From assembly GCA_034387635.1 (NCBI GenBank), contig JAOANU010000002.1, positions 1,736,001-1,800,000 of the forward strand: DNA of 64,000 nucleotides, in the 5' to 3' direction. This document shows, in pieces, positions 1-64,000 of the stretch (position 1 is its first letter; each line of letters opens with the position of its first letter). A program made the position numbers and the translations under genes. The stretch is from Rhodosporidiobolus odoratus. Taxonomy: Eukaryota; Basidiomycota; Microbotryomycetes; Sporidiobolales; Sporidiobolaceae. The notes under the pieces were generated by a model. The model ran no database searches and was not told the DNA's origin. It saw only the letters and a program-made list of their open reading frames with translations.

Positions 1-363
1 GCATCCGCCTCCGCCTCGGGCCTGGGACGCAACCTCTATGGCGGCGCCGGCGGTTTGACCTCACCTACCTCGCCACCCTCTACTTCCTCCTCCTCAGCTT
101 ACCCCCCTTCAGCCGACTTGTTCGATCACTCCGGTCCCTCCGGTTTCAGCGGGTTCGACATGCGTGGCGGCGCTGGCCGGACGGACGGGCGAGATGCTGC
201 TGCTGCGACGGCGAGGGAGGAAAGGGAACGAGAGCGGCAGTTGGGGAGGATGAGGGCCCAGGGGAAAGCTAGTGGGAGTTCGCAGCTTTGGGGGGAGAAT
301 CAGGCTCCGGTCAGCAGGAGGACGGCGGCTAGGTTGGCGGCGCAACAGGGTAGGGGGATGTAG
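1..363 (+). CDS. C-terminal end of an unrecognised protein (5' partial)
   Basis: An open frame runs from base 1 to a TAG at 361-363 and gives the last 120 residues of a protein whose start lies outside the window. The visible part is low complexity: Gly/Ala-rich, then Ser/Thr/Pro-rich, then a short charged stretch (EERERERQLGRMRAQGK) that could be helical, ending in Arg/Ala-rich residues. No domain is visible, so no function is proposed. The frame has no stop for 120 codons and its composition resembles the tails of other proteins in this window. The next gene, CTNNBL1, converges on it, with stops 281 bp apart. Confidence 0.6.
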   Translation, partial: ASASASGLGRNLYGGAGGLTSPTSPPSTSSSSAYPPSADLFDHSGPSGFSGFDMRGGAGRTDGRDAAAATAREERERERQLGRMRAQGKASGSSQLWGENQAPVSRRTAARLAAQQGRGM

Positions 364-644
364 AAAGGAAGGGCGTGAACGAGATGGACGGATTCTGAAG
401 CGAGTGTCGTGCCGTTTTCTCTTCCCTGTTATGTATCACGTCTTTTGTCTGTGCGTTCTGCAACGAGTCATGTATAGCTCTCTCTCTCTGTCCCTCCTCG
501 GCTGTGAGATCAGAAAGACTCGAGGGAGCTCTGATATGCAAATGCAAGTCGAGGAAATCCTCCTGGCTAGTCGTTTCGCTCGCAGCCATTGACTTCAGGT
601 AGCCGTCAATGTTTTATGCGCGCCATCCTTCATCCATGCAAGTA

Positions 645-3625
645 TCAAGCTACACTCTCCAAATACCTCGCCAGTTGATCCAAAATCGCCTTTCTCTCTT
701 CCCCCTCACTCATCATTACCATCTCCTGTCCCTCGTCTTCTCCCTCTCCTGATCCCCCGCTTTCTCCTTCTTGTCGAGTCTCGACAGCGCCTTCTTCGTC
801 GTCGCCGATATTATCCCGATACTCGACCAAAACCTCGACGAGGTCTTTGAGGGATTTGCCACGTCGGGAGAGGAGCATTGAGAGGTGTTCGCGGGCCTGG
901 TTTTTTTGTGGGGGGGGGGGGGCCGGGTTGATAACCGTGTCAGTGGCATGTTTAGAACCAGGAATCGAACAGGCTATCGAGGGCACTTTGCTTCTCGCTC
1001 GAAGGCAGAGGAGGGGGGCGGGGGGACAGGACGAGCGGCAGGAGCGAAGGCAAGGAAGGTAGGGTACGGAGGAAAGGATAGAGCGGAGTAAAGGATAGAA
1101 GGAAGAAAAGAACAGCGCACCCCGTCATCCTCCATACAAACCCAACCCGCCACGTAATCCCCCATCTGGAGTCCAAACAATCCTCCCTCCAATTTCTCCA
1201 AATACACTTCGTCCTCGTCTGGCTCCTCCTCTTGGCCTCCTCGCCCCGTGTTCCTAGCTATCCTGTTCTCGAGTTCCTCCCGGATCTCGTCCAACCGATC
1301 CAGTTTTTCATAATCGTTTTCAATGAATTTCGAGATCAGTCGGAGGCGGGAGGGAGAGTCGGAGGGGAGGGAGGAGAAGAGTGAGGCCAAGAGGGAGAGG
1401 AGGTGGGTTGTCGTTTCGTGGGTTAGATTCGCTGCTGATGCTGAAGACGTGGAGGTGGAGGACTTGGTGGAGGTAGTCTGTTGTGGCGTGAGAAGGAGAG
1501 GTAAAGTCAGCTCGACTCGGAAAGGAGGCATGAAAAAAGACTAAGGAGGGAGACAGAGAGGGCGGAAGAATCGTACCTTGCCCATAAAAATCTTGAACAC
1601 ACTCCCCAATCCCAAGACCTCTACAAACCTCTCACACAGCTCAGCTCCCGGTCTGCCCTGCAACGCATGATCAAGAGCTTTGATCGCCACACCGATCCTC
1701 GAGAACGATGCGGCAGCGGCAGCGTTGGTTTTGGATTTCGAGGTGGATTTGAGGAGAAGGAGGAGGAGTTCGAGACCTTCTCCGGTGAGGAAGGCTTTTT
1801 TGACGGGATGTGGGGGGGAGGAAGAGGAAGAAAAAGAGGAAGAGGGGGAGGGGGTAGGGGGAAGAGGGGAAGAAAGACAAGAACAGAGAGCGTCGAAACA
1901 GTTCTCGAGAAACTCTTGTTCTTCTCCCGAGGCTGGGTCTCGTTTGCGGTACACCTGGTCAGTAGTGAAGTGTCCATCAGTCACGGGCGGTCAAAAAGAG
2001 AGAGAAAGAGACGAGGCGAGCGAGCTGATTGCAGGTTAGAGCCATTCAAGAAAAAGAACGGGAAATGGTAAATGAGACCGCACCGAAATGACCTTCAACA
2101 GCTTATCAACCCCATTCATCCCCTCCTTGTCCTCTTGCGCAACCCTCATCCTAGCCTCCCTGACCCCCTCAACAACCTCCCAAGGCAAACTAAGGACAAG
2201 AGCGAGCATCTCTGCGGCGTAGAAACGGTTTTGGTCGTACTCTGGTCCGACCAACTTCTTTTTTTGGTCTTGACTAGAGAGAGACAGGGAGGATAGCCGG
2301 TTTAGGAGGTAGGAGAGGAAGAAGGATGAGGGGGAGAGGAATGAGGTGCCGAGGGTGGGGGAGAGGGTCAAGAGGTTTTCGACCAGACCTGTGTAGCCAA
2401 GGTGCAGATGAACCGCGCGAGATGATTGTCAGTTCAGCGGAACCAAGCAAGAGAGAGCGGTGGGGGGGGGGAGGGGGAGGAAGGAACGACTCGACGCACT
2501 CAGAGTATGAAACACCCCCGTTCGTTCTCCCTCATCCTCCTCGTTCAATCTAGCCAACTGCGCCGTCACCAATTCCAGCACACCCTCCTTGACCAGCGAA
2601 TCTACCAACCCCTTGACCGCCGCTCTCTTCCTTTCATCCTCCCCCTCATCCTCTTCAGCCTCATCCCCCTCCAAGCCTTCCGGATCGACCCACTCTTCCA
2701 AGACCTGGATTACGGCGATTGCGACGTCCGTGTTTTCGTGTGAGAGGAGATCGGCGAGGGTGCTGGGAGTGGCGTTTTCGAGGAGGATGGGGTAGGTCAG
2801 GGCGGGGGAGACGGACAGGAGGAGGAGGGCGTTTAGGGATTCGAGCAGGTTGAACTCGGAGTCGACGAATCTGTGCGTTATCAAGAAACCGAAAGTGGTC
2901 AGAGAGGATCATCAGACCAAGTGAAAGTACAGGACAGGTAAGAGCAGAGGATTAGCAGGACCGTACTTTTCCGGATCATTGGGAAACTTGGTCCTGAGAT
3001 CTCGGTTCTTGTTGACCGCCTTTTCGAGGTTCAAGAGTTGTTTTCGAACGCTTTGAGGGGTGAGGTCTTCGCCGGGAAGCTGGTCCACGCCGCCTTGTCG
3101 ATCCATGATGTTGAGGACTTGCTTCTGAACAGTGGAGAGACCGCCGCCACTGTAGGTGGTGATGAAATTTAAGACAGTCAGAAGGCGAAGTAGACACGGT
3201 GAGGCGGGCTGGTGGAAAGGAAAGTGGGGGAAAAGGTCGAGGCGAGAGACAGGGTGAGACGGGGAAGACTGACTAGAACCTGCCATCCTCGTCCTCTTCC
3301 TCAAAGTAGTCGGCGTCTCCATTGGGCGCGAACTCTCCCCTGTTGCCTCCGTCTTGATCCTGTACATCCTCGATAGTGACCCCTGCCGCTGCTCGTCGAC
3401 CTGGTCGAGTTGACCCTGGTGCGGTGGATGAGTCTAGCTTGACAGACTTGTAGGATTCGGGGTCGAGTTCAGGTTGGTCTAGCTTGCGTTTGTTTGGGTT
3501 TGAGATTGAGGATTTGGGAAGAGGGGGACGCTGTCAAAGTGCGAGGATGTTAATCAGCCCTCGGGGGAAACAGAAGGGGTACCTCAGAGTGTAGAGTATA
3601 CCTTGAAGATGTCGTCAATGTCCAT
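645..3625 (-). CDS. CTNNBL1: Beta-catenin-like protein 1 (CTNNBL1), spliceosome-associated armadillo protein
   Basis: Homologue of CTNNBL1, an armadillo-type helical protein that associates with the Prp19/CDC5L complex in the nucleus. The start ATG at 3623-3625 opens MDIDDIFKRPPLP and a basic, NLS-like stretch (NKRKLDQP), followed by an acidic linker. Family landmarks in order are: a GGGLSTVQKQVLNIMD segment; NLLESLNALLLLS; NRFYAAEMLALVLS; ENCFDALCSCL; a GEGLELLLLLLK repeat; ALDHALQGRPGAELCERFVE; VYLEKLEGGLFGLQ; and the C-terminal LVEYRDNIGD followed by ILDQLARYLE. The order and spacing match the whole family. The gene has at least seven introns. The one ending near 892 has a run of 13 C (coding strand) close to its acceptor. 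The spliced frame appears intact. Confidence in the identity is high; exact intron borders were judged by eye. Confidence 0.93.
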
Positions 3626-5322
3626 ACTGGTCAACCTTGTCTACTTCTGGAGTGAGAATAAAGATGAGAAACGACTTGACATCCAACTCCTTCAATCCGC
3701 GACCCACACATCAATTGCAGTGATCAGTAGAACAGCTGGACTCGCCAAACTCGCTCTAGTATACACTCTCCAACCTTCGGCGTAGTCTCTAGAGACCCGA
3801 CTCCTCTTTCCGCCCTCAACATCTCTTTCAACTGATCAACTTCCTTACGCCCCGTCGAACACCTCTTCAAAGGCCATGTCTGGCCCCGTCGTACCCACGA
3901 TACTGCTATCCGGCCTCTGGCGGACCGCTTGGCCAGTCAGCGACGAACCTCAACCGCTGTGTCGCCGTCGACTTTGCCTCCTCCTTCCTCTAGATCGGTC
4001 CGCTCAATCCCTTGCAATTCTTCTCACTGACTACTCAGCCCGCCCCTCCGCATAGCGCAACAGTCAGGGTCGACTTTGGCCACCACTCGACCCCAACACG
4101 GCTTTCACTCCGACGCTCGTCAATGCCAGCTTCTGCAAATCCGTCTCGTTCCGGCACTTCCGCCCCAGGCCGCTCCTACCCATGTCTTCGACGCTTTAGT
4201 TGTCTTGCTGCTACCGCGGGAGGTCTCTCGGTCTGCGCCGCTCCATCAATTTGCGTCTTCAATAGGATAGCACTATAATGCCACAACATTAGCGTTTGGC
4301 GACTTCGACCTGCAGCCCCGTGATCCCCATCCGACCAGTCCGGCGTGTATGCCAACCCGGTCCGATCGTATCAACTTCGCACCGCCGCTAGTCTCCTACT
4401 CAGGTACACTGCAACCCCGTCTTTTTTTTTCGTTTGAGGAGTCTTCGAGGGCTGCCGCCCCTGATACGTAATGCCTCCGCCAACCTTGCCATAGATCCAC
4501 AAGCTGGGGTTCAGTCTCGTTCTCCTGCTGTGGCGGCGCTCGTTCCGGTCTTACCCTTCCGGCGCTGCCCCCTTCTCCGCAGCACTTGTCGTGGCGTCGC
4601 CTTTGCAGCGCGCTGGTAACTTTGACGGTGACAGAAACCGTTATCAGCTCCCCTAGGGATTGGTATGCTACTACGTCCATTTTCAAAAATAGGGTGGCTG
4701 CAGGAGCGGGAGCGCAAACAGGACCGTGGGAGGACATGTCCGGACTGGACCCCCGTGCGCAGGTAGGACTACACCATCCGATGCGACGGGAACAGCCACA
4801 GGCGGGTTCTCAGCTGCTGCCCATCTCAGGAGACCTTGAACGCCTGGAAAAGGTGCATGAAAGAGGATGTTCAGTATGTTTTCTCTGCTTCTCTTGGCTA
4901 CCTGGCAGTCGAGACTGACAGTAGGACTAAGCTCGTGCAGAGACGTCGGGGGACGCCTACCACGGAGCAGAGGGGTGAGAGAAGGACACTGAGGGGCAGG
5001 CCGGTCAGCCGGGTGCCGGAACGTAGCGCTGCAGCACTCCGAGGTTGGCTCACGACTGGCTAGTAGTACACGATGGAACCCAACTACAAGGTAACAACGT
5101 GGAAGGATCTGATTTAATGTGGACATCAACATAGGGGGACGGCGAAGGAAGATAGAGATCGGGAGAAATCGAGTATGTGGCGAGGTACAACAGGAACAAA
5201 TCGAAGCACAGTCTGAGAGCCATCCCCCTCCCCTATTCCGGTTGTAGCGCAAAAAAGCGTGCTACTCATGCTGCATCCGCCTTTGCACCCCTCTGGCACT
5301 AGACAGGTCGACTCCTGACTTG
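3626..5322. other. Intergenic stretch, no supportable gene
   Basis: About 1.7 kb upstream of CTNNBL1. It contains several overlapping open frames on both strands, the longest 189 codons on the minus strand at 4683-5252. None shows a domain, good splice context or a convincing start, and several carry many Cys/Arg/Ser codons typical of chance frames in GC-rich DNA. A plus-strand frame beginning at an ATG at 3876 soon meets stops in every frame. A decayed gene is possible but I cannot name it. Confidence 0.4.
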
Positions 5323-6339
5323 TCACTCGGTGCGCTTCATAGAGCGATTCTCTTCCACTTGGCTGATGAGGCCGAATCTGGAAAAGAAGGAGCGTACGAG
5401 GGCAATGCCGGAAGGTGTGTTATGAGGCGGAGGGCGCATGGGTACGGCGTTCGCGGCGGCAGGCAGACCGTGCAGAGTGTGCGAACGTGGAAGGGCTGCG
5501 GTGCCGGTAAACCGGGAGATGGCGCTCGCGAAAGAATCCTGTTGCCCTCTGGCGCCAGGAAGAAAGCTGGTGCCACTCGAAGTATCGGAAGAGAATGATA
5601 ATGTGGGGGAATTCGAGCGAGTTCGTGAGCGGCCTGTAATGTTACATGGAAGCAGGGTCAGCCACACAATGATTGCACAAACTCGAGACGTGCACGTGCC
5701 TTGATCGCATTGAGTACCGGCACTCTGCTCGTCCGCCGGTTCGCTTGCGCTTCGAGCGAGCCTGGCGAGGTCGTTGACCGAAACCAGCTGACCCTGGCCA
5801 ACAATCCCCATGGCCTCATGAAACGTCTCTTCGTTGATACCACTCAGCTTCGCTTGATACAGGTACGCCAAGTAGAGTATGGCGAGTACTGCGTGAGGCA
5901 GGAAGCTTAGCTGGAGAGCCGGTGTGCGAAAGAGAAAGGAAAACGAGAAAAAAACTGGACGCACGTCCGCCCCTTCTGTACAGCGCCTCCTCCTTCTCCT
6001 CCTCCTTCTTAGCTATCTCCATCTCCAACTCCTCTGCATCAACTCCCGTTTGACCTCTTCTCGCCTCGAGAGCTTCCTGAGCGGCAAGAGCTGCGTACAG
6101 TCCATCGCCGCCCGTTCCCATATCCCCGCCGCCTCATTGTAGCGTAGATGGACTTCTTTAGTCATGACCTCGGGTGGGTAGGTTTTGCGAAGGGGAGTGA
6201 GGGAGGCGAGGTCGGAGGGGGTGAAGATGATAGGGTCAACCGTGACGGAAGAAGCCGCAGGAGGATGGCTTGACATCCTCAAGTCGAAGCTGTTGCGTAT
6301 GACGTTGAGCGCTTGTGACAGTCCTGAAAATGCTATCAT
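5323..6339 (-). CDS. Unrecognised protein with a hydrophobic segment; apparent frameshift
   Basis: Not recognised. An ATG at 6337-6339 opens MIAFSGLSQALNVI, then a segment ending in HLRYNEAAGIWERAAM. Near 6100-6125 the plausible reading moves to another frame (GLYAALAAQEALEARR, then a charged EEEKEEALYRR helix) with no GT-AG intron in between. This suggests a one-base indel, a sequence error or a missed exon. A small intron (donor GTGCGT near 5970, acceptor CACGCAG near 5890) then joins to a hydrophobic stretch (LAILYLAYLYQA) and KLSGINEETFHEAM. The last exon is Ser/Thr/Pro-rich and ends at 5323. The short hydrophobic segment and Leu/Ala-rich helices would fit a small membrane-associated protein, but no family is assigned. 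Splicing of the 3' half is uncertain because one frame stays open through it. Confidence 0.45.
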
Positions 6340-7055
6340 GGCTACGTCTTGCGTTGTTTAGGGGAGGGAGAGGGGAGCTCACAATGGGAAGAAGTTGAGG
6401 CCGAGGGGAGGCGCGAGGGGTGAATAGCCGGTTCAAGCTCGCGGATAGCTTTGGGAACAGCCGAGCAGTGTAGCAAGTACTATGGTGTAGTTGTATACGC
6501 AGTGTACAATCAGTAGCAGTGGTCGAGTGAGAGGGAAAGATGAGCCAACTCTGTTTGGCCTTCGTTTAAATTTCCTCGTTTCCTCGATGCATCGTCCGTC
6601 GACGCACTGCTACACAATCACAAGCCCTTTGAGGAGGCTTCATGCCGACTAAACGACGGATACGTGCGAGACCATACCCGTGCGTTACTTACTCGCTGCT
6701 TGCTTCAACCAACTTCTCCTCCTCGCTTCAAGGTACAGCTAAGTGACGAGATAGCCCGCACGGCAGAGTATACTTTCGCAGCGCCGCCAACATCAGACTC
6801 CGCGGGATTGGCGCTCGTTCGTATGGTACGCAGCGCCGTGAGGACTGGCTTGCCATTTTTCCGCTCCAGTGGTTAGTGTTCCCGTTAGCAGAGACGCCCG
6901 AGAATGGCGGAAAAGCATGAAGGCAAGAGCTACATATCAGTGCTACATTCTGCAAGTGTACAGAGCTGCCCAAAAGCGATGGTAGAGAGTGAAGATCGGG
7001 AGGGCCAAGTAAGGGGCCAAATCACAACCAAAGTAGAGCAGGGAGGCGCAACCGA
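6340..7055. other. Intergenic stretch, nothing recognised
   Basis: Roughly 700 bp between the unrecognised gene upstream and the 3' end of the membrane-protein gene. Only short chance frames are visible. The part next to 6339 is presumably the promoter and 5' leader of the 5323-6339 gene. No repeat, tRNA or terminator-like structure was seen. Confidence 0.4.
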
Positions 7056-8162
7056 TCAAGCCCTTGCCATCGCCGGACCTTCCTCTTGGCCCGATCCCAC
7101 ATTCTTCGCACCCGTCGCGGTCGTCGAGCGAGGAACCTTTGCCCACTCGCCTTCTTCCGAGCCCGAGTCGCTCAACCTCGTCCACCCATTTCCGTCTTCC
7201 TCGGTCGAGCTGGTGACGCTCAAAGCGGGACTGCGCACCCAGCCATCTGAGACGCTAGATGGAGCGGGAGAGGGAAAGGGGGAGTCTGAAGGGCGGTCAA
7301 AGGTAGTTTCGGTTTTCTCTTCTTGCGTGACTGCTCCTGTAGTTTTCGAGGGCTTGGTGGCGGTAGAGGGACGATCGCTGAACGGATCGTCCGGGAGAGA
7401 GGGAGAGGCAAAGGTAGAAGTAGACGCGGCCGAAGGGGAAAAGAAAGAAGGAAGGGCAGGAGAAGCGAAAGTCGAGTCGGCATCGGAGATGGGGGAAGAA
7501 ACGAGGGTGGGACTCCTCTCGAGGGTCGCCGCTGATCTCTGGACCTCTGAATCCGTGAGGAGGGGAATGAAGGTCGGGGCTGCTGCGACTTCCGAGGCGA
7601 GGTCGGGGGAGAAGAACGCTTCTGTCCCGCCGCCGCTGCTGCGCGTTGTCGTTCCCGTAGGCACGGGAGTGAGTGCCGGGGGTGTGGGGTGTGTGGTGAC
7701 GGGTGTCGTCGACGTTGGAGGCGCTGACAAGCGGCTGAGAGGGAGGTCGTCGTCGTCGACATTCTCTTCGAGGTCGGTGGGGTCGCCACCGAGGACGTGC
7801 TGAGCCTCCGGTTCCGAGATCGCGGTTCCCTGCTGTAGATCGACTCGTGATCAGCTTGATTGAGAGCAGAGAGTGTGCTAACAGAGACGTACCCTCCTCC
7901 CCTTGCGCTTCCTCACCTCAAACCCCCATCCCCTCTTGGGTTCAATCCCGCTTCCCCTCGCCACACTCTTCTCCTCCTTCGCTTCCCTTCTCCCCCTAGC
8001 TCTGACCGGCACTCTCTGCCTCCTGCCCTCCCTTTCCCTCCTGTCGAGCAGTCTCTGCCGTTCCTCGAGAACTCTCGGCACAACCTCGACCAAGACAACG
8101 GCGATTGCCACTGCGCCTACAACGCCAAGGGAGAGGGAGAGCGGGAGGGCGTAGGCTAGCAT
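7056..8162 (-). CDS. Single-pass membrane protein with long Ser/Pro/acidic tail
   Basis: Not assigned to a family. The start ATG at 8160-8162 opens MLAYALPLSLSLGVVGAVAI, a 25-30 residue hydrophobic segment that would act as a signal anchor. A strongly basic, coiled-coil-like stretch (VLEERQRLLDRREREGRRQR) follows, which predicts the N-in-lumen, C-in-cytosol orientation. One intron of about 60 bp (donor GTACGT near 7892, acceptor ending at about 7832) joins the second exon, which encodes an acidic stretch (DLEENVDDDDLPLSRL) and about 200 residues rich in Ser, Thr and Pro. The end of the protein has EEDGNGWTRL and SEEGEWAKV. The W-x-x-L within acidic residues resembles an Atg8-interacting motif (inference only). 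A 299-codon frame on the opposite strand is the shadow of this exon. Confidence 0.7.
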
Positions 8163-8997
8163 GACCTCTTGCAATTGGCGGGTAGTGGCGAGAAATGAGT
8201 GTGGCGAGTGAGAGCGAGGGAAGGAGAAGCCGGGACAGAGGAGACGAGGTGGGGTGGCCCACCGCGGACAAGAGGAGAAAAAATGGACAGGGAGCGGTGC
8301 AAGGTGTCTCATCTGTTTTTGCATTCCTCGTGGGCGTGTCAAGGGCGTGCGGACAGGCAGATCACTAGCTTGCACTTCATACGTCGCTCTCGAGCGCATA
8401 TGCAATCAGAAGGCGACTCAGGGGCCCGATCAGACCGAGGCCTTCGTTTGGCGTTTGCTGGCGGTTACCTCGTTCTGACCGCAGCCTGATTCACTAATTA
8501 TTCGCAAGCTGTGCGTGCAATGACCATACTGCTACGATGCAGAGAAAGCAGAAGGGACAGGCTACCGGGGTCTTCCAACAGGAGAAACTTGAGTCATGCA
8601 CAAGCAGATTGAGAAGGTCCAATGTGGCATGCTTGTTCTGCTGCACTGGGTACGTCGGGCAGACCACATCAGCCGAGTGAGCCAGAAAGTGTTTGTTGCG
8701 CATGTACTGGCTCAAGCAGAAAAGTAATTCTACAGGTGCAGCACAAAGAGCCGAAAATGACTTTTCCTTGCTGAACCCCCGCCGCTGGAGAGGATACGGT
8801 CGGTGCAGCTTGGTTCACGAGACAGGATGGCAGGGAGAAGGTGGAGTACAGTCAGGGAACTGTAGTCGGGACTCAGAGACTCAGACAACCGCGACTCTCT
8901 TCTCAACTCGTTTCGCCTCTCAAGTCCAGGTTCACACTTGATTGAGACACATGTAGTTAAACATTGCCTCACTCTACTCAGCTATGGCACTCAGGCT
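8163..8997. other. Intergenic stretch, nothing recognised
   Basis: About 830 bp between the start of the membrane-protein gene and the 3' end of the eS12 gene, both on the minus strand. It should hold the promoter of the former and the terminator of the latter. Open frames here are under 100 codons with no family resemblance. Confidence 0.4.
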
Positions 8998-9987
8998 TTA
9001 ACGCTGCGCAAAGTACTCGAGAAGGACCGAGAGTGCCTCAGACTCCTGTCCGTAGTCCTTGACAACGACGCAAGAGCAACCAACAACCTTACGAGCCACG
9101 CCATCCTTGTCGAGCTGACGACGCAAGCAAAGCGGGCGTCAGTAGGCGCACGAAGGGAAATGAGGAAGAAGAGGAGGGTCGGGCGAGGTTAGAGAAAAAA
9201 AAAAGATGGGACAGGACGGTGGCACAACGTAGCGGCAAGGCGACGACGAGGTGATAGCGACGAGGGAGCGAGGCGGAGGCGCAGGAAGAAAGACGTAAAA
9301 TAGGTGGGGAAAGAAAGGAAGAAAGCAGATAAAGAAGAAAAGGGATTGAACTCACCTTGCAGAGACCAGCCCACTCGCCGAGGAGCTTGGGGTCCGAGAT
9401 CTTGATGAGGTTGATCTTGTGCTCAGCGCACAGGGCCTCGATGAGCTTGACGTACTCGCCCTCAGTGCAGGACTCGTTGAGGACGCAAAGGTGGGCCTGA
9501 CGCTTGTCGAGGGCCTTGGCCGCCTCGCGGAGACCGCGGGCGAGACCGTCGTGGACGAGGGAGGTCTTGAGGACGTGCTGGAGAGCATCCTGTTGGCGGG
9601 AAGGGGATGAATGGGTTAGTATGTGTTCAAGTGGGCACGTCGTTTCGCCTCCATCGTCGCGTCTTCGCACGCGCTTCTCCCGCTCCTTTGCGAGCTCACT
9701 GCGCCGCGTAGCCCTACAGCAGTGAGGGTCGTGCGCCCGCTAACCAAATCGGGCAGCACTTCCCCCTCCGACCGATCAAGCTCAACACCGCCCGTCTCGA
9801 CGCACTACACCCGACCGAAATCGCCCCGTGCGCGCGAGACCAGAGCAGATTGCATGGAACCGAGGGGGGAATGGGGACTCGCCTCGACGCTCATCTTGCC
9901 CTTGGGAGCCTCAGTCTCCTGGACCTGAACCTCCTCGTTCACCTCGACGTCGGCAACAACAGGGGTCTCGCTTCCGTTATCACTCAT
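8998..9987 (-). CDS. RPS12: 40S ribosomal protein eS12
   Basis: Component of the 40S subunit beak. Three exons (9987-9883, 9589-9356, 9114-8998) give 151 residues, the expected length for eS12. Exon 1 encodes the short acidic N-terminal tail typical of fungal eS12. Exon 2 encodes [32 protein letters not shown] and the [20 protein letters not shown] segment. Exon 3 encodes [20 protein letters not shown]. All are signature segments and the frame is intact. Intron 2 is a standard GTGAGT...CAG intron. Intron 1 (9882-9590) fits best as a GC-AG intron (GAG|GCGAGT) with a TACTAAC branch site near its 3' end, because this joins MSVE to DALQ as in yeast (TIEDAL). I saw no box C/D snoRNA in the introns. 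Confidence 0.95.
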
Positions 9988-10392
9988 GGTTCTGCACCAA
10001 TCCATTCACATGATCAGTTATGGTACTCTGTTGGCTGGGTTGGGGCGAGCTGAGATGGCGAGATCAAAAACTTGAGAGGCGGAGGGCATCGGACGTTGGC
10101 GGGAGTGGGAGGGGCGAGGGGTATGAGGGAGGGTGTGGCTGGGTGTAGCTGTAAAGGGTTCAGACTGACTAGTGAAGCTGTCCTAAGCGAGAATGCGTGG
10201 GGGGGAAAGGAAACAAGAGAGCGCGACTCGATAATTCCAATTCGACTTGTCCCATCGAATCTCTCTCGGAACATGCACTGACTTGACCTCAAGGTGCACA
10301 CTGGCTAGATTGTGCGAGTCGGAATCGTACCTCACGAGGGACAGAAGCAGGGCACGCGCACTTCAATGCAGAACGACCTCGAGTTGACCCAC
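9988..10392. promoter_or_regulatory. Divergent promoter region between RPS12 and MED21
   Basis: About 400 bp separate the eS12 start codon (minus strand) from the first MED21 exon (plus strand), so both promoters and 5' leaders must lie here. No canonical TATA box or known ribosomal-protein element stands out by eye. Confidence 0.45.
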
Positions 10393-11203
10393 AGTCAGTC
10401 CTCCTCGTTCCATACCTCCTACGTCCTCCTCTACCTGCTGGGTGAACCATTGCATACACACATACTGACCATCTCACTGCAGTGGACCGCCTCACCCAAA
10501 CTCAAAACACCATTGACGACGTCCGTCTTCTTCCCTCCTGCCCCACTTGCCCATCCCAGCTCTGCACTGGCAACCTCCGTTCTCCCTCTCGAATCACATA
10601 CCTGACCCCAGCGTGATACCTCACAGCTCATCCGCATAGCCTCCTCGACCCTCCACTACCTCTCACACAAATCCTCCTTCAAACCCCTCAACCCAAACTT
10701 TCCCGTCACTCAAGCCATTCCCGGCGCCGAAGATCCCCACACCTTTGCTGGTCCGTCCTCGCTCTGGCCTCTTCTCCCTTCAGCTCGAAGGCACAATTGA
10801 CTGATACCCAGGTTTCCGCCTCGGCGTGCGCAGACAACCAGAAAGAACTCGTCGCAGATTTTCTCAGGAAAGCGAAACAGTTGGAATTCCTCATCGAGGC
10901 TTTGCCGGACGACTCGACTCGGGCAGCGGCAACAATAAAAGACGGAGGCGTAGTGGCTCAGAGTGAGGAGACGGACGATGCCGAGTTTGAAGAGTTGGAA
11001 AAGGAGATGAAGAGGGTCAATGACGAGTATGAGGGGGTTTTGGGGGAGGCAGGTGCGTCCTATTGATTCTTCACCCACCGCTGTTCCCCTCACTTTCGAT
11101 TGGGCTGCCCCATCTGCTTTGCTGACTAGGGTCCGGAACAGAGCAACTGCATCGACAACTTGAAGAAAGTCTGCAAGGGGTGCTGCGAGGTAGAGCTCCC
11201 TAG
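10393..11203 (+). CDS. MED21: Mediator subunit MED21 (Srb7)
   Basis: MED21 pairs with MED7 in the middle module of Mediator and supports RNA polymerase II transcription. The N-terminus MDRLTQTQNTIDD matches the family's MDRLTQLQ opening. Further landmarks are a segment LIRIASSTLHYL, a PGAEDPHTF linker, the helical ADNQKELVADFLRKAKQLEF with LIEALPDD, a long acidic coiled coil (AEFEELEKEMKRVNDEYEGV) and a final EQLHRQLEESLQGVL. Three or more introns are used. The frame opening with GTG GAC at 10482 has an upstream in-frame TGA and no ATG. The simplest reading is that the A at 10393 is spliced through GTCAGT...CTGCAG (10394-10482) to TGGACC, so the start codon is split by an intron. The stop is TAG at 11201-11203. 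Confidence 0.85.
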
Positions 11204-11642
11204 GGCGGCGCTTTCCGTGTCATGCGCACTCATGTCGCTGATTGGCCTGCCGGGTATGCTCCCATCGTCGGCCCTTCTCTCTTGCACTATATACCCTCGA
11301 TTCTCTGTCTGTCGATACCTCTTTGCTTTTCTTTCCTTTGTGTGATGTGTACTCGTAGTGTAGCATACCCTCCGCTCTCCTGACTGGATCCACGGCTGAC
11401 CAACACAGTCGAACGAAGGTTTCTCCCTCACATGAAAGAGAAAATTCCTATTTTGACGCTGGTCAAGCTATTCCTTGTCAACCTCTGACAAGACTTGAGG
11501 CAGCGTGACTCGTAAGGCCCTCGCTAGGTGTCGAGTCAGCCCTACCGCAGATTCCGAGCGAAATACTGATGACTCGACGCTCCTTGGAGTTCTTCTCTCG
11601 CTTCTTTTCACCTCCTGGCTCTCGTCGTACATCTCAGAGCAG
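11204..11642. other. Intergenic stretch between MED21 and the AAA ATPase gene
   Basis: About 440 bp in a tandem (same-strand) arrangement. It should contain the MED21 terminator and the promoter of the ATPase gene. A CTATATA-like stretch lies at about 11287, too far upstream to assign with confidence. Nothing else was recognised. Confidence 0.4.
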
Positions 11643-14600
11643 ATGGCTACTCCCACACACAAGCTCGCACTGACAGCAGCAACTGCCACACTCTCTACCG
11701 CAGCCCTCGCTTACGCCCTTCACTCTTACAATCGCTCAAGCCCCACCTCGCCTCTTTTATCCTCAAATTGCGACACAGACACTGCCAAGTCCGACGGCAA
11801 GGACAGCAAGAAGACGAAGAGTCAGAAGAAGAGAGACAAGGACGCAGACAAGCGTTACGAGACCAAACGGGAGCATTACTCGGCTTCGACTGGGAGGTGG
11901 GAATTGGATGAGATTGAGTCGTCTGGGTCTGATTCGGATGATGGGACTGCTGAGGGGAAGGAGGGGAAGAAGAAGAGGAAGAAGAAGATGTTGTTCACGG
12001 CGATGGAGAGGATTTGGCCCAAGAGTGCCGAGTACGAGGGATACGAGGTTCGTTCGTTTCTGGCCTTCTGGAGGCTTTCTCAGGCATCGACCTCCTCTCT
12101 CGAACTGATCATCAGACTAATGCTAACCTTCCCTGTTGACCTTATCGCGCCTGATACGCCGTCTTGTCCCTCGTGCCGCACTGGCCTCTCTTCTCATGCA
12201 ACCTTTCTCCCCTGCTCGCTCGCTCACTCACTCCTTCGTCCTCCCAACTCGCCCCTAATACCCTCCCTGCTCGTCCTCTCTGATATCCATCATCTCAAAA
12301 TCACTCACACTCACAGGACTACATCTCTCTCACCCCGCACTCCCTGGCTCTGAAAAAGCTCTTGCGCAACCCGCGTGCCGTTCCCGGGTTGAAAGAATGC
12401 GAAGCCATCTTTGAAGATGAACCTGAGATCGACGTGAGAGAGTTGTTTCGGGTGTTGGATCAACTCAAGAGGTACCTCAATGGGGATGGAAAGAAGCAGG
12501 ATGGGAGGGAGGAAGAGGGGGAAGGAGAAGTCGAGGTAGAGGTAGAGGAGCGAGGGCTGGAGATTGGGGAGGTGGACCTGACGGAGGAAGAGCAAAAGGT
12601 TGAGAAAGAACAGCTCCGGGTATTGGTTGAGTACCTCGAGGGGATGTTTGCTCCCATGTACGTTCTGCTTTTTCCTTTTCTTTTCCTTTGTCTCCCCCGC
12701 TGCTCGCAGTTTTCCTCAACGTCCCCAGCTCTCTCGACTCGTCCGATACGTGGTCATACAGTGTCCCTGCTTGACTGTACTGACCGGGCTTCTTCTCTGC
12801 TCTCAGTAAAGCGAAACTAAACCGGCTCCTCAACCCCTCTCCCACTGAATCCTCATCTACGTCAGCCACCGCCCTTTCGTCCAGTAGCATCCCGACCCCA
12901 CACGCCTCAGCCCTAATCTCCTTCGACCTCCTCTTCTACCTCTTCCCACCTCGCTCTCTCGCGGTCGCCACGCACGAATTGTCAGGAGAGAAGTATGCAT
13001 TTAGGATCAGAAGTACGGATTATAGGATGACGAGGGAGGGGATGGCGTTTTGTGTTAGTGGGGTGGCGGTCAGTTGGAATGGAGATAAGTTTGTGAGAGT
13101 TGGGGTGGATGAGAAGGTGGTCAAGGTAAGCAAGACTGGCCGGCCTTTCGTTACCACCTTTCTCGCTGCCCGCGTTGCGTGAGTGGCGGATGCAGAAATT
13201 TTCGCCTGACTTGCTGACCCTCCCTTCATCTCCCTCATCCGCCTCGCGACCTCCTTTTCCCTGCCGTGTGCAGTTCAAATCCCTCCGCCGCCTCTCGTCC
13301 TTATCCATTCAACCCCTCGCCCTCGATTCGAAACTCCACACTACCCTAACCGAACGAGGGCAACTCTACGTCGGCCTTTCTTCGGACGCTCTGGTCGAAA
13401 GTGGTGGGATTCGGTTCTTGAACTACAAAGGGGTGTTGATGCAGTTAGTTTGTGACGGCATGTCGAGGAGGGTGGTCAAGACTAGGGTACGCTCTTTTTC
13501 TTGGTCACCCTGCGCTTTGACGGTAAGACTTGGACTGACATTTGTTGCGAGTGTTGGCTGCAGGCCGAGGGGAGGGCCGTCGTAGATGTCAAGTCGTACA
13601 AGAGGATGAACCCCAGTAGCAGCGGGATGTGGGACGACGAGTACGTCCTGCTTCCTTGCATTCCAATCTGATTCATGTTGACAGCGGCGAATGTCATCCC
13701 TACTGACCCGCTCTTCTCACAACTCTTCTACACTGTACAGTGACGACGACGACCCTCCGTCCTACTCACTTTATGCGTCGGCGTAAGCTGTTCCTTCCTC
13801 AGTACCTCGCTAGATTGCCCACTGACAGCCCTTTCCGTCCACACTCTTTTAAACTCCTCCAAACGTGCAGCCTGGACCCCTTCTTCCCTCACCCCTCATC
13901 TCTCCCGTCCCTCTCCTCCACGTGTCTCCCTCCCTCCGACCTGTGCCTCCTCCCTCCCACAATCCCCGGCTTTTCCCTCCTGCAACGCGATTGGGGAGAG
14001 CTCTCCGTGACCGACTTTTCCCCGATCGAATTCCGAGAAAATGCCTGGGATCAGTTGGTTCTGGATAGGGAGACGAAGGAATTGGTCAAGGGGTTGGTGG
14101 AGAATAATGAGGCGGTTAGGAGGGCTAGGGGGAGGGGTAAGGGGAAGAAGAGGAGGGAAGGCGAAGAAGGGCCGGAAGGGGAGGGGGAGGAGGTGGAGGA
14201 GAGGAAAGTCGTGACGGATATTGTGGACGGGAAAGGGGGAGGGTTGGTGCGTCCCCCTTCTTCTACTCTGATGCGCTTCAAGCAACCCTTGTCTCGCACG
14301 GCTGACCTTCCTAACTCACCCTGCTTTCTTCTGTTTAAACTACTGTCTCCGGCTCGGTTGCGACCCGCGAATTGTGCGGACTCGGCAGGTGATCGCTCTT
14401 CATGGTCTACCCGGTACCGGCAAGACTCTCACCGCCGAAGCCGTGGCCGAAACGCTGCAAGTCCCCCTCTACACAGTTGGAGCCGGGTCACTCGGTACGT
14501 TGCAATCTCCAATATTTCAAGGCACGCCGCGAGCGCTCGCATTCTTGCTCCCGTGTGCTCACTGGGGCATTTCGGTGCTCTACAGGTGTTCACGCCGATG

Positions 14601-15729
14601 TACTTGAGAAGAGATTGAGGGATGTGCTGGACATTGCTCAGCAGTGGGGGGCGACGCTGTTGATCGATGAGGTACACCCACCTCGCCTTTTCATCTCGTT
14701 ATAACTTAGTAGTGCCGCGCTCGGTAAACTGACGGGCGATCATCTCCTTTTTCCTCATCTTGCGCAACATCCCTTCCTGTCCCTCACAATCTCTCCCTGT
14801 CCTCCCTTCTCCCATCCGTTCTTCCTTGACCTCGCTTCTACAGGCGGACGTCTTCCTTGAAGCCCGGCAGCGCACCGACGTGTCGAGGAATGCGATGGTC
14901 AGCGTGTTTTTGAGAATGCTGGAACATCACTCTGGGGTGTTGTTTCTGACCACAAACCGGTGCGACCTCTGTCCTAGTCTCACTGAATGGGAAAGTGCGA
15001 CTGACTGAGATACCGTTGGAACAGGATTCGAAGCATCGATGAAGCGTTCTTGAGTCGATTCTCGCTGTGCGTCCTTCACCGACCCCGTTCTTCCGTTCAG
15101 TGTCCCCTGCTGGCCTTGTGGTATGCGCGAGTACTGCTGCTTACCTTGGCGATGGGTTGACGCAGCGCAATCACCTACCCTAATCTCGATGCCCCGAAGC
15201 GCAAGATCATCTGGCGACAGTTCCTCGAACTCGCCGGTGTCGGAATTGCCTCATCCTCATCTTCCTCGGCTTCGCCGTCCCCGTCCCCTACACCTACACC
15301 TTCTCTGCCGAACGGCCACGCAGCGGAGAATGAGAAACTGGTAGAGAGCGGGAAGGGTGTCAGGTTCGATAGCTACGTGAGTGTAGCTTATTTGGACAGG
15401 TTGGCCAAGGAACAGGGGATCAACGGACGGCAGATCAAGAATATCGTGCGTTCCTTTCGCTTCGACTTCGTATGCCGCAATAGCTACCGTCTGTCCTACC
15501 GACTAACCCGCGCCCTGTCTTTCTCTCCCTGCCCTTCTTTTCTCCATCCGCCTACGCACTGCCTACATTCCCCCGACAGGTCCGTACCGCTCAATCCCTC
15601 GCTCTGTCCCACCGCACCCCGCTCGGTAAAGCCCAGATCGACGTCGTCCTCAAGGCCAACAAAGATTTCCAGAGAGACCTTGAAGAGGCGGATGAGAGGG
15701 GCGTTTATGAGGCTCAGGGAGAGGGGTGA
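11643..15729 (+). CDS. AAA+ ATPase of the fungal DUF7025 type, with N-terminal hydrophobic segment
   Basis: Predicted ATP-driven remodelling protein; substrate unknown. The ATG at 11643 opens MATPTHKLALTAATATLSTA, a hydrophobic segment that could be a membrane anchor or organelle-targeting signal. A Lys-rich linker follows, then the DUF7025-like region (exons around 12.3-13.6 kb: SLALKKLLRNPRAVPGLKE, FDLLFYLFPPRSLAVATHE, ALISFDLLFY). The catalytic domain has Walker A GLPGTGKT (about 14415), Walker B TLLIDEADVFLEARQ (split by an intron at 14672-14844), sensor-1 FLTTNR, and IRSIDEAFLSRFSL with a candidate arginine finger. A lid with the NGRQIKNIVRTAQSLA motif, typical of this subfamily, ends at TGA 15727-15729. 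About a dozen introns give a product of roughly 850 residues. All catalytic motifs are present, so the enzyme looks functional. Confidence 0.85.
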
Positions 15730-16344
15730 GCTGCCCTTTCTGCCCTGCCTGTCGGAGGTTCTGAGGTGGGAGGTGGGGAGGAGTTGGGAGAGTATGCGCG
15801 CTGACCCTGTTTCGTGGCGGGCGGATTAATTACTCTTCGGCAGGTGGAAAGACCGAACCAACATTTTCAACTAGACAAAGTCTTCGTTCTCGCTAAAGTT
15901 GCCCCTTCGACGATCCACCCTCTCGCAGGCGGAAATAAAAGCCGTTCAACGGAGTAGCGTCAACTTTGGAGCGACAACCACTGTAGGAAGTATAAAGTCG
16001 ATTTGACTGTTTCTGATTTCGGGTCGTGCGGTGATGCCCTTCTCCCTCAGTCATGCTCGCCGAGCACCCATGGCGGGGAACGGCCGGCGGTAACAGGAGA
16101 GGAAGAAGAAGGACAGGACTCGTTTCCGCGCGTACCGGCTATGGCTATGATGCGTTCCGCTCTGGTACTCTGCTGGGCTCTGAGCTAGCGACCAGATGCG
16201 ACAGTCGGCGGATCGAAAGCCGGAGTCGCAAGGCGTCCGTGAGCGGGCCGACCGGCGCCTTTCCGCTTGGGATTTCTCCGAGCCGCTCTCTCCGGCAGCC
16301 GGGCTTCCCCACTTCTCCCTTTTGATCCTCTCGCTCTCTCAAGC
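15730..16344. other. Intergenic stretch, nothing recognised
   Basis: About 615 bp between two plus-strand genes; terminator of the ATPase gene and promoter of the carrier gene are expected here. Short frames of up to 90 codons overlap but none has a recognisable product. Confidence 0.4.
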
Positions 16345-18219
16345 ATGTCACCTCACCCAGACGCCCTAGCTCCAGCACCTCTGGATCCGCCTGGTCATGA
16401 AGTTCCTTTAGCGCACACTCGCACCACCTCCCCCAAAGTCGGAGCGAATCATGCCGCGGTAGCAAAGTCAGCGGATGGGGGCGTGGACTTGAGGTTGTTG
16501 GGTAAGAAGATTGCGCTGGCGGGTATGAGTAACATGGTGAGCTTCATCTCGCTGCTTGTGCGGATCGACGGGAGCGAAACGGGAATAAACGTTGAAGTGC
16601 GAAAGCGGGTCGATGTCGTTTTGAGCGAGGAGACGATGCAGGATACCACCACTGACTCGGTCGGACTGCGTGTAGACTGCAGCGCTTGTGACCAACCCGG
16701 CGGATCTGTACGTGATTTCCCTGAGATCCGCTTCTCAAGTTCCCATCACAGCTTGAATGATCCGCCTTCGTCGCCTGTCCCTTTGTCGACCTCTGGACCT
16801 TCTCACTGTCTCGTAGTCGAGTAAGCCAGAGCGCGTACTGACCTGCTTGCTCCGGGGTTCCACAGCGTCAAAGTGCGACAACAGCTGCAGTTGAAATCCA
16901 CTTCGAAGAAAACGGGAAAACAAACCGTACGAAGTACCAATGCTTTCAGGACTGCAGTTGAGATGGTCAGAAACGAAGGGTTGCGAAGCGTGTATAAGGG
17001 GCTTTCGGGGAGTTTGTTGCGGGAAGGGAGTTATTCGTGCGTGCGGTTTCTTCCTTTCCCAAGTCTTAATTCATTGTCGATGATGCAGCATTCGCTCGTT
17101 GTCTCCTGCCTCCCACCCACCGTCATACTTTACATCGCTATGATGCAGCCATTTGTATGTGCTGACTGGCCCATCTTAAACGTTTGCAGCGGCATCCGAA
17201 TGGGCGGCTACGACCTCGTCAAGTCGACTCTCGTCAAGTCCGTCCCCTTAGCCGACCCTAATGGGTTCGGCACAAAGTTAGCAGCAGGAATGGCTAGCGG
17301 AATGGTCGGAGCCGCCATTGCGAACCCCGCCGATCTCGTTCGTCTTCTCTCCCTTCGTTAAATCCCTTCCCCTTTCAAGCTGTTGACACGCATGACTGCA
17401 GCTCAAAGTTCGCCTTCAAGCCCCCTCCGCCACTGGTACTCTCCGATCTCACGCCTCCGAGATCCTCCAGACGCAAGGCGTGAAAGGATTGTATAAAGCG
17501 GTTTGGCCTACTACGATTCGAGCCGGAATCTTGACGAGTAGTCAATTGGGATGTTATGATCAGTTCAAGACTATGTGCGTTGCCCCCATTTGCCCTCTTT
17601 CTATCTCCTCCCCTCTTCCTCTGACGACCGCCAGGATCGACTTGACGGGTTTTGCGACTGCAGGCTGAAGCGAGATTTCCCTTCGACTTTCCAGGAAGGG
17701 TTCCGAACTCACCTGGCAGCGAGCGCGATTGCGGGTTTCTGCTGTTCTGCAGCTAGTAACCCAGTGGACGTGATCAAGGTCTGCTTGCTCTCTTCTTTCT
17801 CGTGGCTTACTCCGTCGCTTCTCCTGCCACCTTTCCTCCCAATTGCTGTGCAAGACTGGGCGCAAACACTAACGTATGGGTGCTGTCGGTGAACTGCAGG
17901 TGCGAATGATGACCGACAAGACGGGTCAGTACAGCAATGCTTTTCATTGCGCTGCCCTGCTGTTACGGAATGAAGGTGAGCCCCTCCTTTATCTTCGCCC
18001 CTTCGTGTCCGTCGCTCACGCTCTTTTCCTCGCCCACACCTTTCTCAATCCTTTCTCCTCCTTCCTCGCCCTGCCTCCCCCCCGGTCTCTCGCACCACAG
18101 GCCCTCTCTCCTTCATGAAAGGTTTCTCAATGTGTTTCGCCCGTCTCTGGCCTCACAGTCTCGTTAGTTTGGTCGTTTTTGAGCAGTTGAGAAAGGGGGT
18201 GGGAATGGAGCCGGTATAG
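16345..18219 (+). CDS. Mitochondrial carrier family (SLC25) transporter
   Basis: Inner mitochondrial membrane solute carrier. Eight exons (16345-16536, 16676-16707, 16866-17036, 17190-17337, 17402-17574, 17664-17778, 17900-17975, 18101-18219) sum exactly to 341 residues plus stop. The three carrier repeats are each marked by a signature: TNPADLVKVRQQ, NPADLLKVRLQ and SNPVDVIKVRM. Other family features are GLRSVYKGLSGSLLREGSYS, GVKGLYKAVWPTTIRAG and FMKGFSMCFARLWPHSLVS. The sequence preceding repeat 1 (MSPHPDALAP...) is a hydrophilic tail of about 55 residues. The dicarboxylate/uncoupling-protein branch is the closest in style (GMASGMVGAAIANPADL), but the substrate cannot be read from the motifs. 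Exon 2 is only 32 bases and carries the first signature. Confidence 0.92.
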
Positions 18220-18776
18220 CTCACGAGGGGGATTAGTTCAAGTCTTGGAAGTTATGGAAAGAAAGAAAGAGAGTGCACAAGGCTGAAAGCGATGCGAGAC
18301 TGGGAGCCGGAGAGTGTGCCTTTCTCGGCTACTTCCGCTCAGGAGGTCAGTGCAGGCGGCCGGCAAAGACCTCGCGAGGGAGGTAGCACTCGCATACTTC
18401 GCAGAAGGGGTAGAACGTGAATAGGGCTTGAGATTGCGAGGGAGAAAGCCCCTGAAGCGCTTTCCTCTTCGTCTCACTCCTCCGGCCTTATCAAGCTACT
18501 CCGAACGCCTCGACCGTGTCTCTTCTTCTCCGAACCCAGAAGTAAGACCGAGTCTGGCCAGGAAAGAGGTAATGGAGGAAAGCCAGCGAGGGAATAGGCG
18601 GTCACTGTGTCAGCCGCTCGATGAGACCTCACAGAAGCCAAGAATCGTTCGGTACATTCTTTCGAGGCCGGGACGCCTTCGTCGCGAAAGCTCGGGGCCA
18701 CGATAACGAACTATGTTTCCGCCTTGATTCTGTACTTGCTATTCTCCTCACCTTGCTCCTCAAAAAAGATCATCCT
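18220..18776. other. Convergent 3' intergenic stretch
   Basis: About 560 bp between the stops of two convergent genes (carrier on plus, nucleoporin on minus). The 93-codon and 76-codon frames here look like chance frames. It probably holds both 3' UTRs and poly(A) signals. Confidence 0.4.
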
Positions 18777-21700
18777 TTACCTCCCGGGCATCCTCCTCAC
18801 CGGCCTCCTCCTAGGTGTCGCACCGCTACCCGTCTCCTCTCCAGCTGGCATTCCCGAGGCTCCGAAAGCTGCACAGACAGAACCCACTCGCGGTCAGTCT
18901 CGATCGGCCAAGTAGCGGGAAGGAGCAAGGATATCAAGACACGCACAAAACATCCCCCCTCCTCCTCCGGTCGCCCCTGGCGTTCCTGGGCCCGGGGCTG
19001 CAGCAGGAGCTCCGAACGTGAACCCTCCACCTCCTGCTCCTGCCCCGACTGCTGCGTTGCCACCAAAACTGGGCATACTAGCACCTCCACCTCCTGCTCC
19101 TCCTCCGAAGCTGAACCCAGTTCCTGCCGTTGTCGAAGCTGCCGGTGCACCGAAAGGCGACGACACGGTGGATGCTGCGGAAGGTTGGCCGCCGAAGGAG
19201 AAACCGCCTACAGGGTTTGCGGTAAGGGCATTGGCTGGCGCACTGCTAGGTGTAGCAGTCGAAGACCCGAACGAAAAGGACGGAGCTGAATTGGCAGTGC
19301 CGAAAGCGGGTGCGCTAGACGAGGGTTGGCCGAAAGCGGGAGCGGCGGACGGGGTCGCCGCGCCGAAGTTACCGAAGGGAGATGCTGCCGGAGCTGGAGT
19401 TGGCTTGGGTCCCTCCGCCTTCGGGGCAGTGCCGAACGTCGGTGCGGCGCCGAAAGAAAAGCCTCCGCCGGCGGGAGCGGGGGTGGAAAGCTTCTCAGCC
19501 GTGGTGGGAGCGGGCGCGGTGCTGAACGAAAAGGATGCAGGTGTCGATGGGGTGGAAGCGATGGTTGGGGCCGTGGAAGTCGAGGTCGGACCTCCAAAGG
19601 AGAACCCGGTCGACGCAGGCTGGGTGCTGGAGTCCTCCTTCTTTGGCTCGGAAGCGGAGGCAGCGCCAAACGAGAAGGGCGACGCTGCGGCGGGTTTTTC
19701 AACTGCTGGAGCAGGTTGTGCGGGAGGACCTCCGAAGCTAAACCCAGCCTTCGGGAGAGAATCCTTCTTCTCGCCAACGGACGTATCTGGGGTAGGGATG
19801 GTCGCTCCGCCAAAGGAGAACCCGAGAGACGGTTTCGTTGCGCCGCTGGTAAATGCCTCTGCCTCCTTCTTCTGCATCGCCGACGATGCAGGGGTGGCTG
19901 CGCCAAAGGTGAATCCTCCAAGTGGCTTGGCGGGTTCCGCTTCTGTCTTCGACGCCGCACCACTGCCTAGGGAAGAGAACCCGTGCGAGGGCTTGGAGTC
20001 GTCCTTGTTTCCCTCCGACGTAAGAGGAGAGGGGCCCGTGCCGAAGCTAAACGCCGGCGCTGCCGTCGTTCCAGCGGTAGTAGCAGGGGATGCAGCTCCC
20101 AGCCCGAGGAGCGGCTTAGGCTGAGCCGAGGCTTCGTCCTGCTTCTTCTTCTCCTCTTCCTTCGGCTTTTGCGCCAACCCGCCGAACGAGAATCCGCCGA
20201 TAGCAGGTACAGGTTTTGGCTCGTCTGCCTTCTTCTCCGTGGCGAGCGAAGGAGCCGAGGCGGATGAGGCGGGAGCGCCGAAGGAGAATGAGGGTGCCGG
20301 TTTGGGGGGTTCTGGGGCGTTGCTCGCGGACGCAGCTGGAGTGGAGGTCGAGGGAGCAGAAACCGCAGGGAAGAGATCTGAAAGTGACGAGGAAGGAGCA
20401 GAGGATTTCGTAGCGGAGGATGTGGGCGTGGCCATGAAAGAGGTAGTGGTAGAAGCGATCTGTTCAACCGAGGCGGAAAGGTGTCAGTCACCGGCGCCAA
20501 CCCGCTCGCAGAAGAGCAACGAGAGAAGACTACAATAGAGCAGGCTCACCTTCTTCTCCTCACCAACCCCAACGTCAGAAGGCAACACATAATCCGCCAA
20601 CCTGATCTTCTTTTCCCCCTTCCCCTCCTCCACTTTCCGTTCTTCCTCCTTGACCTCCTCCTCCCCTCCAAGTAAAACACTAGCCTTCCGCCTCCTTTCC
20701 CTCTGCCTCCTCTCCTCTCCCTCGTCCTCGATCAACCTCCTCGCCTGAGTCGCGCTCCAAGTCCTCTTCCCTCCTCCTCCGAAAGCAGGGCTGCCACGAG
20801 CCGGACTTCCCATACCCCCAAGAGCAGAAGGGAGCCTCAATCGTCCTGCAGCGGTGGAAGCGGCGAGAGAAGTTGAGGAAGGCGAGGCGGACAACTTTGA
20901 CAGAGCATTCGAGAAGGATGGAGATGCGGAGAGTTTCGAGAGGCCGCCGAGGGAGGAAGAAGAAGAGAGTTTGGATAATCCAGAGTGGGTTCGAAGGGGT
21001 GTTCCCACACCCGAGGTATAGTAGATGCCCTTCTCCTTCTCTTCTTGTAGGCCTCGTTGAGGCGAGTCGGTAAGGGTCGAGGCGTCGCCCATGCTCGTGT
21101 CGCCCTCACCTTCAGTCGCAGCCGCAGCGGCAGCAGCTGCTTTCTCGCGCTGTTCGTCTTCGAAGGAGGTCTGCCACGCGAGTTTGCGTTGATTAAGGAG
21201 GGCGGTATACTCGTCCGAGGTGACCCACTTCTCAACGACGACCTGGACCGATGGTAAAGAGAAAGACAAGAAAGGCAAAAGAAGTGGGGGATCAGCATGT
21301 ATAGCGGCAATCGGAAGCTTCCTTCTCAAAATCGGAGGGAAAGAGCGGAAGACTAAGCAAGACGCACCTCATGAACCTTTTCCTTATCCCAATGTTTCGA
21401 ATCCTTCGGCATCCTGAACTTCCGCCTAACCTCCCTGACCTCAACCAACCTCTCCTGCACTCCTTCAAGCGTGATGCGGTACTTGTCGCCTTCGTGGTTG
21501 ACCCACTCTTCGCCAGGTTTGCGTGGAGTATCGCTGCTGGAGGAGGCGAGAGAAGGACGGCGAGATCGAGATTTGACGCTACCGCCGGGGGCGAAGGAGG
21601 ATGAGGTTGATGAAGAGGGGTGTTTGCGGGAGAAGGTAGAGGAGCGAGACGAAAGACGTTTCTTCGTAGATGCGGGGAGGTTCTTGCCTCCCTTTGATTT

Positions 21701-23008
21701 TGCTGGAGTCGACGATGAAGGCGGAGGAGAGAAAAAGTCATCGTCGCCCATCAGGTCTTCATCCTCGCTCTCGTCCCTCTCCCTCCTCGACCTGAACCGC
21801 TTCGTCACCCCGGCAGCCTGACGCCGACGCTTCGAGCGATCTTGACGCTCCTCTTCTTCCGCCTCCTGTACCTCAGTCTCTTCCGTCTCCTCTTCACTTC
21901 CCCCTTCACCGTCTTCTTCTCCTCCCGACCCCACATCCGAGTCTGCATTCCTAACCTTCCCCTCCCCGTCTTCCCCTTCCGAAGAGACGCCATCCTTGGA
22001 ATCAAACGACACATCTTCAATCCCCCTCTTTTCCCTCGTCCCACTCCCTCCTGCACTACTCCCAGCGAGAGGCGCCCGGGCCGACCTCCTCTGCTTCTTA
22101 TTCTTCTGTCCCTCTGATGCGCGCTCTTCGGTTTCGAAAGAAGCCGAGGAGGAAGGGGGAGAGGGTCTGGCCGGGCGTTTACGGGGTTGTTGTTGAGAAC
22201 GAGAATCGACTTGCGAGGGCGGATCAAAGTGTCGCGAACGCTTGGCTTCACCTTCCCCTCTGTCACCGTCACCGTTTTCCTCCCTCTTTCTCCCACCGCC
22301 CTTCTTCCCTCCTCCTCCTCCTCCTCTCGCCGCGGCCTTCGAAGCCGCCAGCTGATCCAACTCCATAGCCTCATCACTGCTATACCCTTTCCCCCCCTCA
22401 GGCCCAGCTTGGCCCTCTCCTTCTTCCGCTTCCCCTTCCACCTCAACGTGCATTCCTTCGTCCTCCTCGCTTGGGAGCCACTCCTCCGTCAACTTTGACC
22501 TCTTGTTGCCCTCCCCTTCATCCCCCTCTCCTCCTCCACGACCGCGTTTCTTCCCTCCTCCTCCTCCGCCTCCGCCTCCGCCTCCAGTTGTAGGGGATTG
22601 AGCCCGAGGAGAAGGAGGTGCAAGGGTACTGCGTGGGCGAGAGTGAGACCGAGTACGGGCAAGGGGAAGTCCGGCAGACGTCAGGACAGGGAGAGAGGAC
22701 GAAGACAAAGTCGAGCGAGCGTTCGGTGGTGGTGGTGGTTGAGCAGGCGAGGTGGGAGCAGGTCGAACCTGCGCGTTACTGTAAGAAGACGACGAGGATC
22801 GACGACCTTGAGGTTGAGGCTGGGCGAACGAGGAACGACGAGAAGAAAGGTGAGGAGAATTGCGCAAGTGAGCGGCGGTGGTGGTGGAGGAGGTGGATGC
22901 GGCAGGAGACGGGCGGGGGCGGGAGGGTTGTCGAGGGTTTAGGTCGGGACGAGGGGTGGGAGGAGGGGGTTGACGACGACGGCGGGTACTGTGAGAGTGA
23001 GGGGACAA
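18777..23008 (-). CDS. FG-repeat nucleoporin (Nup1/Nup60/Nup153-like)
   Basis: Predicted nuclear-basket nucleoporin that binds transport receptors. From the N-terminus: about 450 residues of Ser/Pro/Arg-rich and acidic low complexity with basic NLS-like runs; a more ordered segment (GEEWVNHEGDKYRITLEGVQ, then VEKWVTSDEYTALLNQRKLAW) across an intron near 21.3 kb; a Ser/Leu/Gly repeat region (SKLSASPS repeated); and then, from about 20.45 kb, some 500 residues with many FSFG and GFSFGG repeats. A last exon starting with FSFGASGMPAGEE ends in an Arg-rich tail (TPRRRPVRRMPGR) at TAA 18777-18779. The basic tail after FG repeats resembles Nup1/Nup153 C-termini. The 5' end is unresolved: the frame at 23008 has TTG and an in-frame stop upstream, so a short first exon with the ATG must lie further upstream. 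A 368-codon frame on the plus strand is a shadow. Confidence 0.8.
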
Positions 23009-23170
23009 GTAACGGGATCAGTTATATGAGCGGACAGCCGACAGCTAAGCACGCGAGGGGGAAGAAGAGCTCGGAGGTGTGGCAGTATCGCAGCTAGACA
23101 GCGTTGCGCCATGTATAGCAGGTGACGCTGTCCTGCTCTGGCTGTTCGAGGAGGGAAGTGATACTCGGAC

Positions 23171-23508
23171 TTACCTTTTCACCGAATGTTGCACCTTGCG
23201 ACCCTTCTCGGTATAGCTAACCCATCCATACGCTAGTACGAGTAGCCATAGCCACCAAGGAACGTGTGCGTAAGCGAGGTGAAGGATTCGCCAGGTGATG
23301 GAGGACGACGACGACGATGTCGGACTGGAGGGCGTCGAGGGAGGCGAGTCGACTTGTTGAATTGTGGTCATTGCGCTTCTCGAAACGCCGGCGCTAGCTT
23401 GAAGGCGCTGTTGGGATGTGTCGTTGAAGGAACGCAGGTGACGAAACGAAAGAAGAGAGACTGAATTTCGCATACCACGGCTTCATCGCGAGCGAGCTGA
23501 GTCGCCAT
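23171..23508 (-). CDS. Small predicted tail-region membrane protein, about 90 residues
   Basis: Not recognised. Best model: ATG at 23506-23508 opens MATQLARDEAV; a 66-bp-class intron (GTATGC...CAACAG, about 23474-23410) is removed in frame; then RLQASAGVSRSAM, a Ser/Pro linker, a hydrophobic stretch with many Trp/Leu residues (HVPWWLWLLVLAYGWV) and a basic tail ending KVQHSVKR at 23171. An unspliced alternative starting at ATG 23473 also stays open. The single hydrophobic helix near the C-terminus with a short basic tail suggests insertion in the ER or mitochondrial outer membrane (inference). The gene lies between two minus-strand genes. Confidence 0.55.
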
Positions 23509-23990
23509 GAAGAGCCCTCAGTTAGCACAGTAATATACCGAGAGTTGCCAGCTGCCCTTGCTTGTTTCCTGTGTCTTTCGCCGAGCCTCGAATTCTCCCG
23601 CAATCTTCTCTCCCGCCAGGTCCCGCCCCTGGAGCGCCATCGCTACTCAACTGTCTATACTGTTTTTATCATCAACAAGAGACGTCCGGGCGTAAACAAG
23701 CAATCGAAAAAGGCGAGAGGGAAAGGGGAAATAGTAAACAGATCGAATAAAGGAGCAGATGGCGAGGTGTTATCAACATGGCTGAGCGTCAGGGAAGCGG
23801 AGTGGAGCACGCGGGAGAGAAGGTGTGTGACAACAGTGCTGAGAAGGCGACGAGAAGAAGGAGAGAGATGGCCAGGACTGGGAGGAGTAGAGAAGGGGTG
23901 AGGCGAGGGAGGTGGGAAAGAGAAAAGAGTGATCCGGGGGGCGGCAGGGTACTGCCAATAGAGTACGAGTCAAGGAGCTCCGCCGTCGTC
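23509..23990. other. Intergenic stretch, nothing recognised
   Basis: About 480 bp between two minus-strand genes, expected to hold a promoter and a terminator. No domain, repeat or RNA gene was seen. Confidence 0.4.
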
Positions 23991-24893
23991 TCAATCCATC
24001 ATCATCGCATCCTCCTCCAACTCCGCCGACTCTTCCTCCTCCCTACCCCCTTTCCTAGCCGCAGAACTCCTCAACCGTCCCTTCCACCCTCCTCCTCCTA
24101 CTTCTTCCTCTCCTCCTCCAAAGCTCGACAGCGTAGGTACCCTCTCCCGACTACAAGCCGGTGCGCGAGTCCCGTAGGTATGATTGTAGGAGGAGGGGAG
24201 ACCAGCCCCTCGACCTCTTGCTGCGGGAGCGGGTGGGGGTGGGGACGAAAAAGCTGATGGAGAGCAAGGGAAGGCGGAGGAGGTGGCGGGACGGTGTGGC
24301 GATACAGCAGAAGAAGAAGAAGAAGGAGGAGGCGGGAACATGGGTGGGTTCGAGAGGAGAGAGGTAGAAGGCCCCATACCGGCGGTAGAAACGAACGAGC
24401 GAGGTGATCCGTAGGGTGCTCGAGATCCCTCTCCTGCTCCTTCTTTCCAACCGACGTTTGCACCTGATCCGGCTGTCCACAGTCCACCTTGTTGAGCGTA
24501 CTCGCGCAGTTGTTGTTGAGCTGACCCTCCGACGACTGCCGAGGGAAAGGCGGGAGAAATTGAAAGGGGTGGTGGGGGTGGGGGTTGCGGATGGACCGTC
24601 GAGTCGGAGGAGGCGGTAGGGATCACGCCCTTGAGGAAGGATTGCAGGAGAAGGAGTTCACGATCTCGGGCCGAGTCCAAGGAGAATGAGTCGGAAGAGA
24701 GGAGGGCGAGGAGGTCATCCTCTTCTACCGCTGAAGAGGTTCCACCGTACGAGGGTTGCTGTAGTTGCTGAGACTGAGATGTGGGGGGGAAGAGGGATGC
24801 GGATGAGGTTGTGTAGGAGGAGGGGTGGGCCATCGGCTGGTGAGGGAAGGTAGTCTCAAACTGCAAGGGAGAAGGAGAAGCGAGGGCGGTCAT
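23991..24893 (-). CDS. Low-complexity protein of 300 residues, function unknown
   Basis: A single uninterrupted exon of 301 codons starting at ATG 24891-24893 and ending at 23991. The protein is rich in Ser, Pro, Gly and Gln. Notable parts are a short acidic-hydrophobic patch (EEDDLLALLSSDSFSLD) followed by ARDRELLLLQSFLKG, which could form an amphipathic helix or an activation-domain-like segment; long poly-Pro and poly-Ser runs; and an acidic C-terminus ending DAMMMD. No catalytic or DNA-binding motif is visible. Composition would fit a regulatory or scaffolding protein, but that is only a guess. The ORF length and clean start support it being real. Confidence 0.55.
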   Translation of the reverse strand: MTALASPSPLQFETTFPHQPMAHPSSYTTSSASLFPPTSQSQQLQQPSYGGTSSAVEEDDLLALLSSDSFSLDSARDRELLLLQSFLKGVIPTASSDSTVHPQPPPPPPLSISPAFPSAVVGGSAQQQLREYAQQGGLWTAGSGANVGWKEGAGEGSRAPYGSPRSFVSTAGMGPSTSLLSNPPMFPPPPSSSSSAVSPHRPATSSAFPCSPSAFSSPPPPAPAARGRGAGLPSSYNHTYGTRAPACSRERVPTLSSFGGGEEEVGGGGWKGRLRSSAARKGGREEEESAELEEDAMMMD

Positions 24894-26031
24894 TCGGTTC
24901 CTAGTCGAGTAGTGTAGTGTGAGGTGTTCTCTCTGTTGAAGAGAGAGAGCGAGCAAGTGTGTCGAGGGGCCGGAGAAGACGAGAGAAATCCCGCGGGGGG
25001 CAGCACAGCCAGAACTTGAAATCAGCCCGCAGACTTTTCTCCTTCTGATCGCCGCCTCGCGACTCATCTCGAATTGGACTGGATTCCTCTCTCGTGCTCT
25101 CCAGCGTCGCCATCTCAGCCGCAATCATTGTCTCTGCCCACTTGTGCAACTCGTGGTCACCTTCAGACTCTCCGCCAGGCAGCCCGTACAAGTTCGGAAG
25201 TGCAAGTGGGGGTCAAAGGAGACTAGCACGGATATAGACAGCGCAAGCCGCACGCTGCCAGAATCTCCTCGGACCTGAAGTGGCGCACCGCCGTGCTCGT
25301 CCGCGGGAAATCAAACAAAACGAGGTGCGCTAGTGTGTATGTCGAGGAAAAGATTAGAACGGCGTGCTGCCTTCCTCCGACCCTTCCAAGCAGTCAGGCT
25401 AGTCCCCGCGGGACGTAGCTGGCGCATGGGCGGAGAGGAGAAGGTGGATCATTGGCAAGGGCAACGAGGAGCGACCGGCGTAGCATGAAAGGGGCATCAG
25501 AAAGCCGGAAGAGACCGGAGTCGGAAAATGCTGAGCGGGGCGCAGACGGTCGTAGCTGGAGCCGTGTGCGAGTGGGCAGTACAGGTCGTCATTATCATAC
25601 AGGTTGCTAGTCCCGTTCTTGCTTGAGCGCCGAGGGAGTACACTGCGGGTCAAGGAAAGGGAGGGGGGCGAAGAGGGAATCGAAGACGGGCAGGTCGCGC
25701 GGGTCAATCCAGGCGCGTGATTCGAGTAAGCTGATGAGGGTATAGAGCGAGCGTTCATGCCCTTATATAGCGGAGTACCGTCATGATACAGAATGGGGCG
25801 TGATGAGAAACGATGAGGCGATGAGGGGCCACAGCTCGGGACAAGCCCTGGCGGTCGGTGGACGTGTTGTTGCGAGAAGTAGGTAGCCAATGCAGGCTGA
25901 ATGTTAGCATCACAAGCTGATGGGGAGTAACGGCGAGAGATGGAGTCGAACAGCAAATTAACCGCCAACTTGTTTATTCGCATCCAACCAACTCGAACCC
26001 TAGCACAAGCATCTACTCACGTCCTCCTCAG

Positions 26032-26075
<44 letters not shown>

Positions 26076-26174
26076 CTTCCACCTCGCACAGTCTCGCTGC
26101 CCAGACAAAGCCATCCATCTCCGACCTCGTCCACTTCCCCTCAACTAACCTGCAACTCCCGACTCAAACACACG
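24894..26174. promoter_or_regulatory. Divergent intergenic region of 1.3 kb with a long C tract
   Basis: Separates the minus-strand gene starting at 24893 from the plus-strand Tls1-family gene starting at 26175, so it should hold both promoters. A 194-codon frame on the minus strand (25399-25983) has no recognisable features. The 3' part has a homopolymer of 43 C (26032-26074), listed separately, about 100 bases before the Tls1-family start codon and therefore probably in its 5' UTR or core promoter. Confidence 0.45.
26032..26074. repeat. Homopolymer of 43 C
   Basis: Uninterrupted run of 43 cytosines on the plus strand. It lies 100 bp upstream of the start codon at 26175. It may be a genuine slippage-prone tract capable of i-motif or G-quadruplex folding on the two strands, or its length may be an assembly artefact. 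Confidence 0.95.
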
Positions 26175-28261
26175 ATGCCTTCCTCCTCCCTACCACCTCC
26201 TGTACCCGAAGCTTCCGACGCCGCGGTCGAGGCAGACCAACCGACTATGTTTAAACGCAAGAAGCGTCCTCAAGGTCGATCCCTCAGCTTCAAGACTCCC
26301 AGCGGCATTGACCCTCAGTCGACCACTGACAGAGACGCCGTAGATGGAGACGCAGAGGCCGACGCGGCAGCAGAACTGGAAGCCGATGGGACGAGGTTAG
26401 TCTGACTACCTTTCCTTCCCTTTTCCTCTTTGTCAACCTGTTCTCTCCGACCGTCTTTCTGGCCTGTCCTGCTTTTCGAACTGCCGTGACACTCGGTATC
26501 ATCTGTCTGCGGTACTGTGACACGGCGGCTGCCTTCCCGCTCGCGACAACGGCCTCTTCCGCGCGATCATCTAATACCTTTAGCTGACCTTGCATTCCCT
26601 CCCTACCGTGACTCACAGCTCAACCCTCGATTCCCTCCTCGCCCTCCGTCGACTCAAACGCTCCACCGCCGGTCTAGACCTCGAACGCCTCAACGCGGGG
26701 GAACGGAAAAAGCGAGCCAAGCGGGAAGAAGCCGGAGACGGCCAAGGAGGCGCAGGTGGAGATGGGACGGTCATGAACAAGGATGGGATGCTCGAGGGTA
26801 CGAATGGTGGGATCCGACAAGGGGCGGGGAAGGATCGGTTGAGGGATGATGGGTGAGTCTACGGTCTCGACTCATCTCTCCTTCGGGCACAATCTTGGAT
26901 CCCACTACAGTCCTCTGTCCGTGGGCGCATGTGGTGTCTTATGCGATTGTTGCTCCATATGGAACGCTGACGTCTGGTTCGGTTTCTTGAAGTGATGCAC
27001 CAGAGGCGAAAGCTCGCAAGATTGTCAAGAGTGACAACTTTACCGGCCAGACAAACACTGTAGATGTCGACAAGCACATGTGCGTCTTCCATCTAGACTC
27101 TCTTTCCGCCTCGCCGTGTCTTGCCTGATCACTTCGTCCCCTGATGCCCTTTCATCCTTCTCTACTTCGCAATTCCTTCCTGTAACCCACCTGCGCTTCT
27201 CACTCGTTCTCCCTCTCGCCCTTCGCCTCACAACTATATTTACCTTCCCCCAGGCTCGCATACATCGACGCCGAACTAGCCCGAAAACGCGCCCCAGACC
27301 CCGCTTCGGCACCCACGAAATCCTCAAAACCTCACGATCCTCGAGACGACCTCTACCGTGTCTCGGACAAGTACAAGTTTGATGACATTGTCGAGACGGA
27401 GAAGAGCAAGAAGGATAAGGACGAGGAGGAGGGCAATGTTACCTTGAGTGCTAGTATGTTGATGGGTATTCCGGAGGTGGATCTGGGAATCGAGTACGTT
27501 TCGAATGTTTCCCCCGTAGTCTGCACATAATCCCTCTGCTTCCGCCTCGTGCGCGTCTCTCCTACGCTCTCTTGACCTCTTGTCCCACCCCTTCGCACCC
27601 AACCTTCGTCCCCGTTCTGACAACCCCACACCACCCGTTCGCGAATATACTGACCCTCGTCGACCCTTCTCCTCCCTACCCTACCCTCCCTCCTCGAAAC
27701 ACAGCATCAAATTGCGGAACATTGAAGCCACCGAAAAGGCCAAACGAAAACTACAAGAAGATAAAGCCGCAGCCGCTCGAAGACGGGCTGAAGATCCCGA
27801 GGCGGACGAGTTTGCTGTCGATCGATGTGAGCACCCTTGCCTCTTTTTCCTCTCTCTCTCTCTCTCTCTCTCCCTCCTCGGGTGTGCTGTTCTGCCTCCC
27901 TGCCCGTTGATCTCTCGTCGTTGACCATGCTCTTGCCTCGCCCTTTTCAACGCCCTGCCTTCACCCCACCCCCGTCCCCTTTTCCCTATTCCGACCCACA
28001 CACGCAGTCTACCGCCACCGTCGTCCCCTCGAATCGGACGGTTCAGCTCTCGAACGTGCGAAACAAGAAGCCGCTCGAGCGGCCGATCCGGCTAATCAGG
28101 ATCCGGATCATCATCTTCGGGGTAAAGGTGGCAATCGAGGTGGAGGTGGTCGAGGAGGGTATGGAGGAGGAGGAGGAGGAGGAGGGAGAGGAGATGGGAA
28201 GAGTATGGATGAGATTACGATGCAGAGGTTCAAGAAGAGGCAGATGCAGCAGTTCAAGTAG
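26175..28261 (+). CDS. C9orf78/Tls1 (Hep59) family splicing factor
   Basis: Nuclear protein of the family containing human C9orf78 and fission yeast Tls1, which bind the Brr2 helicase and tune splicing. Six or seven exons start at ATG 26175 (MPSSSLPPPVPEAS) and end at TAG 28259-28261. Family landmarks in order: basic MFKRKKRPQGRSLSFK; LDSLLALRRLKRSTAGLDLE; NFTGQTNTVDVDKHMLAYID; YKFDDIVETEKSKKDKDEEE; the hallmark SMLMGIPEVDLGIE; IKLRNIEATEKAKRKLQE; and FYRHRRPLESDG. The C-terminal exon is Gly/Arg-rich (RGG-like) and ends EITMQRFKKRQMQQFK. The intron at about 27830-28006 contains a (CT)n run. The Gly/Arg-rich addition is longer than in the human protein. Identity rests mainly on the GIPEVDLGI motif in its proper context. 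Confidence 0.87.
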
Positions 28262-28858
28262 TGCTTGTAATGTTTTGCTCTCTACGTTACAGCAACATGA
28301 TTCTGGTCTGGTTTTGCTTGCCTCCTCTCCCACTCTGTTTTCGGCTGTCTCTTTCTCACTCGCTTGTGCACAAACGCCGAGTTCGGGAGCGAAGTGGATA
28401 GGGTTCACAGTCTCTCGCTCTACAGACTCTACAGACCGATCGCCCAGAACGGACCCCGCGTCGCACTCTAACTTGAAAGTCGACCATACTGCCGCTGGTT
28501 CTTCCCCGCGTCTGATATTCCATGTCAGGCGATGCTTCGACCCGAGCATCCTGGTCACCCCTTGCAAGGCCACACTCGACGCGTATCTTTTGCAATCGAG
28601 AGGCTACGTCTCCAGGCGTCCTGCTCCAAGCACGGTAGCGACGGCGCGTACCAAACCGCTCGCAGCGAACGACGAGACTTGCCGCATATTGGGTTGGCCT
28701 GCTCAATGTGGTACAGCCCCAAGCATCAGCAACTTCTCGTATCGCGAAGCGTAGGTCGAGCTCTAACACACCGGCGTAAGATTGCGCTGGGCAAGAACGA
28801 GGACAGAACGAAGAGACAAAACGCACGGCCAAACTCCTTCGGTCTATCTAGCCCAGCA
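28262..28858. other. Convergent 3' intergenic stretch
   Basis: About 600 bp between the stop of the Tls1-family gene (plus) and the stop of the PI-PLC gene (minus). Overlapping frames of 100-300 codons here extend from exon shadows and show no domain. Confidence 0.4.
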
Positions 28859-31202
28859 TCAACCAAAGTTGAGCCCAATGATACACGGCACCAATCCCTT
28901 CGGTTCCTGCCAGAAATCCAGCATGACAAACATCCCACCCTGTCCTTCCTCATACCTTGTTCCCTTTGTCTCCCGTCGTTGGGTAGACTGTAGTCGCTGC
29001 AACCCAGAGAGGAAGTGCTGGTTGACCCCGCGTATCCCGAGACGAAGGCGTGGCCATCCAAAACCTCTGGCGCAAAGGGAGGGTGGTGCGAGAGGTAGAG
29101 AGGCCGAGGAGAGAAAGTTCAGGCGTGGCGGGATTGGACCCTCGTTCCCGCCCCCTGTCGTTCCTATGCGTTGCGACGGGCGGTTGGACGACAAAAAAGC
29201 CGGGGTCGAAGGGTTGAATAGAGAGAGGGCCAGGCAAGCCTTTTGAGGGATAGCGAGGAGGGAGGGTAAGCCGTACTGTGGAAGGAAGGCGGTTAGTCGG
29301 GGACCTGGCTCGAGTATGCGGTGATCGACGCTGAGGTGGGTTGAGGAGTGAAGGAGTGACCCAGTCCTGCACTACGACCTCGCGGCCACCAATTTCCGTT
29401 TGCCACGGTGCCGGAGAATCGTTTGGCCAGGTTGGTGGATGCAGGCCGCCTTTGGCAAGCAGAAGGACGTTAGTACTCGTGCAAAAGAGTGCAGTGAGGG
29501 CAAGCGAGGGGCACGGTGAAGGTGCAGGTCCTCCATGCGGATGCAAAAGGAGAAGAACGCACGTCCACTCTCGAACCCGAACCTGCAGAACATGACGCAT
29601 TTCCCTCTGACCTCACCGAGAGAGGGCCACCGCTCTTTGTCGAACCAAAGAGCTCTGCGGGTGTCGAGAAGTTTCCAGATGGTGGAGGCGAATAGGGAAG
29701 ATGAAGCAGCGTTTTCCTGTCCAGAGTGGGAAAGATAAGTAAGGCGTGGCGTACGGGCAGAAGACCTACCGAAGGGGCGTGCTTGATGATATGGAGGTAA
29801 AAAGAGGAGAGTGCGAGGAAGGGGTCGACAGCACGAAACCGAGAGCATACCTGCTTGCAGCTAACTATCACCGTTTCTCCCCTGCCTTCCTCGCTTTCAA
29901 GCCACGCGTAGACCTCCTCAAACACCTCCTCTGCGCGGCGTAGTTGAGTGATCGGTCCATGGTGTGCCCACATTTCCCATTCGCCTTCTGCAGCCCGGGT
30001 CTTGCGAGCGAAGCGCAACGGACGGTCGCGAAGCAGCGAGAAGCGTAGGTCAAGGAACCGGATACCGCCACAAAGCTGAGCTGTGAGGGAAGTGTCTTGA
30101 CAGATAGAACCGAGGAGCGGGAAATGCAGAGCCAGGGATTCCTGCGAGATACGGTGGTCCGAAACCGTCGTCAGTGTTCGTAGGGCGCGATAGTCGAAGC
30201 GGCCGAACAGATTGCACGTCGACTCTGCCGGAGTAGGATTGGGGGAAGTGGCTCACATGCGTTCCGGGTATGTATAGCTCATCTAGCTTGGCGAAATCGG
30301 GAAGACGAGACATCCAGCGAGAACAATCCAGCGGAAGAGCACCATGGTCCTGGCGTGAGGGAGCAGCCTGAAGCACAGGCCCGAGAGTGCGAGTCAGAAA
30401 TAGGAAAGGGAGGCAAGTAGAGGATGAAATAGCTGGAAAAGCGGGACGAACATGCACAATCTCGTCGGTTTTCCGTCGCTGCCGTAAGCGAAATCGGTGT
30501 GTCATGAAGTCAGATGACGTCTGAGTAGCCTGCACAGCCGATTTTGTACAATCCAGCTCTTCCTGCCGCACTGAAGGGCCCGCAGACTGTGTCCCACCAG
30601 CCTTGTCGTCCTTCCTCGTCCGCCCCCCTAACCCGATCGCGGCCGCAAACCGCTGCGTTCCCCCTCCGCACTGGTATGTATGCTCCTCCTCCTTCATCAC
30701 GTCTATCAACTTAAGCTGGGGCGAAGACGAGCCGGTGTTGGTGAACGGGATGGGCGGGACTGAGGAAGACGAGGACAAGGTGGGCGGAGGCAGTATTCGT
30801 CCGAGGTTGTCGATGCAGAGACCGAAGCTGAAGTGCTGTACGGCTCCGCGCGCTGGAGAGAGAACGACGGGAGCTGGACGAGACGAAAGAATCGAACCCT
30901 CCTGATCTGGTCCTCTTTTACCTCAGTCGTCTTCTGCTCGGGTGTGAGAGGCGTCCCGCTGCTGCTGTTCGAGGTCACTAGCCTGCCACAATGTGACTTC
31001 TTGGCCTTGCTTTCCTGTGCTCTAGTCCTTTTCTCCTCACTTCGCTGTTGTAGGCCAAGAAGTTGGGAGATCCGAGGGAATAGCAACAAAGAACGATGCA
31101 GGCTGCGAGTACAAAACATCTACGAAATACTAAGTGTCCGTCGTCTTCCAGTACGCGCAAACAACGACAATACGGAGTCGGCTCTAAGCGATCTAAGTAC
31201 AT
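28859..31202 (-). CDS. PI-PLC X-domain protein with N-terminal hydrophobic segment
   Basis: Resembles the single-domain phosphatidylinositol-specific phospholipase C fold found in bacteria and fungal PLCXD-like proteins. Key segments: SRWMSRLPDFAKLDELYIPG followed by TH (first catalytic His), AQLCGGIRFLDLRFSLL (conserved Arg), HHGPITQ (second catalytic His), EVYAWLESEEGRGETVIVS, LGEVRGKCVMFCRF, and a C-terminal GMFVMLDFWQEPKGL. All expected core residues are visible. Several introns separate these. Upstream, the best model starts at ATG 31200-31202 and carries a Cys/Leu/Val hydrophobic segment (CFVLAACIVLCCYSLG), read here as a signal anchor or signal peptide. An intron (donor GTGAGG near 31045) then leads to AVQHFSFGLCIDNLGRIL. 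The start lies only 58 bp from the stop of the upstream PAPS reductase gene, so the 5' end is less certain than the catalytic core. Real substrate is unknown. Confidence 0.75.
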
Positions 31203-31260
31203 TCTGGTGGTGGACAAGGGGGCGAAGCTAAGATGCGAGGGGATTGGGGTGTCGACAGGC

Positions 31261-32377
31261 TTAGGCGCCGAGCTTGAGGTCGCTGAAGGAAGCGCCGAGA
31301 TCCTCTGCCTTGCCGTCGAGCGAGACGGACGACTCGCCCACTTCCGCCTCGCCGCGAGCCTTGTCGGCCGCGGCGCGCGCTCCCTCGAGCTGCTTCTTCT
31401 CGAATGCACGCTTCATCGCGAAGTAGTCCTGCGAACATGCAGTGTCAACCTTTGCCCGGTGCGAGCGGATGATGACGAAAAACGCACCTTGTGAAGACCG
31501 CACTCCGTCTTGGTCTTGTTGCTAGCCCATCGTCCCGACCTCTCCCCCTCTCCCTCGTTCGGCTTCATCGTCGAATGCCAGTCGCCGATGCTCTTGTATC
31601 CCTGGTCCAGCAGCGGGTTGGAAGGTACGCCGGCCATCTCGACGTAGTCTTTCACTTCGTCGAAGCCCCATCGGCAAAGAGGATTGACCTTGATCAGGCC
31701 AGTCGAGTCAATCTCGATAGGCTGGAGAGTAGCGCGGTCGGCTCCTTGCGATCGTCGACGTCCGGTAATGGCGGCCTTGACGCCGAGAGTGTCATAGGCT
31801 CTTCGGGCGGGCTCAACCTGACGGGCGGGAGGACAGGACAGGCGCGGAAGAGCAAAGGGACGGAAACAGGGTCAATGGGTATAAGAGGACGCGGAGGAAG
31901 AACAGAGAAACGTACCTTGACAAGGTAGTCATAGGTGTCTTCATCCGTCTCCCACAATTTCGCTCCGTACTGCGTCTCAAACTCTGCAACAGTCTCAACC
32001 GACGGTGGTCGGAACACCTGCACCTCAAGCTTGTACTTCTTCTCGACCTCCTTAACGAGATCGAGCGTCTCTTGGAAGTGGTACAGGGTGTCGACGAAAA
32101 TGACGGGAACGAGGTGGGCTTGTTTCCGCTTCTTGGAGATGCTCGCTACCATGTCGGTTGCGGCGAGTCCAGTGATGCCCATCGCAGTGGTCTGAAAGAG
32201 ACCGGGGAGGTGGTCGATGGCCCATTCAAGGATCTGCTTAGGTGAGGCATCGGCGAGTTGCTCGTTGACGGCATCGAGTTGGGAGGGATCGAAGGGGGCC
32301 GGTACCGCGGCGTCGGTGTGTGCGGCGGTAGGAGCAGAGTGGGCAGAGGTGGAGGCAGCGATGGACACGATGGACAT
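31261..32377 (-). CDS. MET16: Phosphoadenylyl-sulfate (PAPS) reductase
   Basis: Cytosolic enzyme of sulfate assimilation that reduces PAPS to sulfite using thioredoxin. Three exons (32377-31916, 31817-31488, 31428-31261) give 319 residues. Landmarks: a PP-loop type N-terminal region (TAMGITGLAATDMVASIS), VPVIFVDTLYHFQETLDLV, the ETQYGAKLWETDEDTYDYLV segment, VEPARRAYDTLG, ITGRRRSQGADRA, CRWGFDEVKDYVEMAGVPSN, GYKSIGDWHST and the catalytic-cysteine motif KTECGLH. The C-terminal extension after the ECGLH motif (about 60 residues, Ala/Glu-rich) is longer than in yeast. All functional residues appear intact. Confidence 0.94.
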
Positions 32378-33090
32378 GATGAATGGGGAGGATGAAGACC
32401 GAGGGAGGTGCAGTTGAGAAGGTGAGGCGGTCCACGGATACGGCTCTGTATGAGGGGAAGGTTTGCTGAGTGGATGTGAAGAGTCCAAGAGAGCGTTTGG
32501 TGCAACCGGAAGACGGGAAGAGCTGCTGACGCGAGCTAAGCAACCCGTCAAACGGATTTGAAAGCACACCATCGACCCCGTCGCCGGAACACCTTTTTTT
32601 CACTCCGCCGCGTTCTGGACCCTTTCCGTCCGATTCGGGCAGTCTTATCCGTGCGGTCATCCACTTCGCTGGCTCACTCCGAATGCGTTCTTTGTGCTCA
32701 GTGTTGGCAATGGCGCCCGTCGCCGTTCAACGTTGTCGCCCCTTCCATCGATAAATTCCTTTCATTGCGTCGACGAGCACAAGGCTGAAGCGCCCATCGC
32801 GTCATACGAGCGGTCCAGGGTGCGTAAGCGGCAGAGTCAGCCTCGTACGGTACCGTTGGAAGCGGTTGTCGGCGCAGAGGGTACTGGCGGGACTGAGTAG
32901 GCGAGTGAGACTCATCGAGTTAGCAGGTGTCTCGGTAGCGAGGCGTCTAAAGTTACTTGTCGCCCTCAGGTGGACATGTCGCGCTCCGGTGATCAAGATG
33001 TAGCGAACCGCAATCCTTCCAAGTCGTCTCAAGCACACGAAAAGCCAGCAAGTATGGAGTTATGTACGAAAATATGTCCCCTCCCCCTCC
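32378..33090. other. Intergenic stretch, nothing recognised
   Basis: About 710 bp between the PAPS reductase start and the VPS17 stop, both on the minus strand. It should contain the reductase promoter. No Met4/Cbf1-type site can be assigned with confidence. Confidence 0.4.
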
Positions 33091-35404
33091 TCAGAACCCG
33101 TTCGCCAGCATAGAGGCTGCCATGCGAGCCTGTTTCGTACAAGAGAAGGTTCCGGGCGTCAGCGAGAGCGGGTAGGAGACGGGCAACACGAACGCACGTC
33201 GACCCTCTGCTTGCGATCTCCCTCAACCTGCACAGAACTCGCCATACTCCTAACCGTTCTCTTCTGCGTCGATTGCGCCATGGACCTGAGATCTGGACCT
33301 TGCGTGTTTGCTGCTAGTCCGAGAGGATCTGACGAGTTCATAGGCGGCAAGGCGGGTGAAGTGCTGGTCGTAGGAGCGCCGAAGTTGGGGGCGCCTCGTC
33401 CAACAAAGGTACGACTTGGCGTAGGAGAAGCCGACGGGTGGGCTCCGGTAGGTGCGCCCGTGCGGGATGAGGTGGAAGCGGCAGAGGCGGCGCTGGATGA
33501 GCGGGCCATCGTGGCCCCCGACGGGGTCGTATGGTAGATAACGCCGGCTTCGGGCTTGCGGATAGCGCGCATCTCCGGGCGAAGCAGCTCGTACTCCTTT
33601 AGTCGTTGCTTCTCGTAGACTAAGTTGGTACGAGCATGCTCGAGGAGGGAGTGGAGGAGATCGGTATGCGCGTCGACGGAATGGCGAGTCAGGGAAGGTT
33701 GAAGGTTGGTGGAGATGCCCATGAGTCGTCGACCTAGCGTCTCTTCGTAGCGTTGAGCCTGGTACGGAAGGAGTGTGTTTGGGCCAGGGACAGCAGTGAG
33801 ACGAGAAACAACTCACCTCATCCAGCTCTTCCAGCGCTTCGTTCACCTTGTCTGCGCGTAACGAGGACGCACTCCGGAGCTTCTCGATGTTGCGACGTCG
33901 AGTAATCGTAGTTTTGACGGCTGTTCGGTGCTCGTCGACGACCGCGTCTCGACCCGAAAGGGTTTCCTGCAGAGAAGTGGTAGGTAAGTGGTTATCGCTG
34001 GAGGAAAAGTACAATGAGTCACCTTGGCCGATCGTGCATTTGCCGACTGATAAACGAAGACATCGCCGAAGGTGACCTGCTCGCTAATCGACTTCAGGGC
34101 AATCAACTAAATGTGAGCTTTGGAACGACGGCTTCTCAGTAGCAGGAGACGACGCACCTGGACGGCTAGCAGATCCGCGTCGACCTTCATTGTTCTCGCC
34201 AGTCTCTTGAAGCCATTGGCGAGCGGAGCATACGCCTCCGCCATCGCGAACGCGTCGAGTTGACCTCCCAGCTCGTTCACACTGCCCGCCGTCGCTCTTC
34301 GAGACTTCGAGACCCGGTCGATTGTCTTCGCCGTGTCGTGGAAGGTGGTTTCGAGGCGGGCCATGGAGACTTTGGCGGAAGTGAGGGGGTCGTCTTGCTC
34401 GCCTGGGAGGCGGGAAGTGCGGGAAAAGTAGGAGCCGGCGGCACGTTTCCGATTGCGAGCGGTGTACTGAGGGAACGAGCAGTGTGAACAGTGGCAAGGT
34501 CTGAGTCGAGCGGGATCACGTACACCAAAGTCACTTTCGATGAAGCTTCTCGTCTCATCGTCACGAATCACCGCCGGATCGCTAGTCACCCTAATTGCCC
34601 ACTTCTGGAACGCCGCCTTGAGTAACCGATCATCCTCTTCGTCCGATGCAGCCGATGTTTGCGCGAGCGGGAGGGCGGGGACTATGGATTGCGGGCAGGT
34701 GACGGAAAGGGCGGCAAGAAACTGCATGAACTCGCCGTAGGACCGAGAGACAGCGCGATCTGCGCGGAAGCGAGGTATGAGTGTGACCCACAGTAATGAG
34801 GGTCGGCAAAGCCTACAGGCAGAGTGGTGGAAGTTCGGAAGGTTGGTCTGCGTCGAAATGGCGGTCAGCAAGAAAGGTTGAGGTCGCGGTAAGACTGACA
34901 CACCTCAGCATTGAACTTGATGTAGGTGTCCCGCCTGTTTCGCTCAATGCCCATAATCCTGATCCTAACGAAGCCTTCCCGCTGCTGACCGTCCCCTGGT
35001 CCTCCTTGAGCCTGACGAACAGGGCCATCGGAGCTGTCCTGCCTCCGACGCCCGTTCGGCGAATCGATAGTCTGCGCTGGGCGAGCTACCATCCCTCCAC
35101 CGCTGCCGCCAGCCACTTGGCGTTGTGCCGACCCAGCGGCTCCCCCTCCGCCCCACGCTTCGCTCGCCCCATCATCTTGACCAGCAGGAGCATGCGCCGC
35201 GATCCAGCCAGATCTCGTCGCATCCTGCAAGTCCCGAACGTCCGTAGATGAGCCAGGTGGGCGGTAGTCCCGACCAAGGCCGGGTAGTGGTGAACGACGA
35301 GCGACTGATGACAAGTCGCCGTCAGCGTCGTCGGAGGACTGAACGCGCTGTTGCTGAAGTTGCGGATCGTAAGCAGCGGGATGCAGTGGGTCAAAGTCGT
35401 TCAT
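33091..35404 (-). CDS. VPS17: Vps17-type sorting nexin (PX-BAR), retromer subunit
   Basis: Subunit of the Vps5-Vps17 dimer that tubulates endosomal membrane for retromer recycling. ATG at 35402-35404 opens MNDFDPLHPAAYDPQ, then a disordered stretch. The PX domain begins at FVRIRIMGIERNRRDTYIKF and includes SRSYGEFMQFL, IVPALPLAQTSAASDEEDDR and RDDETRSFIESDFG, the last two strongly characteristic of Vps17. The BAR-like helices follow (DAFAMAEAYAPLANGFKRLA, LIALKSISEQVTFGDVFVYQ, NIEKLRSASSLRADKVNEAL, LLHSLLEHARTNLVYEKQRL). A Ser/Thr/Pro-rich tail ends ARMAASMLANGF at TGA 33091-33093. At least six introns. I know of no reason to doubt function. Confidence 0.9.
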
Positions 35405-35797
35405 CTGGCCAGATCGAGAACAGCGAGAAATGGAGGGAGGAAAGGTCACCGACACGTGCACAAGCAGATGCGATGCAGAGTGCCGGGTGCAGACAGCTCT
35501 CTCTTTCGGTCCTGTTGGCGATCGGAAACGGCGCAGCACGCGCGACGCAGCGCCGACAGAGGGCGCGTAGCGAGAAGCGGCTCCGACGGAAACGGTGGGG
35601 AACATCAGCTTCGACACCGTTCCGTGGCGCCAGATTTGACGTGTCCACGTCAACGGAGAATCTCAGTGACCCTTTGAAGGACGAACGCAGGTCGCGGGCG
35701 GAAAGGGGCAAATGCAAGAAGCGAAACTCGCTTTTTTCTTTCTCTTCTTCGTCCACTTTACTCGATACTTGCTACGGGCCGTCAATTTAGACGGTGA

Positions 35798-35919
35798 ACC
35801 TGCAGCGAGTCTCTCCATTAGCTACAAGTAGATGGAGCTATGCAAAATGTATTACAGCGTACCTGCAGCGAGTCTCTCTATTAGCTACGAGTAGATGGAG
35901 CTATGCAAAGTGATAGCGT
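35798..35919. repeat. Two-copy 63-bp tandem repeat with internal hairpin
   Basis: Unit 1 is 35798-35860 and unit 2 is 35861 to about 35919. Each begins ACCTGCAGCGAGTCTCTC and contains an imperfect hairpin (35813-35837 in unit 1: outer stem CTCCAT/ATGGAG, inner stem CTAC/GTAG). The C-to-T change in unit 2 keeps a G-U pair and the loop changes AA to GA. It lies at the edge of the transposon-rich island. Confidence 0.8.
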
Positions 35920-37473
35920 CGATCAGAGTGCTTTCGCGGTTGACCATTTCCCCTCCTCCCCTCAACTTCCTTTCTCCCCTTCATTCCCCAACAGTCAAGG
36001 TATCAAGCAGCACACAGGGGCATGTGAGCTGTCCGCAGAATGAGAGCTGCGAGCCCCTCTGCTGTCCTGCGATCCTCAACAAAAGATAGCACATTGGAAC
36101 ATAGACTCCTTCCGCACTCGCTTCCCTCTCCTCCCATCAGCTCAGGTTCTATCAAACCTGCACACAGATGCTAGTTGCTAAACTAAAGCTCCTTCGTGTA
36201 CACTTCAACAAGCCGGCCCTCCTTCCCCTTCCCGCACTCCCTCTTTGTCTTCCGCCCGCCTCCCCATCGTGCATCCCCTGCTTTGCACCATGGCTGCAAT
36301 CTTGTGCTGCAATTGAGCGTACGAGGCTCCCGCCTCTTGCTCAAAGCACAATGACCCCCTGTGGTCTCACTGTGGTCTCTCCACAGACAGGAAAGATGGG
36401 CAATCATTGACAGCACCTATTCAGTCTCCTTCATATTTGCTGGTCCTCAAGAGTCCCACTCTTACTGCTGGCTCTCTTCTCGGTGTCAAAAAACCAAAGC
36501 TTTGTTGCTTGTCTTGAGGAACTCCCACCTGTCCTCCACACGCCTTCTCCATATCCTATTTGCCCTTCTCTCCCCGGCTTCCTCCTCACGGTGCCGTTTC
36601 CGTTTCTCCCCCTTCTTCCTAAGGATGCCTTTGTCTTCAGCTTCTGGGTGTTTCCCCCACAAGTTAGGCAGTGATCAGGATGGGCAGCTAGGTGTGCTTC
36701 TACCTCAACCAGGAGTTGTGGTGGGTTGGACACAGGACTTGGTTTGGATTGGGGTGAAGCAGCCTGCTGTGCTGCAGGGGGACAAGGGGAAGAGAGAGAT
36801 CTGGGAGTGGGAGATGGTGCAAATGGCAGGCCTGGGCTAAAACAGAGGGACCTGCAAGCTGTGAGTGTATGGCTTGCTCAAACAGCCTGCCAATAGGTGG
36901 GGTTTTACGCACTTTGATCATTTCAATAATGCTCCTGATTGTCCAGATATGCCCTGTGGTGCCTGGAAGACGTAGCAACCTGAGATGGTAGTAGAGACTT
37001 CCCCAGCTGCCCTGACTGTGGGAGTGTATGCAAGTGGGCTGCGAGACAAGGCACAGACTGCATGCTGTCTGCACAGTTACAAATTACTAGCTGTGGAGGA
37101 TGATACATCATGATCAATGACCTTGCGAGTAAGATGGTCTCCACTGACATGACACCACTCACCTCGTTTCGTATTGACGTCGTGACAACAAATTGTGGCA
37201 AAGTGGATCTAGGTGGTGAGCTAGTGTGCGGGTAATACACAACCCGAGATAGCTTGTGCGGTGGTCCCATCAGTGATCAGTCGAGTATCCAAAGTGATGC
37301 GGAGGAAGGCAAGAAGCAAAATACTGTGCTTGTCACAGTGTACACAGCGCAATCTATGGTGACGGTAAGTAGTGCTGAAGCAGGGAAAACAGAAACGACC
37401 TCAATGACAGAAAGTGACAGGTGTGCAATGTTTTTGAGAGAAGGTGTCACTGCAGCACAGCGGCTTGCAGCTA
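35920..37473. other. Degenerate transposon-island DNA, no intact gene
   Basis: About 1.55 kb with many stops in all frames. Minus-strand fragments include a stretch with a C-x2-C pair (PDHCLTCGGN near 36690) preceded by helical segments, which could be a decayed retrotransposon Gag, but the match is too weak to claim. No host gene was recognised. Confidence 0.35.
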
Positions 37474-37697
37474 TGTGTAGCCGCACACGGGCCGGACAAG
37501 GAAAGGAGCTTCTAATGTTAGCTATAGTTGCAGAATGAAACCTGTAAAGATGAACATGCCTGGACAAGGAAAGGAGCTTTTAAGACACCCCGATCCTTGC
37601 CCAACTACGAAAGACTAGAAAAGAGAGTACCAACTCAAACCTGATCAAATACGACTAGAATAACGAGTGGGGCAAAGTGGGGGAAGACGACATTGCC
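37474..37697 (-). repeat. LTR-like relic, diverged copy of 46864-47070
   Basis: Shares a scattered but colinear similarity with 46864-47070, including GGACAAGGAAAGGAGC-type and ACATGCCTGGAC segments and a common GTGGGGGAAGAC end. The 46864-47070 copy directly follows a Ty1/copia RNase H fragment, so both are interpreted as relics of its long terminal repeat. Confidence 0.5.
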
Positions 37698-37861
37698 TCT
37701 CTCTCTCTCTTTGACACTATGTACACCAGACAGAAGGTTTTGCTGGCTGAGTAGGGCAAGCACATATCTTGCTAGTTTTGGAGTGTGTGACTTGGCTACA
37801 CACACACCCATACCTGGACTAGGGTACAAGCTCTTGGCTGCTGCTTTGAGTGGGTCATGTA

Positions 37862-38854
37862 CAGTAGATACCCTCTACAAGAAGGCTCCCTATTCTATTG
37901 GAAGCAATTTTGCTGTCTCCCGCCTCCGTTCTATGGTGGAGGGGAAGCAAGAAGCGCCGCTATGAGGAAAAAGCCCACTTGAACAGGTCAAATTTCTAAT
38001 ACTGAGAATACATATATTACACCCTCACTGTTGAGCACCCCTGTGTTCCTCAATAGCAGTTGTCAGACGCTTCTGGTGCCTGTGGCCTTTCTTTTTGCCC
38101 ACAAGCCTGATCGGGTTGGATTCCGGGAGAGGGCAACCTCCTGAGCTTGACTTGTTGGCCGGTTGTGTTCCCTCGCTGTCTCTCTCCCGTTGTCTTGACA
38201 GCTATGAGTGTCCTTGCCTTGCTTGTCCTTGACAGGATTGAGGGGGACGGCGACCCGATCGTCACGGCTACTGCCCTTTCAGAGGACTCTGAGGCGATCA
38301 AAACCCTTCGCACCGCCTGCTGCTTGCTCGCCATTGGGAGGACAGACCACAAGGAGATGTTCATTGACCTTGCTGGACCCAGATGCTCGCATCCAGAGCT
38401 GGAGAGGGAGGAGAGGGAGGAGGATGTCCTCAACGAGATGGAGGAGTGGATGGGTGCTTAGACAAAAGCCTTTCCGCGGTTTTTTTCTTGACTCTGCTCT
38501 CTGTACACATGCTTGAAGGCTTGCAAGCATTGTACCTCATCTTGCTTCTCTGTCAGAGGACGAGAGTAGTCTGATCAAAAAAAAGTCAAACGCTCGGATT
38601 TGAACCCTCGACCTTAAGTTTCCGGCCTTTTCAGCTTCGCACCTTGGCTGGCTGGATGCAGGGAAGTTTGGCCTTTTCAACTTTGACCTCTGTTTGCTCG
38701 CTTCACAGAGTAGCTGTGACCGAGGTAAGAAGAGTCTATAATGTATCAGAACAGTGGCTACAATATGGTATAGGTCAACCAACAGAAGAAATGCTCATCT
38801 ATAAGAAGCAAGAACCTGATCTCCCAATGTGTTTCTCATAGAGGGACTCTTCTG
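37862..38854 (+). mobile_element. Non-autonomous pogo-like DNA element, about 1 kb
   Basis: Begins CAGTAGATACCCTCTACAAG and ends with the inverted complement of CAGAAGAGTCCCTCTATGAG; both ends are flanked by TA (37860-37861 and 38855-38856), the target duplication of Tc1/mariner/pogo elements. The interior has a 104-codon frame (38147-38461) whose end (EDSEAIKTLRTACCLLAIG, REEDVLNEMEEWM) recalls the acidic C-terminal tails of pogo/Tigger transposases, but the catalytic domain is missing. A related tail plus the same type of end lies at 54172-54722. Interpretation as a deletion derivative is inference. Confidence 0.6.
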
Positions 38855-40419
38855 TAGACTCTCAGCCAAAACTACATACAGCCAACTGCACTCACCCCAT
38901 GGAAAAGGTTCATCAAGGCAATCAGAAATCTGCCTGATGTGCACGGGCTCAGCCTGACACATGCATTTTGTCGCTGTACAAGTGTCTGGCAGGGCATGCT
39001 GCAATTGCTGTAGGTAGGTAGGCAAAGATTTAGTGAAGTTGGCTGACCTTCTCGAACTGGCTGATAGATCGAGTCAAGGTTCCATGGTTGAAACACCTGG
39101 ACAGCATGTGTTTGCTGGGTCGGCAGTCAGGTAGCACATTGCAGCATGTGGTTCATTGAGGTGACATTCTCCATGAAAATACGTGACTGGCAAGTGCAAG
39201 GGGCAGGCAGGACCCCTGCTTGACTCCTTGATGTTCCTTCAAGAAGCCATGTCTCAATACCTTTCAAGACAGCCCAGCATCTCTGCAGTGAGGCTGTCAG
39301 GTACAGGTTGATATGGCCAGCAGGGAAACAGGCATGAGCCAGTGTGGGAAGCGTACATTCCGGGGTGCAGGTGTCGCCAGCAAAAGTTGATGACCACGCT
39401 GGGGCTCGAACCCAGAATCTCCTGATTTTTACTTAATGCACAACTGCACTTCGTAGTCAGACGCCTTGCCATTGGGCCACGCAGCCTCCGATGATGGCCG
39501 CCCAAACAATAACGTACATAATCCTAAACCTACAAACGGAGGCCCAGAGTCAGACAGGCTGCCAAGTCCATCTTGGTGGATGTCAAGCACAGCTATACCT
39601 CACTCTGCTTCTGTCACAGGACAGGCAACTTAACGCTTTCGGGTAACGTAACATGCTACCAATGTACTTGTGGAGATGTCAAGGATTCACAGCCTGTATT
39701 AAGCCTTATATCACACCCAGGATTTTATATGAGGAAGATGCTGATGTGCTTGTCTCTTCTTTCCCAGTCACTTGTGTTATATCCTTTGCAGCTGTGAGGC
39801 ATACCCACAGTGTGCAACTGCAGTGTTCTCTTCTCATGGTCTTTCACACACTAAACAAGAAAGCCTCAAAGATAGTTGGCAGGGGGGTTGCATGGCCAAT
39901 AGTGTGTCAGGCAGACAATTCAGCTTAACAAGAGTGTGCACAGGACTGAACCAGGGTGGCTACTTACCTGGCAGGCATTCTCATTCAGCAAGAGCATAGG
40001 GGATAAAGCTGAGCTAGGGTTGCACTCAGGTCCCATACTCACATCAGTCAACATCTGAAGTCCTTGCCTCTGCACAACCACCCCCCCTGTAGAACTCCAA
40101 TGACACCCCCATGCCCTAATACGGAAGTGTAGCACAACTTTGTCACCAGAGAAACGTAAGGGAGCAATCTCATGCAGTCAGAAACCCGGGGTAATGGACA
40201 GGGGCAATGCAGATGGGCACAAGGAACCCAGTGGCTGTGCAACTATGCGATCGGGCATGGTAGCCATTCATCCTGTTTCAGAGCTGTCTGAGTAAGGTAA
40301 AACTCAGTGCCCATATGGAGACTGGATTGGTTGCACAATCTAGGGCCACCTCAGATATGGACAACACAACAACAAACCTAGCGCAGAGTTTCTCTACTCT
40401 CTGTGCACAGAATCGTGAG
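38739..40419 (-). repeat. Repeat copy A (about 1.6 kb), carrying tRNA-Arg; left arm of an inverted pair
   Basis: Inverted copy of 43397-44487 (copy B) over 38739-39834 and of the interrupted copy C (47700-48398 plus 53392-54171) over about 38920-40419. Similarity to both is near-identical by eye. Its low-coordinate end overlaps the end of the pogo-like element at 37862-38854, and its high-coordinate end runs into copia-like sequence. Several small frames recur in all copies, but they have no recognisable product and are not called as genes. The copy includes the tRNA at 39391-39486. Confidence 0.85.
39391..39486 (-). tRNA. tRNA-Arg(ACG) with 24-base intron, inside repeat copy A
   Basis: Cloverleaf read on the minus strand from 39486: acceptor GGCTGCG pairs with CGTGGTC using three wobble pairs; D arm GCC/GGC with a GG in its loop; anticodon stem TCTGA/TCAGG; loop CTACGAA with anticodon ACG; an intron after the anticodon; T arm CTGGG TTCGAGC CCCAG; discriminator A. 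A box (TGGCCCAATGG) and B box (GGTTCGAGCCC) are present, and a TTTT follows six bases after the end. The weakened acceptor stem suggests a relic or a repeat-borne copy rather than the main housekeeping gene. Confidence 0.75.
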
Positions 40420-40860
40420 TGGTGGAAAGGACTCTGCTAGCTAAGACCTGAGTTGACCTTCTCAACTTGGCCATACAGTCTGCTCACAGTGGCAGAGCAG
40501 CAAGAGATAAGCTAAACATTTTCTGCAGGGCATCAGACCAAAGGCTGCAATATGTATAGGCTAGCCTCTGCAAGAATGTGATTGCAAGAAGCAAGAATGT
40601 AATCACACAAACTATTTCTTGGCAAGGATATGTACAGGGGACTTGTTAATTCTGGCTGCAGTTTCACTATGGTTGGCCCAATTTCCTTGTCCAGTAAAGA
40701 ACAGGGTACCTGTACGGATTCAAGCAGCAACACTGAAGCAACAATCCACAGGTTCCAGATGCATTTATTCCGAGACCGTGGTGTGAAAGTGCTGATCGCA
40801 GGTGCTTGCAAAGGTGAGGCCCGGGCCACTCATTACAGCAATAACACACTTACATGTCCT
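40420..40860. other. Transposon-island DNA, no intact gene
   Basis: About 440 bp between repeat copy A and the COPB2 fragment. A plus-strand frame at 40630-40878 has RGLVNSGCSFTMVG, faintly like a retroviral-type protease active site (D/N-S-G), but it is too short to call. Confidence 0.3.
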
Positions 40861-41179
40861 CTCCTCCCCCGGCAATGACAATCCATCATGGTCACCACCT
40901 GCTCACTTGCTCACTTGATCATCATACTACGCTTACACAACAGCGCAAGCTCCTCACCCGCTGTGCACGAGTAAAGGCTGTCAACATACATCTCAAGGAA
41001 CCATGTGTGTGTTCTTCACCTTGCCTCTGCTCTGTTGTCTTGTATTGAGTGCTAACCCTCAGCTTTCACCAATGCAGGGCTCATGTAGGCTTTCCTTCCT
41101 TTTTTGAACATCACCTCGTGCCAAGAACAAGCGGCCAGGATGTCACCCCTGTGAATCAGGGTGTGCCCCACAGCTAGAG
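40861..41179 (+). pseudogene. Duplicated 5' fragment of the beta'-COP gene
   Basis: Nearly identical to 60510-60775 of the COPB2 gene: it includes coding exon 2 (40944-41004), the whole following intron, the 7-base exon GGCTCAT (41078-41084) and about 95 bases of the next intron. About six substitutions are visible in 240 bp. It lacks the first exon and everything downstream, so it cannot make beta'-COP. Retention of introns shows DNA-level duplication, not retroposition. It sits between the arms of the inverted repeat in the transposon island. Confidence 0.88.
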
Positions 41180-43396
41180 CAGAAGGTAGTTACAGACATG
41201 TCATGTAGTTGCTACTCAATCCTGAGTATGTGGCATAGAGGGAAAGACTCGCTTGTTGGCGTGAGCAGATGCCAGAATGTGCTTTTCTGGCATTGAGTCT
41301 CCATAACTCTGAGTCTTTTTCGCTTTGTTGTCTCAGTACCACTCCTTGATCTATCCCCATTGGTATCATCATTTGCCGATCAACAAGCAAATGCCAAAAG
41401 TGGCGTTACAATCAACTTTGTATATGAGATTGGCTTTGTAGCAAAATCGTGCCTTCTTTTCTTCTTTAACATATTACACCGCATCTTGTAGCGATATGAA
41501 GCCTCGCTAGAGGCAAGAGAGCACAAAGTGTGAACGGTGAATGGTATAGCAGTCAACTAAGAAAGAACTACTTACCTAGAGGCGAGAGAGAACAAAGTGT
41601 CAACGGTGAAGAAGAGAAAGGAAAGAAAGGAAGACGAGGTTATATAGGGAAGTGTAAGTAGCGCGACAAACTGTCTCACAATCCTCCCAGGCACAAAGGT
41701 GACAATGACGAAGGAGCGATAGGAACAACTAGGGAAAGGTAGAGACCAACCAAAGAAGTGAAGGAGAATAAGAACTGAAGCTAAGCGAAGCAAGAAAGAG
41801 GGAAGAAAGAATTATTCCTCCAACTTGACCTGCCCAAACCAAACATCAACTCCTCCTCAAGTCTTCCGCCCACTCTGAACTACTCTCACAACCAACACAT
41901 CTTCTCCTGGTGTATGTACTGCACCCTGTTCACTATCTGTTCTTTGCCTTTGTGCAAGAGCTACCAACCTCAAGCTCGAGGCGAAGTCGATAGTCGAGCG
42001 GAGAGATGGGGTGTAGGTCGATACGTGCTCTAGCTTCCCGCCACGAAAGCAATCAACAGTGATTCGAGCTTAATATTCGACCGAGAGATCCCAAGATGTA
42101 GCGGTGAGCTTCAACTACAGAAGTACTGAAGCCCAAGTCGACATCCCGATCACTCAACATTCCTCCTGACCTGAGAAGGTCCGACTGCAGGCTGCAAGGT
42201 CACGGATGTGAGCGCAGGACTGTAGAGGAATGAGATGAAGGAGAACATCGCAAAGGAAATAGACTTAGCTCTTGGGGGAGTTAAGTCGTGCTCGTCGATC
42301 GAGACGTAGCACTTTGCCCTCCACAGCAGACCAGATCTGTCCCTCAGGTCCTCCCGCAAGCGAGATGTCTCTGTTACCCCGGTCAAAGACAATGGTACGT
42401 CTTGCAGCAATGTGTAGGTAGTGTGACTCATCTCTCTCTCCCTCGTTGTTGTGGCTGTGCTCCACTGTGGCATATGGTCTCCTCAACCGCTGTTTCTATC
42501 CTGCAATGATCTATCCTTATGTTATTGGTTGCCAGGATTACCATCCTATCTAGTGCAACCCATGCGTCCAGCAAGGGGGTTGTGCTGGTGCTGTGTTTGA
42601 CATGAGCACAAGTTGTTTGAGACATGTCAACGCGCAAAAACTCCGCTTCTTTCCTCCCGTCAGCTCATGAGTGATAGGCAGTTCTGGCATACCAAGCTAC
42701 CCCAGTGTGTCAGAAATTGTCTGCCAGTGTCAATGCCATGCCAGTGCAACTCCCTTGTGTTAAGTGTTGGTTCTTCATATTATCCTTTCCTTTCATGTCC
42801 TTCCACTCAGTACAGGTCTGTGCCGTACTGCCTCACTGCAGTCTATAACTGCTTGTCAGCTGCTTGACTGAGTGGTGCAATTCAGATGGAGTCATGGACA
42901 ATCAAGGTGACCTGCAAGAGTGTTTTCTCTTCTTCCACTTTTCTTTTGTCCTGACAAGTGATGCCACTTCACTCCCTGTCGTCCTTAGCAAGGCTTGACA
43001 TTGTCAACTGAGCCCATGCCCCTCAATGTGGTCGATGTTGGTGGACTCTGTATTGGTCATGTCATTGTGACAAAGTGCTTCTGAGACACAGCACAGCAGG
43101 AGTTGGGCTGACCTTGAGAGCTTGCAAAAATCAGATCAGCCATGCCAGAAAGGACTCATTCTGTGGTCCTTGGGTATCTGGGTTCTGGGTACGAGAAGGT
43201 CATGCATGTTCATTTCCACACTCCTCTGCTCGCAGCAAACCCTCCTGCCACTTGACATGATGCTTAGGCGGTACACACTCTCATGACTGGCACAGAAATA
43301 TGTAGGATACAAGCAGAGCGTCCCAAGCTGTTGACTTTCTCAAGCATGAGCCTGCTTGAGGCATTGCTGCCGGTCTCACTACTATCGCGCAAAAGA
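41180..43396. other. Transposon-island DNA, no intact gene
   Basis: About 2.2 kb with short frames only. A near repeat of some 31 bases occurs at about 41510 and again at about 41580 (GAGAGAACAAAGTGT-type core). A minus-strand frame around 42150-42490 has no domain I can name. I see nothing else that can be supported. Confidence 0.35.
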
Positions 43397-44487
43397 CAAC
43401 AAGAAGAGAACACTGCAGTTGCACACTGTGGGTATGCCTCACAGCTGCAAAGGATATAACACAAGTGACTGGGAAAGAAGAGACAAGCACATCAGCATCT
43501 TCCTCATATAAAATCCTGGGTGTGATATAAGGCTTAATACAGGCTGTGAATCCTTGACATCTCCACAAGTACATTGGTAGCATGTTACGTTACCCGAAAG
43601 CGTTAAGTTGCCTGTCCTGTGACAGAAGCAGAGTGAGGTATAGCTGTGCTTGACATCCACCAAGATGGACTTGGCAGCCTGTCTGACTCTGGGCCTCCGT
43701 TTGTAGGTTTAGGATTATGTACGTTATTGTTTGGGCGGCCATCATCGGAGGCTGCGTGGCCCAATCAAGGCGTCTGACTACGAAGTGCAGTTGTGCATTA
43801 AGTAAAAATCAGGAGATTCTGGGTTCGAGCCCCAGCGTGGTCATCAACTTTTGCTGGCGACACCTGCACCCCGGAATGTACGCTTCCCACACTGGCTCAT
43901 GCCTGTTTCCCTGCTGGCCATATCAACCTGTACCTGACAGCCTCACTGCAGAGATGCTGGGCTGTCTTGAAAGGTATTGAGACATGGCTTCTTGAAGGAA
44001 CATCAAGGAGTCAAGCAGGGGTCCTGCCTGCCCCTTGCACTTGCCAGTCACGTATTTTCATGGAGAATGTCACCTCAATGAACCACATGCTGCAATGTGC
44101 TACCTGACTGCCGACCCAGCAAACACATGCTGTCCAGGTGTTTCAACCATGGAACCTTGACTCGATCTATCAGCCAGTTCGAGAAGGTCAGCCAACTTCA
44201 CTAAATCTTTGCCTACCTACCTACAGCAATTGCAGCATGCCCTGCCAGACACTTGTACAGCGACAAAATGCATGTGTCAGGCTGAGCCCGTGCACATCAG
44301 GCAGATTTCTGATTGCCTTGATGAACCTTTTCCATGGGGTGAGTGCCGTTGGCTGTATGTAGTTTTGGCTGAGAGTCTACAGAAGAGTCCCTCTATGAGA
44401 AACACATTGGGAGATCAGGTTCTTGCTTCTTATAGATGAGCATTTCTTACGTTAGTTGACCTATACCATATTGTAGCTACTGTTCTA
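43397..44487 (+). repeat. Repeat copy B, right arm of the inverted pair
   Basis: Inverted copy of 38739-39834, with arms of about 1.09 kb separated by about 3.56 kb. Similarity to copy A ends near 43397 on the left, and near 44487 on the right after the sequence that corresponds to the end of the pogo-like element. It carries a damaged tRNA-Arg copy at 43750-43843. Confidence 0.85.
43750..43843 (+). pseudogene. Damaged tRNA-Arg(ACG) copy in repeat B
   Basis: Same sequence as the tRNA at 39391-39486 except that two G are missing from the D loop (CCCAATCAAGG instead of CCCAATGGCAAGG). Those are the G18-G19 pair that contact the T loop, and the loss also spoils the A box, so this copy is probably not functional. 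Confidence 0.7.
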
Positions 44488-46863
44488 GGCAAGGACACAT
44501 AGCTACACCTACAGTCACTCCGGCTGGATCTCCACTGTCCCTGACCTCCTGTTCCCAGTGTCTCCACAGAACCCGTCTCATACCTCAAGGTCCGTATCTC
44601 AGGAGTCAAGGATGAAAAGGGTTACGGTTGGTGACCACCAGCCCAGACAGTTCGCTTGGCCGGACACACCACTGACGCTCCCATTTTTGGCGGGGAAAGG
44701 GTGTCTGTGTCCTGTATCTGTATTCTCAGCCTCTGAGTCAAGGTTTGCCAGCGCTCCCTGTCTGGTTCTGGCGTTGGATAAAGGTAGATACAGGGTCAAA
44801 GTACGGTATTTGCGCCGTGGATCAACGCTATGTTTCCCTAGACGGTCCTCAGAGCATGGGAACTGGACGGCCATCTCAGATCCGTCACAGCCATTCATTA
44901 TCCTCTAGACTCTCCCTTTGCAGGTGTTTGGCTCGGGTATACGTGTCTTGATGTACATATACCTGCTGGAGGTCATCTTTAACCGCCAGACAGGCTCTAA
45001 TTGACAATCAAAGCTTTTTTATTTTATTTCTATTCTTCTCCCTCTCTTGCTTCACACTCATAGAGAAGATCAGCCGCGCCACGGGGTCAGTGTTATACCC
45101 ATAGAAGCTCAAAAAAGCCTGCACAAGCCAGACAGCTGTTGTTCAAGGCTCTGTCCGGGCCACTTCATTGTGCTGGGGCCAGCGACGTCAATCAGTCGGG
45201 AGGCTGCGGAACCAGCAAGGATGGTAGCTTTGCTTGAGTAGCAAGGAGCAAGGGCAAAGGTAACAGTGAAGAAACCTTTATTGCTGAACGCTAAAGAAGA
45301 AGAGAGGAAGGAGATCCGCTACGGAAGCATCGATCCATCACTCAGCATTCCTCCTCAGAATCTACCCATGACCGACAACGGTAGAGTAGGGTGGTGTGAT
45401 CTGTACAAGTAGATAGACAGTACAGGGTTCTCAGAGGAATGTGGAAGAGAGGGAGCGAGGGAAAAAGAACTTAAGACATCGGGGGGTATTATGTTATAGA
45501 TAGCAAATGCTAGCATATTGTTTGCTTGTAGACACGGTTTTTTCATCCCAACTTTTGTCCCTTCTCACCACTCTGTTGTCTCTGAGGCTCCACATCGATA
45601 AAGATGGATCCATAGCCATCAAACATTAACTTGCCGTCTTTGCTCATGCTGTAGCAATGCAGGGAAAAGCAGAAAGTGGCCAGGACACGGCATGTCCAGA
45701 ATAGTGGTTCCCAGCTGTACTTCTGTGACAAATCATGACCTCTGGCTCCCAGACCTTCAGGTCCTGTTATACCACCTTCTGGATCAGCTGAGCACGGAGT
45801 TCCTGCGCTTCGGAGCGAGCATGCAGGGAGAAAGGAGGGTTCTGTGAAATCCCACTCTGTTCCCATAACCCCGAGCCAGCACAGCTGATTACAGCACCAT
45901 TGTGAGAAGCTGTCAGGCTCCGCACCTACCATAGAAAATGTTCCAACACACTCCCCTAGCTGGAGAAGCCATCCATGCTGTTGGCTGGGTGGGAAAAAGG
46001 ATGGGATGTCTTCGGAAGGTTGCCCATAGGGACCAACACTTGGCTCGATGCTGCAACGGTCGACAAGGGTATCAAGTGTATTGCTGGTTCGTTCTCCGGC
46101 AAGCGTGAGCGTGAAGAGAAGAACCAAAATGCGCCGTGCTCATCCTTCAACATCTGTCCATGTCTCATCTTGTTGCCTCCTATATCCTTGACCTTGAGTG
46201 AAGCCTGTAGCCTTACAGTCTTTTACCTCTTGCCAGACTTCTGACATGTCTTGTTGCCTTCTCCTCTTTTGTCCCCTGCTCGCTCCCTGCTAATCTCAAC
46301 AAAGTGCTAAAGCGCTATAGCTAGCCTTTCCCAGATCTCTCTCCCCCGTTGTTATACATTCTTGCTTTCTTTTCCTTGTCCTTCTCCAACTTACATACAA
46401 GCAGAATTATCACAAGGCTCTCTTGGATACTCCTTCTCACTATCTTGCTTTGACATGCCCTGGTGTAGAGGCTCTACTCTGGTCAGAGACTCCACAATAG
46501 CAAGTGTTTGTGCAGATCCACCTGGATGTGCAGGAGGCGGCTACACAGATCTGACAGTGTCAAGCCTTGGTGAGACTAGTGACAGGGAGCTTGTGTTTCC
46601 GCTAGCTGTATGAACTAAGCCCTGTAACAGAGGGAAAGGGAACTTGGGAGACTGGAAGATAATAATGTTGTGGCCTCATTAGCTCAATCGCACAAGGGAT
46701 GAAAGGCCAATACACTATTGTAGCAGGCAATTTTTCTTGGCGTGAGGGTCTCTAGTTGTACTTGAGAGAAGTGACAGACCATGGCAGGCAGTCTGAATCA
46801 GCAGCTGTGAGGGAAAGTCAAGCCAGCTTCCAACTTGAGTTTCCCGACTCCTTCCTTCACCCA
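44488..46863. other. Transposon-island DNA, no supportable gene
   Basis: About 2.4 kb. The longest frame is 194 codons on the minus strand (45543-46127); its product is rich in Cys, Gly, Ser and Trp and matches no family I know. It may be chance or a decayed mobile-element gene. No tRNA, terminal repeat or host gene was recognised. Confidence 0.35.
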
Positions 46864-47070
46864 GCTGTGGCCGCGGACGGGTCTGGACAAGGATAGGAGC
46901 CCTTCATGTCAGCTGTGTTGCAATCTAATCCTGTAACGAGGGACATGCCTGGACTAGGGTAGGAGCCACTAAAGAACCCCAATCCTCGCTTGGCTACTGA
47001 TGACTATAGAAGAGAATAACAACTCTAATCATCACAAAAGGAAATAGATGTGGGGGAAGACAACACTGCC
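46864..47070 (-). repeat. Probable copia LTR relic
   Basis: Lies directly downstream (on the minus strand) of the copia RNase H fragment, after a purine-rich stretch (GGAGGGAGAAAGAG) that could be a polypurine tract. It then reads TGTTGTCTTCCCCCACATC inward. A diverged partner occurs at 37474-37697. Confidence 0.55.
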
Positions 47071-47795
47071 AACTCTTTCTCCCTCCAGCACTCCCGCTCA
47101 GCTAGACTGCCACCACTCCCAGTACCCTCTGGTGCTTCTCAAATGTCTCCCTCGGTACCACCTTTGTCAAGATGTCGGCCGTATTTGCGCTACTCGGAAC
47201 GTACTCGAGGAGGCAGGCGTCGGAGAGGACTTGTTCTCAAGCGTAAAGGTGAGCGACTGCTATGTGTTTGGTTGCCTCGGTCCTGGCGCCGTGGAGAATG
47301 GTGGAGATGGTGCCCTGGTTGTCAGAGTGAACCACAGCTGTGGGGATGATATAGCCCAGCGCCTGAAGGAAGGTGGTCGTGAGTTCAGATAGTGGCACGA
47401 GCGGTGGACAATAGGGTGACGTTTTTGGCGTGTAGAGTAGATGTACTGCCAGTCTTCTGCTTCTTGCTAGCGCAGATCACTGTCGAGCCAAAGACCTTCA
47501 CCAAGAATCCCTCGTCGATCTTCTGTCCAAGCGGTCTCCTGCAAAGTCAGGGCCGGTCCACGCCTCGACAATGGTTGGGTGGTCAGAGGCGGAGCAACCA
47601 ATGACGATCCGTACGTTTTTGTCCCTTGAGATAACGTAGGACGTGGTTTGCGACGGTGAAGTGCTCATTGGAAGGGTTGGCAGAAGATTGACCGAGTAGA
47701 GGGTAGAGAGTAGAGAAACTCTGCGCTAGGTTTGTTGTTGTGTTGTCCATATCTGAGGTGGCCCTAGATTGTGCAACCAATCCAGTCTCCATATG
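47071..47795 (-). pseudogene. Degenerate Ty1/copia RNase H fragment
   Basis: On the minus strand one can read NLAQSFSTLYPLLGQSSANP, HVLRYLKGQKRT, then DFAGDRLDRRSTRD, LGYIIPTAVVHSDNQGTIST, ARTEATKHIAVAHL and LLEYVPSSANTADILTKVVP. These are the RNase H and C-terminal segments of copia polyproteins in correct order, but with in-frame stops and frame shifts. The reverse transcriptase, integrase and protease upstream were not found; the fragment runs into repeat copy C. It cannot encode a working enzyme. Confidence 0.8.
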
Positions 47796-48398
47796 GGCAC
47801 TGAGTTTTACCTTACTCAGACAGCTCTGAAACAGGATGAATGGCTACCATGCCCGATCGCATAGTTGCACAGCCACTGGGTTCCTTGTGCCCATCTGCAT
47901 TGCCCCTGTCCATTACCCCGGGTTTCTGACTGCATGAGATTGCTCCCTTACGTTTCTCTGGTGACAAAGTTGTGCTACACTTCCGTATTAGGGCATGGGG
48001 GTGTCATTGGAGTTCTACAGGGGGGGTGGTTGTGCAGAGGCAAGGACTTCAGATGTTGACTGATGTGAGTATGGGACCTGAGTGCAACCCTAGCTCAGCT
48101 TTATCCCCTATGCTCTTGCTGAATGAGAATGCCTGCCAGGTAAGTAGCCACCCTGGTTCAGTCCTGTACACACTCTTGTTAAGCTGAATTGTCTGCCTGA
48201 CACACTATTGGCCATGCAACCCCCCTGCCAACTATCTTTGAGGCTTTCTTGTTTAGTGTGTGAAAGACCATGAGAAGAGAACACTGCAGTTGCACACTGT
48301 GGGTATGCCTCACAGCTGCAAAGGATATAACACAAGTGACTGGGAAAGAAGAGACAGGCACGTCAGCATCTTCCTCATATAAAATCCTGGGTGTGATG
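47700..48398 (+). repeat. Repeat copy C, left part, interrupted by the mariner-like element
   Basis: Inverted match to 39,710-40,419 of copy A. It stops exactly at the left end of the mariner-like transposon, and the remainder resumes at 53392. Undisturbed copies read GTGTGATATAAGGC at this point; here GTGTGA is followed by TG (a mutated TA) and the transposon. Confidence 0.88.
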
Positions 48399-48632
48399 CA
48401 GTGCTTTTCAGAAAGCTGGGCCGCGCCAGCTCGACCACTTTCTCAAAATCGGACATCGGGTCGCTCAATTCTCCTTTGTAGTGATCCGGACCGCTTGCAA
48501 TGAGTTCCTAGTATATACTTGCGCGGGTCTAGTCACAACATACGCTTGAAAGAAGCCGAGGACGAGGAGATGTCGTCGACTACCTCCTCCCGCCTCTCTC
48601 GCTTCTCCCGCTCATTCCTCATGCCTACTGCC
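48399..48632 (+). repeat. Left terminal inverted repeat, contains promoter and transposase start
   Basis: About 234 bp matching the inverse complement of 53157-53389. It includes a TATA-like GTATATACTT at 48511-48520, about 50 bases before the transposase ATG at 48570. The first 21 transposase codons lie inside the repeat. Confidence 0.9.
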
Positions 48633-49776
48633 TACCACATACACAAGCGTCAAGACTGCATTCGCCTGCTAGAACAACTAGGCGACACCAACACCGTTGC
48701 ACAGCTTCTCGACATCCACCCCAGAACCGCTCGGAAATGGCGAGCCCCACTGGAGTCTACCGGCAGCCTCGACAACCGTTACTACCGGTGTGGCCGCACG
48801 CGCAGCCTGTCAGCACTCGAACATGCCCGTATCATCGAGCTGGTAGAGGAAAGGCGGGACGTGTACCTCTTTGAACTCGTCGAGAAGCTCCTCGAGGAGA
48901 ACATCAACACCAGCATCTCCACCGCCTGGCGGGAGCTTGATCGGGCCGAGTATACTCGCAAGCTGCTGCACAAGCTCGCTGCAGAGCGCAACAAGGAGGA
49001 TAGGGAGGATTTCGTGGAAACAGTCCGGCGCTATGTGGATCCTGCCAAAGTCTTCTACATCGACGAGATGGGTAAGGAAGACGACAATCTGTATCGGAGG
49101 TGGGGATGGGGACCAAGGGGCGAGCCAGCCGTTTTGACCGAGTCCTGGGCTCGCTCTGCCAAGTCCACCCTCGTCGGCGCCCTCGGCCTTGACGGAATGA
49201 AAGCTGTCAAGGTCGTTCCGGGTGCTTTGAACTCGTCTTCTTTCTATGATTTCCTGATGGAAGACCTAGTGAGCCAGCCCTGCCATTGCTTTCCTGCCTA
49301 GCTACTGATACGGCTTACCTTTGTCCCCTTCTCCCATTTCCTCGATCCCTTGTGTGATTCCGCAGCTACCCTTCATCCCCTCCGACTCGGTTCTCATCGC
49401 GGATAATTGTCGGATCCATCACCACACCATGATTCGCCCAGCTGTCGAGAGTTTTGGTTAGTCTCCCGTCCCTTCCATCTTCCCTCTCCCTGTTCACATT
49501 TCTTTCCCCTAGGTTGCGCTCTGTTATTCCTGCCTCCGTACTCTCCTGACATGAACGCCATCGAGGGGGCTTTTGCCCTCAGTTCGCTCCTCTCTGTCTT
49601 CCTGCCGCCTTACACTGAATTGACCTTTTCTCCTTTACACAGTGCGGAAGTACATGAAGAAACACCACAACACATACACCGGCATGGCCGGCGCTGAAAT
49701 TTTCCTCGACGTGGGGATGTGGGTTGGTCAGCGAGCTGCTCGTGGTCTCGTTCGGTACTGCGGGTGGAACTTGTAA
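48570..49776 (+). CDS. DDE transposase of Tc1/mariner (IS630) type, four exons
   Basis: Cuts and pastes the element. Exons 48570-49268, 49366-49456, 49513-49581 and 49643-49776 join in frame to 330 residues. The N-terminal region has a helix-turn-helix (DCIRLLEQLGDTNTVAQLLD followed by RTARKW) and a second helical DNA-binding part with SALEHARIIELVEERRDVYL. The catalytic core has FYIDEMGKEDDNLYRRWGWG (first Asp), VLIADNCRIHHH (second Asp) and LFLPPYSPDMNAIEGAF (Glu). The sequence then continues across an intron into MRKYMKKHHNTYTG and ends YCGWNL. All three catalytic residues and all splice sites look intact, so the enzyme may be active. The TA target and DDE spacing support the Tc1/mariner assignment. 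Confidence 0.9.
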
Positions 49777-49888
49777 GGTCAGGTTTTCTTCTAGCTTAAT
49801 CGCTGAGGCTGTTGTATGACACTATATCTGTGTTGCAAGGATGTGGGGGAAGGGAACAAAAGCGAGTTGGAGAAGAAACAGGCACAAG

Positions 49889-52800
49889 TCATACACTGTC
49901 CGGCTCAAGCGATCCGTCCTTGACCTTCTGCACGTGTGCTTTGAGTGCACGCCCGAGCGGCTTCCACTGCCCGCTCTGCCCATCTGTCAATGCCAAAAAC
50001 TGCGCTTTCCCCTCGTCATCGAAATTGTCCTCTTCGGCATACTCAGTCCCCAACTGCATCCCCATCTTCCACATCGTGAACGCCGTCGACTCGTTGAGAA
50101 GGTAGGCCTGGGCAAAGCGGCGAAAGCGCGGGGGGACTTGAGAGGCGGCGGTAGAAGTGGTGGCGGTAGAAGAAGAGGGACCGGTGGCGGAAGCAGAACG
50201 ACGGCGGCGAGACGTGGCGCGGGCGGGCGAGTCACGGTCACTTAGCGAAAGCTCGATCTCGTCGTCCTCCTCGTCATCCGCATCCGTGTCGACCTTGCGA
50301 CGCTTCACACCGTGGTCCTTCCCTTTGCCCTTCTCCTTCTTCCCCTTACCCTTGGCCTTTTTTTTAGCGGGTTGTGTCGGCTTCAAAAGCGGCGGACCCC
50401 CTTACCCTCGTCCTCGTTCTCGTCCGAATCCTCCTTCGTGCTGCTCGAGCTGAGGTCCGCCCTTAGGGCACGGGGCGCCTTCTTGATCTCCTTTGCCCTT
50501 TTTGCACCGACGGCGGTGGCGGGGGAGAACAGGTGATGGTTGGGAGGAGTCGTATTGTTCGGAGTTGGGGACTTCTTCTCGACGGCGTCCACCTGTGGTG
50601 AACGTGTGGTCAGCGTGAGGGCAAGGGGGAAAAAAGGATGAAGCGCACAATCTTCTTTGCCAAGAACCTCGCACGATCATGCTCGAGCAGGTTGTAACAC
50701 CTACCTTCCCAAGGGAAGCAAGCACTTTCTTCGTGACCCTCCTCCACGCAGGTGTCGACAGAGTAGAGATCCAGGAGTTGTTCAACTTTCGACGCGACCT
50801 GATTTTGACAGTCTTGTCAATTGGCAAGACAGACAGCGAGTGCAGTAAGCGAGGCGTACCGCATCATTGTCGATAGATCCATTGCCTTTTGTTGCCGAGA
50901 GGTTTTGCTTTCCGGTCGCAGAAGCTTTGGACGAGACGGAAGCGGGCTGTAGAAGGAGAGCAAAGCCGAAATAGTCAGTCATTGAATCCAGCTAGTTATA
51001 TAATCCTGTCGCGACGAGGAAAGGTAAGAGACTAGCCTGGGCGAGCATTGCAGGTCGCTGGATCTGGAAAACAAAGTTGCGAGGGTTCGGTCTCTTAGAC
51101 TCTTTGAGGAGGTCGGACTCGAAACCAGCAAAGTCGTGCTCGTCGACAAGAGTGGTGAACGTCTTGCCCGTGGTGTTTGAGCTTGCAGATGCGACCGCGA
51201 GATAGGTGAGGGTGCCGAAGTCAAGGCGATCTTGCTGAAGTCCGGCGAATTCCGCGAGGAGGGTCTTGAGCGAGTCGAGCGAGCAATTGCGACGGAACGC
51301 ACAGGTGCCCTTGGCGCGTTTGGGCTTGGAGTTTGGGTGTGTGTACTCGACGTAAAGGAAGAATTTATGGGATGCCGCCTTAGCCTCCGAGGCGTCGATG
51401 CTGGCGGCTTTTTCGACCTGCTTCTGCCTCGCTTTGGCCCGAGCTTTGCCCTTCACCGTCGTAGTGGAGTCTTCGCTTGGGTCGCTGCCGAGAAGGTTGT
51501 AGCCATCGTTTGAGGTCGGGTCAAAAGTGTCTGCGGACTGGAGTCAATCAACGCGGAACAGAGGTAGTGAGGCAGAGATGGCCCACCCTTAGCCTGTGAG
51601 CTGCTGCACTTCCTCTTGGGTTTCACAACCGGGTTCTCCTTAAGCTCGTTGACCCTTTCCGGGCTCGAAGGAGCGGGCATGGTTACAACGTCGTCATTGT
51701 CGGCGTGAATCTCGATCGGCATGTTGCCCGAGGTTGACGGGGCAGCTGGCGCACAGGGGACCCTCCCCTTGGGCCTGGCTGGCGTAGTGACCGAGCGACG
51801 GCGAGGAGGGGCGGGTTTGGGAGGAGGGGCAGCGGCAGAGGCGGACTTCGAGGAAGATTGGGTGCGGGAGTCGGTATAGTCGCAATCGGTGCTGAGGTGG
51901 GTTGACTTGCGGCTACGGCGTGGAGCAAGTGGAGCGAGTTCTTTTACCTCGTTGGTGGCAGGGTGCTCGCTGTCGGAGGGGAACAGATTGACCGCCTTTC
52001 CGCCGGACTGCCTCCCGCCGCTCTTCTTCCTCGACGCGGATCCGCCACGCTCCTTCTCCTTATCCAACTCATTCTCCTTGTTCCAGCTAAGGCGGCTCAC
52101 AGTCAAGCCGAAGGCGACACTCTTGCGGCGGACTTGCTCGGCCTGGTCGAGCAATATCCTCCGGTCTTGAGCTATACAGAGGCGAGACAAGCGGGGAACG
52201 AGAACCTCGAGGAAGAAGCTGGCGCGGGTGCGGCCAGAAACAATGCTGCTGACGCAGGTCTTGTTGTGTTCCGGATTAATCGAGTAAAATTCTTGGAGGA
52301 CGTCCATGAACACGCGACCGCCGACGTCGCCGTGACTGCAGAACAGACAAATGTGACCGATGTCATCAGAGCCTGTTGCAGAGCATAATGGAAAGCAAAG
52401 AGAGTACTTACTAGCCAGGAAAGATGGAGTCGGTGTACCCGAGAAAAGCGTTGGCCTTGTCCTTGGCCGACTTCGACTTGCCTTCCTCGTGATGGGTCTT
52501 GAGGTCGATATACTTCTCGTCCTGAGAAGGGTCCTCGACGAGCGGCTTGAGCTGCAGGGCGAGTTTGCGGGCTTGTCTGAGCACAGGCAAGGTAGAGATG
52601 TCAGCAACAGAAGAGAATGGCCGGGGAAGGGATAGGAGGACGAACTCTTCGAGCTCGTCTGGCACAATCTCACGAGGATAGCCTGCCTTCAAACCTTTTG
52701 GGATGTGCTTGAAGAACCCCTTGTGAGTGGCGCAAAAGGCGGCAGTCTTTGAGATGGGGAGGTGCAAGTGGAGCTTGTTGCGAATGTGGGGTTGGGGTAT

Positions 52801-53138
52801 GGCCTCCGGGTCATCACAGATGTCCTTGTAGGTCTGTTGCAGGTCGGGAGGGAGGGCGGCCAGGTTGAGGCGGTCGTCGCATAGCGCACAACAAGACCCG
52901 ACCTCGCCTAGGCACAAAAGTCAGCGAGCGCGTAGCAGACGAATGGGAGGAGCGTACCACGCCAGATAGAGGGCTTGAGAAGAGGATCTTCCGCGTCAGA
53001 ACGCGCCCTAGCTTCCGCTGCGGCCGCCGCTTCCGCCTCTTCATCCGCCTGATCCCTCGCTGCCTGTTTAGTCGCCCAGCGGTCGAAAAGGCTGACGTAA
53101 GTGGCTCCAGCGGTTGATGCAGTGGACTCGACTTCCAT
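49889..53138 (-). CDS. Transposon-borne protein with RTC4-like domain, multi-exon
   Basis: Companion gene of the transposon. ATG at 53136-53138 opens MEVESTASTAGATYVSLF. After an intron comes an RTC4-like domain: Cys-rich GSCCALCDDRLNLAALPPDL, HLPISKTAAFCATHKGFFKH, GYPREIVPDELEE, KLALQLKPLVEDP, DSIFPGY and then HGDVGGRVFMDVL, and ASFFLEVLVPRLSRLCIAQD. Long charged low-complexity stretches with NLS-like runs follow, then a second ordered region (HKFFLYVEYTHPNSKPKRAK, SLKTLLAEFAGLQQ), another helical part (VKIRSRRKLNNSWISTLST) and a final exon (RFRRFAQAYLLNESTAFTMW) ending EPDSV. RTC4 in yeast is a nuclear protein of unclear biochemistry; DNA or chromatin binding here is inference. Between exons near 50383-50410 the frame shifts by one base at a G run, so the last part may be lost or mis-sequenced. 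One gene is assumed; two adjacent genes are possible. Confidence 0.75.
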
Positions 53139-53147
53139 AGCGAGCAA

Positions 53148-53219
53148 TCAACTGGGGGCAGTAGGCATGAGGGATGAGCGGGAGAAGCGAGAGAGGCGGG
53201 AGGAGGTAGTCGACGACAT
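53148..53219 (-). other. Upstream ORF in the right inverted repeat
   Basis: The right terminal repeat mirrors the transposase start, giving an ATG at 53217-53219 that opens MSSTTSSRLSRFSRSSLMP and ends at a TGA (53148-53150), nine bases before the ATG of the RTC4-like gene. If transcription starts near the TATA-like site at 53271-53280, this is a 23-codon upstream ORF in that gene's leader. Confidence 0.7.
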
Positions 53220-53389
53220 CTCCTCGTCCTCGGCTTCTTTCAAGCGTGTGTTGTGACGAGACCCGCGCAAGTATATACTAGGAATTCATTGCAAGCGGTC
53301 CGGATCACTACAAAGGAGAATTGAGTCACCCGATGTCTGATTTGAGAAAGTGGTCGAGCCGGCGCGGCCCAGCTTTCTGAAAAGCACTG
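53157..53389 (-). repeat. Right terminal inverted repeat
   Basis: About 233 bp, the inverse complement of 48399-48632 with roughly nine differences. Contains the mirrored TATA-like AAGTATATAC site (53269-53280) and serves as promoter/leader of the RTC4-like gene. Confidence 0.9.
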
Positions 53390-53391
53390 TA

Positions 53392-54171
53392 TAAGGCTTA
53401 ATACAGGCTGTGAATCCTTGACATCTCCACAAGTACATTGGTAGCATGTTACGTTACCCGAAAGCGTTAAGTTGCCTGTCCTGTGACAGAAGCAGAGTGA
53501 GGTATAGCTGTGCTTGACATCCACCAAGATGGACTTGGCAGCCTGTCTGACTCTGGGCCTCCGTTTGTAGGTTTAGGATTATGTACGTTATTGTTTGGGC
53601 GGCCATCATCGGAGGCTGCGTGGCCCAATGGCAAGGCGTCTGACTACGAAGTGCAGTTGTGCATTAAGTAAAAATCAGGAGATTCTGGGTTCGAGCCCCA
53701 GCGTGGTCATCAACTTTTGCTGGCGACACCTGCACCCCGGAATGTACGCTTCCCACACTGGCTCATGCCTGTTTCCCTGCTGGCCATATCAACCTGTACC
53801 TGACAGCCTCACTGCAGAGATGCTGGGCTGTCTTGAAAGGTATTGAGACATGGCTTCTTGAAGGAACATCAAGGAGTCAAGCAGGGGTCCTGCCTGCCCC
53901 TTGCACTTGCCAGTCACGTATTTTCATGGAGAATGTCACCTCAATGAACCACATGCTGCAATGTGCTACCTGACTGCCGACCCAGCAAACACATGCTGTC
54001 CAGGTGTTTCAACCATGGAACCTTGACTCGATCTATCAGCCAGTTCGAGAAGGTCAGCCAACTTCACTAAATCTTTGCCTACCTACCTACAGCAATTGCA
54101 GCATGCCCTGCCAGACACTTGTACAGCGACAAAGTGCATGTGTCAGGCTGAGCCCGTGCACATCAGGCAGT
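53392..54171 (+). repeat. Repeat copy C, right part
   Basis: Continues copy C directly after the mariner-like element, matching the inverse of about 38,920-39,710. Similarity stops at 54171 (GCACATCAGGCAG), where pogo-like sequence begins. Includes the tRNA at 53614-53709. Confidence 0.88.
53614..53709 (+). tRNA. tRNA-Arg(ACG) with intron, inside repeat copy C
   Basis: Same sequence as the minus-strand tRNA at 39391-39486: 96 bases including a 24-base intron after the ACG anticodon, intact A and B boxes, D-loop GG present, and a TTTT run shortly after the 3' end. The acceptor stem contains three wobble pairs, so transcription may occur while aminoacylation is uncertain. Confidence 0.75.
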
Positions 54172-54722
54172 CAAAACCCTTCGCGCTGCCTGCCGCTTGC
54201 TTGAGATGAGGAGGACGGACTTTGAGGAGATATTCATTGACCTTGCTGGAGCTGTGTGCCAGCATCCGGAGCTGGACCAGGAGGAGAGGGACAAAGATGT
54301 CCTCAACAAGATGGAGGAGTGGATGGATGCTTAGACAAATCCTTTCCCCTTTTTTGACCTAGATTCTGCTCTTTGTACACATGCTTCATGCTTGAAGGCT
54401 TGCAAGCACTGTACCTCATCTTGCCTGTCTATTGAGGAAGAGAGTAGCCCGATGAAAAAAGTCGAGCACTAACCCTCTACCTTGAGTTTCCGACCTTCTC
54501 ACCTTTGCACCTTGACTGGCTGGACTCAGAGTAATTTGGCCTTCTCAACTTCAATCTCACTTTGCTCGCTTCACAGAGTAGCTATGGTCAAGGTGAAAGG
54601 ACTTCTCAAGGAATCAGAACAGTGGCTACAATATGCTATAGGTCAACCTCTGTAAGAAATGATTCTCTATAAGAAGCAAGAACCCCATCTCCCAATGTGT
54701 TTCTTATAGAGGGAATCTACTG
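54172..54722 (+). mobile_element. 3' fragment of a pogo-like DNA element
   Basis: Colinear with 38,300-38,854: the acidic tail RRTDFEEIFIDLAGAV and DVLNKMEEWMDA, then the same non-coding stretch, ending in the inverse complement of CAGTAGATTCCCTCTATAAG followed by TA (54723-54724). The 5' part is replaced by repeat copy C. A still weaker relic of the same non-coding stretch lies at about 55600-55740. Confidence 0.65.
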
Positions 54723-54724
54723 TA

Positions 54725-56700
54725 TGTATTTCCATCCCAGCACTGCCGTGCTTGTGATGTAGTTCATGAGACATGGCTGTGACGGAGTAGATAGACTGTA
54801 GTCTTGTGAAGAATGCAACCCGGCAACAAAGAGACTTGAAGCAAGAAGAGGTGAAAAAAGGAGATTGAATGTAAGGAAAGGAGCTCAACTTACCGGGTGT
54901 ATAGATAGGAATGTATTCCTACAACAAGGCTCAAAGTTAGACATGGGCTGCACACCAACAACTAGGAGCTTGTAGCCTGGTCTAGGAATGGGTACGGGTA
55001 CCTGTGAGGACATGTGGGGCTGTTCAACTCACGACACCAGCAGGTCCTATGCACATGGGTTGCCCCAAATGGACATCAACAGTGCATGAAGGATGCTCTG
55101 AGCGCGTTTGCAACATGTAACTTGCAAGTAACTTAACCTGCTGCATTAGCACATTGAGCGCAGGCATTACAGTACATACCCTGTATAAGAAGGCTCAAGA
55201 TGCAAAGGTTGGCCTACAAGAAGCAGCATCGGGGCCTCCCACCCACATCTTATGCTGTGAGGCACAAAGCACCACTATAATCAAAAAGTAGCTGATTCAG
55301 GCCAAAGTTAGTCATAACAGCATGGCATGCCAGCCCTTGAACGGGGCAACTTGATAGGCCAGAGCACCAGGGCAGCGTGAGATGTGTATGAGCAGCTCAG
55401 GGGTCGCATCTTGAGGCATTGCCAATATCACTGCTGTTTGTAGCTGTTTGTGCAAAGGCACAGCTGATTGATCTGAGGACATCTGAGTCCACTGCATGGT
55501 CTGGGAATACACCAGAGCAGACTTGTGCAACACAGAGAATGCTGTAGATTGCTCGCACACTACACATTGAGATCTGTGAGTATTGGGAAAGAGTTTTGCA
55601 GCCAACACCGGAGTTGGCCTTCTCAACTTGAACTTCCTTATGCTGGCTCCGCGGAGTAGCTACAATACAGGCAAACAAATTTCTCAAGGAATCCAAACAG
55701 TGGCTACAGGATGGTATACATCGACCCGCTGCACACACCTCGTTGTTGGTCACACCATGCGGACTTGACAGCTTCAGCGCTCTCCACCAAAGATTCAGCA
55801 ACTCACACACTACTAGCAATCACTTACGGATTGGTAGCCTGAAGAACCCAGATCAAGATGAGGCTGAACCCTGCGGGAAATGACCTTCCCAAACCTGCAA
55901 GCTGACCTTATGTGGGAGAGCTGCCAAGTACCGCTTGCCTCAGTAGACTGGTAGGAGTCTAGAGGGAAGGGTGAGCCTGAGGCGAGGTTTTACTGTAGTC
56001 TAGCAACACAAGGGAAGGTGGGAGATAGGAGCAGTTTGAGGGCAAAACCAGGTGAGTTTGTGCTGTGCTGTCTGCGCTCTCTGTAGAGATTCTTTGCTGC
56101 CGAACAACCAACAATCCTCGATAGTACATCGGTCAGTATATGACGCTTTCATCACTCTCTATTCAAGAGTGTGAAGCACCGTTAAGAGCCGGGTTCGATT
56201 CCCGGTCGGGGAAGGCCTTTTTGCCCCGCTGAAGCGCTTGTCTTGCAGCTGGCCCACCCACTGCTGGCATTTTGTGTTTTTGGCTCACACAGCACTCAAA
56301 CCCAGGTGAAATACGGTTGCTGCACTGCAAGCAGATAGCCCAATAAGTCAGGTTAATGCGGGCAGCCGAGACAATTGTGGCTGCACTTATAGTACAAGGA
56401 AGGGGAGCCACACCCTCCCACGACAAGAAGCAGTTTTATAACAGCCAAGTCAGATTTTCTGCGGTGTGGATTCTAAGGCAAGAGGTGACCTTCTCAGGTC
56501 GAAGAAGGTATGATATGACTCCTTGAAGCTGCACTTGACCATTCACGAACCAGCCACACCATACATAGTCGTACCAGGCCACCTACAGAACCGCAAGGAA
56601 AAGATAGCGATTAGTGTTAATACAGGGCTAATCCTCGTACTTGGACCTTAGTCGGAACAACATTGCCCTTCTCAGGTCCTCTCTGCCTGCTTCTTTGCGC
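54725..56700. other. Transposon-island DNA, no intact gene
   Basis: About 2 kb. It contains a pogo-like end similar to that at 37862 (ACCCTGTATAAGAAGGCTC near 55168), a weak pogo relic at 55600-55740, and a sequence at about 56188-56212 that resembles only the T arm and 3' acceptor half of a tRNA (GGGTTCGATTCCCGG). No complete gene is visible. Confidence 0.4.
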
Positions 56701-57078
56701 CTTAAGCGACAGTGTTGTTGATGTTACCCACCGCCGTCTCTCCATCCTCCGCTCGTGGACCCAATGAAGTGGAATCGAAGTTCCGCAACGACACCTTCGG
56801 AGACTTGCTGGGGTTCACGGCTCCCGCCAGCGAATTGGCGGCCGTTGCTAGGCCAACGCGCTTGCTTGAGTATCTCTACTGGCAGGCGGCACAGCGGCGT
56901 AGGTGGAGACGATCGTAGCTTGCAGCGGCGATGATGTAGAGCAGTCACTGTTCCGTACCCACCCAGCCTCGTTACATGGCCTGGTTGCCACAAAGCAGTG
57001 CGGGGAGAGAAGCGGTCATCTTGCAATTGCACACGAAAGAGAGGCAACAACAGGCACAAGTGAGAAGATAACGAACTG

Positions 57079-57114
57079 AGTAGGAACAAAGAACAGAGTA
57101 GGAACAAAGAACAA
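57079..57114. repeat. 18-bp direct repeat, two units
   Basis: AGTAGGAACAAAGAACAG at 57079-57096 is followed at once by AGTAGGAACAAAGAACAA at 57097-57114, downstream of the SANT/Myb gene stop. Confidence 0.8.
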
Positions 57115-57219
57115 ACACCAAGTACCGAAAGACGAGGCCGGACCGAGACAAGCAGTCTGCCCTCTGCGCATTTCCGCCCTGCATGACGCGCGACATGTCG
57201 CCCAGCAACGGCTTCCTGT

Positions 57220-60041
57220 TCAAGAACGATTGGCGGCTTCGGTGATTTCCTTTGCTTGCGCCTTGGCGGCTTTCTTCAGTGCCCTATGAACAGGTAGCAG
57301 AGTGCGACAGTAAGGGTAGTCGATCAGTGAGCGAGGGAAAGAGAGTCGAAAGGGAGGGGGTCAGTTGCGATGACGGCGGAGTGCAAAGGCGAAACCGTAC
57401 TTCTTGGCCTCGAATTCTGCGACTTTGACCAACACTGCTTCCTTGAGATGGCTGAGCTCGGGGGGGATAGCCTCGCCGTGGTCGAGGCCGCGGAGAAAGC
57501 GTTGGCGAACCTGCGTCGTCGCATCATGAGAACAGGCGAGATGAAAGCGCGCCGAAGGAGAAACATGTCAGTCAATGAAGTCGATGGGGACAGGGGAGGG
57601 AAGGCCAAGGCGGCAGGGAAGAGGAAGAAGAGGAAAGAGCGGGACGGACGGACCTGGTGATAAGCCCTTGTCGGACACTGCTTCGCCACCTGATCCCACG
57701 CACACCCGCATTTGATGACAGCTTCAAGCAGGTGCCGGTCCTCTTCTACAGTCCACTTCTTGTAAGGCATCCTCGTCTTCCTCTCCCCTTCCCCTCTTTT
57801 GCACCTACCTTCTTCAACGTCCATCTCGTCGTCGTCTTCCAGTCCCTGCTGTTCTACTTCCACCTCCTCCGCTTCCGCTTCCTCGCTTAATTGACGATGC
57901 TTCCGCTTACGCGCAGTAGAGAGGGAGCTGGCCGTGGTCTTGGTGGCAGTCGCAAGGGGGGAGTTGGCAGCAGCTTCAATGAGAACGTCAAAGTTGGACA
58001 GACGTTGACCGAGAGGTCTGCCGCTGCGCGAGGACGTCGAGGGAGAGGCTGCTGAGGATGAATCTGGCTTGAAATCGAGAGGACCAGCGGTGAGAGAGAC
58101 GGGAGGCAGAGGCGGTGTGGGTAGAGATTCGGAGCCTTCTGCAGCTTTGGCGGCGAGTCGTGTGCTCCTTTTGCGTTTACTCGCTCGATGATCCGATCTT
58201 TCCTCCTCGAAACGGCTGTCGGGGCCGAACGAGGCACGAGTTGATCCGCTGTCCACCGAAGGGCCTGCATCGAGCCCGGCACCGTGCGCGCCGAGGGTAT
58301 CAGGAGCTGGCGCCCAGGTAAGTCCGGCCGAGCGAGGTGCGGCGCTGACAGCAGCGTTGGCTTGCCTACGCGTGGCAGTGCGAGGTGAACGTGCAGCGGC
58401 AGCAGGTCCATCCTCGTGCTCCTGAGATGATTGCGACGAGGCGGAAGCAGCGGCGAGTTGGTGCAGTCCTTCGAAGGATTCGGCATGCGAAGCCGACAAG
58501 GCGAGACCATTGCCGTCGTGGAGGTTCCGAGTGGCAACGGACGGAAGATGGGGAGCGACGGCGTCCTGGGATGGGAGCAGGCTTCCTTCGTAAGCGAAGC
58601 CGCCTATTTTGGCGAGGTCGACATCTTCCTCCGACGAGGAGGGCGGAGAAGGGAGCGAAAGTCGACAGCGAGCGGCAGAAGAAGAATCATGCGAGCCGGC
58701 TAGGAGTCGCGGGGCCGAATGACGAACTTCAGAAGAAGCTTGAGCTGCGAGCTGCGATCCCGATTCGAATCAGCACCGTGGGAGTTTTGCGTCGGCGACC
58801 GGTAGATGTACAGAAACTGAGGAGGAATCGTACCTGCGCTTTTAGTGCCTCAATCTGCCCTTTCAACCCGTCGTTCTCGTTTAGCAGCTGCAGGACGAGA
58901 TCGCCCTGGATGGGCGCCCACCCCTCTTTCCTACGCTCGCGCTCTATTGGCTCTCCCTTCCTGCCGACTGCATCACCGGCACCTTGCATCGCTTCCGCCA
59001 GCTCAGGCTGCTCGTATTTCGCGGCTGGAATGACTGGCTTCGATTGGTCGCGCCAGAGCCGTTCTTCGCGTACCGCAATCCTGGCCTCTGCGAGCAACCT
59101 CGCAAGCGTGACGGCCTGCTTCCTCAGGTCCGAAACTCCGGCATCGGCAGCGTCGCGCTCAGAGAAAGGCATCGAGGCGAAGCCCAAAACTGCAGAGGAT
59201 GGGCGCCGAGGGCCGGGCGGATAGACGGAGAGCGAGCATTCGAGCTGGGCAATGCGGGCTTGAGCCGAGGCGAGCTAGACATCAAAGGGGGACATCGTCA
59301 GTCTGGGTATCGATTGAAGCGCGCCATCCCGAAAGCTGCTCGTCCTTGATACTGCAAAGTCCCCCTCGCTGGCGGGAGTGCAGCTCCTTGATCGATTCCC
59401 TCTGTGCTGCAGTGGCGCTGACTTCGAGCGCAGCGCACGACGCTCGTCAGCCGCCGCGATGGCCCACGAGGCATTCGACCTCGAGCGGTCTGCTGCGGGC
59501 ATGAAACCAGGCACCTCGCGCCGTCTCAGGACTCTGTCGATTGGGTTCACGGTGGAAAGGGCCTTACTTCGGCTCTGTACAGGGTGTGAGCCTGATCAAC
59601 GACGTGATCGGCAAGGAGAGAATGGTCGACGAGAGCGTTTGCCTGTTCGACCGGGAGCGGGTCAGCTTAGCTATAACTGCGAGTGAACAGGGAACCTTGT
59701 CACCTGAGCCGCGAGGGAGTGGATCGAGTTACTCTTGGTCAGGGAAGACAAGTGGGGAAAATGCAATGTCAGGAGGTGCAAGAGTGACTTCAAGTGGGGG
59801 GAAAGTAACGGACCGGCTGCTTTCTGAGTGATAGCTGTATCTGAAGTAGAGCAGGTCTATCTAGCCATCCCGGTGGTAGATGAGCGGGTGCAGTTGGAGG
59901 TAGTGCTGAGGTGGAAGAGGTAGGAGCGGGAAAGGAACGCGAGTTGCCAGTTGTGGTCGACGTGAGCGGTTGAGAGGGGGCTGAGGAAATTCCCGGTAGT
60001 GCTCGTGTGACCTGCAGGTGATCGTTCGAAGTCGCAGGCAT
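57220..60041 (-). CDS. SANT/Myb-domain protein with coiled-coil N-terminal half
   Basis: Predicted nuclear DNA- or histone-binding protein. The SANT/Myb-like motif is near the C-terminus: KTRMPYKKWTVEEDRHLLEA, IKCGCAWDQVAKQC and TRAYHQVRQRF, with three spaced aromatic residues. After it, short exons end LKKAAKAQAKEITEAANRS at TGA 57220-57222. The middle is a long Ser/Ala/Pro-rich acidic region with basic NLS-like runs (RASKRKRSTR, TARKRKHRQ). The N-terminal half is a series of short exons encoding heptad-like helices (ANALVDHSLLADHVVDQAHT, TAAQRESIKELHSRQR, SDLRKQAVTLARLLAEARIA, VLQLLNENDGLKGQIEALKA). The start is placed at ATG 60039-60041 (MPATSNDHLQVTRALPGISS), but the first two exon junctions are uncertain. 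No specific orthologue was recognised. Confidence 0.65.
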
Positions 60042-60442
60042 GGTTTCGAGGGTGTGTTGGACTTGAGTTGAAGGAAGAAGAGGATGAGAATGCCAACAGG
60101 TGTCGACTTGCTTGAGGGAATGGCCCCTGACTCTGCGCGTGTAGTCAGAGGGGTTCAAGTCGACTAGGGTAGCTCCCGATCAGCCTGACAGAGTTGCGAG
60201 TTGAAACAAACAACAAGTCGCGCCTCTTGATGAGACTCCAAGTAACTCGCTTCCACAACCTCGTCTACCACACGCAACTCGGGACAGAGTGCAACAGGGC
60301 ATCAAGCATTCCGATCCGAGCACTCCAAGTAGCACCGCCAAGCACCGGCCATACCCAATTACTCGACCTCGGCACTCCCACCCCTCCACATCACCACCTC
60401 CCGACTACATTCCGGTGTCGACTCCCGGACACGCTCTAGATC
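60042..60442. promoter_or_regulatory. Divergent promoter between the SANT/Myb gene and COPB2
   Basis: About 400 bp. Both promoters should lie here. No clear TATA box or repeat was seen; a short run of CT-rich sequence precedes the COPB2 start. Confidence 0.4.
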
Positions 60443-63400
60443 ATGTTGCTGGATATCAACGTAAGCACCATCTCTCCCAACACACCACGCTCCTACTCAC
60501 AATCTCTCTCCTCCCCCGGTAACGACAAACACAATAGCGCAAGCTCCTCACCCGCTGTGCACGAGTAAAGGCTGTCAACGTACATCCCAAGGAACCATGT
60601 ATGTGTTCTTCACCTTGCCTCTGCTCTGTTGTCTTGTATTGAGTGCTAACCCTCAGCTTTCACCGATGCAGGGCTCATGTAGGCTTTCCTTCCTTTTTTG
60701 AACATCACCTCGTGCCAAGACCAAGCGGCCAGGATGTCACCCCTGTGAATCAGGATGTGCCCCACAGCTAGAGCAGGAGGGACTCGAAGCCTTGTTGCAG
60801 TGTACGAGTAGGGCGGTTTTGCGGCGAACAGGGGCGCTTACAACATTCTCGAGCACGTGTGCCAGACTCGCCTCGGCGCGTGGACCGCCAGAAGGGCGCT
60901 CGCTGGTGTCGACTAGGTCGCGGCTCTCCCTCTCCTCGATCATAGATGCAACTCACGCCTTTAGGGGAGACCTCGACTGACTCTCTCTTTCTCCCTCCCA
61001 TAGAACTGGTCTCTACACCGGGAATGTTATCATCTATCACATCGAGACCGGCGTACGTTCCCTTTGCCCGCACGGAAGAGAGGAGAAACTGACTGTTCTC
61101 TTTCACGACGCATAGGCTATCATCAAGACGTTCGAAGTGACCGAGGTCCCCGTTCGATGCGTGCGCTTCATCGCCCGCAAGAACTGGTTCGTCTGCGGGT
61201 CAGATGATTTCCACCTTCGCATCTTCAACTACAACACTGGAGAGAAGGTCGCCGCGTTCGAGGCGCATCCCGACTACATTCGCTGTCTCGCCGTGCATCC
61301 GACTCTGCCTTTAGTCCTGACCGGATCGGATGATATGACGATCAAGCTTTGGGACTGGGAAAAGGGTTGGAAATGTATCCAGGCGCGCCGAGTTCTCCCT
61401 TCGCTTATGTTGGCCAATCGATGCTTACGCCTTGGGTTTCCGCAGGTCTACGAAGGCCACACCCACTATATCATGAACCTCGCCTTCAATCCGAAAGACT
61501 CCAACACCTTCGCTTCCGCCTGTCTCGATCGCACGGTCAAAGTCTGGTCTCTCGGTTCCTCCACCGCCAACTTTACTCTGGACGCTCACGACAAGGGCGT
61601 CAACTACGTCGAGTACTACCACGGCGGCGACAAGCCGTACCTCGTGACGACCGGCGACGACCGTCTCATCAAAATCTGGGACTACCTTTCGAAATCCTGT
61701 ATCCAGACCCTCGAAGGCCATACCTCGAACGTCTCGTTTGCCATCTTCCATCCTTCTCTCCCCATCCTCATCTCCGGATCCGAAGACGGCACCGTCAAGA
61801 TCTGGCACTCCTCGACTTACCGGCTCGAGAATACGCTCGACTACGGCCTCGAGCGCGCGTGGTGCGTCGCGTACGCGCAAAAGGGCAACGATGTCGCCTT
61901 TGGCTTCGACGAGGGCGCCGTAGTAGTCAAGATCGGCCGGGAAGAGCCGTCGGTCAGCATGGACACGTCGGGCAAGGTCGTCTACGCTCGCAACGCCGAG
62001 GTCCTCACCGTCGCGTTACAGTCGACGGCGGACGAAGATATTCCCGATGGACAGCAGCTGGCCATTCCGTCTCGAGAACTCGGCAACACCGAAGTCTACT
62101 CGTCGAGTTTGCAGCACTCTCCGAACGGTCGCTTCGTTACCGTCTGCGGCGATGGCGAATACATCATCTATACGGCGCTCGCGTGGAGGAACAAGGCGTT
62201 CGGCTCGGGCGTCGGGTTTGCTTGGGCCAGCGACTCCAACACGTACGCGGTAAGGGAAGCGGGGAGCAAGATCAAGGTCTACCGCAACTTCAAGGAGCGA
62301 CCGGCCCTCGTCAATGTCAACTACACGACTGACGGCATCTATGGCGGTCCGTTGCTGTGCGTCAAGGGCATGGGCTTTGTCGTCTTCTACGACTGGGAAA
62401 CGGGGGCGATTGTTCGCCGCATCGAGGTGGACGCCCGCGAGGTCCACTGGTCCGGAACGGGCAACCTCGTCGCCATCGCCGGGGAGGAGTCGTTCTACGT
62501 CCTCCGCTTCGACCGCGACGCTTACCAGCAAGCACTCGACAGCGGGGCGGAGATCGACGACGAGGGCGTCGAGGAGGCCTTCGACCTCGAGACCGAGATG
62601 AGCGAGGTGGTGCAGACGGCCAAGTGGGTCGGCGACTGCTTCGTCTACACGACCGCAGCGAACCGGCTCAACTACCTCGTCGGGGGCCAAACCCACACCA
62701 TCACCCACTTTGACTCGCAAATGTACCTCCTCGGCTACCTTCCTGCACACAACCGCATCTACCTTTGCGACAAGGACGTCAACCTCTACGCGTACAAGCT
62801 TTCCCTCTCTGTGATCGAGTACCAGACCGCCATTCTTCGCGGTGACCTCGACGCCGCGAGCGAGATCCTCCCCTCCGTTCCCGTCGACCAACGGAACCGC
62901 ATCGCACGCTTCCTCGAAGCCCAATCTCCCGACCTCCAACCCCTCGCTCTCGAAATATCGACGGATCCGGATCACAAGTTCGACCTCGCAATTCAACTCG
63001 ACGACCTCGAAACGGCACTCCGTATCGCCCGTTCCGCTCCTCATCTCGGTTCTCAAGCCAAATGGCGGGCAGTCGGAGACCGCGCTCTTCAGGGCTGGAA
63101 GGTTCACCTTGCCGAAGAATGCTTCAAACAAGCCGGGGACCTTTCCGCCCTTCTCCTCATCTACACTTCAACCGGCGACCGAGCCGGCCTCGACCGTCTC
63201 GCCGACCTCGCATCGGAACAAGGCGCTTACAATATTGCGTTCGCGTCCGCTCTGCAACTCGCAGACGCGCCCAAGTGTGTCGACACGCTGTTGGCGACCG
63301 ACCGGGCGCCCGAGGCGGCCATGTTTGCGAGGACGTACGCCCCGAGTTGTGCGAGCAAAGCGGTCGGGCAGTGGAAGAGAATGTTGGAGGAACAGAAGAA

Positions 63401-63842
63401 GGGCAAGCAGGCCGGGGCTGTGGCGGATCCGGAGGACGCGGACCACCAGGGCGAATTTGCCGAGGGATGGGAGGCAGCACTCAGGAGGGAGGTGGAGGAA
63501 CCGCAGGATGAGGGAGTACCCGAGGAGGAGGAACGCGAGCGAGGTGGGTACGACGAAGAGCAGCAGTACCAGCACCAGCTCGAAGACGGGGTGCAGGGAT
63601 TGAACTTGAATGGGTACGAGCACAGCTCAGAGGCGTATCAGGGAGACCTAATTGACGCGGGTGGAGGTGCAGGAGCAGGTGCGCCTTACCTCTCTTTGCC
63701 GACAAAATCTCGTTCCTGCGCTGACCCTACTTCTTCCGCTGCTCCTGCGACAGGACTCGACCTTGCTCCGCCTATTCCCGTCGTCAACGGTACCGAGTCT
63801 CGACCAACACCCGCCGGGGAGCAAGAGGATTTGTTGGCATGA
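60443..63842 (+). CDS. COPB2: Coatomer subunit beta' (beta'-COP, Sec27)
   Basis: Subunit of the COPI coat on Golgi-to-ER vesicles; WD40 propellers bind dilysine cargo motifs. Six exons: 60443-60460 (MLLDIN), 60538-60598 (RKLLTRCARVKAVNVHPKEP), 60672-60678 (7 bases), 61004-61052, 61116-61382 and 61446-63842. They join exactly to 932 residues; the 7-base exon yields EPWLITGLYTGN, as the family requires. WD-repeat hallmarks are VRCVRFIARKNWFVCGSDDF, RIFNYNTGEKVAAFEAHPDY, YEGHTHYIMNLAFNPKDSN, SGSEDGTVKIWHSSTYRLE. The coatomer WD-associated region follows (AWRNKAFGSGVGFAWASDSN, VGDCFVYTTAANRLNYLVGG, TMYLLGY-like QMYLLGYLPAHNRIYLCDKD, EYQTAILRGDLDAASEILPS). An acidic C-terminus ends GEQEDLLA. The intron at 61383-61445 appears to be GC-AG. 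A partial duplicate lies at 40861-41179. Confidence 0.96.
60672..60678 (+). other. COPB2: 7-base internal exon of COPB2
   Basis: GGCTCAT flanked by GATGCAG on the left and GTAGGC on the right. Including it restores the frame between exon 2 (ending CCA T) and exon 4 (beginning AACTGGT) and gives the conserved Trp-Leu-Ile-Thr-Gly. Without it the reading frame is lost. Confidence 0.85.
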
Positions 63843-64000
63843 AGAGGCGCTCGAGTCTCAAGTTGTTTTGTTGCCTTCGCTTGTTCAGCAGTTCCCTTCC
63901 TTCTCCGAGCTCGCCTCGCCGTATCCTCTCGCTGTCTTTCTCTTCCTGGCCATACTCCTGGACTTCGTATTCTTGTCCTTCTCGCCGTCGAATGTGTCTG

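What the first reader, a model, noticed from the sequence alone, without database searches (positions are those of the whole stretch)
48399..53389. Tc1/mariner-type transposon carrying an RTC4-like companion gene
The element is complete: 233-bp inverted repeats, TA target site, an apparently intact four-exon DDE transposase, and a second large gene of about 2.9 kb of spliced exons that contains an RTC4-like domain with extra ordered regions. Standard Tc1/mariner elements encode a transposase only. RTC4-like domains in fungi are poorly characterised; finding one as a structural part of a DNA transposon suggests it helps transposition, target choice, or silencing avoidance. I am not aware of a description of such a two-gene element.
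Basis: partly seen in the sequence, partly recalled or inferred. Interest (0 to 1): 0.92.

Follow-up and report, generated by a model that had tools for sequence, protein, structure and literature searches.

The report
Two-gene Tc1/mariner transposons in a fungus
In this fungal genome the Tc1/mariner jumping genes found whole carry a second gene facing the transposase, in three of four an RTC4-type gene, and in most of them the near-identical element ends reach up to the starts of both genes, which suggests a co-made helper protein that I found no report of for fungal elements of this kind.

Summary
The finding holds. Window 48399-53389 is a 4,991-bp element with 233/234-bp terminal inverted repeats (TIRs, 96%), a four-exon DD34E transposase (330 aa, DDE_3) and a convergent eight-exon second gene (944 aa) with an RTC4 domain above Pfam's cut-off. 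The plan recurs: all four loci in this genome with DDE_3 above cut-off are long-TIR elements with a convergent companion. Three companions have RTC4-like sequence; the fourth (C34, TIRs 251/251 identical, probably the youngest) has one without RTC4. A fifth transposase is cut off by a contig end. Seven short transposase-less elements match the ends of C34 (5, near-identical) or C6 (2) and lie at TA sites: recent mobility. In three of four elements the inner TIR edge lies within about 60 bp of both start codons, so the TIRs may give both genes one promoter, as in maize MuDR. A host-type RTC4 gene stands alone elsewhere. Best reading: a two-component fungal Tc1/mariner lineage with a co-expressed helper; the helper role is inferred. 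Multi-ORF Tc1/mariner elements are known in ciliates; none with RTC4, and none in fungi, turned up in my searches. Other fungal genomes could not be searched.

The parts
48399..48632 (+). left terminal inverted repeat; begins CAGTGC, contains TATATA at 48512-48517 and the first transposase ATG
53157..53389 (-). right terminal inverted repeat; TATATA at 53272-53277; inner edge 19 bp from the companion ATG
48570..49268 (+). transposase exon 1 (HTH region, first catalytic D)
49366..49456 (+). transposase exon 2 (second catalytic D)
49513..49581 (+). transposase exon 3 (catalytic E, 34 residues between it and the second D)
49643..49776 (+). transposase exon 4, stop at 49774-49776
52958..53138 (-). 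companion exon 1, ATG at 53138
52412..52907 (-). companion exon 2; CxxC...CxxH motif (52890-52723) and first part of the RTC4 match
51587..52335 (-). companion exon 3; rest of the RTC4 match (to about 52098), then a low-complexity linker
51016..51530 (-). companion exon 4; possible ordered middle domain 51414-51037 (low-confidence model)
50860..50946 (-). companion exon 5
50649..50798 (-). companion exon 6
50398..50592 (-). companion exon 7
49889..50350 (-). companion exon 8: basic linker and C-terminal helical domain (50152-49892), stop 49889-49891
53390..53391 (.). TA at the right flank (left flank, 48397-48398, reads TG)

Best explanation
The window holds one member of a diverse family of two-component Tc1/mariner (ITm) transposons in this fungus. 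The DD34E transposase would cut and paste the element at TA sites. The second, convergent gene encodes a companion protein, in three of four members an RTC4-type domain with a zinc-finger-like CxxC...CxxH motif, plus linkers and a C-terminal helical domain. Each long TIR would serve both as transposase binding end and as promoter and leader for the gene next to it, so both proteins are made together. The companion most likely helps transposition, for instance by handling the broken or rejoined DNA ends or by recruiting chromatin or repair factors. Shown: anatomy, recurrence, TIR-gene geometry, matching short elements at TA sites. Inferred: promoter function, co-expression, and the helper role.
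For: All four loci with a DDE_3 match above the Pfam cut-off (C2, C6, C34, C40; 7 candidates scored) are long-TIR elements with a convergent companion: TIRs 233/234 nt 96%, 109 nt 99%, 251 nt 100%, 174 nt 94%. Stop codons of the two genes are 112 (C2), 64 (C34) and 105 bp (C6) apart. In C2, C34 and C40 the inner TIR edge is within about 60 bp of both start codons. RTC4: C2 37.3 bits, C6 47.2 bits; C40 one exon match to the C2 companion (34%, E=4.3e-5) and, joined by eye, z=15.6 to C2 (0 of 500 shuffles). CxxC and CxxH are invariant in the four RTC4 sequences aligned. The helical C-terminus is shared by C6 and C40 (z=7.4) and weakly by C2 (z 2.8-3.0). Companion ORFs score as coding (C2 +180, C34 +66, all other frames negative). 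The transposase profile's only PDB match at E<=0.01 is Sleeping Beauty (2e-7). Seven short elements (5 C34-type, 382 bp, four of them 95-97% identical to the fifth; 2 C6-type, 443 bp) have both ends matching.
Against: C34 has no RTC4 match and its companion is not convincingly related to the others (C-terminus z -0.9 to 2.6, controls reach 2.1; middle domain z=4.5 to C6, 1.5 to C2). The RTC4 of C6 matches the host-type gene (z=20.2) far better than C2 (2.0) or C40 (-0.7), which leaves room for separate captures. The four elements do not form one group in the transposase tree, though well-supported branches do not exclude one origin. By eye C40 has a frame break in the transposase and its companion reads the second half of RTC4 out of frame; the last exon of the C6 transposase is unresolved and may hold a frame break. 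Each element was found once. My scoring of a C6 companion exon was set in a wrong frame (-51.7, one stop; best other frame +42.5), so it gives no support. No expression or activity data.
Confidence: 0.6

Rival explanations
1. Host-interaction gene: the companion does not act in transposition itself but counters host silencing or damage signalling, so the element survives. (Odds of the rivals may overlap with each other and with the best reading.)
For: In C2 and C34 the companion is larger than the transposase (944 against 330 aa, 416 against 321 aa); RTC4 parts are 20-29% identical to C2; C34 has no RTC4; yeast Rtc4 is found in cytosol and nucleus and linked genetically to telomere maintenance (PMC6162548, passages).
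Against: No direct evidence; the function of Rtc4 is called unclear.
Confidence: 0.2
2. Passenger: a host RTC4 gene captured between the ends, with no function for the element.
For: RTC4 in C2 and C6 is each close to the host-type gene at C8 (z=17.8 and 20.2); carried host genes are known in transposons (recalled).
Against: Same place and orientation in 4 of 4 elements whose transposases are 48, 33 and 26% identical to C2; C-terminal domain shared by C6 and C40 and not seen by eye in the C8 frames; start codons near the TIR edges on both sides in three of four; RTC4-free companion in C34.
Confidence: 0.12
3. Regulator: the companion represses or doses the transposase or the TIR promoters.
For: Basic linker and CxxC/CxxH motif would suit a DNA-binding protein; near-identical TIRs would give feedback on both genes.
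Against: No known DNA-binding domain found by Pfam; no expression data.
Confidence: 0.15

Closest known systems
Basidiomycete Tc1-mariner elements such as Pleurotus ostreatus TIR_1 (PMC4905642, passages)
   Same: DDE_3 transposase of the Tc1/mariner superfamily; non-autonomous copies present
   Different: TIR_1 is listed at 1.6 (column read as kb) and the passages name a transposase and no second gene; here 3.0-5.0 kb with a second convergent gene and TIRs of 109-251 bp
Multi-ORF ITm elements of ciliates (Paramecium ITm with ORF2, TEC, TBE; PMC5405496, passages)
   Same: ITm transposase plus extra ORFs inside one element
   Different: One extra ORF there is a tyrosine recombinase, ORF2 is of unknown function; DDE spacing 32 in 10 of the 13 Paramecium elements. 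Here an RTC4-type companion, DD34E, a fungus. ORF2 was not compared with the companion
Maize MuDR (PMC3440606, passages)
   Same: two convergently transcribed genes, transposase plus a protein of unknown function, about 215-bp TIRs that contain the gene promoters
   Different: different superfamily: here a DDE_3 transposase and TA sites; the second MuDR protein and the RTC4 companion were not compared
PIF/Harbinger and ISL2EU (PMC4482050, passages)
   Same: a second ORF next to the transposase is the rule
   Different: second ORF has Myb/SANT or YqaJ; TSD TWA or AT; other transposase
Fungal RTC4 (PF14474), host-type gene at G000:C8:415182-416152
   Same: RTC4 domain with CxxC...CxxH and GYYG (GYHG in C2)
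   Different: C8 has no inverted repeat of 30 nt or more and no transposase match below E=2 in the 9.9 kb fetched

Membership tests
IS630-Tc1-mariner superfamily | DDE_3-type transposase | tested here: met
   PF13358 86.2 bits, cut-off 28.6; only PDB profile match at E<=0.01 is Sleeping Beauty
IS630-Tc1-mariner superfamily | catalytic D, D, E with 34 residues between the last two | tested here: met
   D165, D246, E281 invariant in the four transposases aligned; 34 counted by hand for C2
IS630-Tc1-mariner superfamily | TA target duplication | tested here: met
   TA on both sides in C34, C6 and the seven short elements with both ends; for the window element itself TG/TA, one mismatch; C40 ends uncertain. 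No empty site seen
IS630-Tc1-mariner superfamily | N-terminal helix-turn-helix DNA-binding domain | tested here: inconclusive
   HTH_32, HTH_23, HTH_29, HTH_33 and HTH_Tnp_Tc3_2 hits, all below their cut-offs
RTC4 family (companion of C2 and C6) | PF14474 above gathering score | tested here: met
   37.3 and 47.2 bits, cut-off 23.7
RTC4 family (companion of C40) | PF14474 match | tested here: inconclusive
   no Pfam match for the joined piece, but it aligns to C2 and to the host-type RTC4 (z 15.6 and 11.3)
RTC4 family (companion of C34) | PF14474 match | tested here: not met
   no RTC4 match up to E=10
MuDR/MULE | MULE-type transposase, 9-bp target duplication (recalled) | tested here: not met
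   DDE_3 transposase, TA sites
MuDR-like working plan | TIRs hold the promoters of two convergent genes | not testable with these tools
   geometry fits in C2, C34, C40; no RNA data
PIF/Harbinger | Myb/SANT second protein, TWA duplication | tested here: not met
   no Myb/SANT in the Pfam scans of the companions; TA sites

The most novel reading that the evidence does not exclude
Fungi hold an undescribed, old group of two-component Tc1/mariner transposons in which a companion protein, usually built on RTC4, is needed for mobility, and spread of such elements accounts for the large RTC4 gene families reported in some fungi (for example 45 in one rust species and 15 in another, PMC9370660, passages).
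Probability: 0.33. Interest if true: 0.8.

Novelty: new variant of a known kind. Interest (0 to 1): 0.66.

Why it matters
Tc1/mariner elements are usually taken to need only their transposase. A recurring, co-organised second gene in a fungal lineage, with TIRs placed like twin promoters, suggests a helper requirement that can be tested in laboratory yeast. It also gives the poorly understood RTC4 family a concrete context (DNA ends, transposition) and offers a possible explanation for RTC4 expansions in some fungal genomes.

Tried and rejected
Companion homologues elsewhere: none at E<=1e-3 for C2 residues 1-340 and none at E<=0.01 for C6 residues 100-220; the database does hold fungal proteins (17 transposase relatives, several named fungi) but needs shared 5-residue words, so absence is weak evidence. 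Viral contigs: 58 loci encode transposase relatives; none of the 58 (all held) shows a match at E<=0.01 to the three companion queries, and in the 3 of 58 loci I searched for inverted repeats there was none of 40 nt or more; these are mostly not fungal, so a weak control. Structure: C-terminal domain, mean pLDDT 65.6, four helices, no PDB fold match at E<=0.001; middle domain, pLDDT 49.7, none; a SAM-like or ubiquitin-like nature remains an impression only. PDB by sequence for RTC4: one chance-level match, E=0.97. Idea that elements target tRNA genes: a tRNA lies about 225 bp right of the C2 element and one about 17 bp from the short element in L058; the other 12 of 14 sources searched gave no tRNA, so dropped. 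Two sub-threshold DDE_3 matches (C9, C4) read by eye as other DDE types and were not counted. Literature, all search listings: RTC4 with transposase 0 papers, 'RTC4-like domain' 0, PF14474 0; fungal Tc1/mariner with extra ORFs nothing matching in the titles and abstracts listed.
Full report
What is there. Short GT-AG introns and a best transposase match in Mycena, with others in Agrocybe and Suillus, suggest a basidiomycete; that is inference. The element spans 48399-53389. Its ends are inverted repeats of 233/234 bp, 96% alike, found nowhere else in the genome by DNA search. They start with CAGTG; right flank TA, left flank TG.

Gene 1. Exons 48570-49268, 49366-49456, 49513-49581, 49643-49776 give 330 aa without a stop. 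DDE_3 matches with 86.2 bits; D, D and E are invariant in the family alignment, the last two 34 residues apart (hand count). The profile of four transposases matches one PDB sequence at E<=0.01, Sleeping Beauty.

Gene 2. On the other strand, convergent, eight exons 53138-49889, 944 aa. RTC4 is matched at 37.3 bits, cut-off 23.7. Upstream of that match lies CxxC...CxxH, invariant in the four RTC4 sequences aligned. Codon log-odds with a model trained on five long ORFs outside the element are +180 in frame and negative in the other five frames. Introns 4 and 7 have weak sites. The stops of the two genes are 112 bp apart.

Other members in the genome. The transposase finds relatives on C40, C6, C34 and C12, the companion on C40 and C8, the RTC4 profile on C8, C6 and C2. 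Fetched regions show inverted repeats of 174 nt (94%) on C40, 109 nt (99%) on C6 and 251 nt (100%) on C34, each around both genes; C8 and C12 have none of 30 nt or more. All four loci whose DDE_3 score exceeds the cut-off are such elements; seven candidates were scored and two further matches lie below the cut-off and read as other DDE types. On C12 the transposase runs into the start of the contig, so a companion there cannot be judged. C8 has RTC4 without transposase or TIR and looks like the host gene.

Companions compared. RTC4 is above cut-off in C6 (47.2 bits), gave no match for the joined C40 piece, and is absent from C34. Shuffle tests (500 each): RTC4 C2-C40 z=15.6, C2-host 17.8, C40-host 11.3, C6-host 20.2, but C2-C6 2.0 and C40-C6 -0.7. 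C-terminal domain: C6-C40 7.4, C2-C40 3.0, C2-C6 2.8, C6-C34 2.6, C40-C34 -0.4, C2-C34 -0.9. Middle domain: C6-C34 4.5, C2-C6 1.6, C2-C34 1.5. Twelve cross controls gave z from -1.6 to 2.1, so values of 2 to 3 are weak. RTC4 and the helical C-terminus are thus shared by three companions with differing strength; the C34 companion is related at best weakly. Transposase identity to C2 is 48, 33 and 26% for C40, C6, C34.

State of the genes. C34: companion open over eight exons, log-odds +66 with all other frames negative; its transposase reads through with one GT-AG and one GC-AG intron. C40: by eye, frame break in the transposase and RTC4 partly out of frame. C6: last transposase exon unresolved; the one companion exon that I scored was put in a wrong frame (-51.7, one stop; best other frame +42.5), so that figure is void.

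TIR as promoter. In C34 the two 251-nt TIRs are identical and identity stops 37 and 34 bp before the two start codons; in C40 it ends at the companion ATG and 9 bp before the transposase ATG; in C2 it includes the first transposase ATG by 62 bp and ends 19 bp before the companion ATG; in C6 the transposase ATG is 150 bp inside and the companion start is not settled. A TATATA occurs at the same place in both C2 TIRs, TATAAA/CATAAA at the same place in the C40 TIRs; none was found inside the C6 and C34 TIRs. This resembles MuDR, where about 215-bp TIRs hold the promoters of two convergent genes (PMC3440606, passages). That the TIRs here act so is inference.

Mobility. Ends like those of C34 occur at six further places. 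Five are 382-bp units, four of them 95-97% identical to the fifth, all five with TTA/TAA at the edges, which means a TA site within TTAA, as in C34 itself; the sixth (L062) shows one end in the stretch fetched and is part of a longer unit of about 840 bp. Ends like those of C6 occur at four further places, two with both ends, 443 bp, TA sites. These short elements lack both genes, so they neither support nor refute the need for the companion.

Tree. With 14 of the 17 relatives (the three weakest dropped), C2 and C40 form a supported pair; C6 stands apart with weak support; C34, on a long branch, falls with weak support next to the mushroom transposases. The four do not form one group, but well-supported branches do not exclude one origin. 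Two-gene elements are thus old or arose more than once. Whether the mushroom relatives have companions could not be seen.

Known context. Paramecium ITm elements carry further ORFs, an ORF2 of unknown function in all 13, and TEC/TBE are cited there too (PMC5405496, passages). The Pleurotus Tc1-mariner family is described with a transposase, size listed as 1.6 (PMC4905642, passages). Extra ORFs are the rule in PIF/Harbinger and their role is stated as unknown (PMC4482050, passages). Rust genomes have many RTC4 proteins, 45 in Puccinia novopanici against 15 in P. sorghi, with no transposon link made in the passages I saw (PMC9370660). Yeast Rtc4 has an unclear function with genetic links to telomere maintenance (PMC6162548, passages).

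Verdict. Observation confirmed; interpretation supported in its main point, with RTC4 not being constant. A new variant of a known kind, with a testable helper hypothesis.

Noticed in passing
L057-L061 (G000 C10, C5, C2, C10, C20): Family of five 382-bp transposase-less elements, 95-97% identical to one another's reference copy, with C34-type ends, in all five at TTAA with TA duplicated; a related longer unit of about 840 bp lies at C10:484841-485682.
   Followed up: partly
window 36000-56000: A stretch mostly of lower GC (47-58% per 2 kb) than the rest, holding three tRNA genes of 94-96 nt, probably with introns (39391-39486 -, 43750-43843 +, 53614-53709 +), and the element.
   Followed up: no
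L026 4461-6153 (G000 C34): Companion gene of the element with identical TIRs, 416 aa, without any Pfam match above cut-off; possible weak kinship to the middle part of the C6 companion.
   Followed up: partly
L027 1-1000 (G000 C12 start): A fifth transposase of the family, cut off by the contig start.
   Followed up: partly
L035 (G000 C4:1352900-1353046): A pogo/Fot-like DDE protein by eye, unrelated to the two-gene elements.
   Followed up: no
L058 194-284: A tRNA gene ends about 17 bp from the start of one short C34-type element.
   Followed up: no
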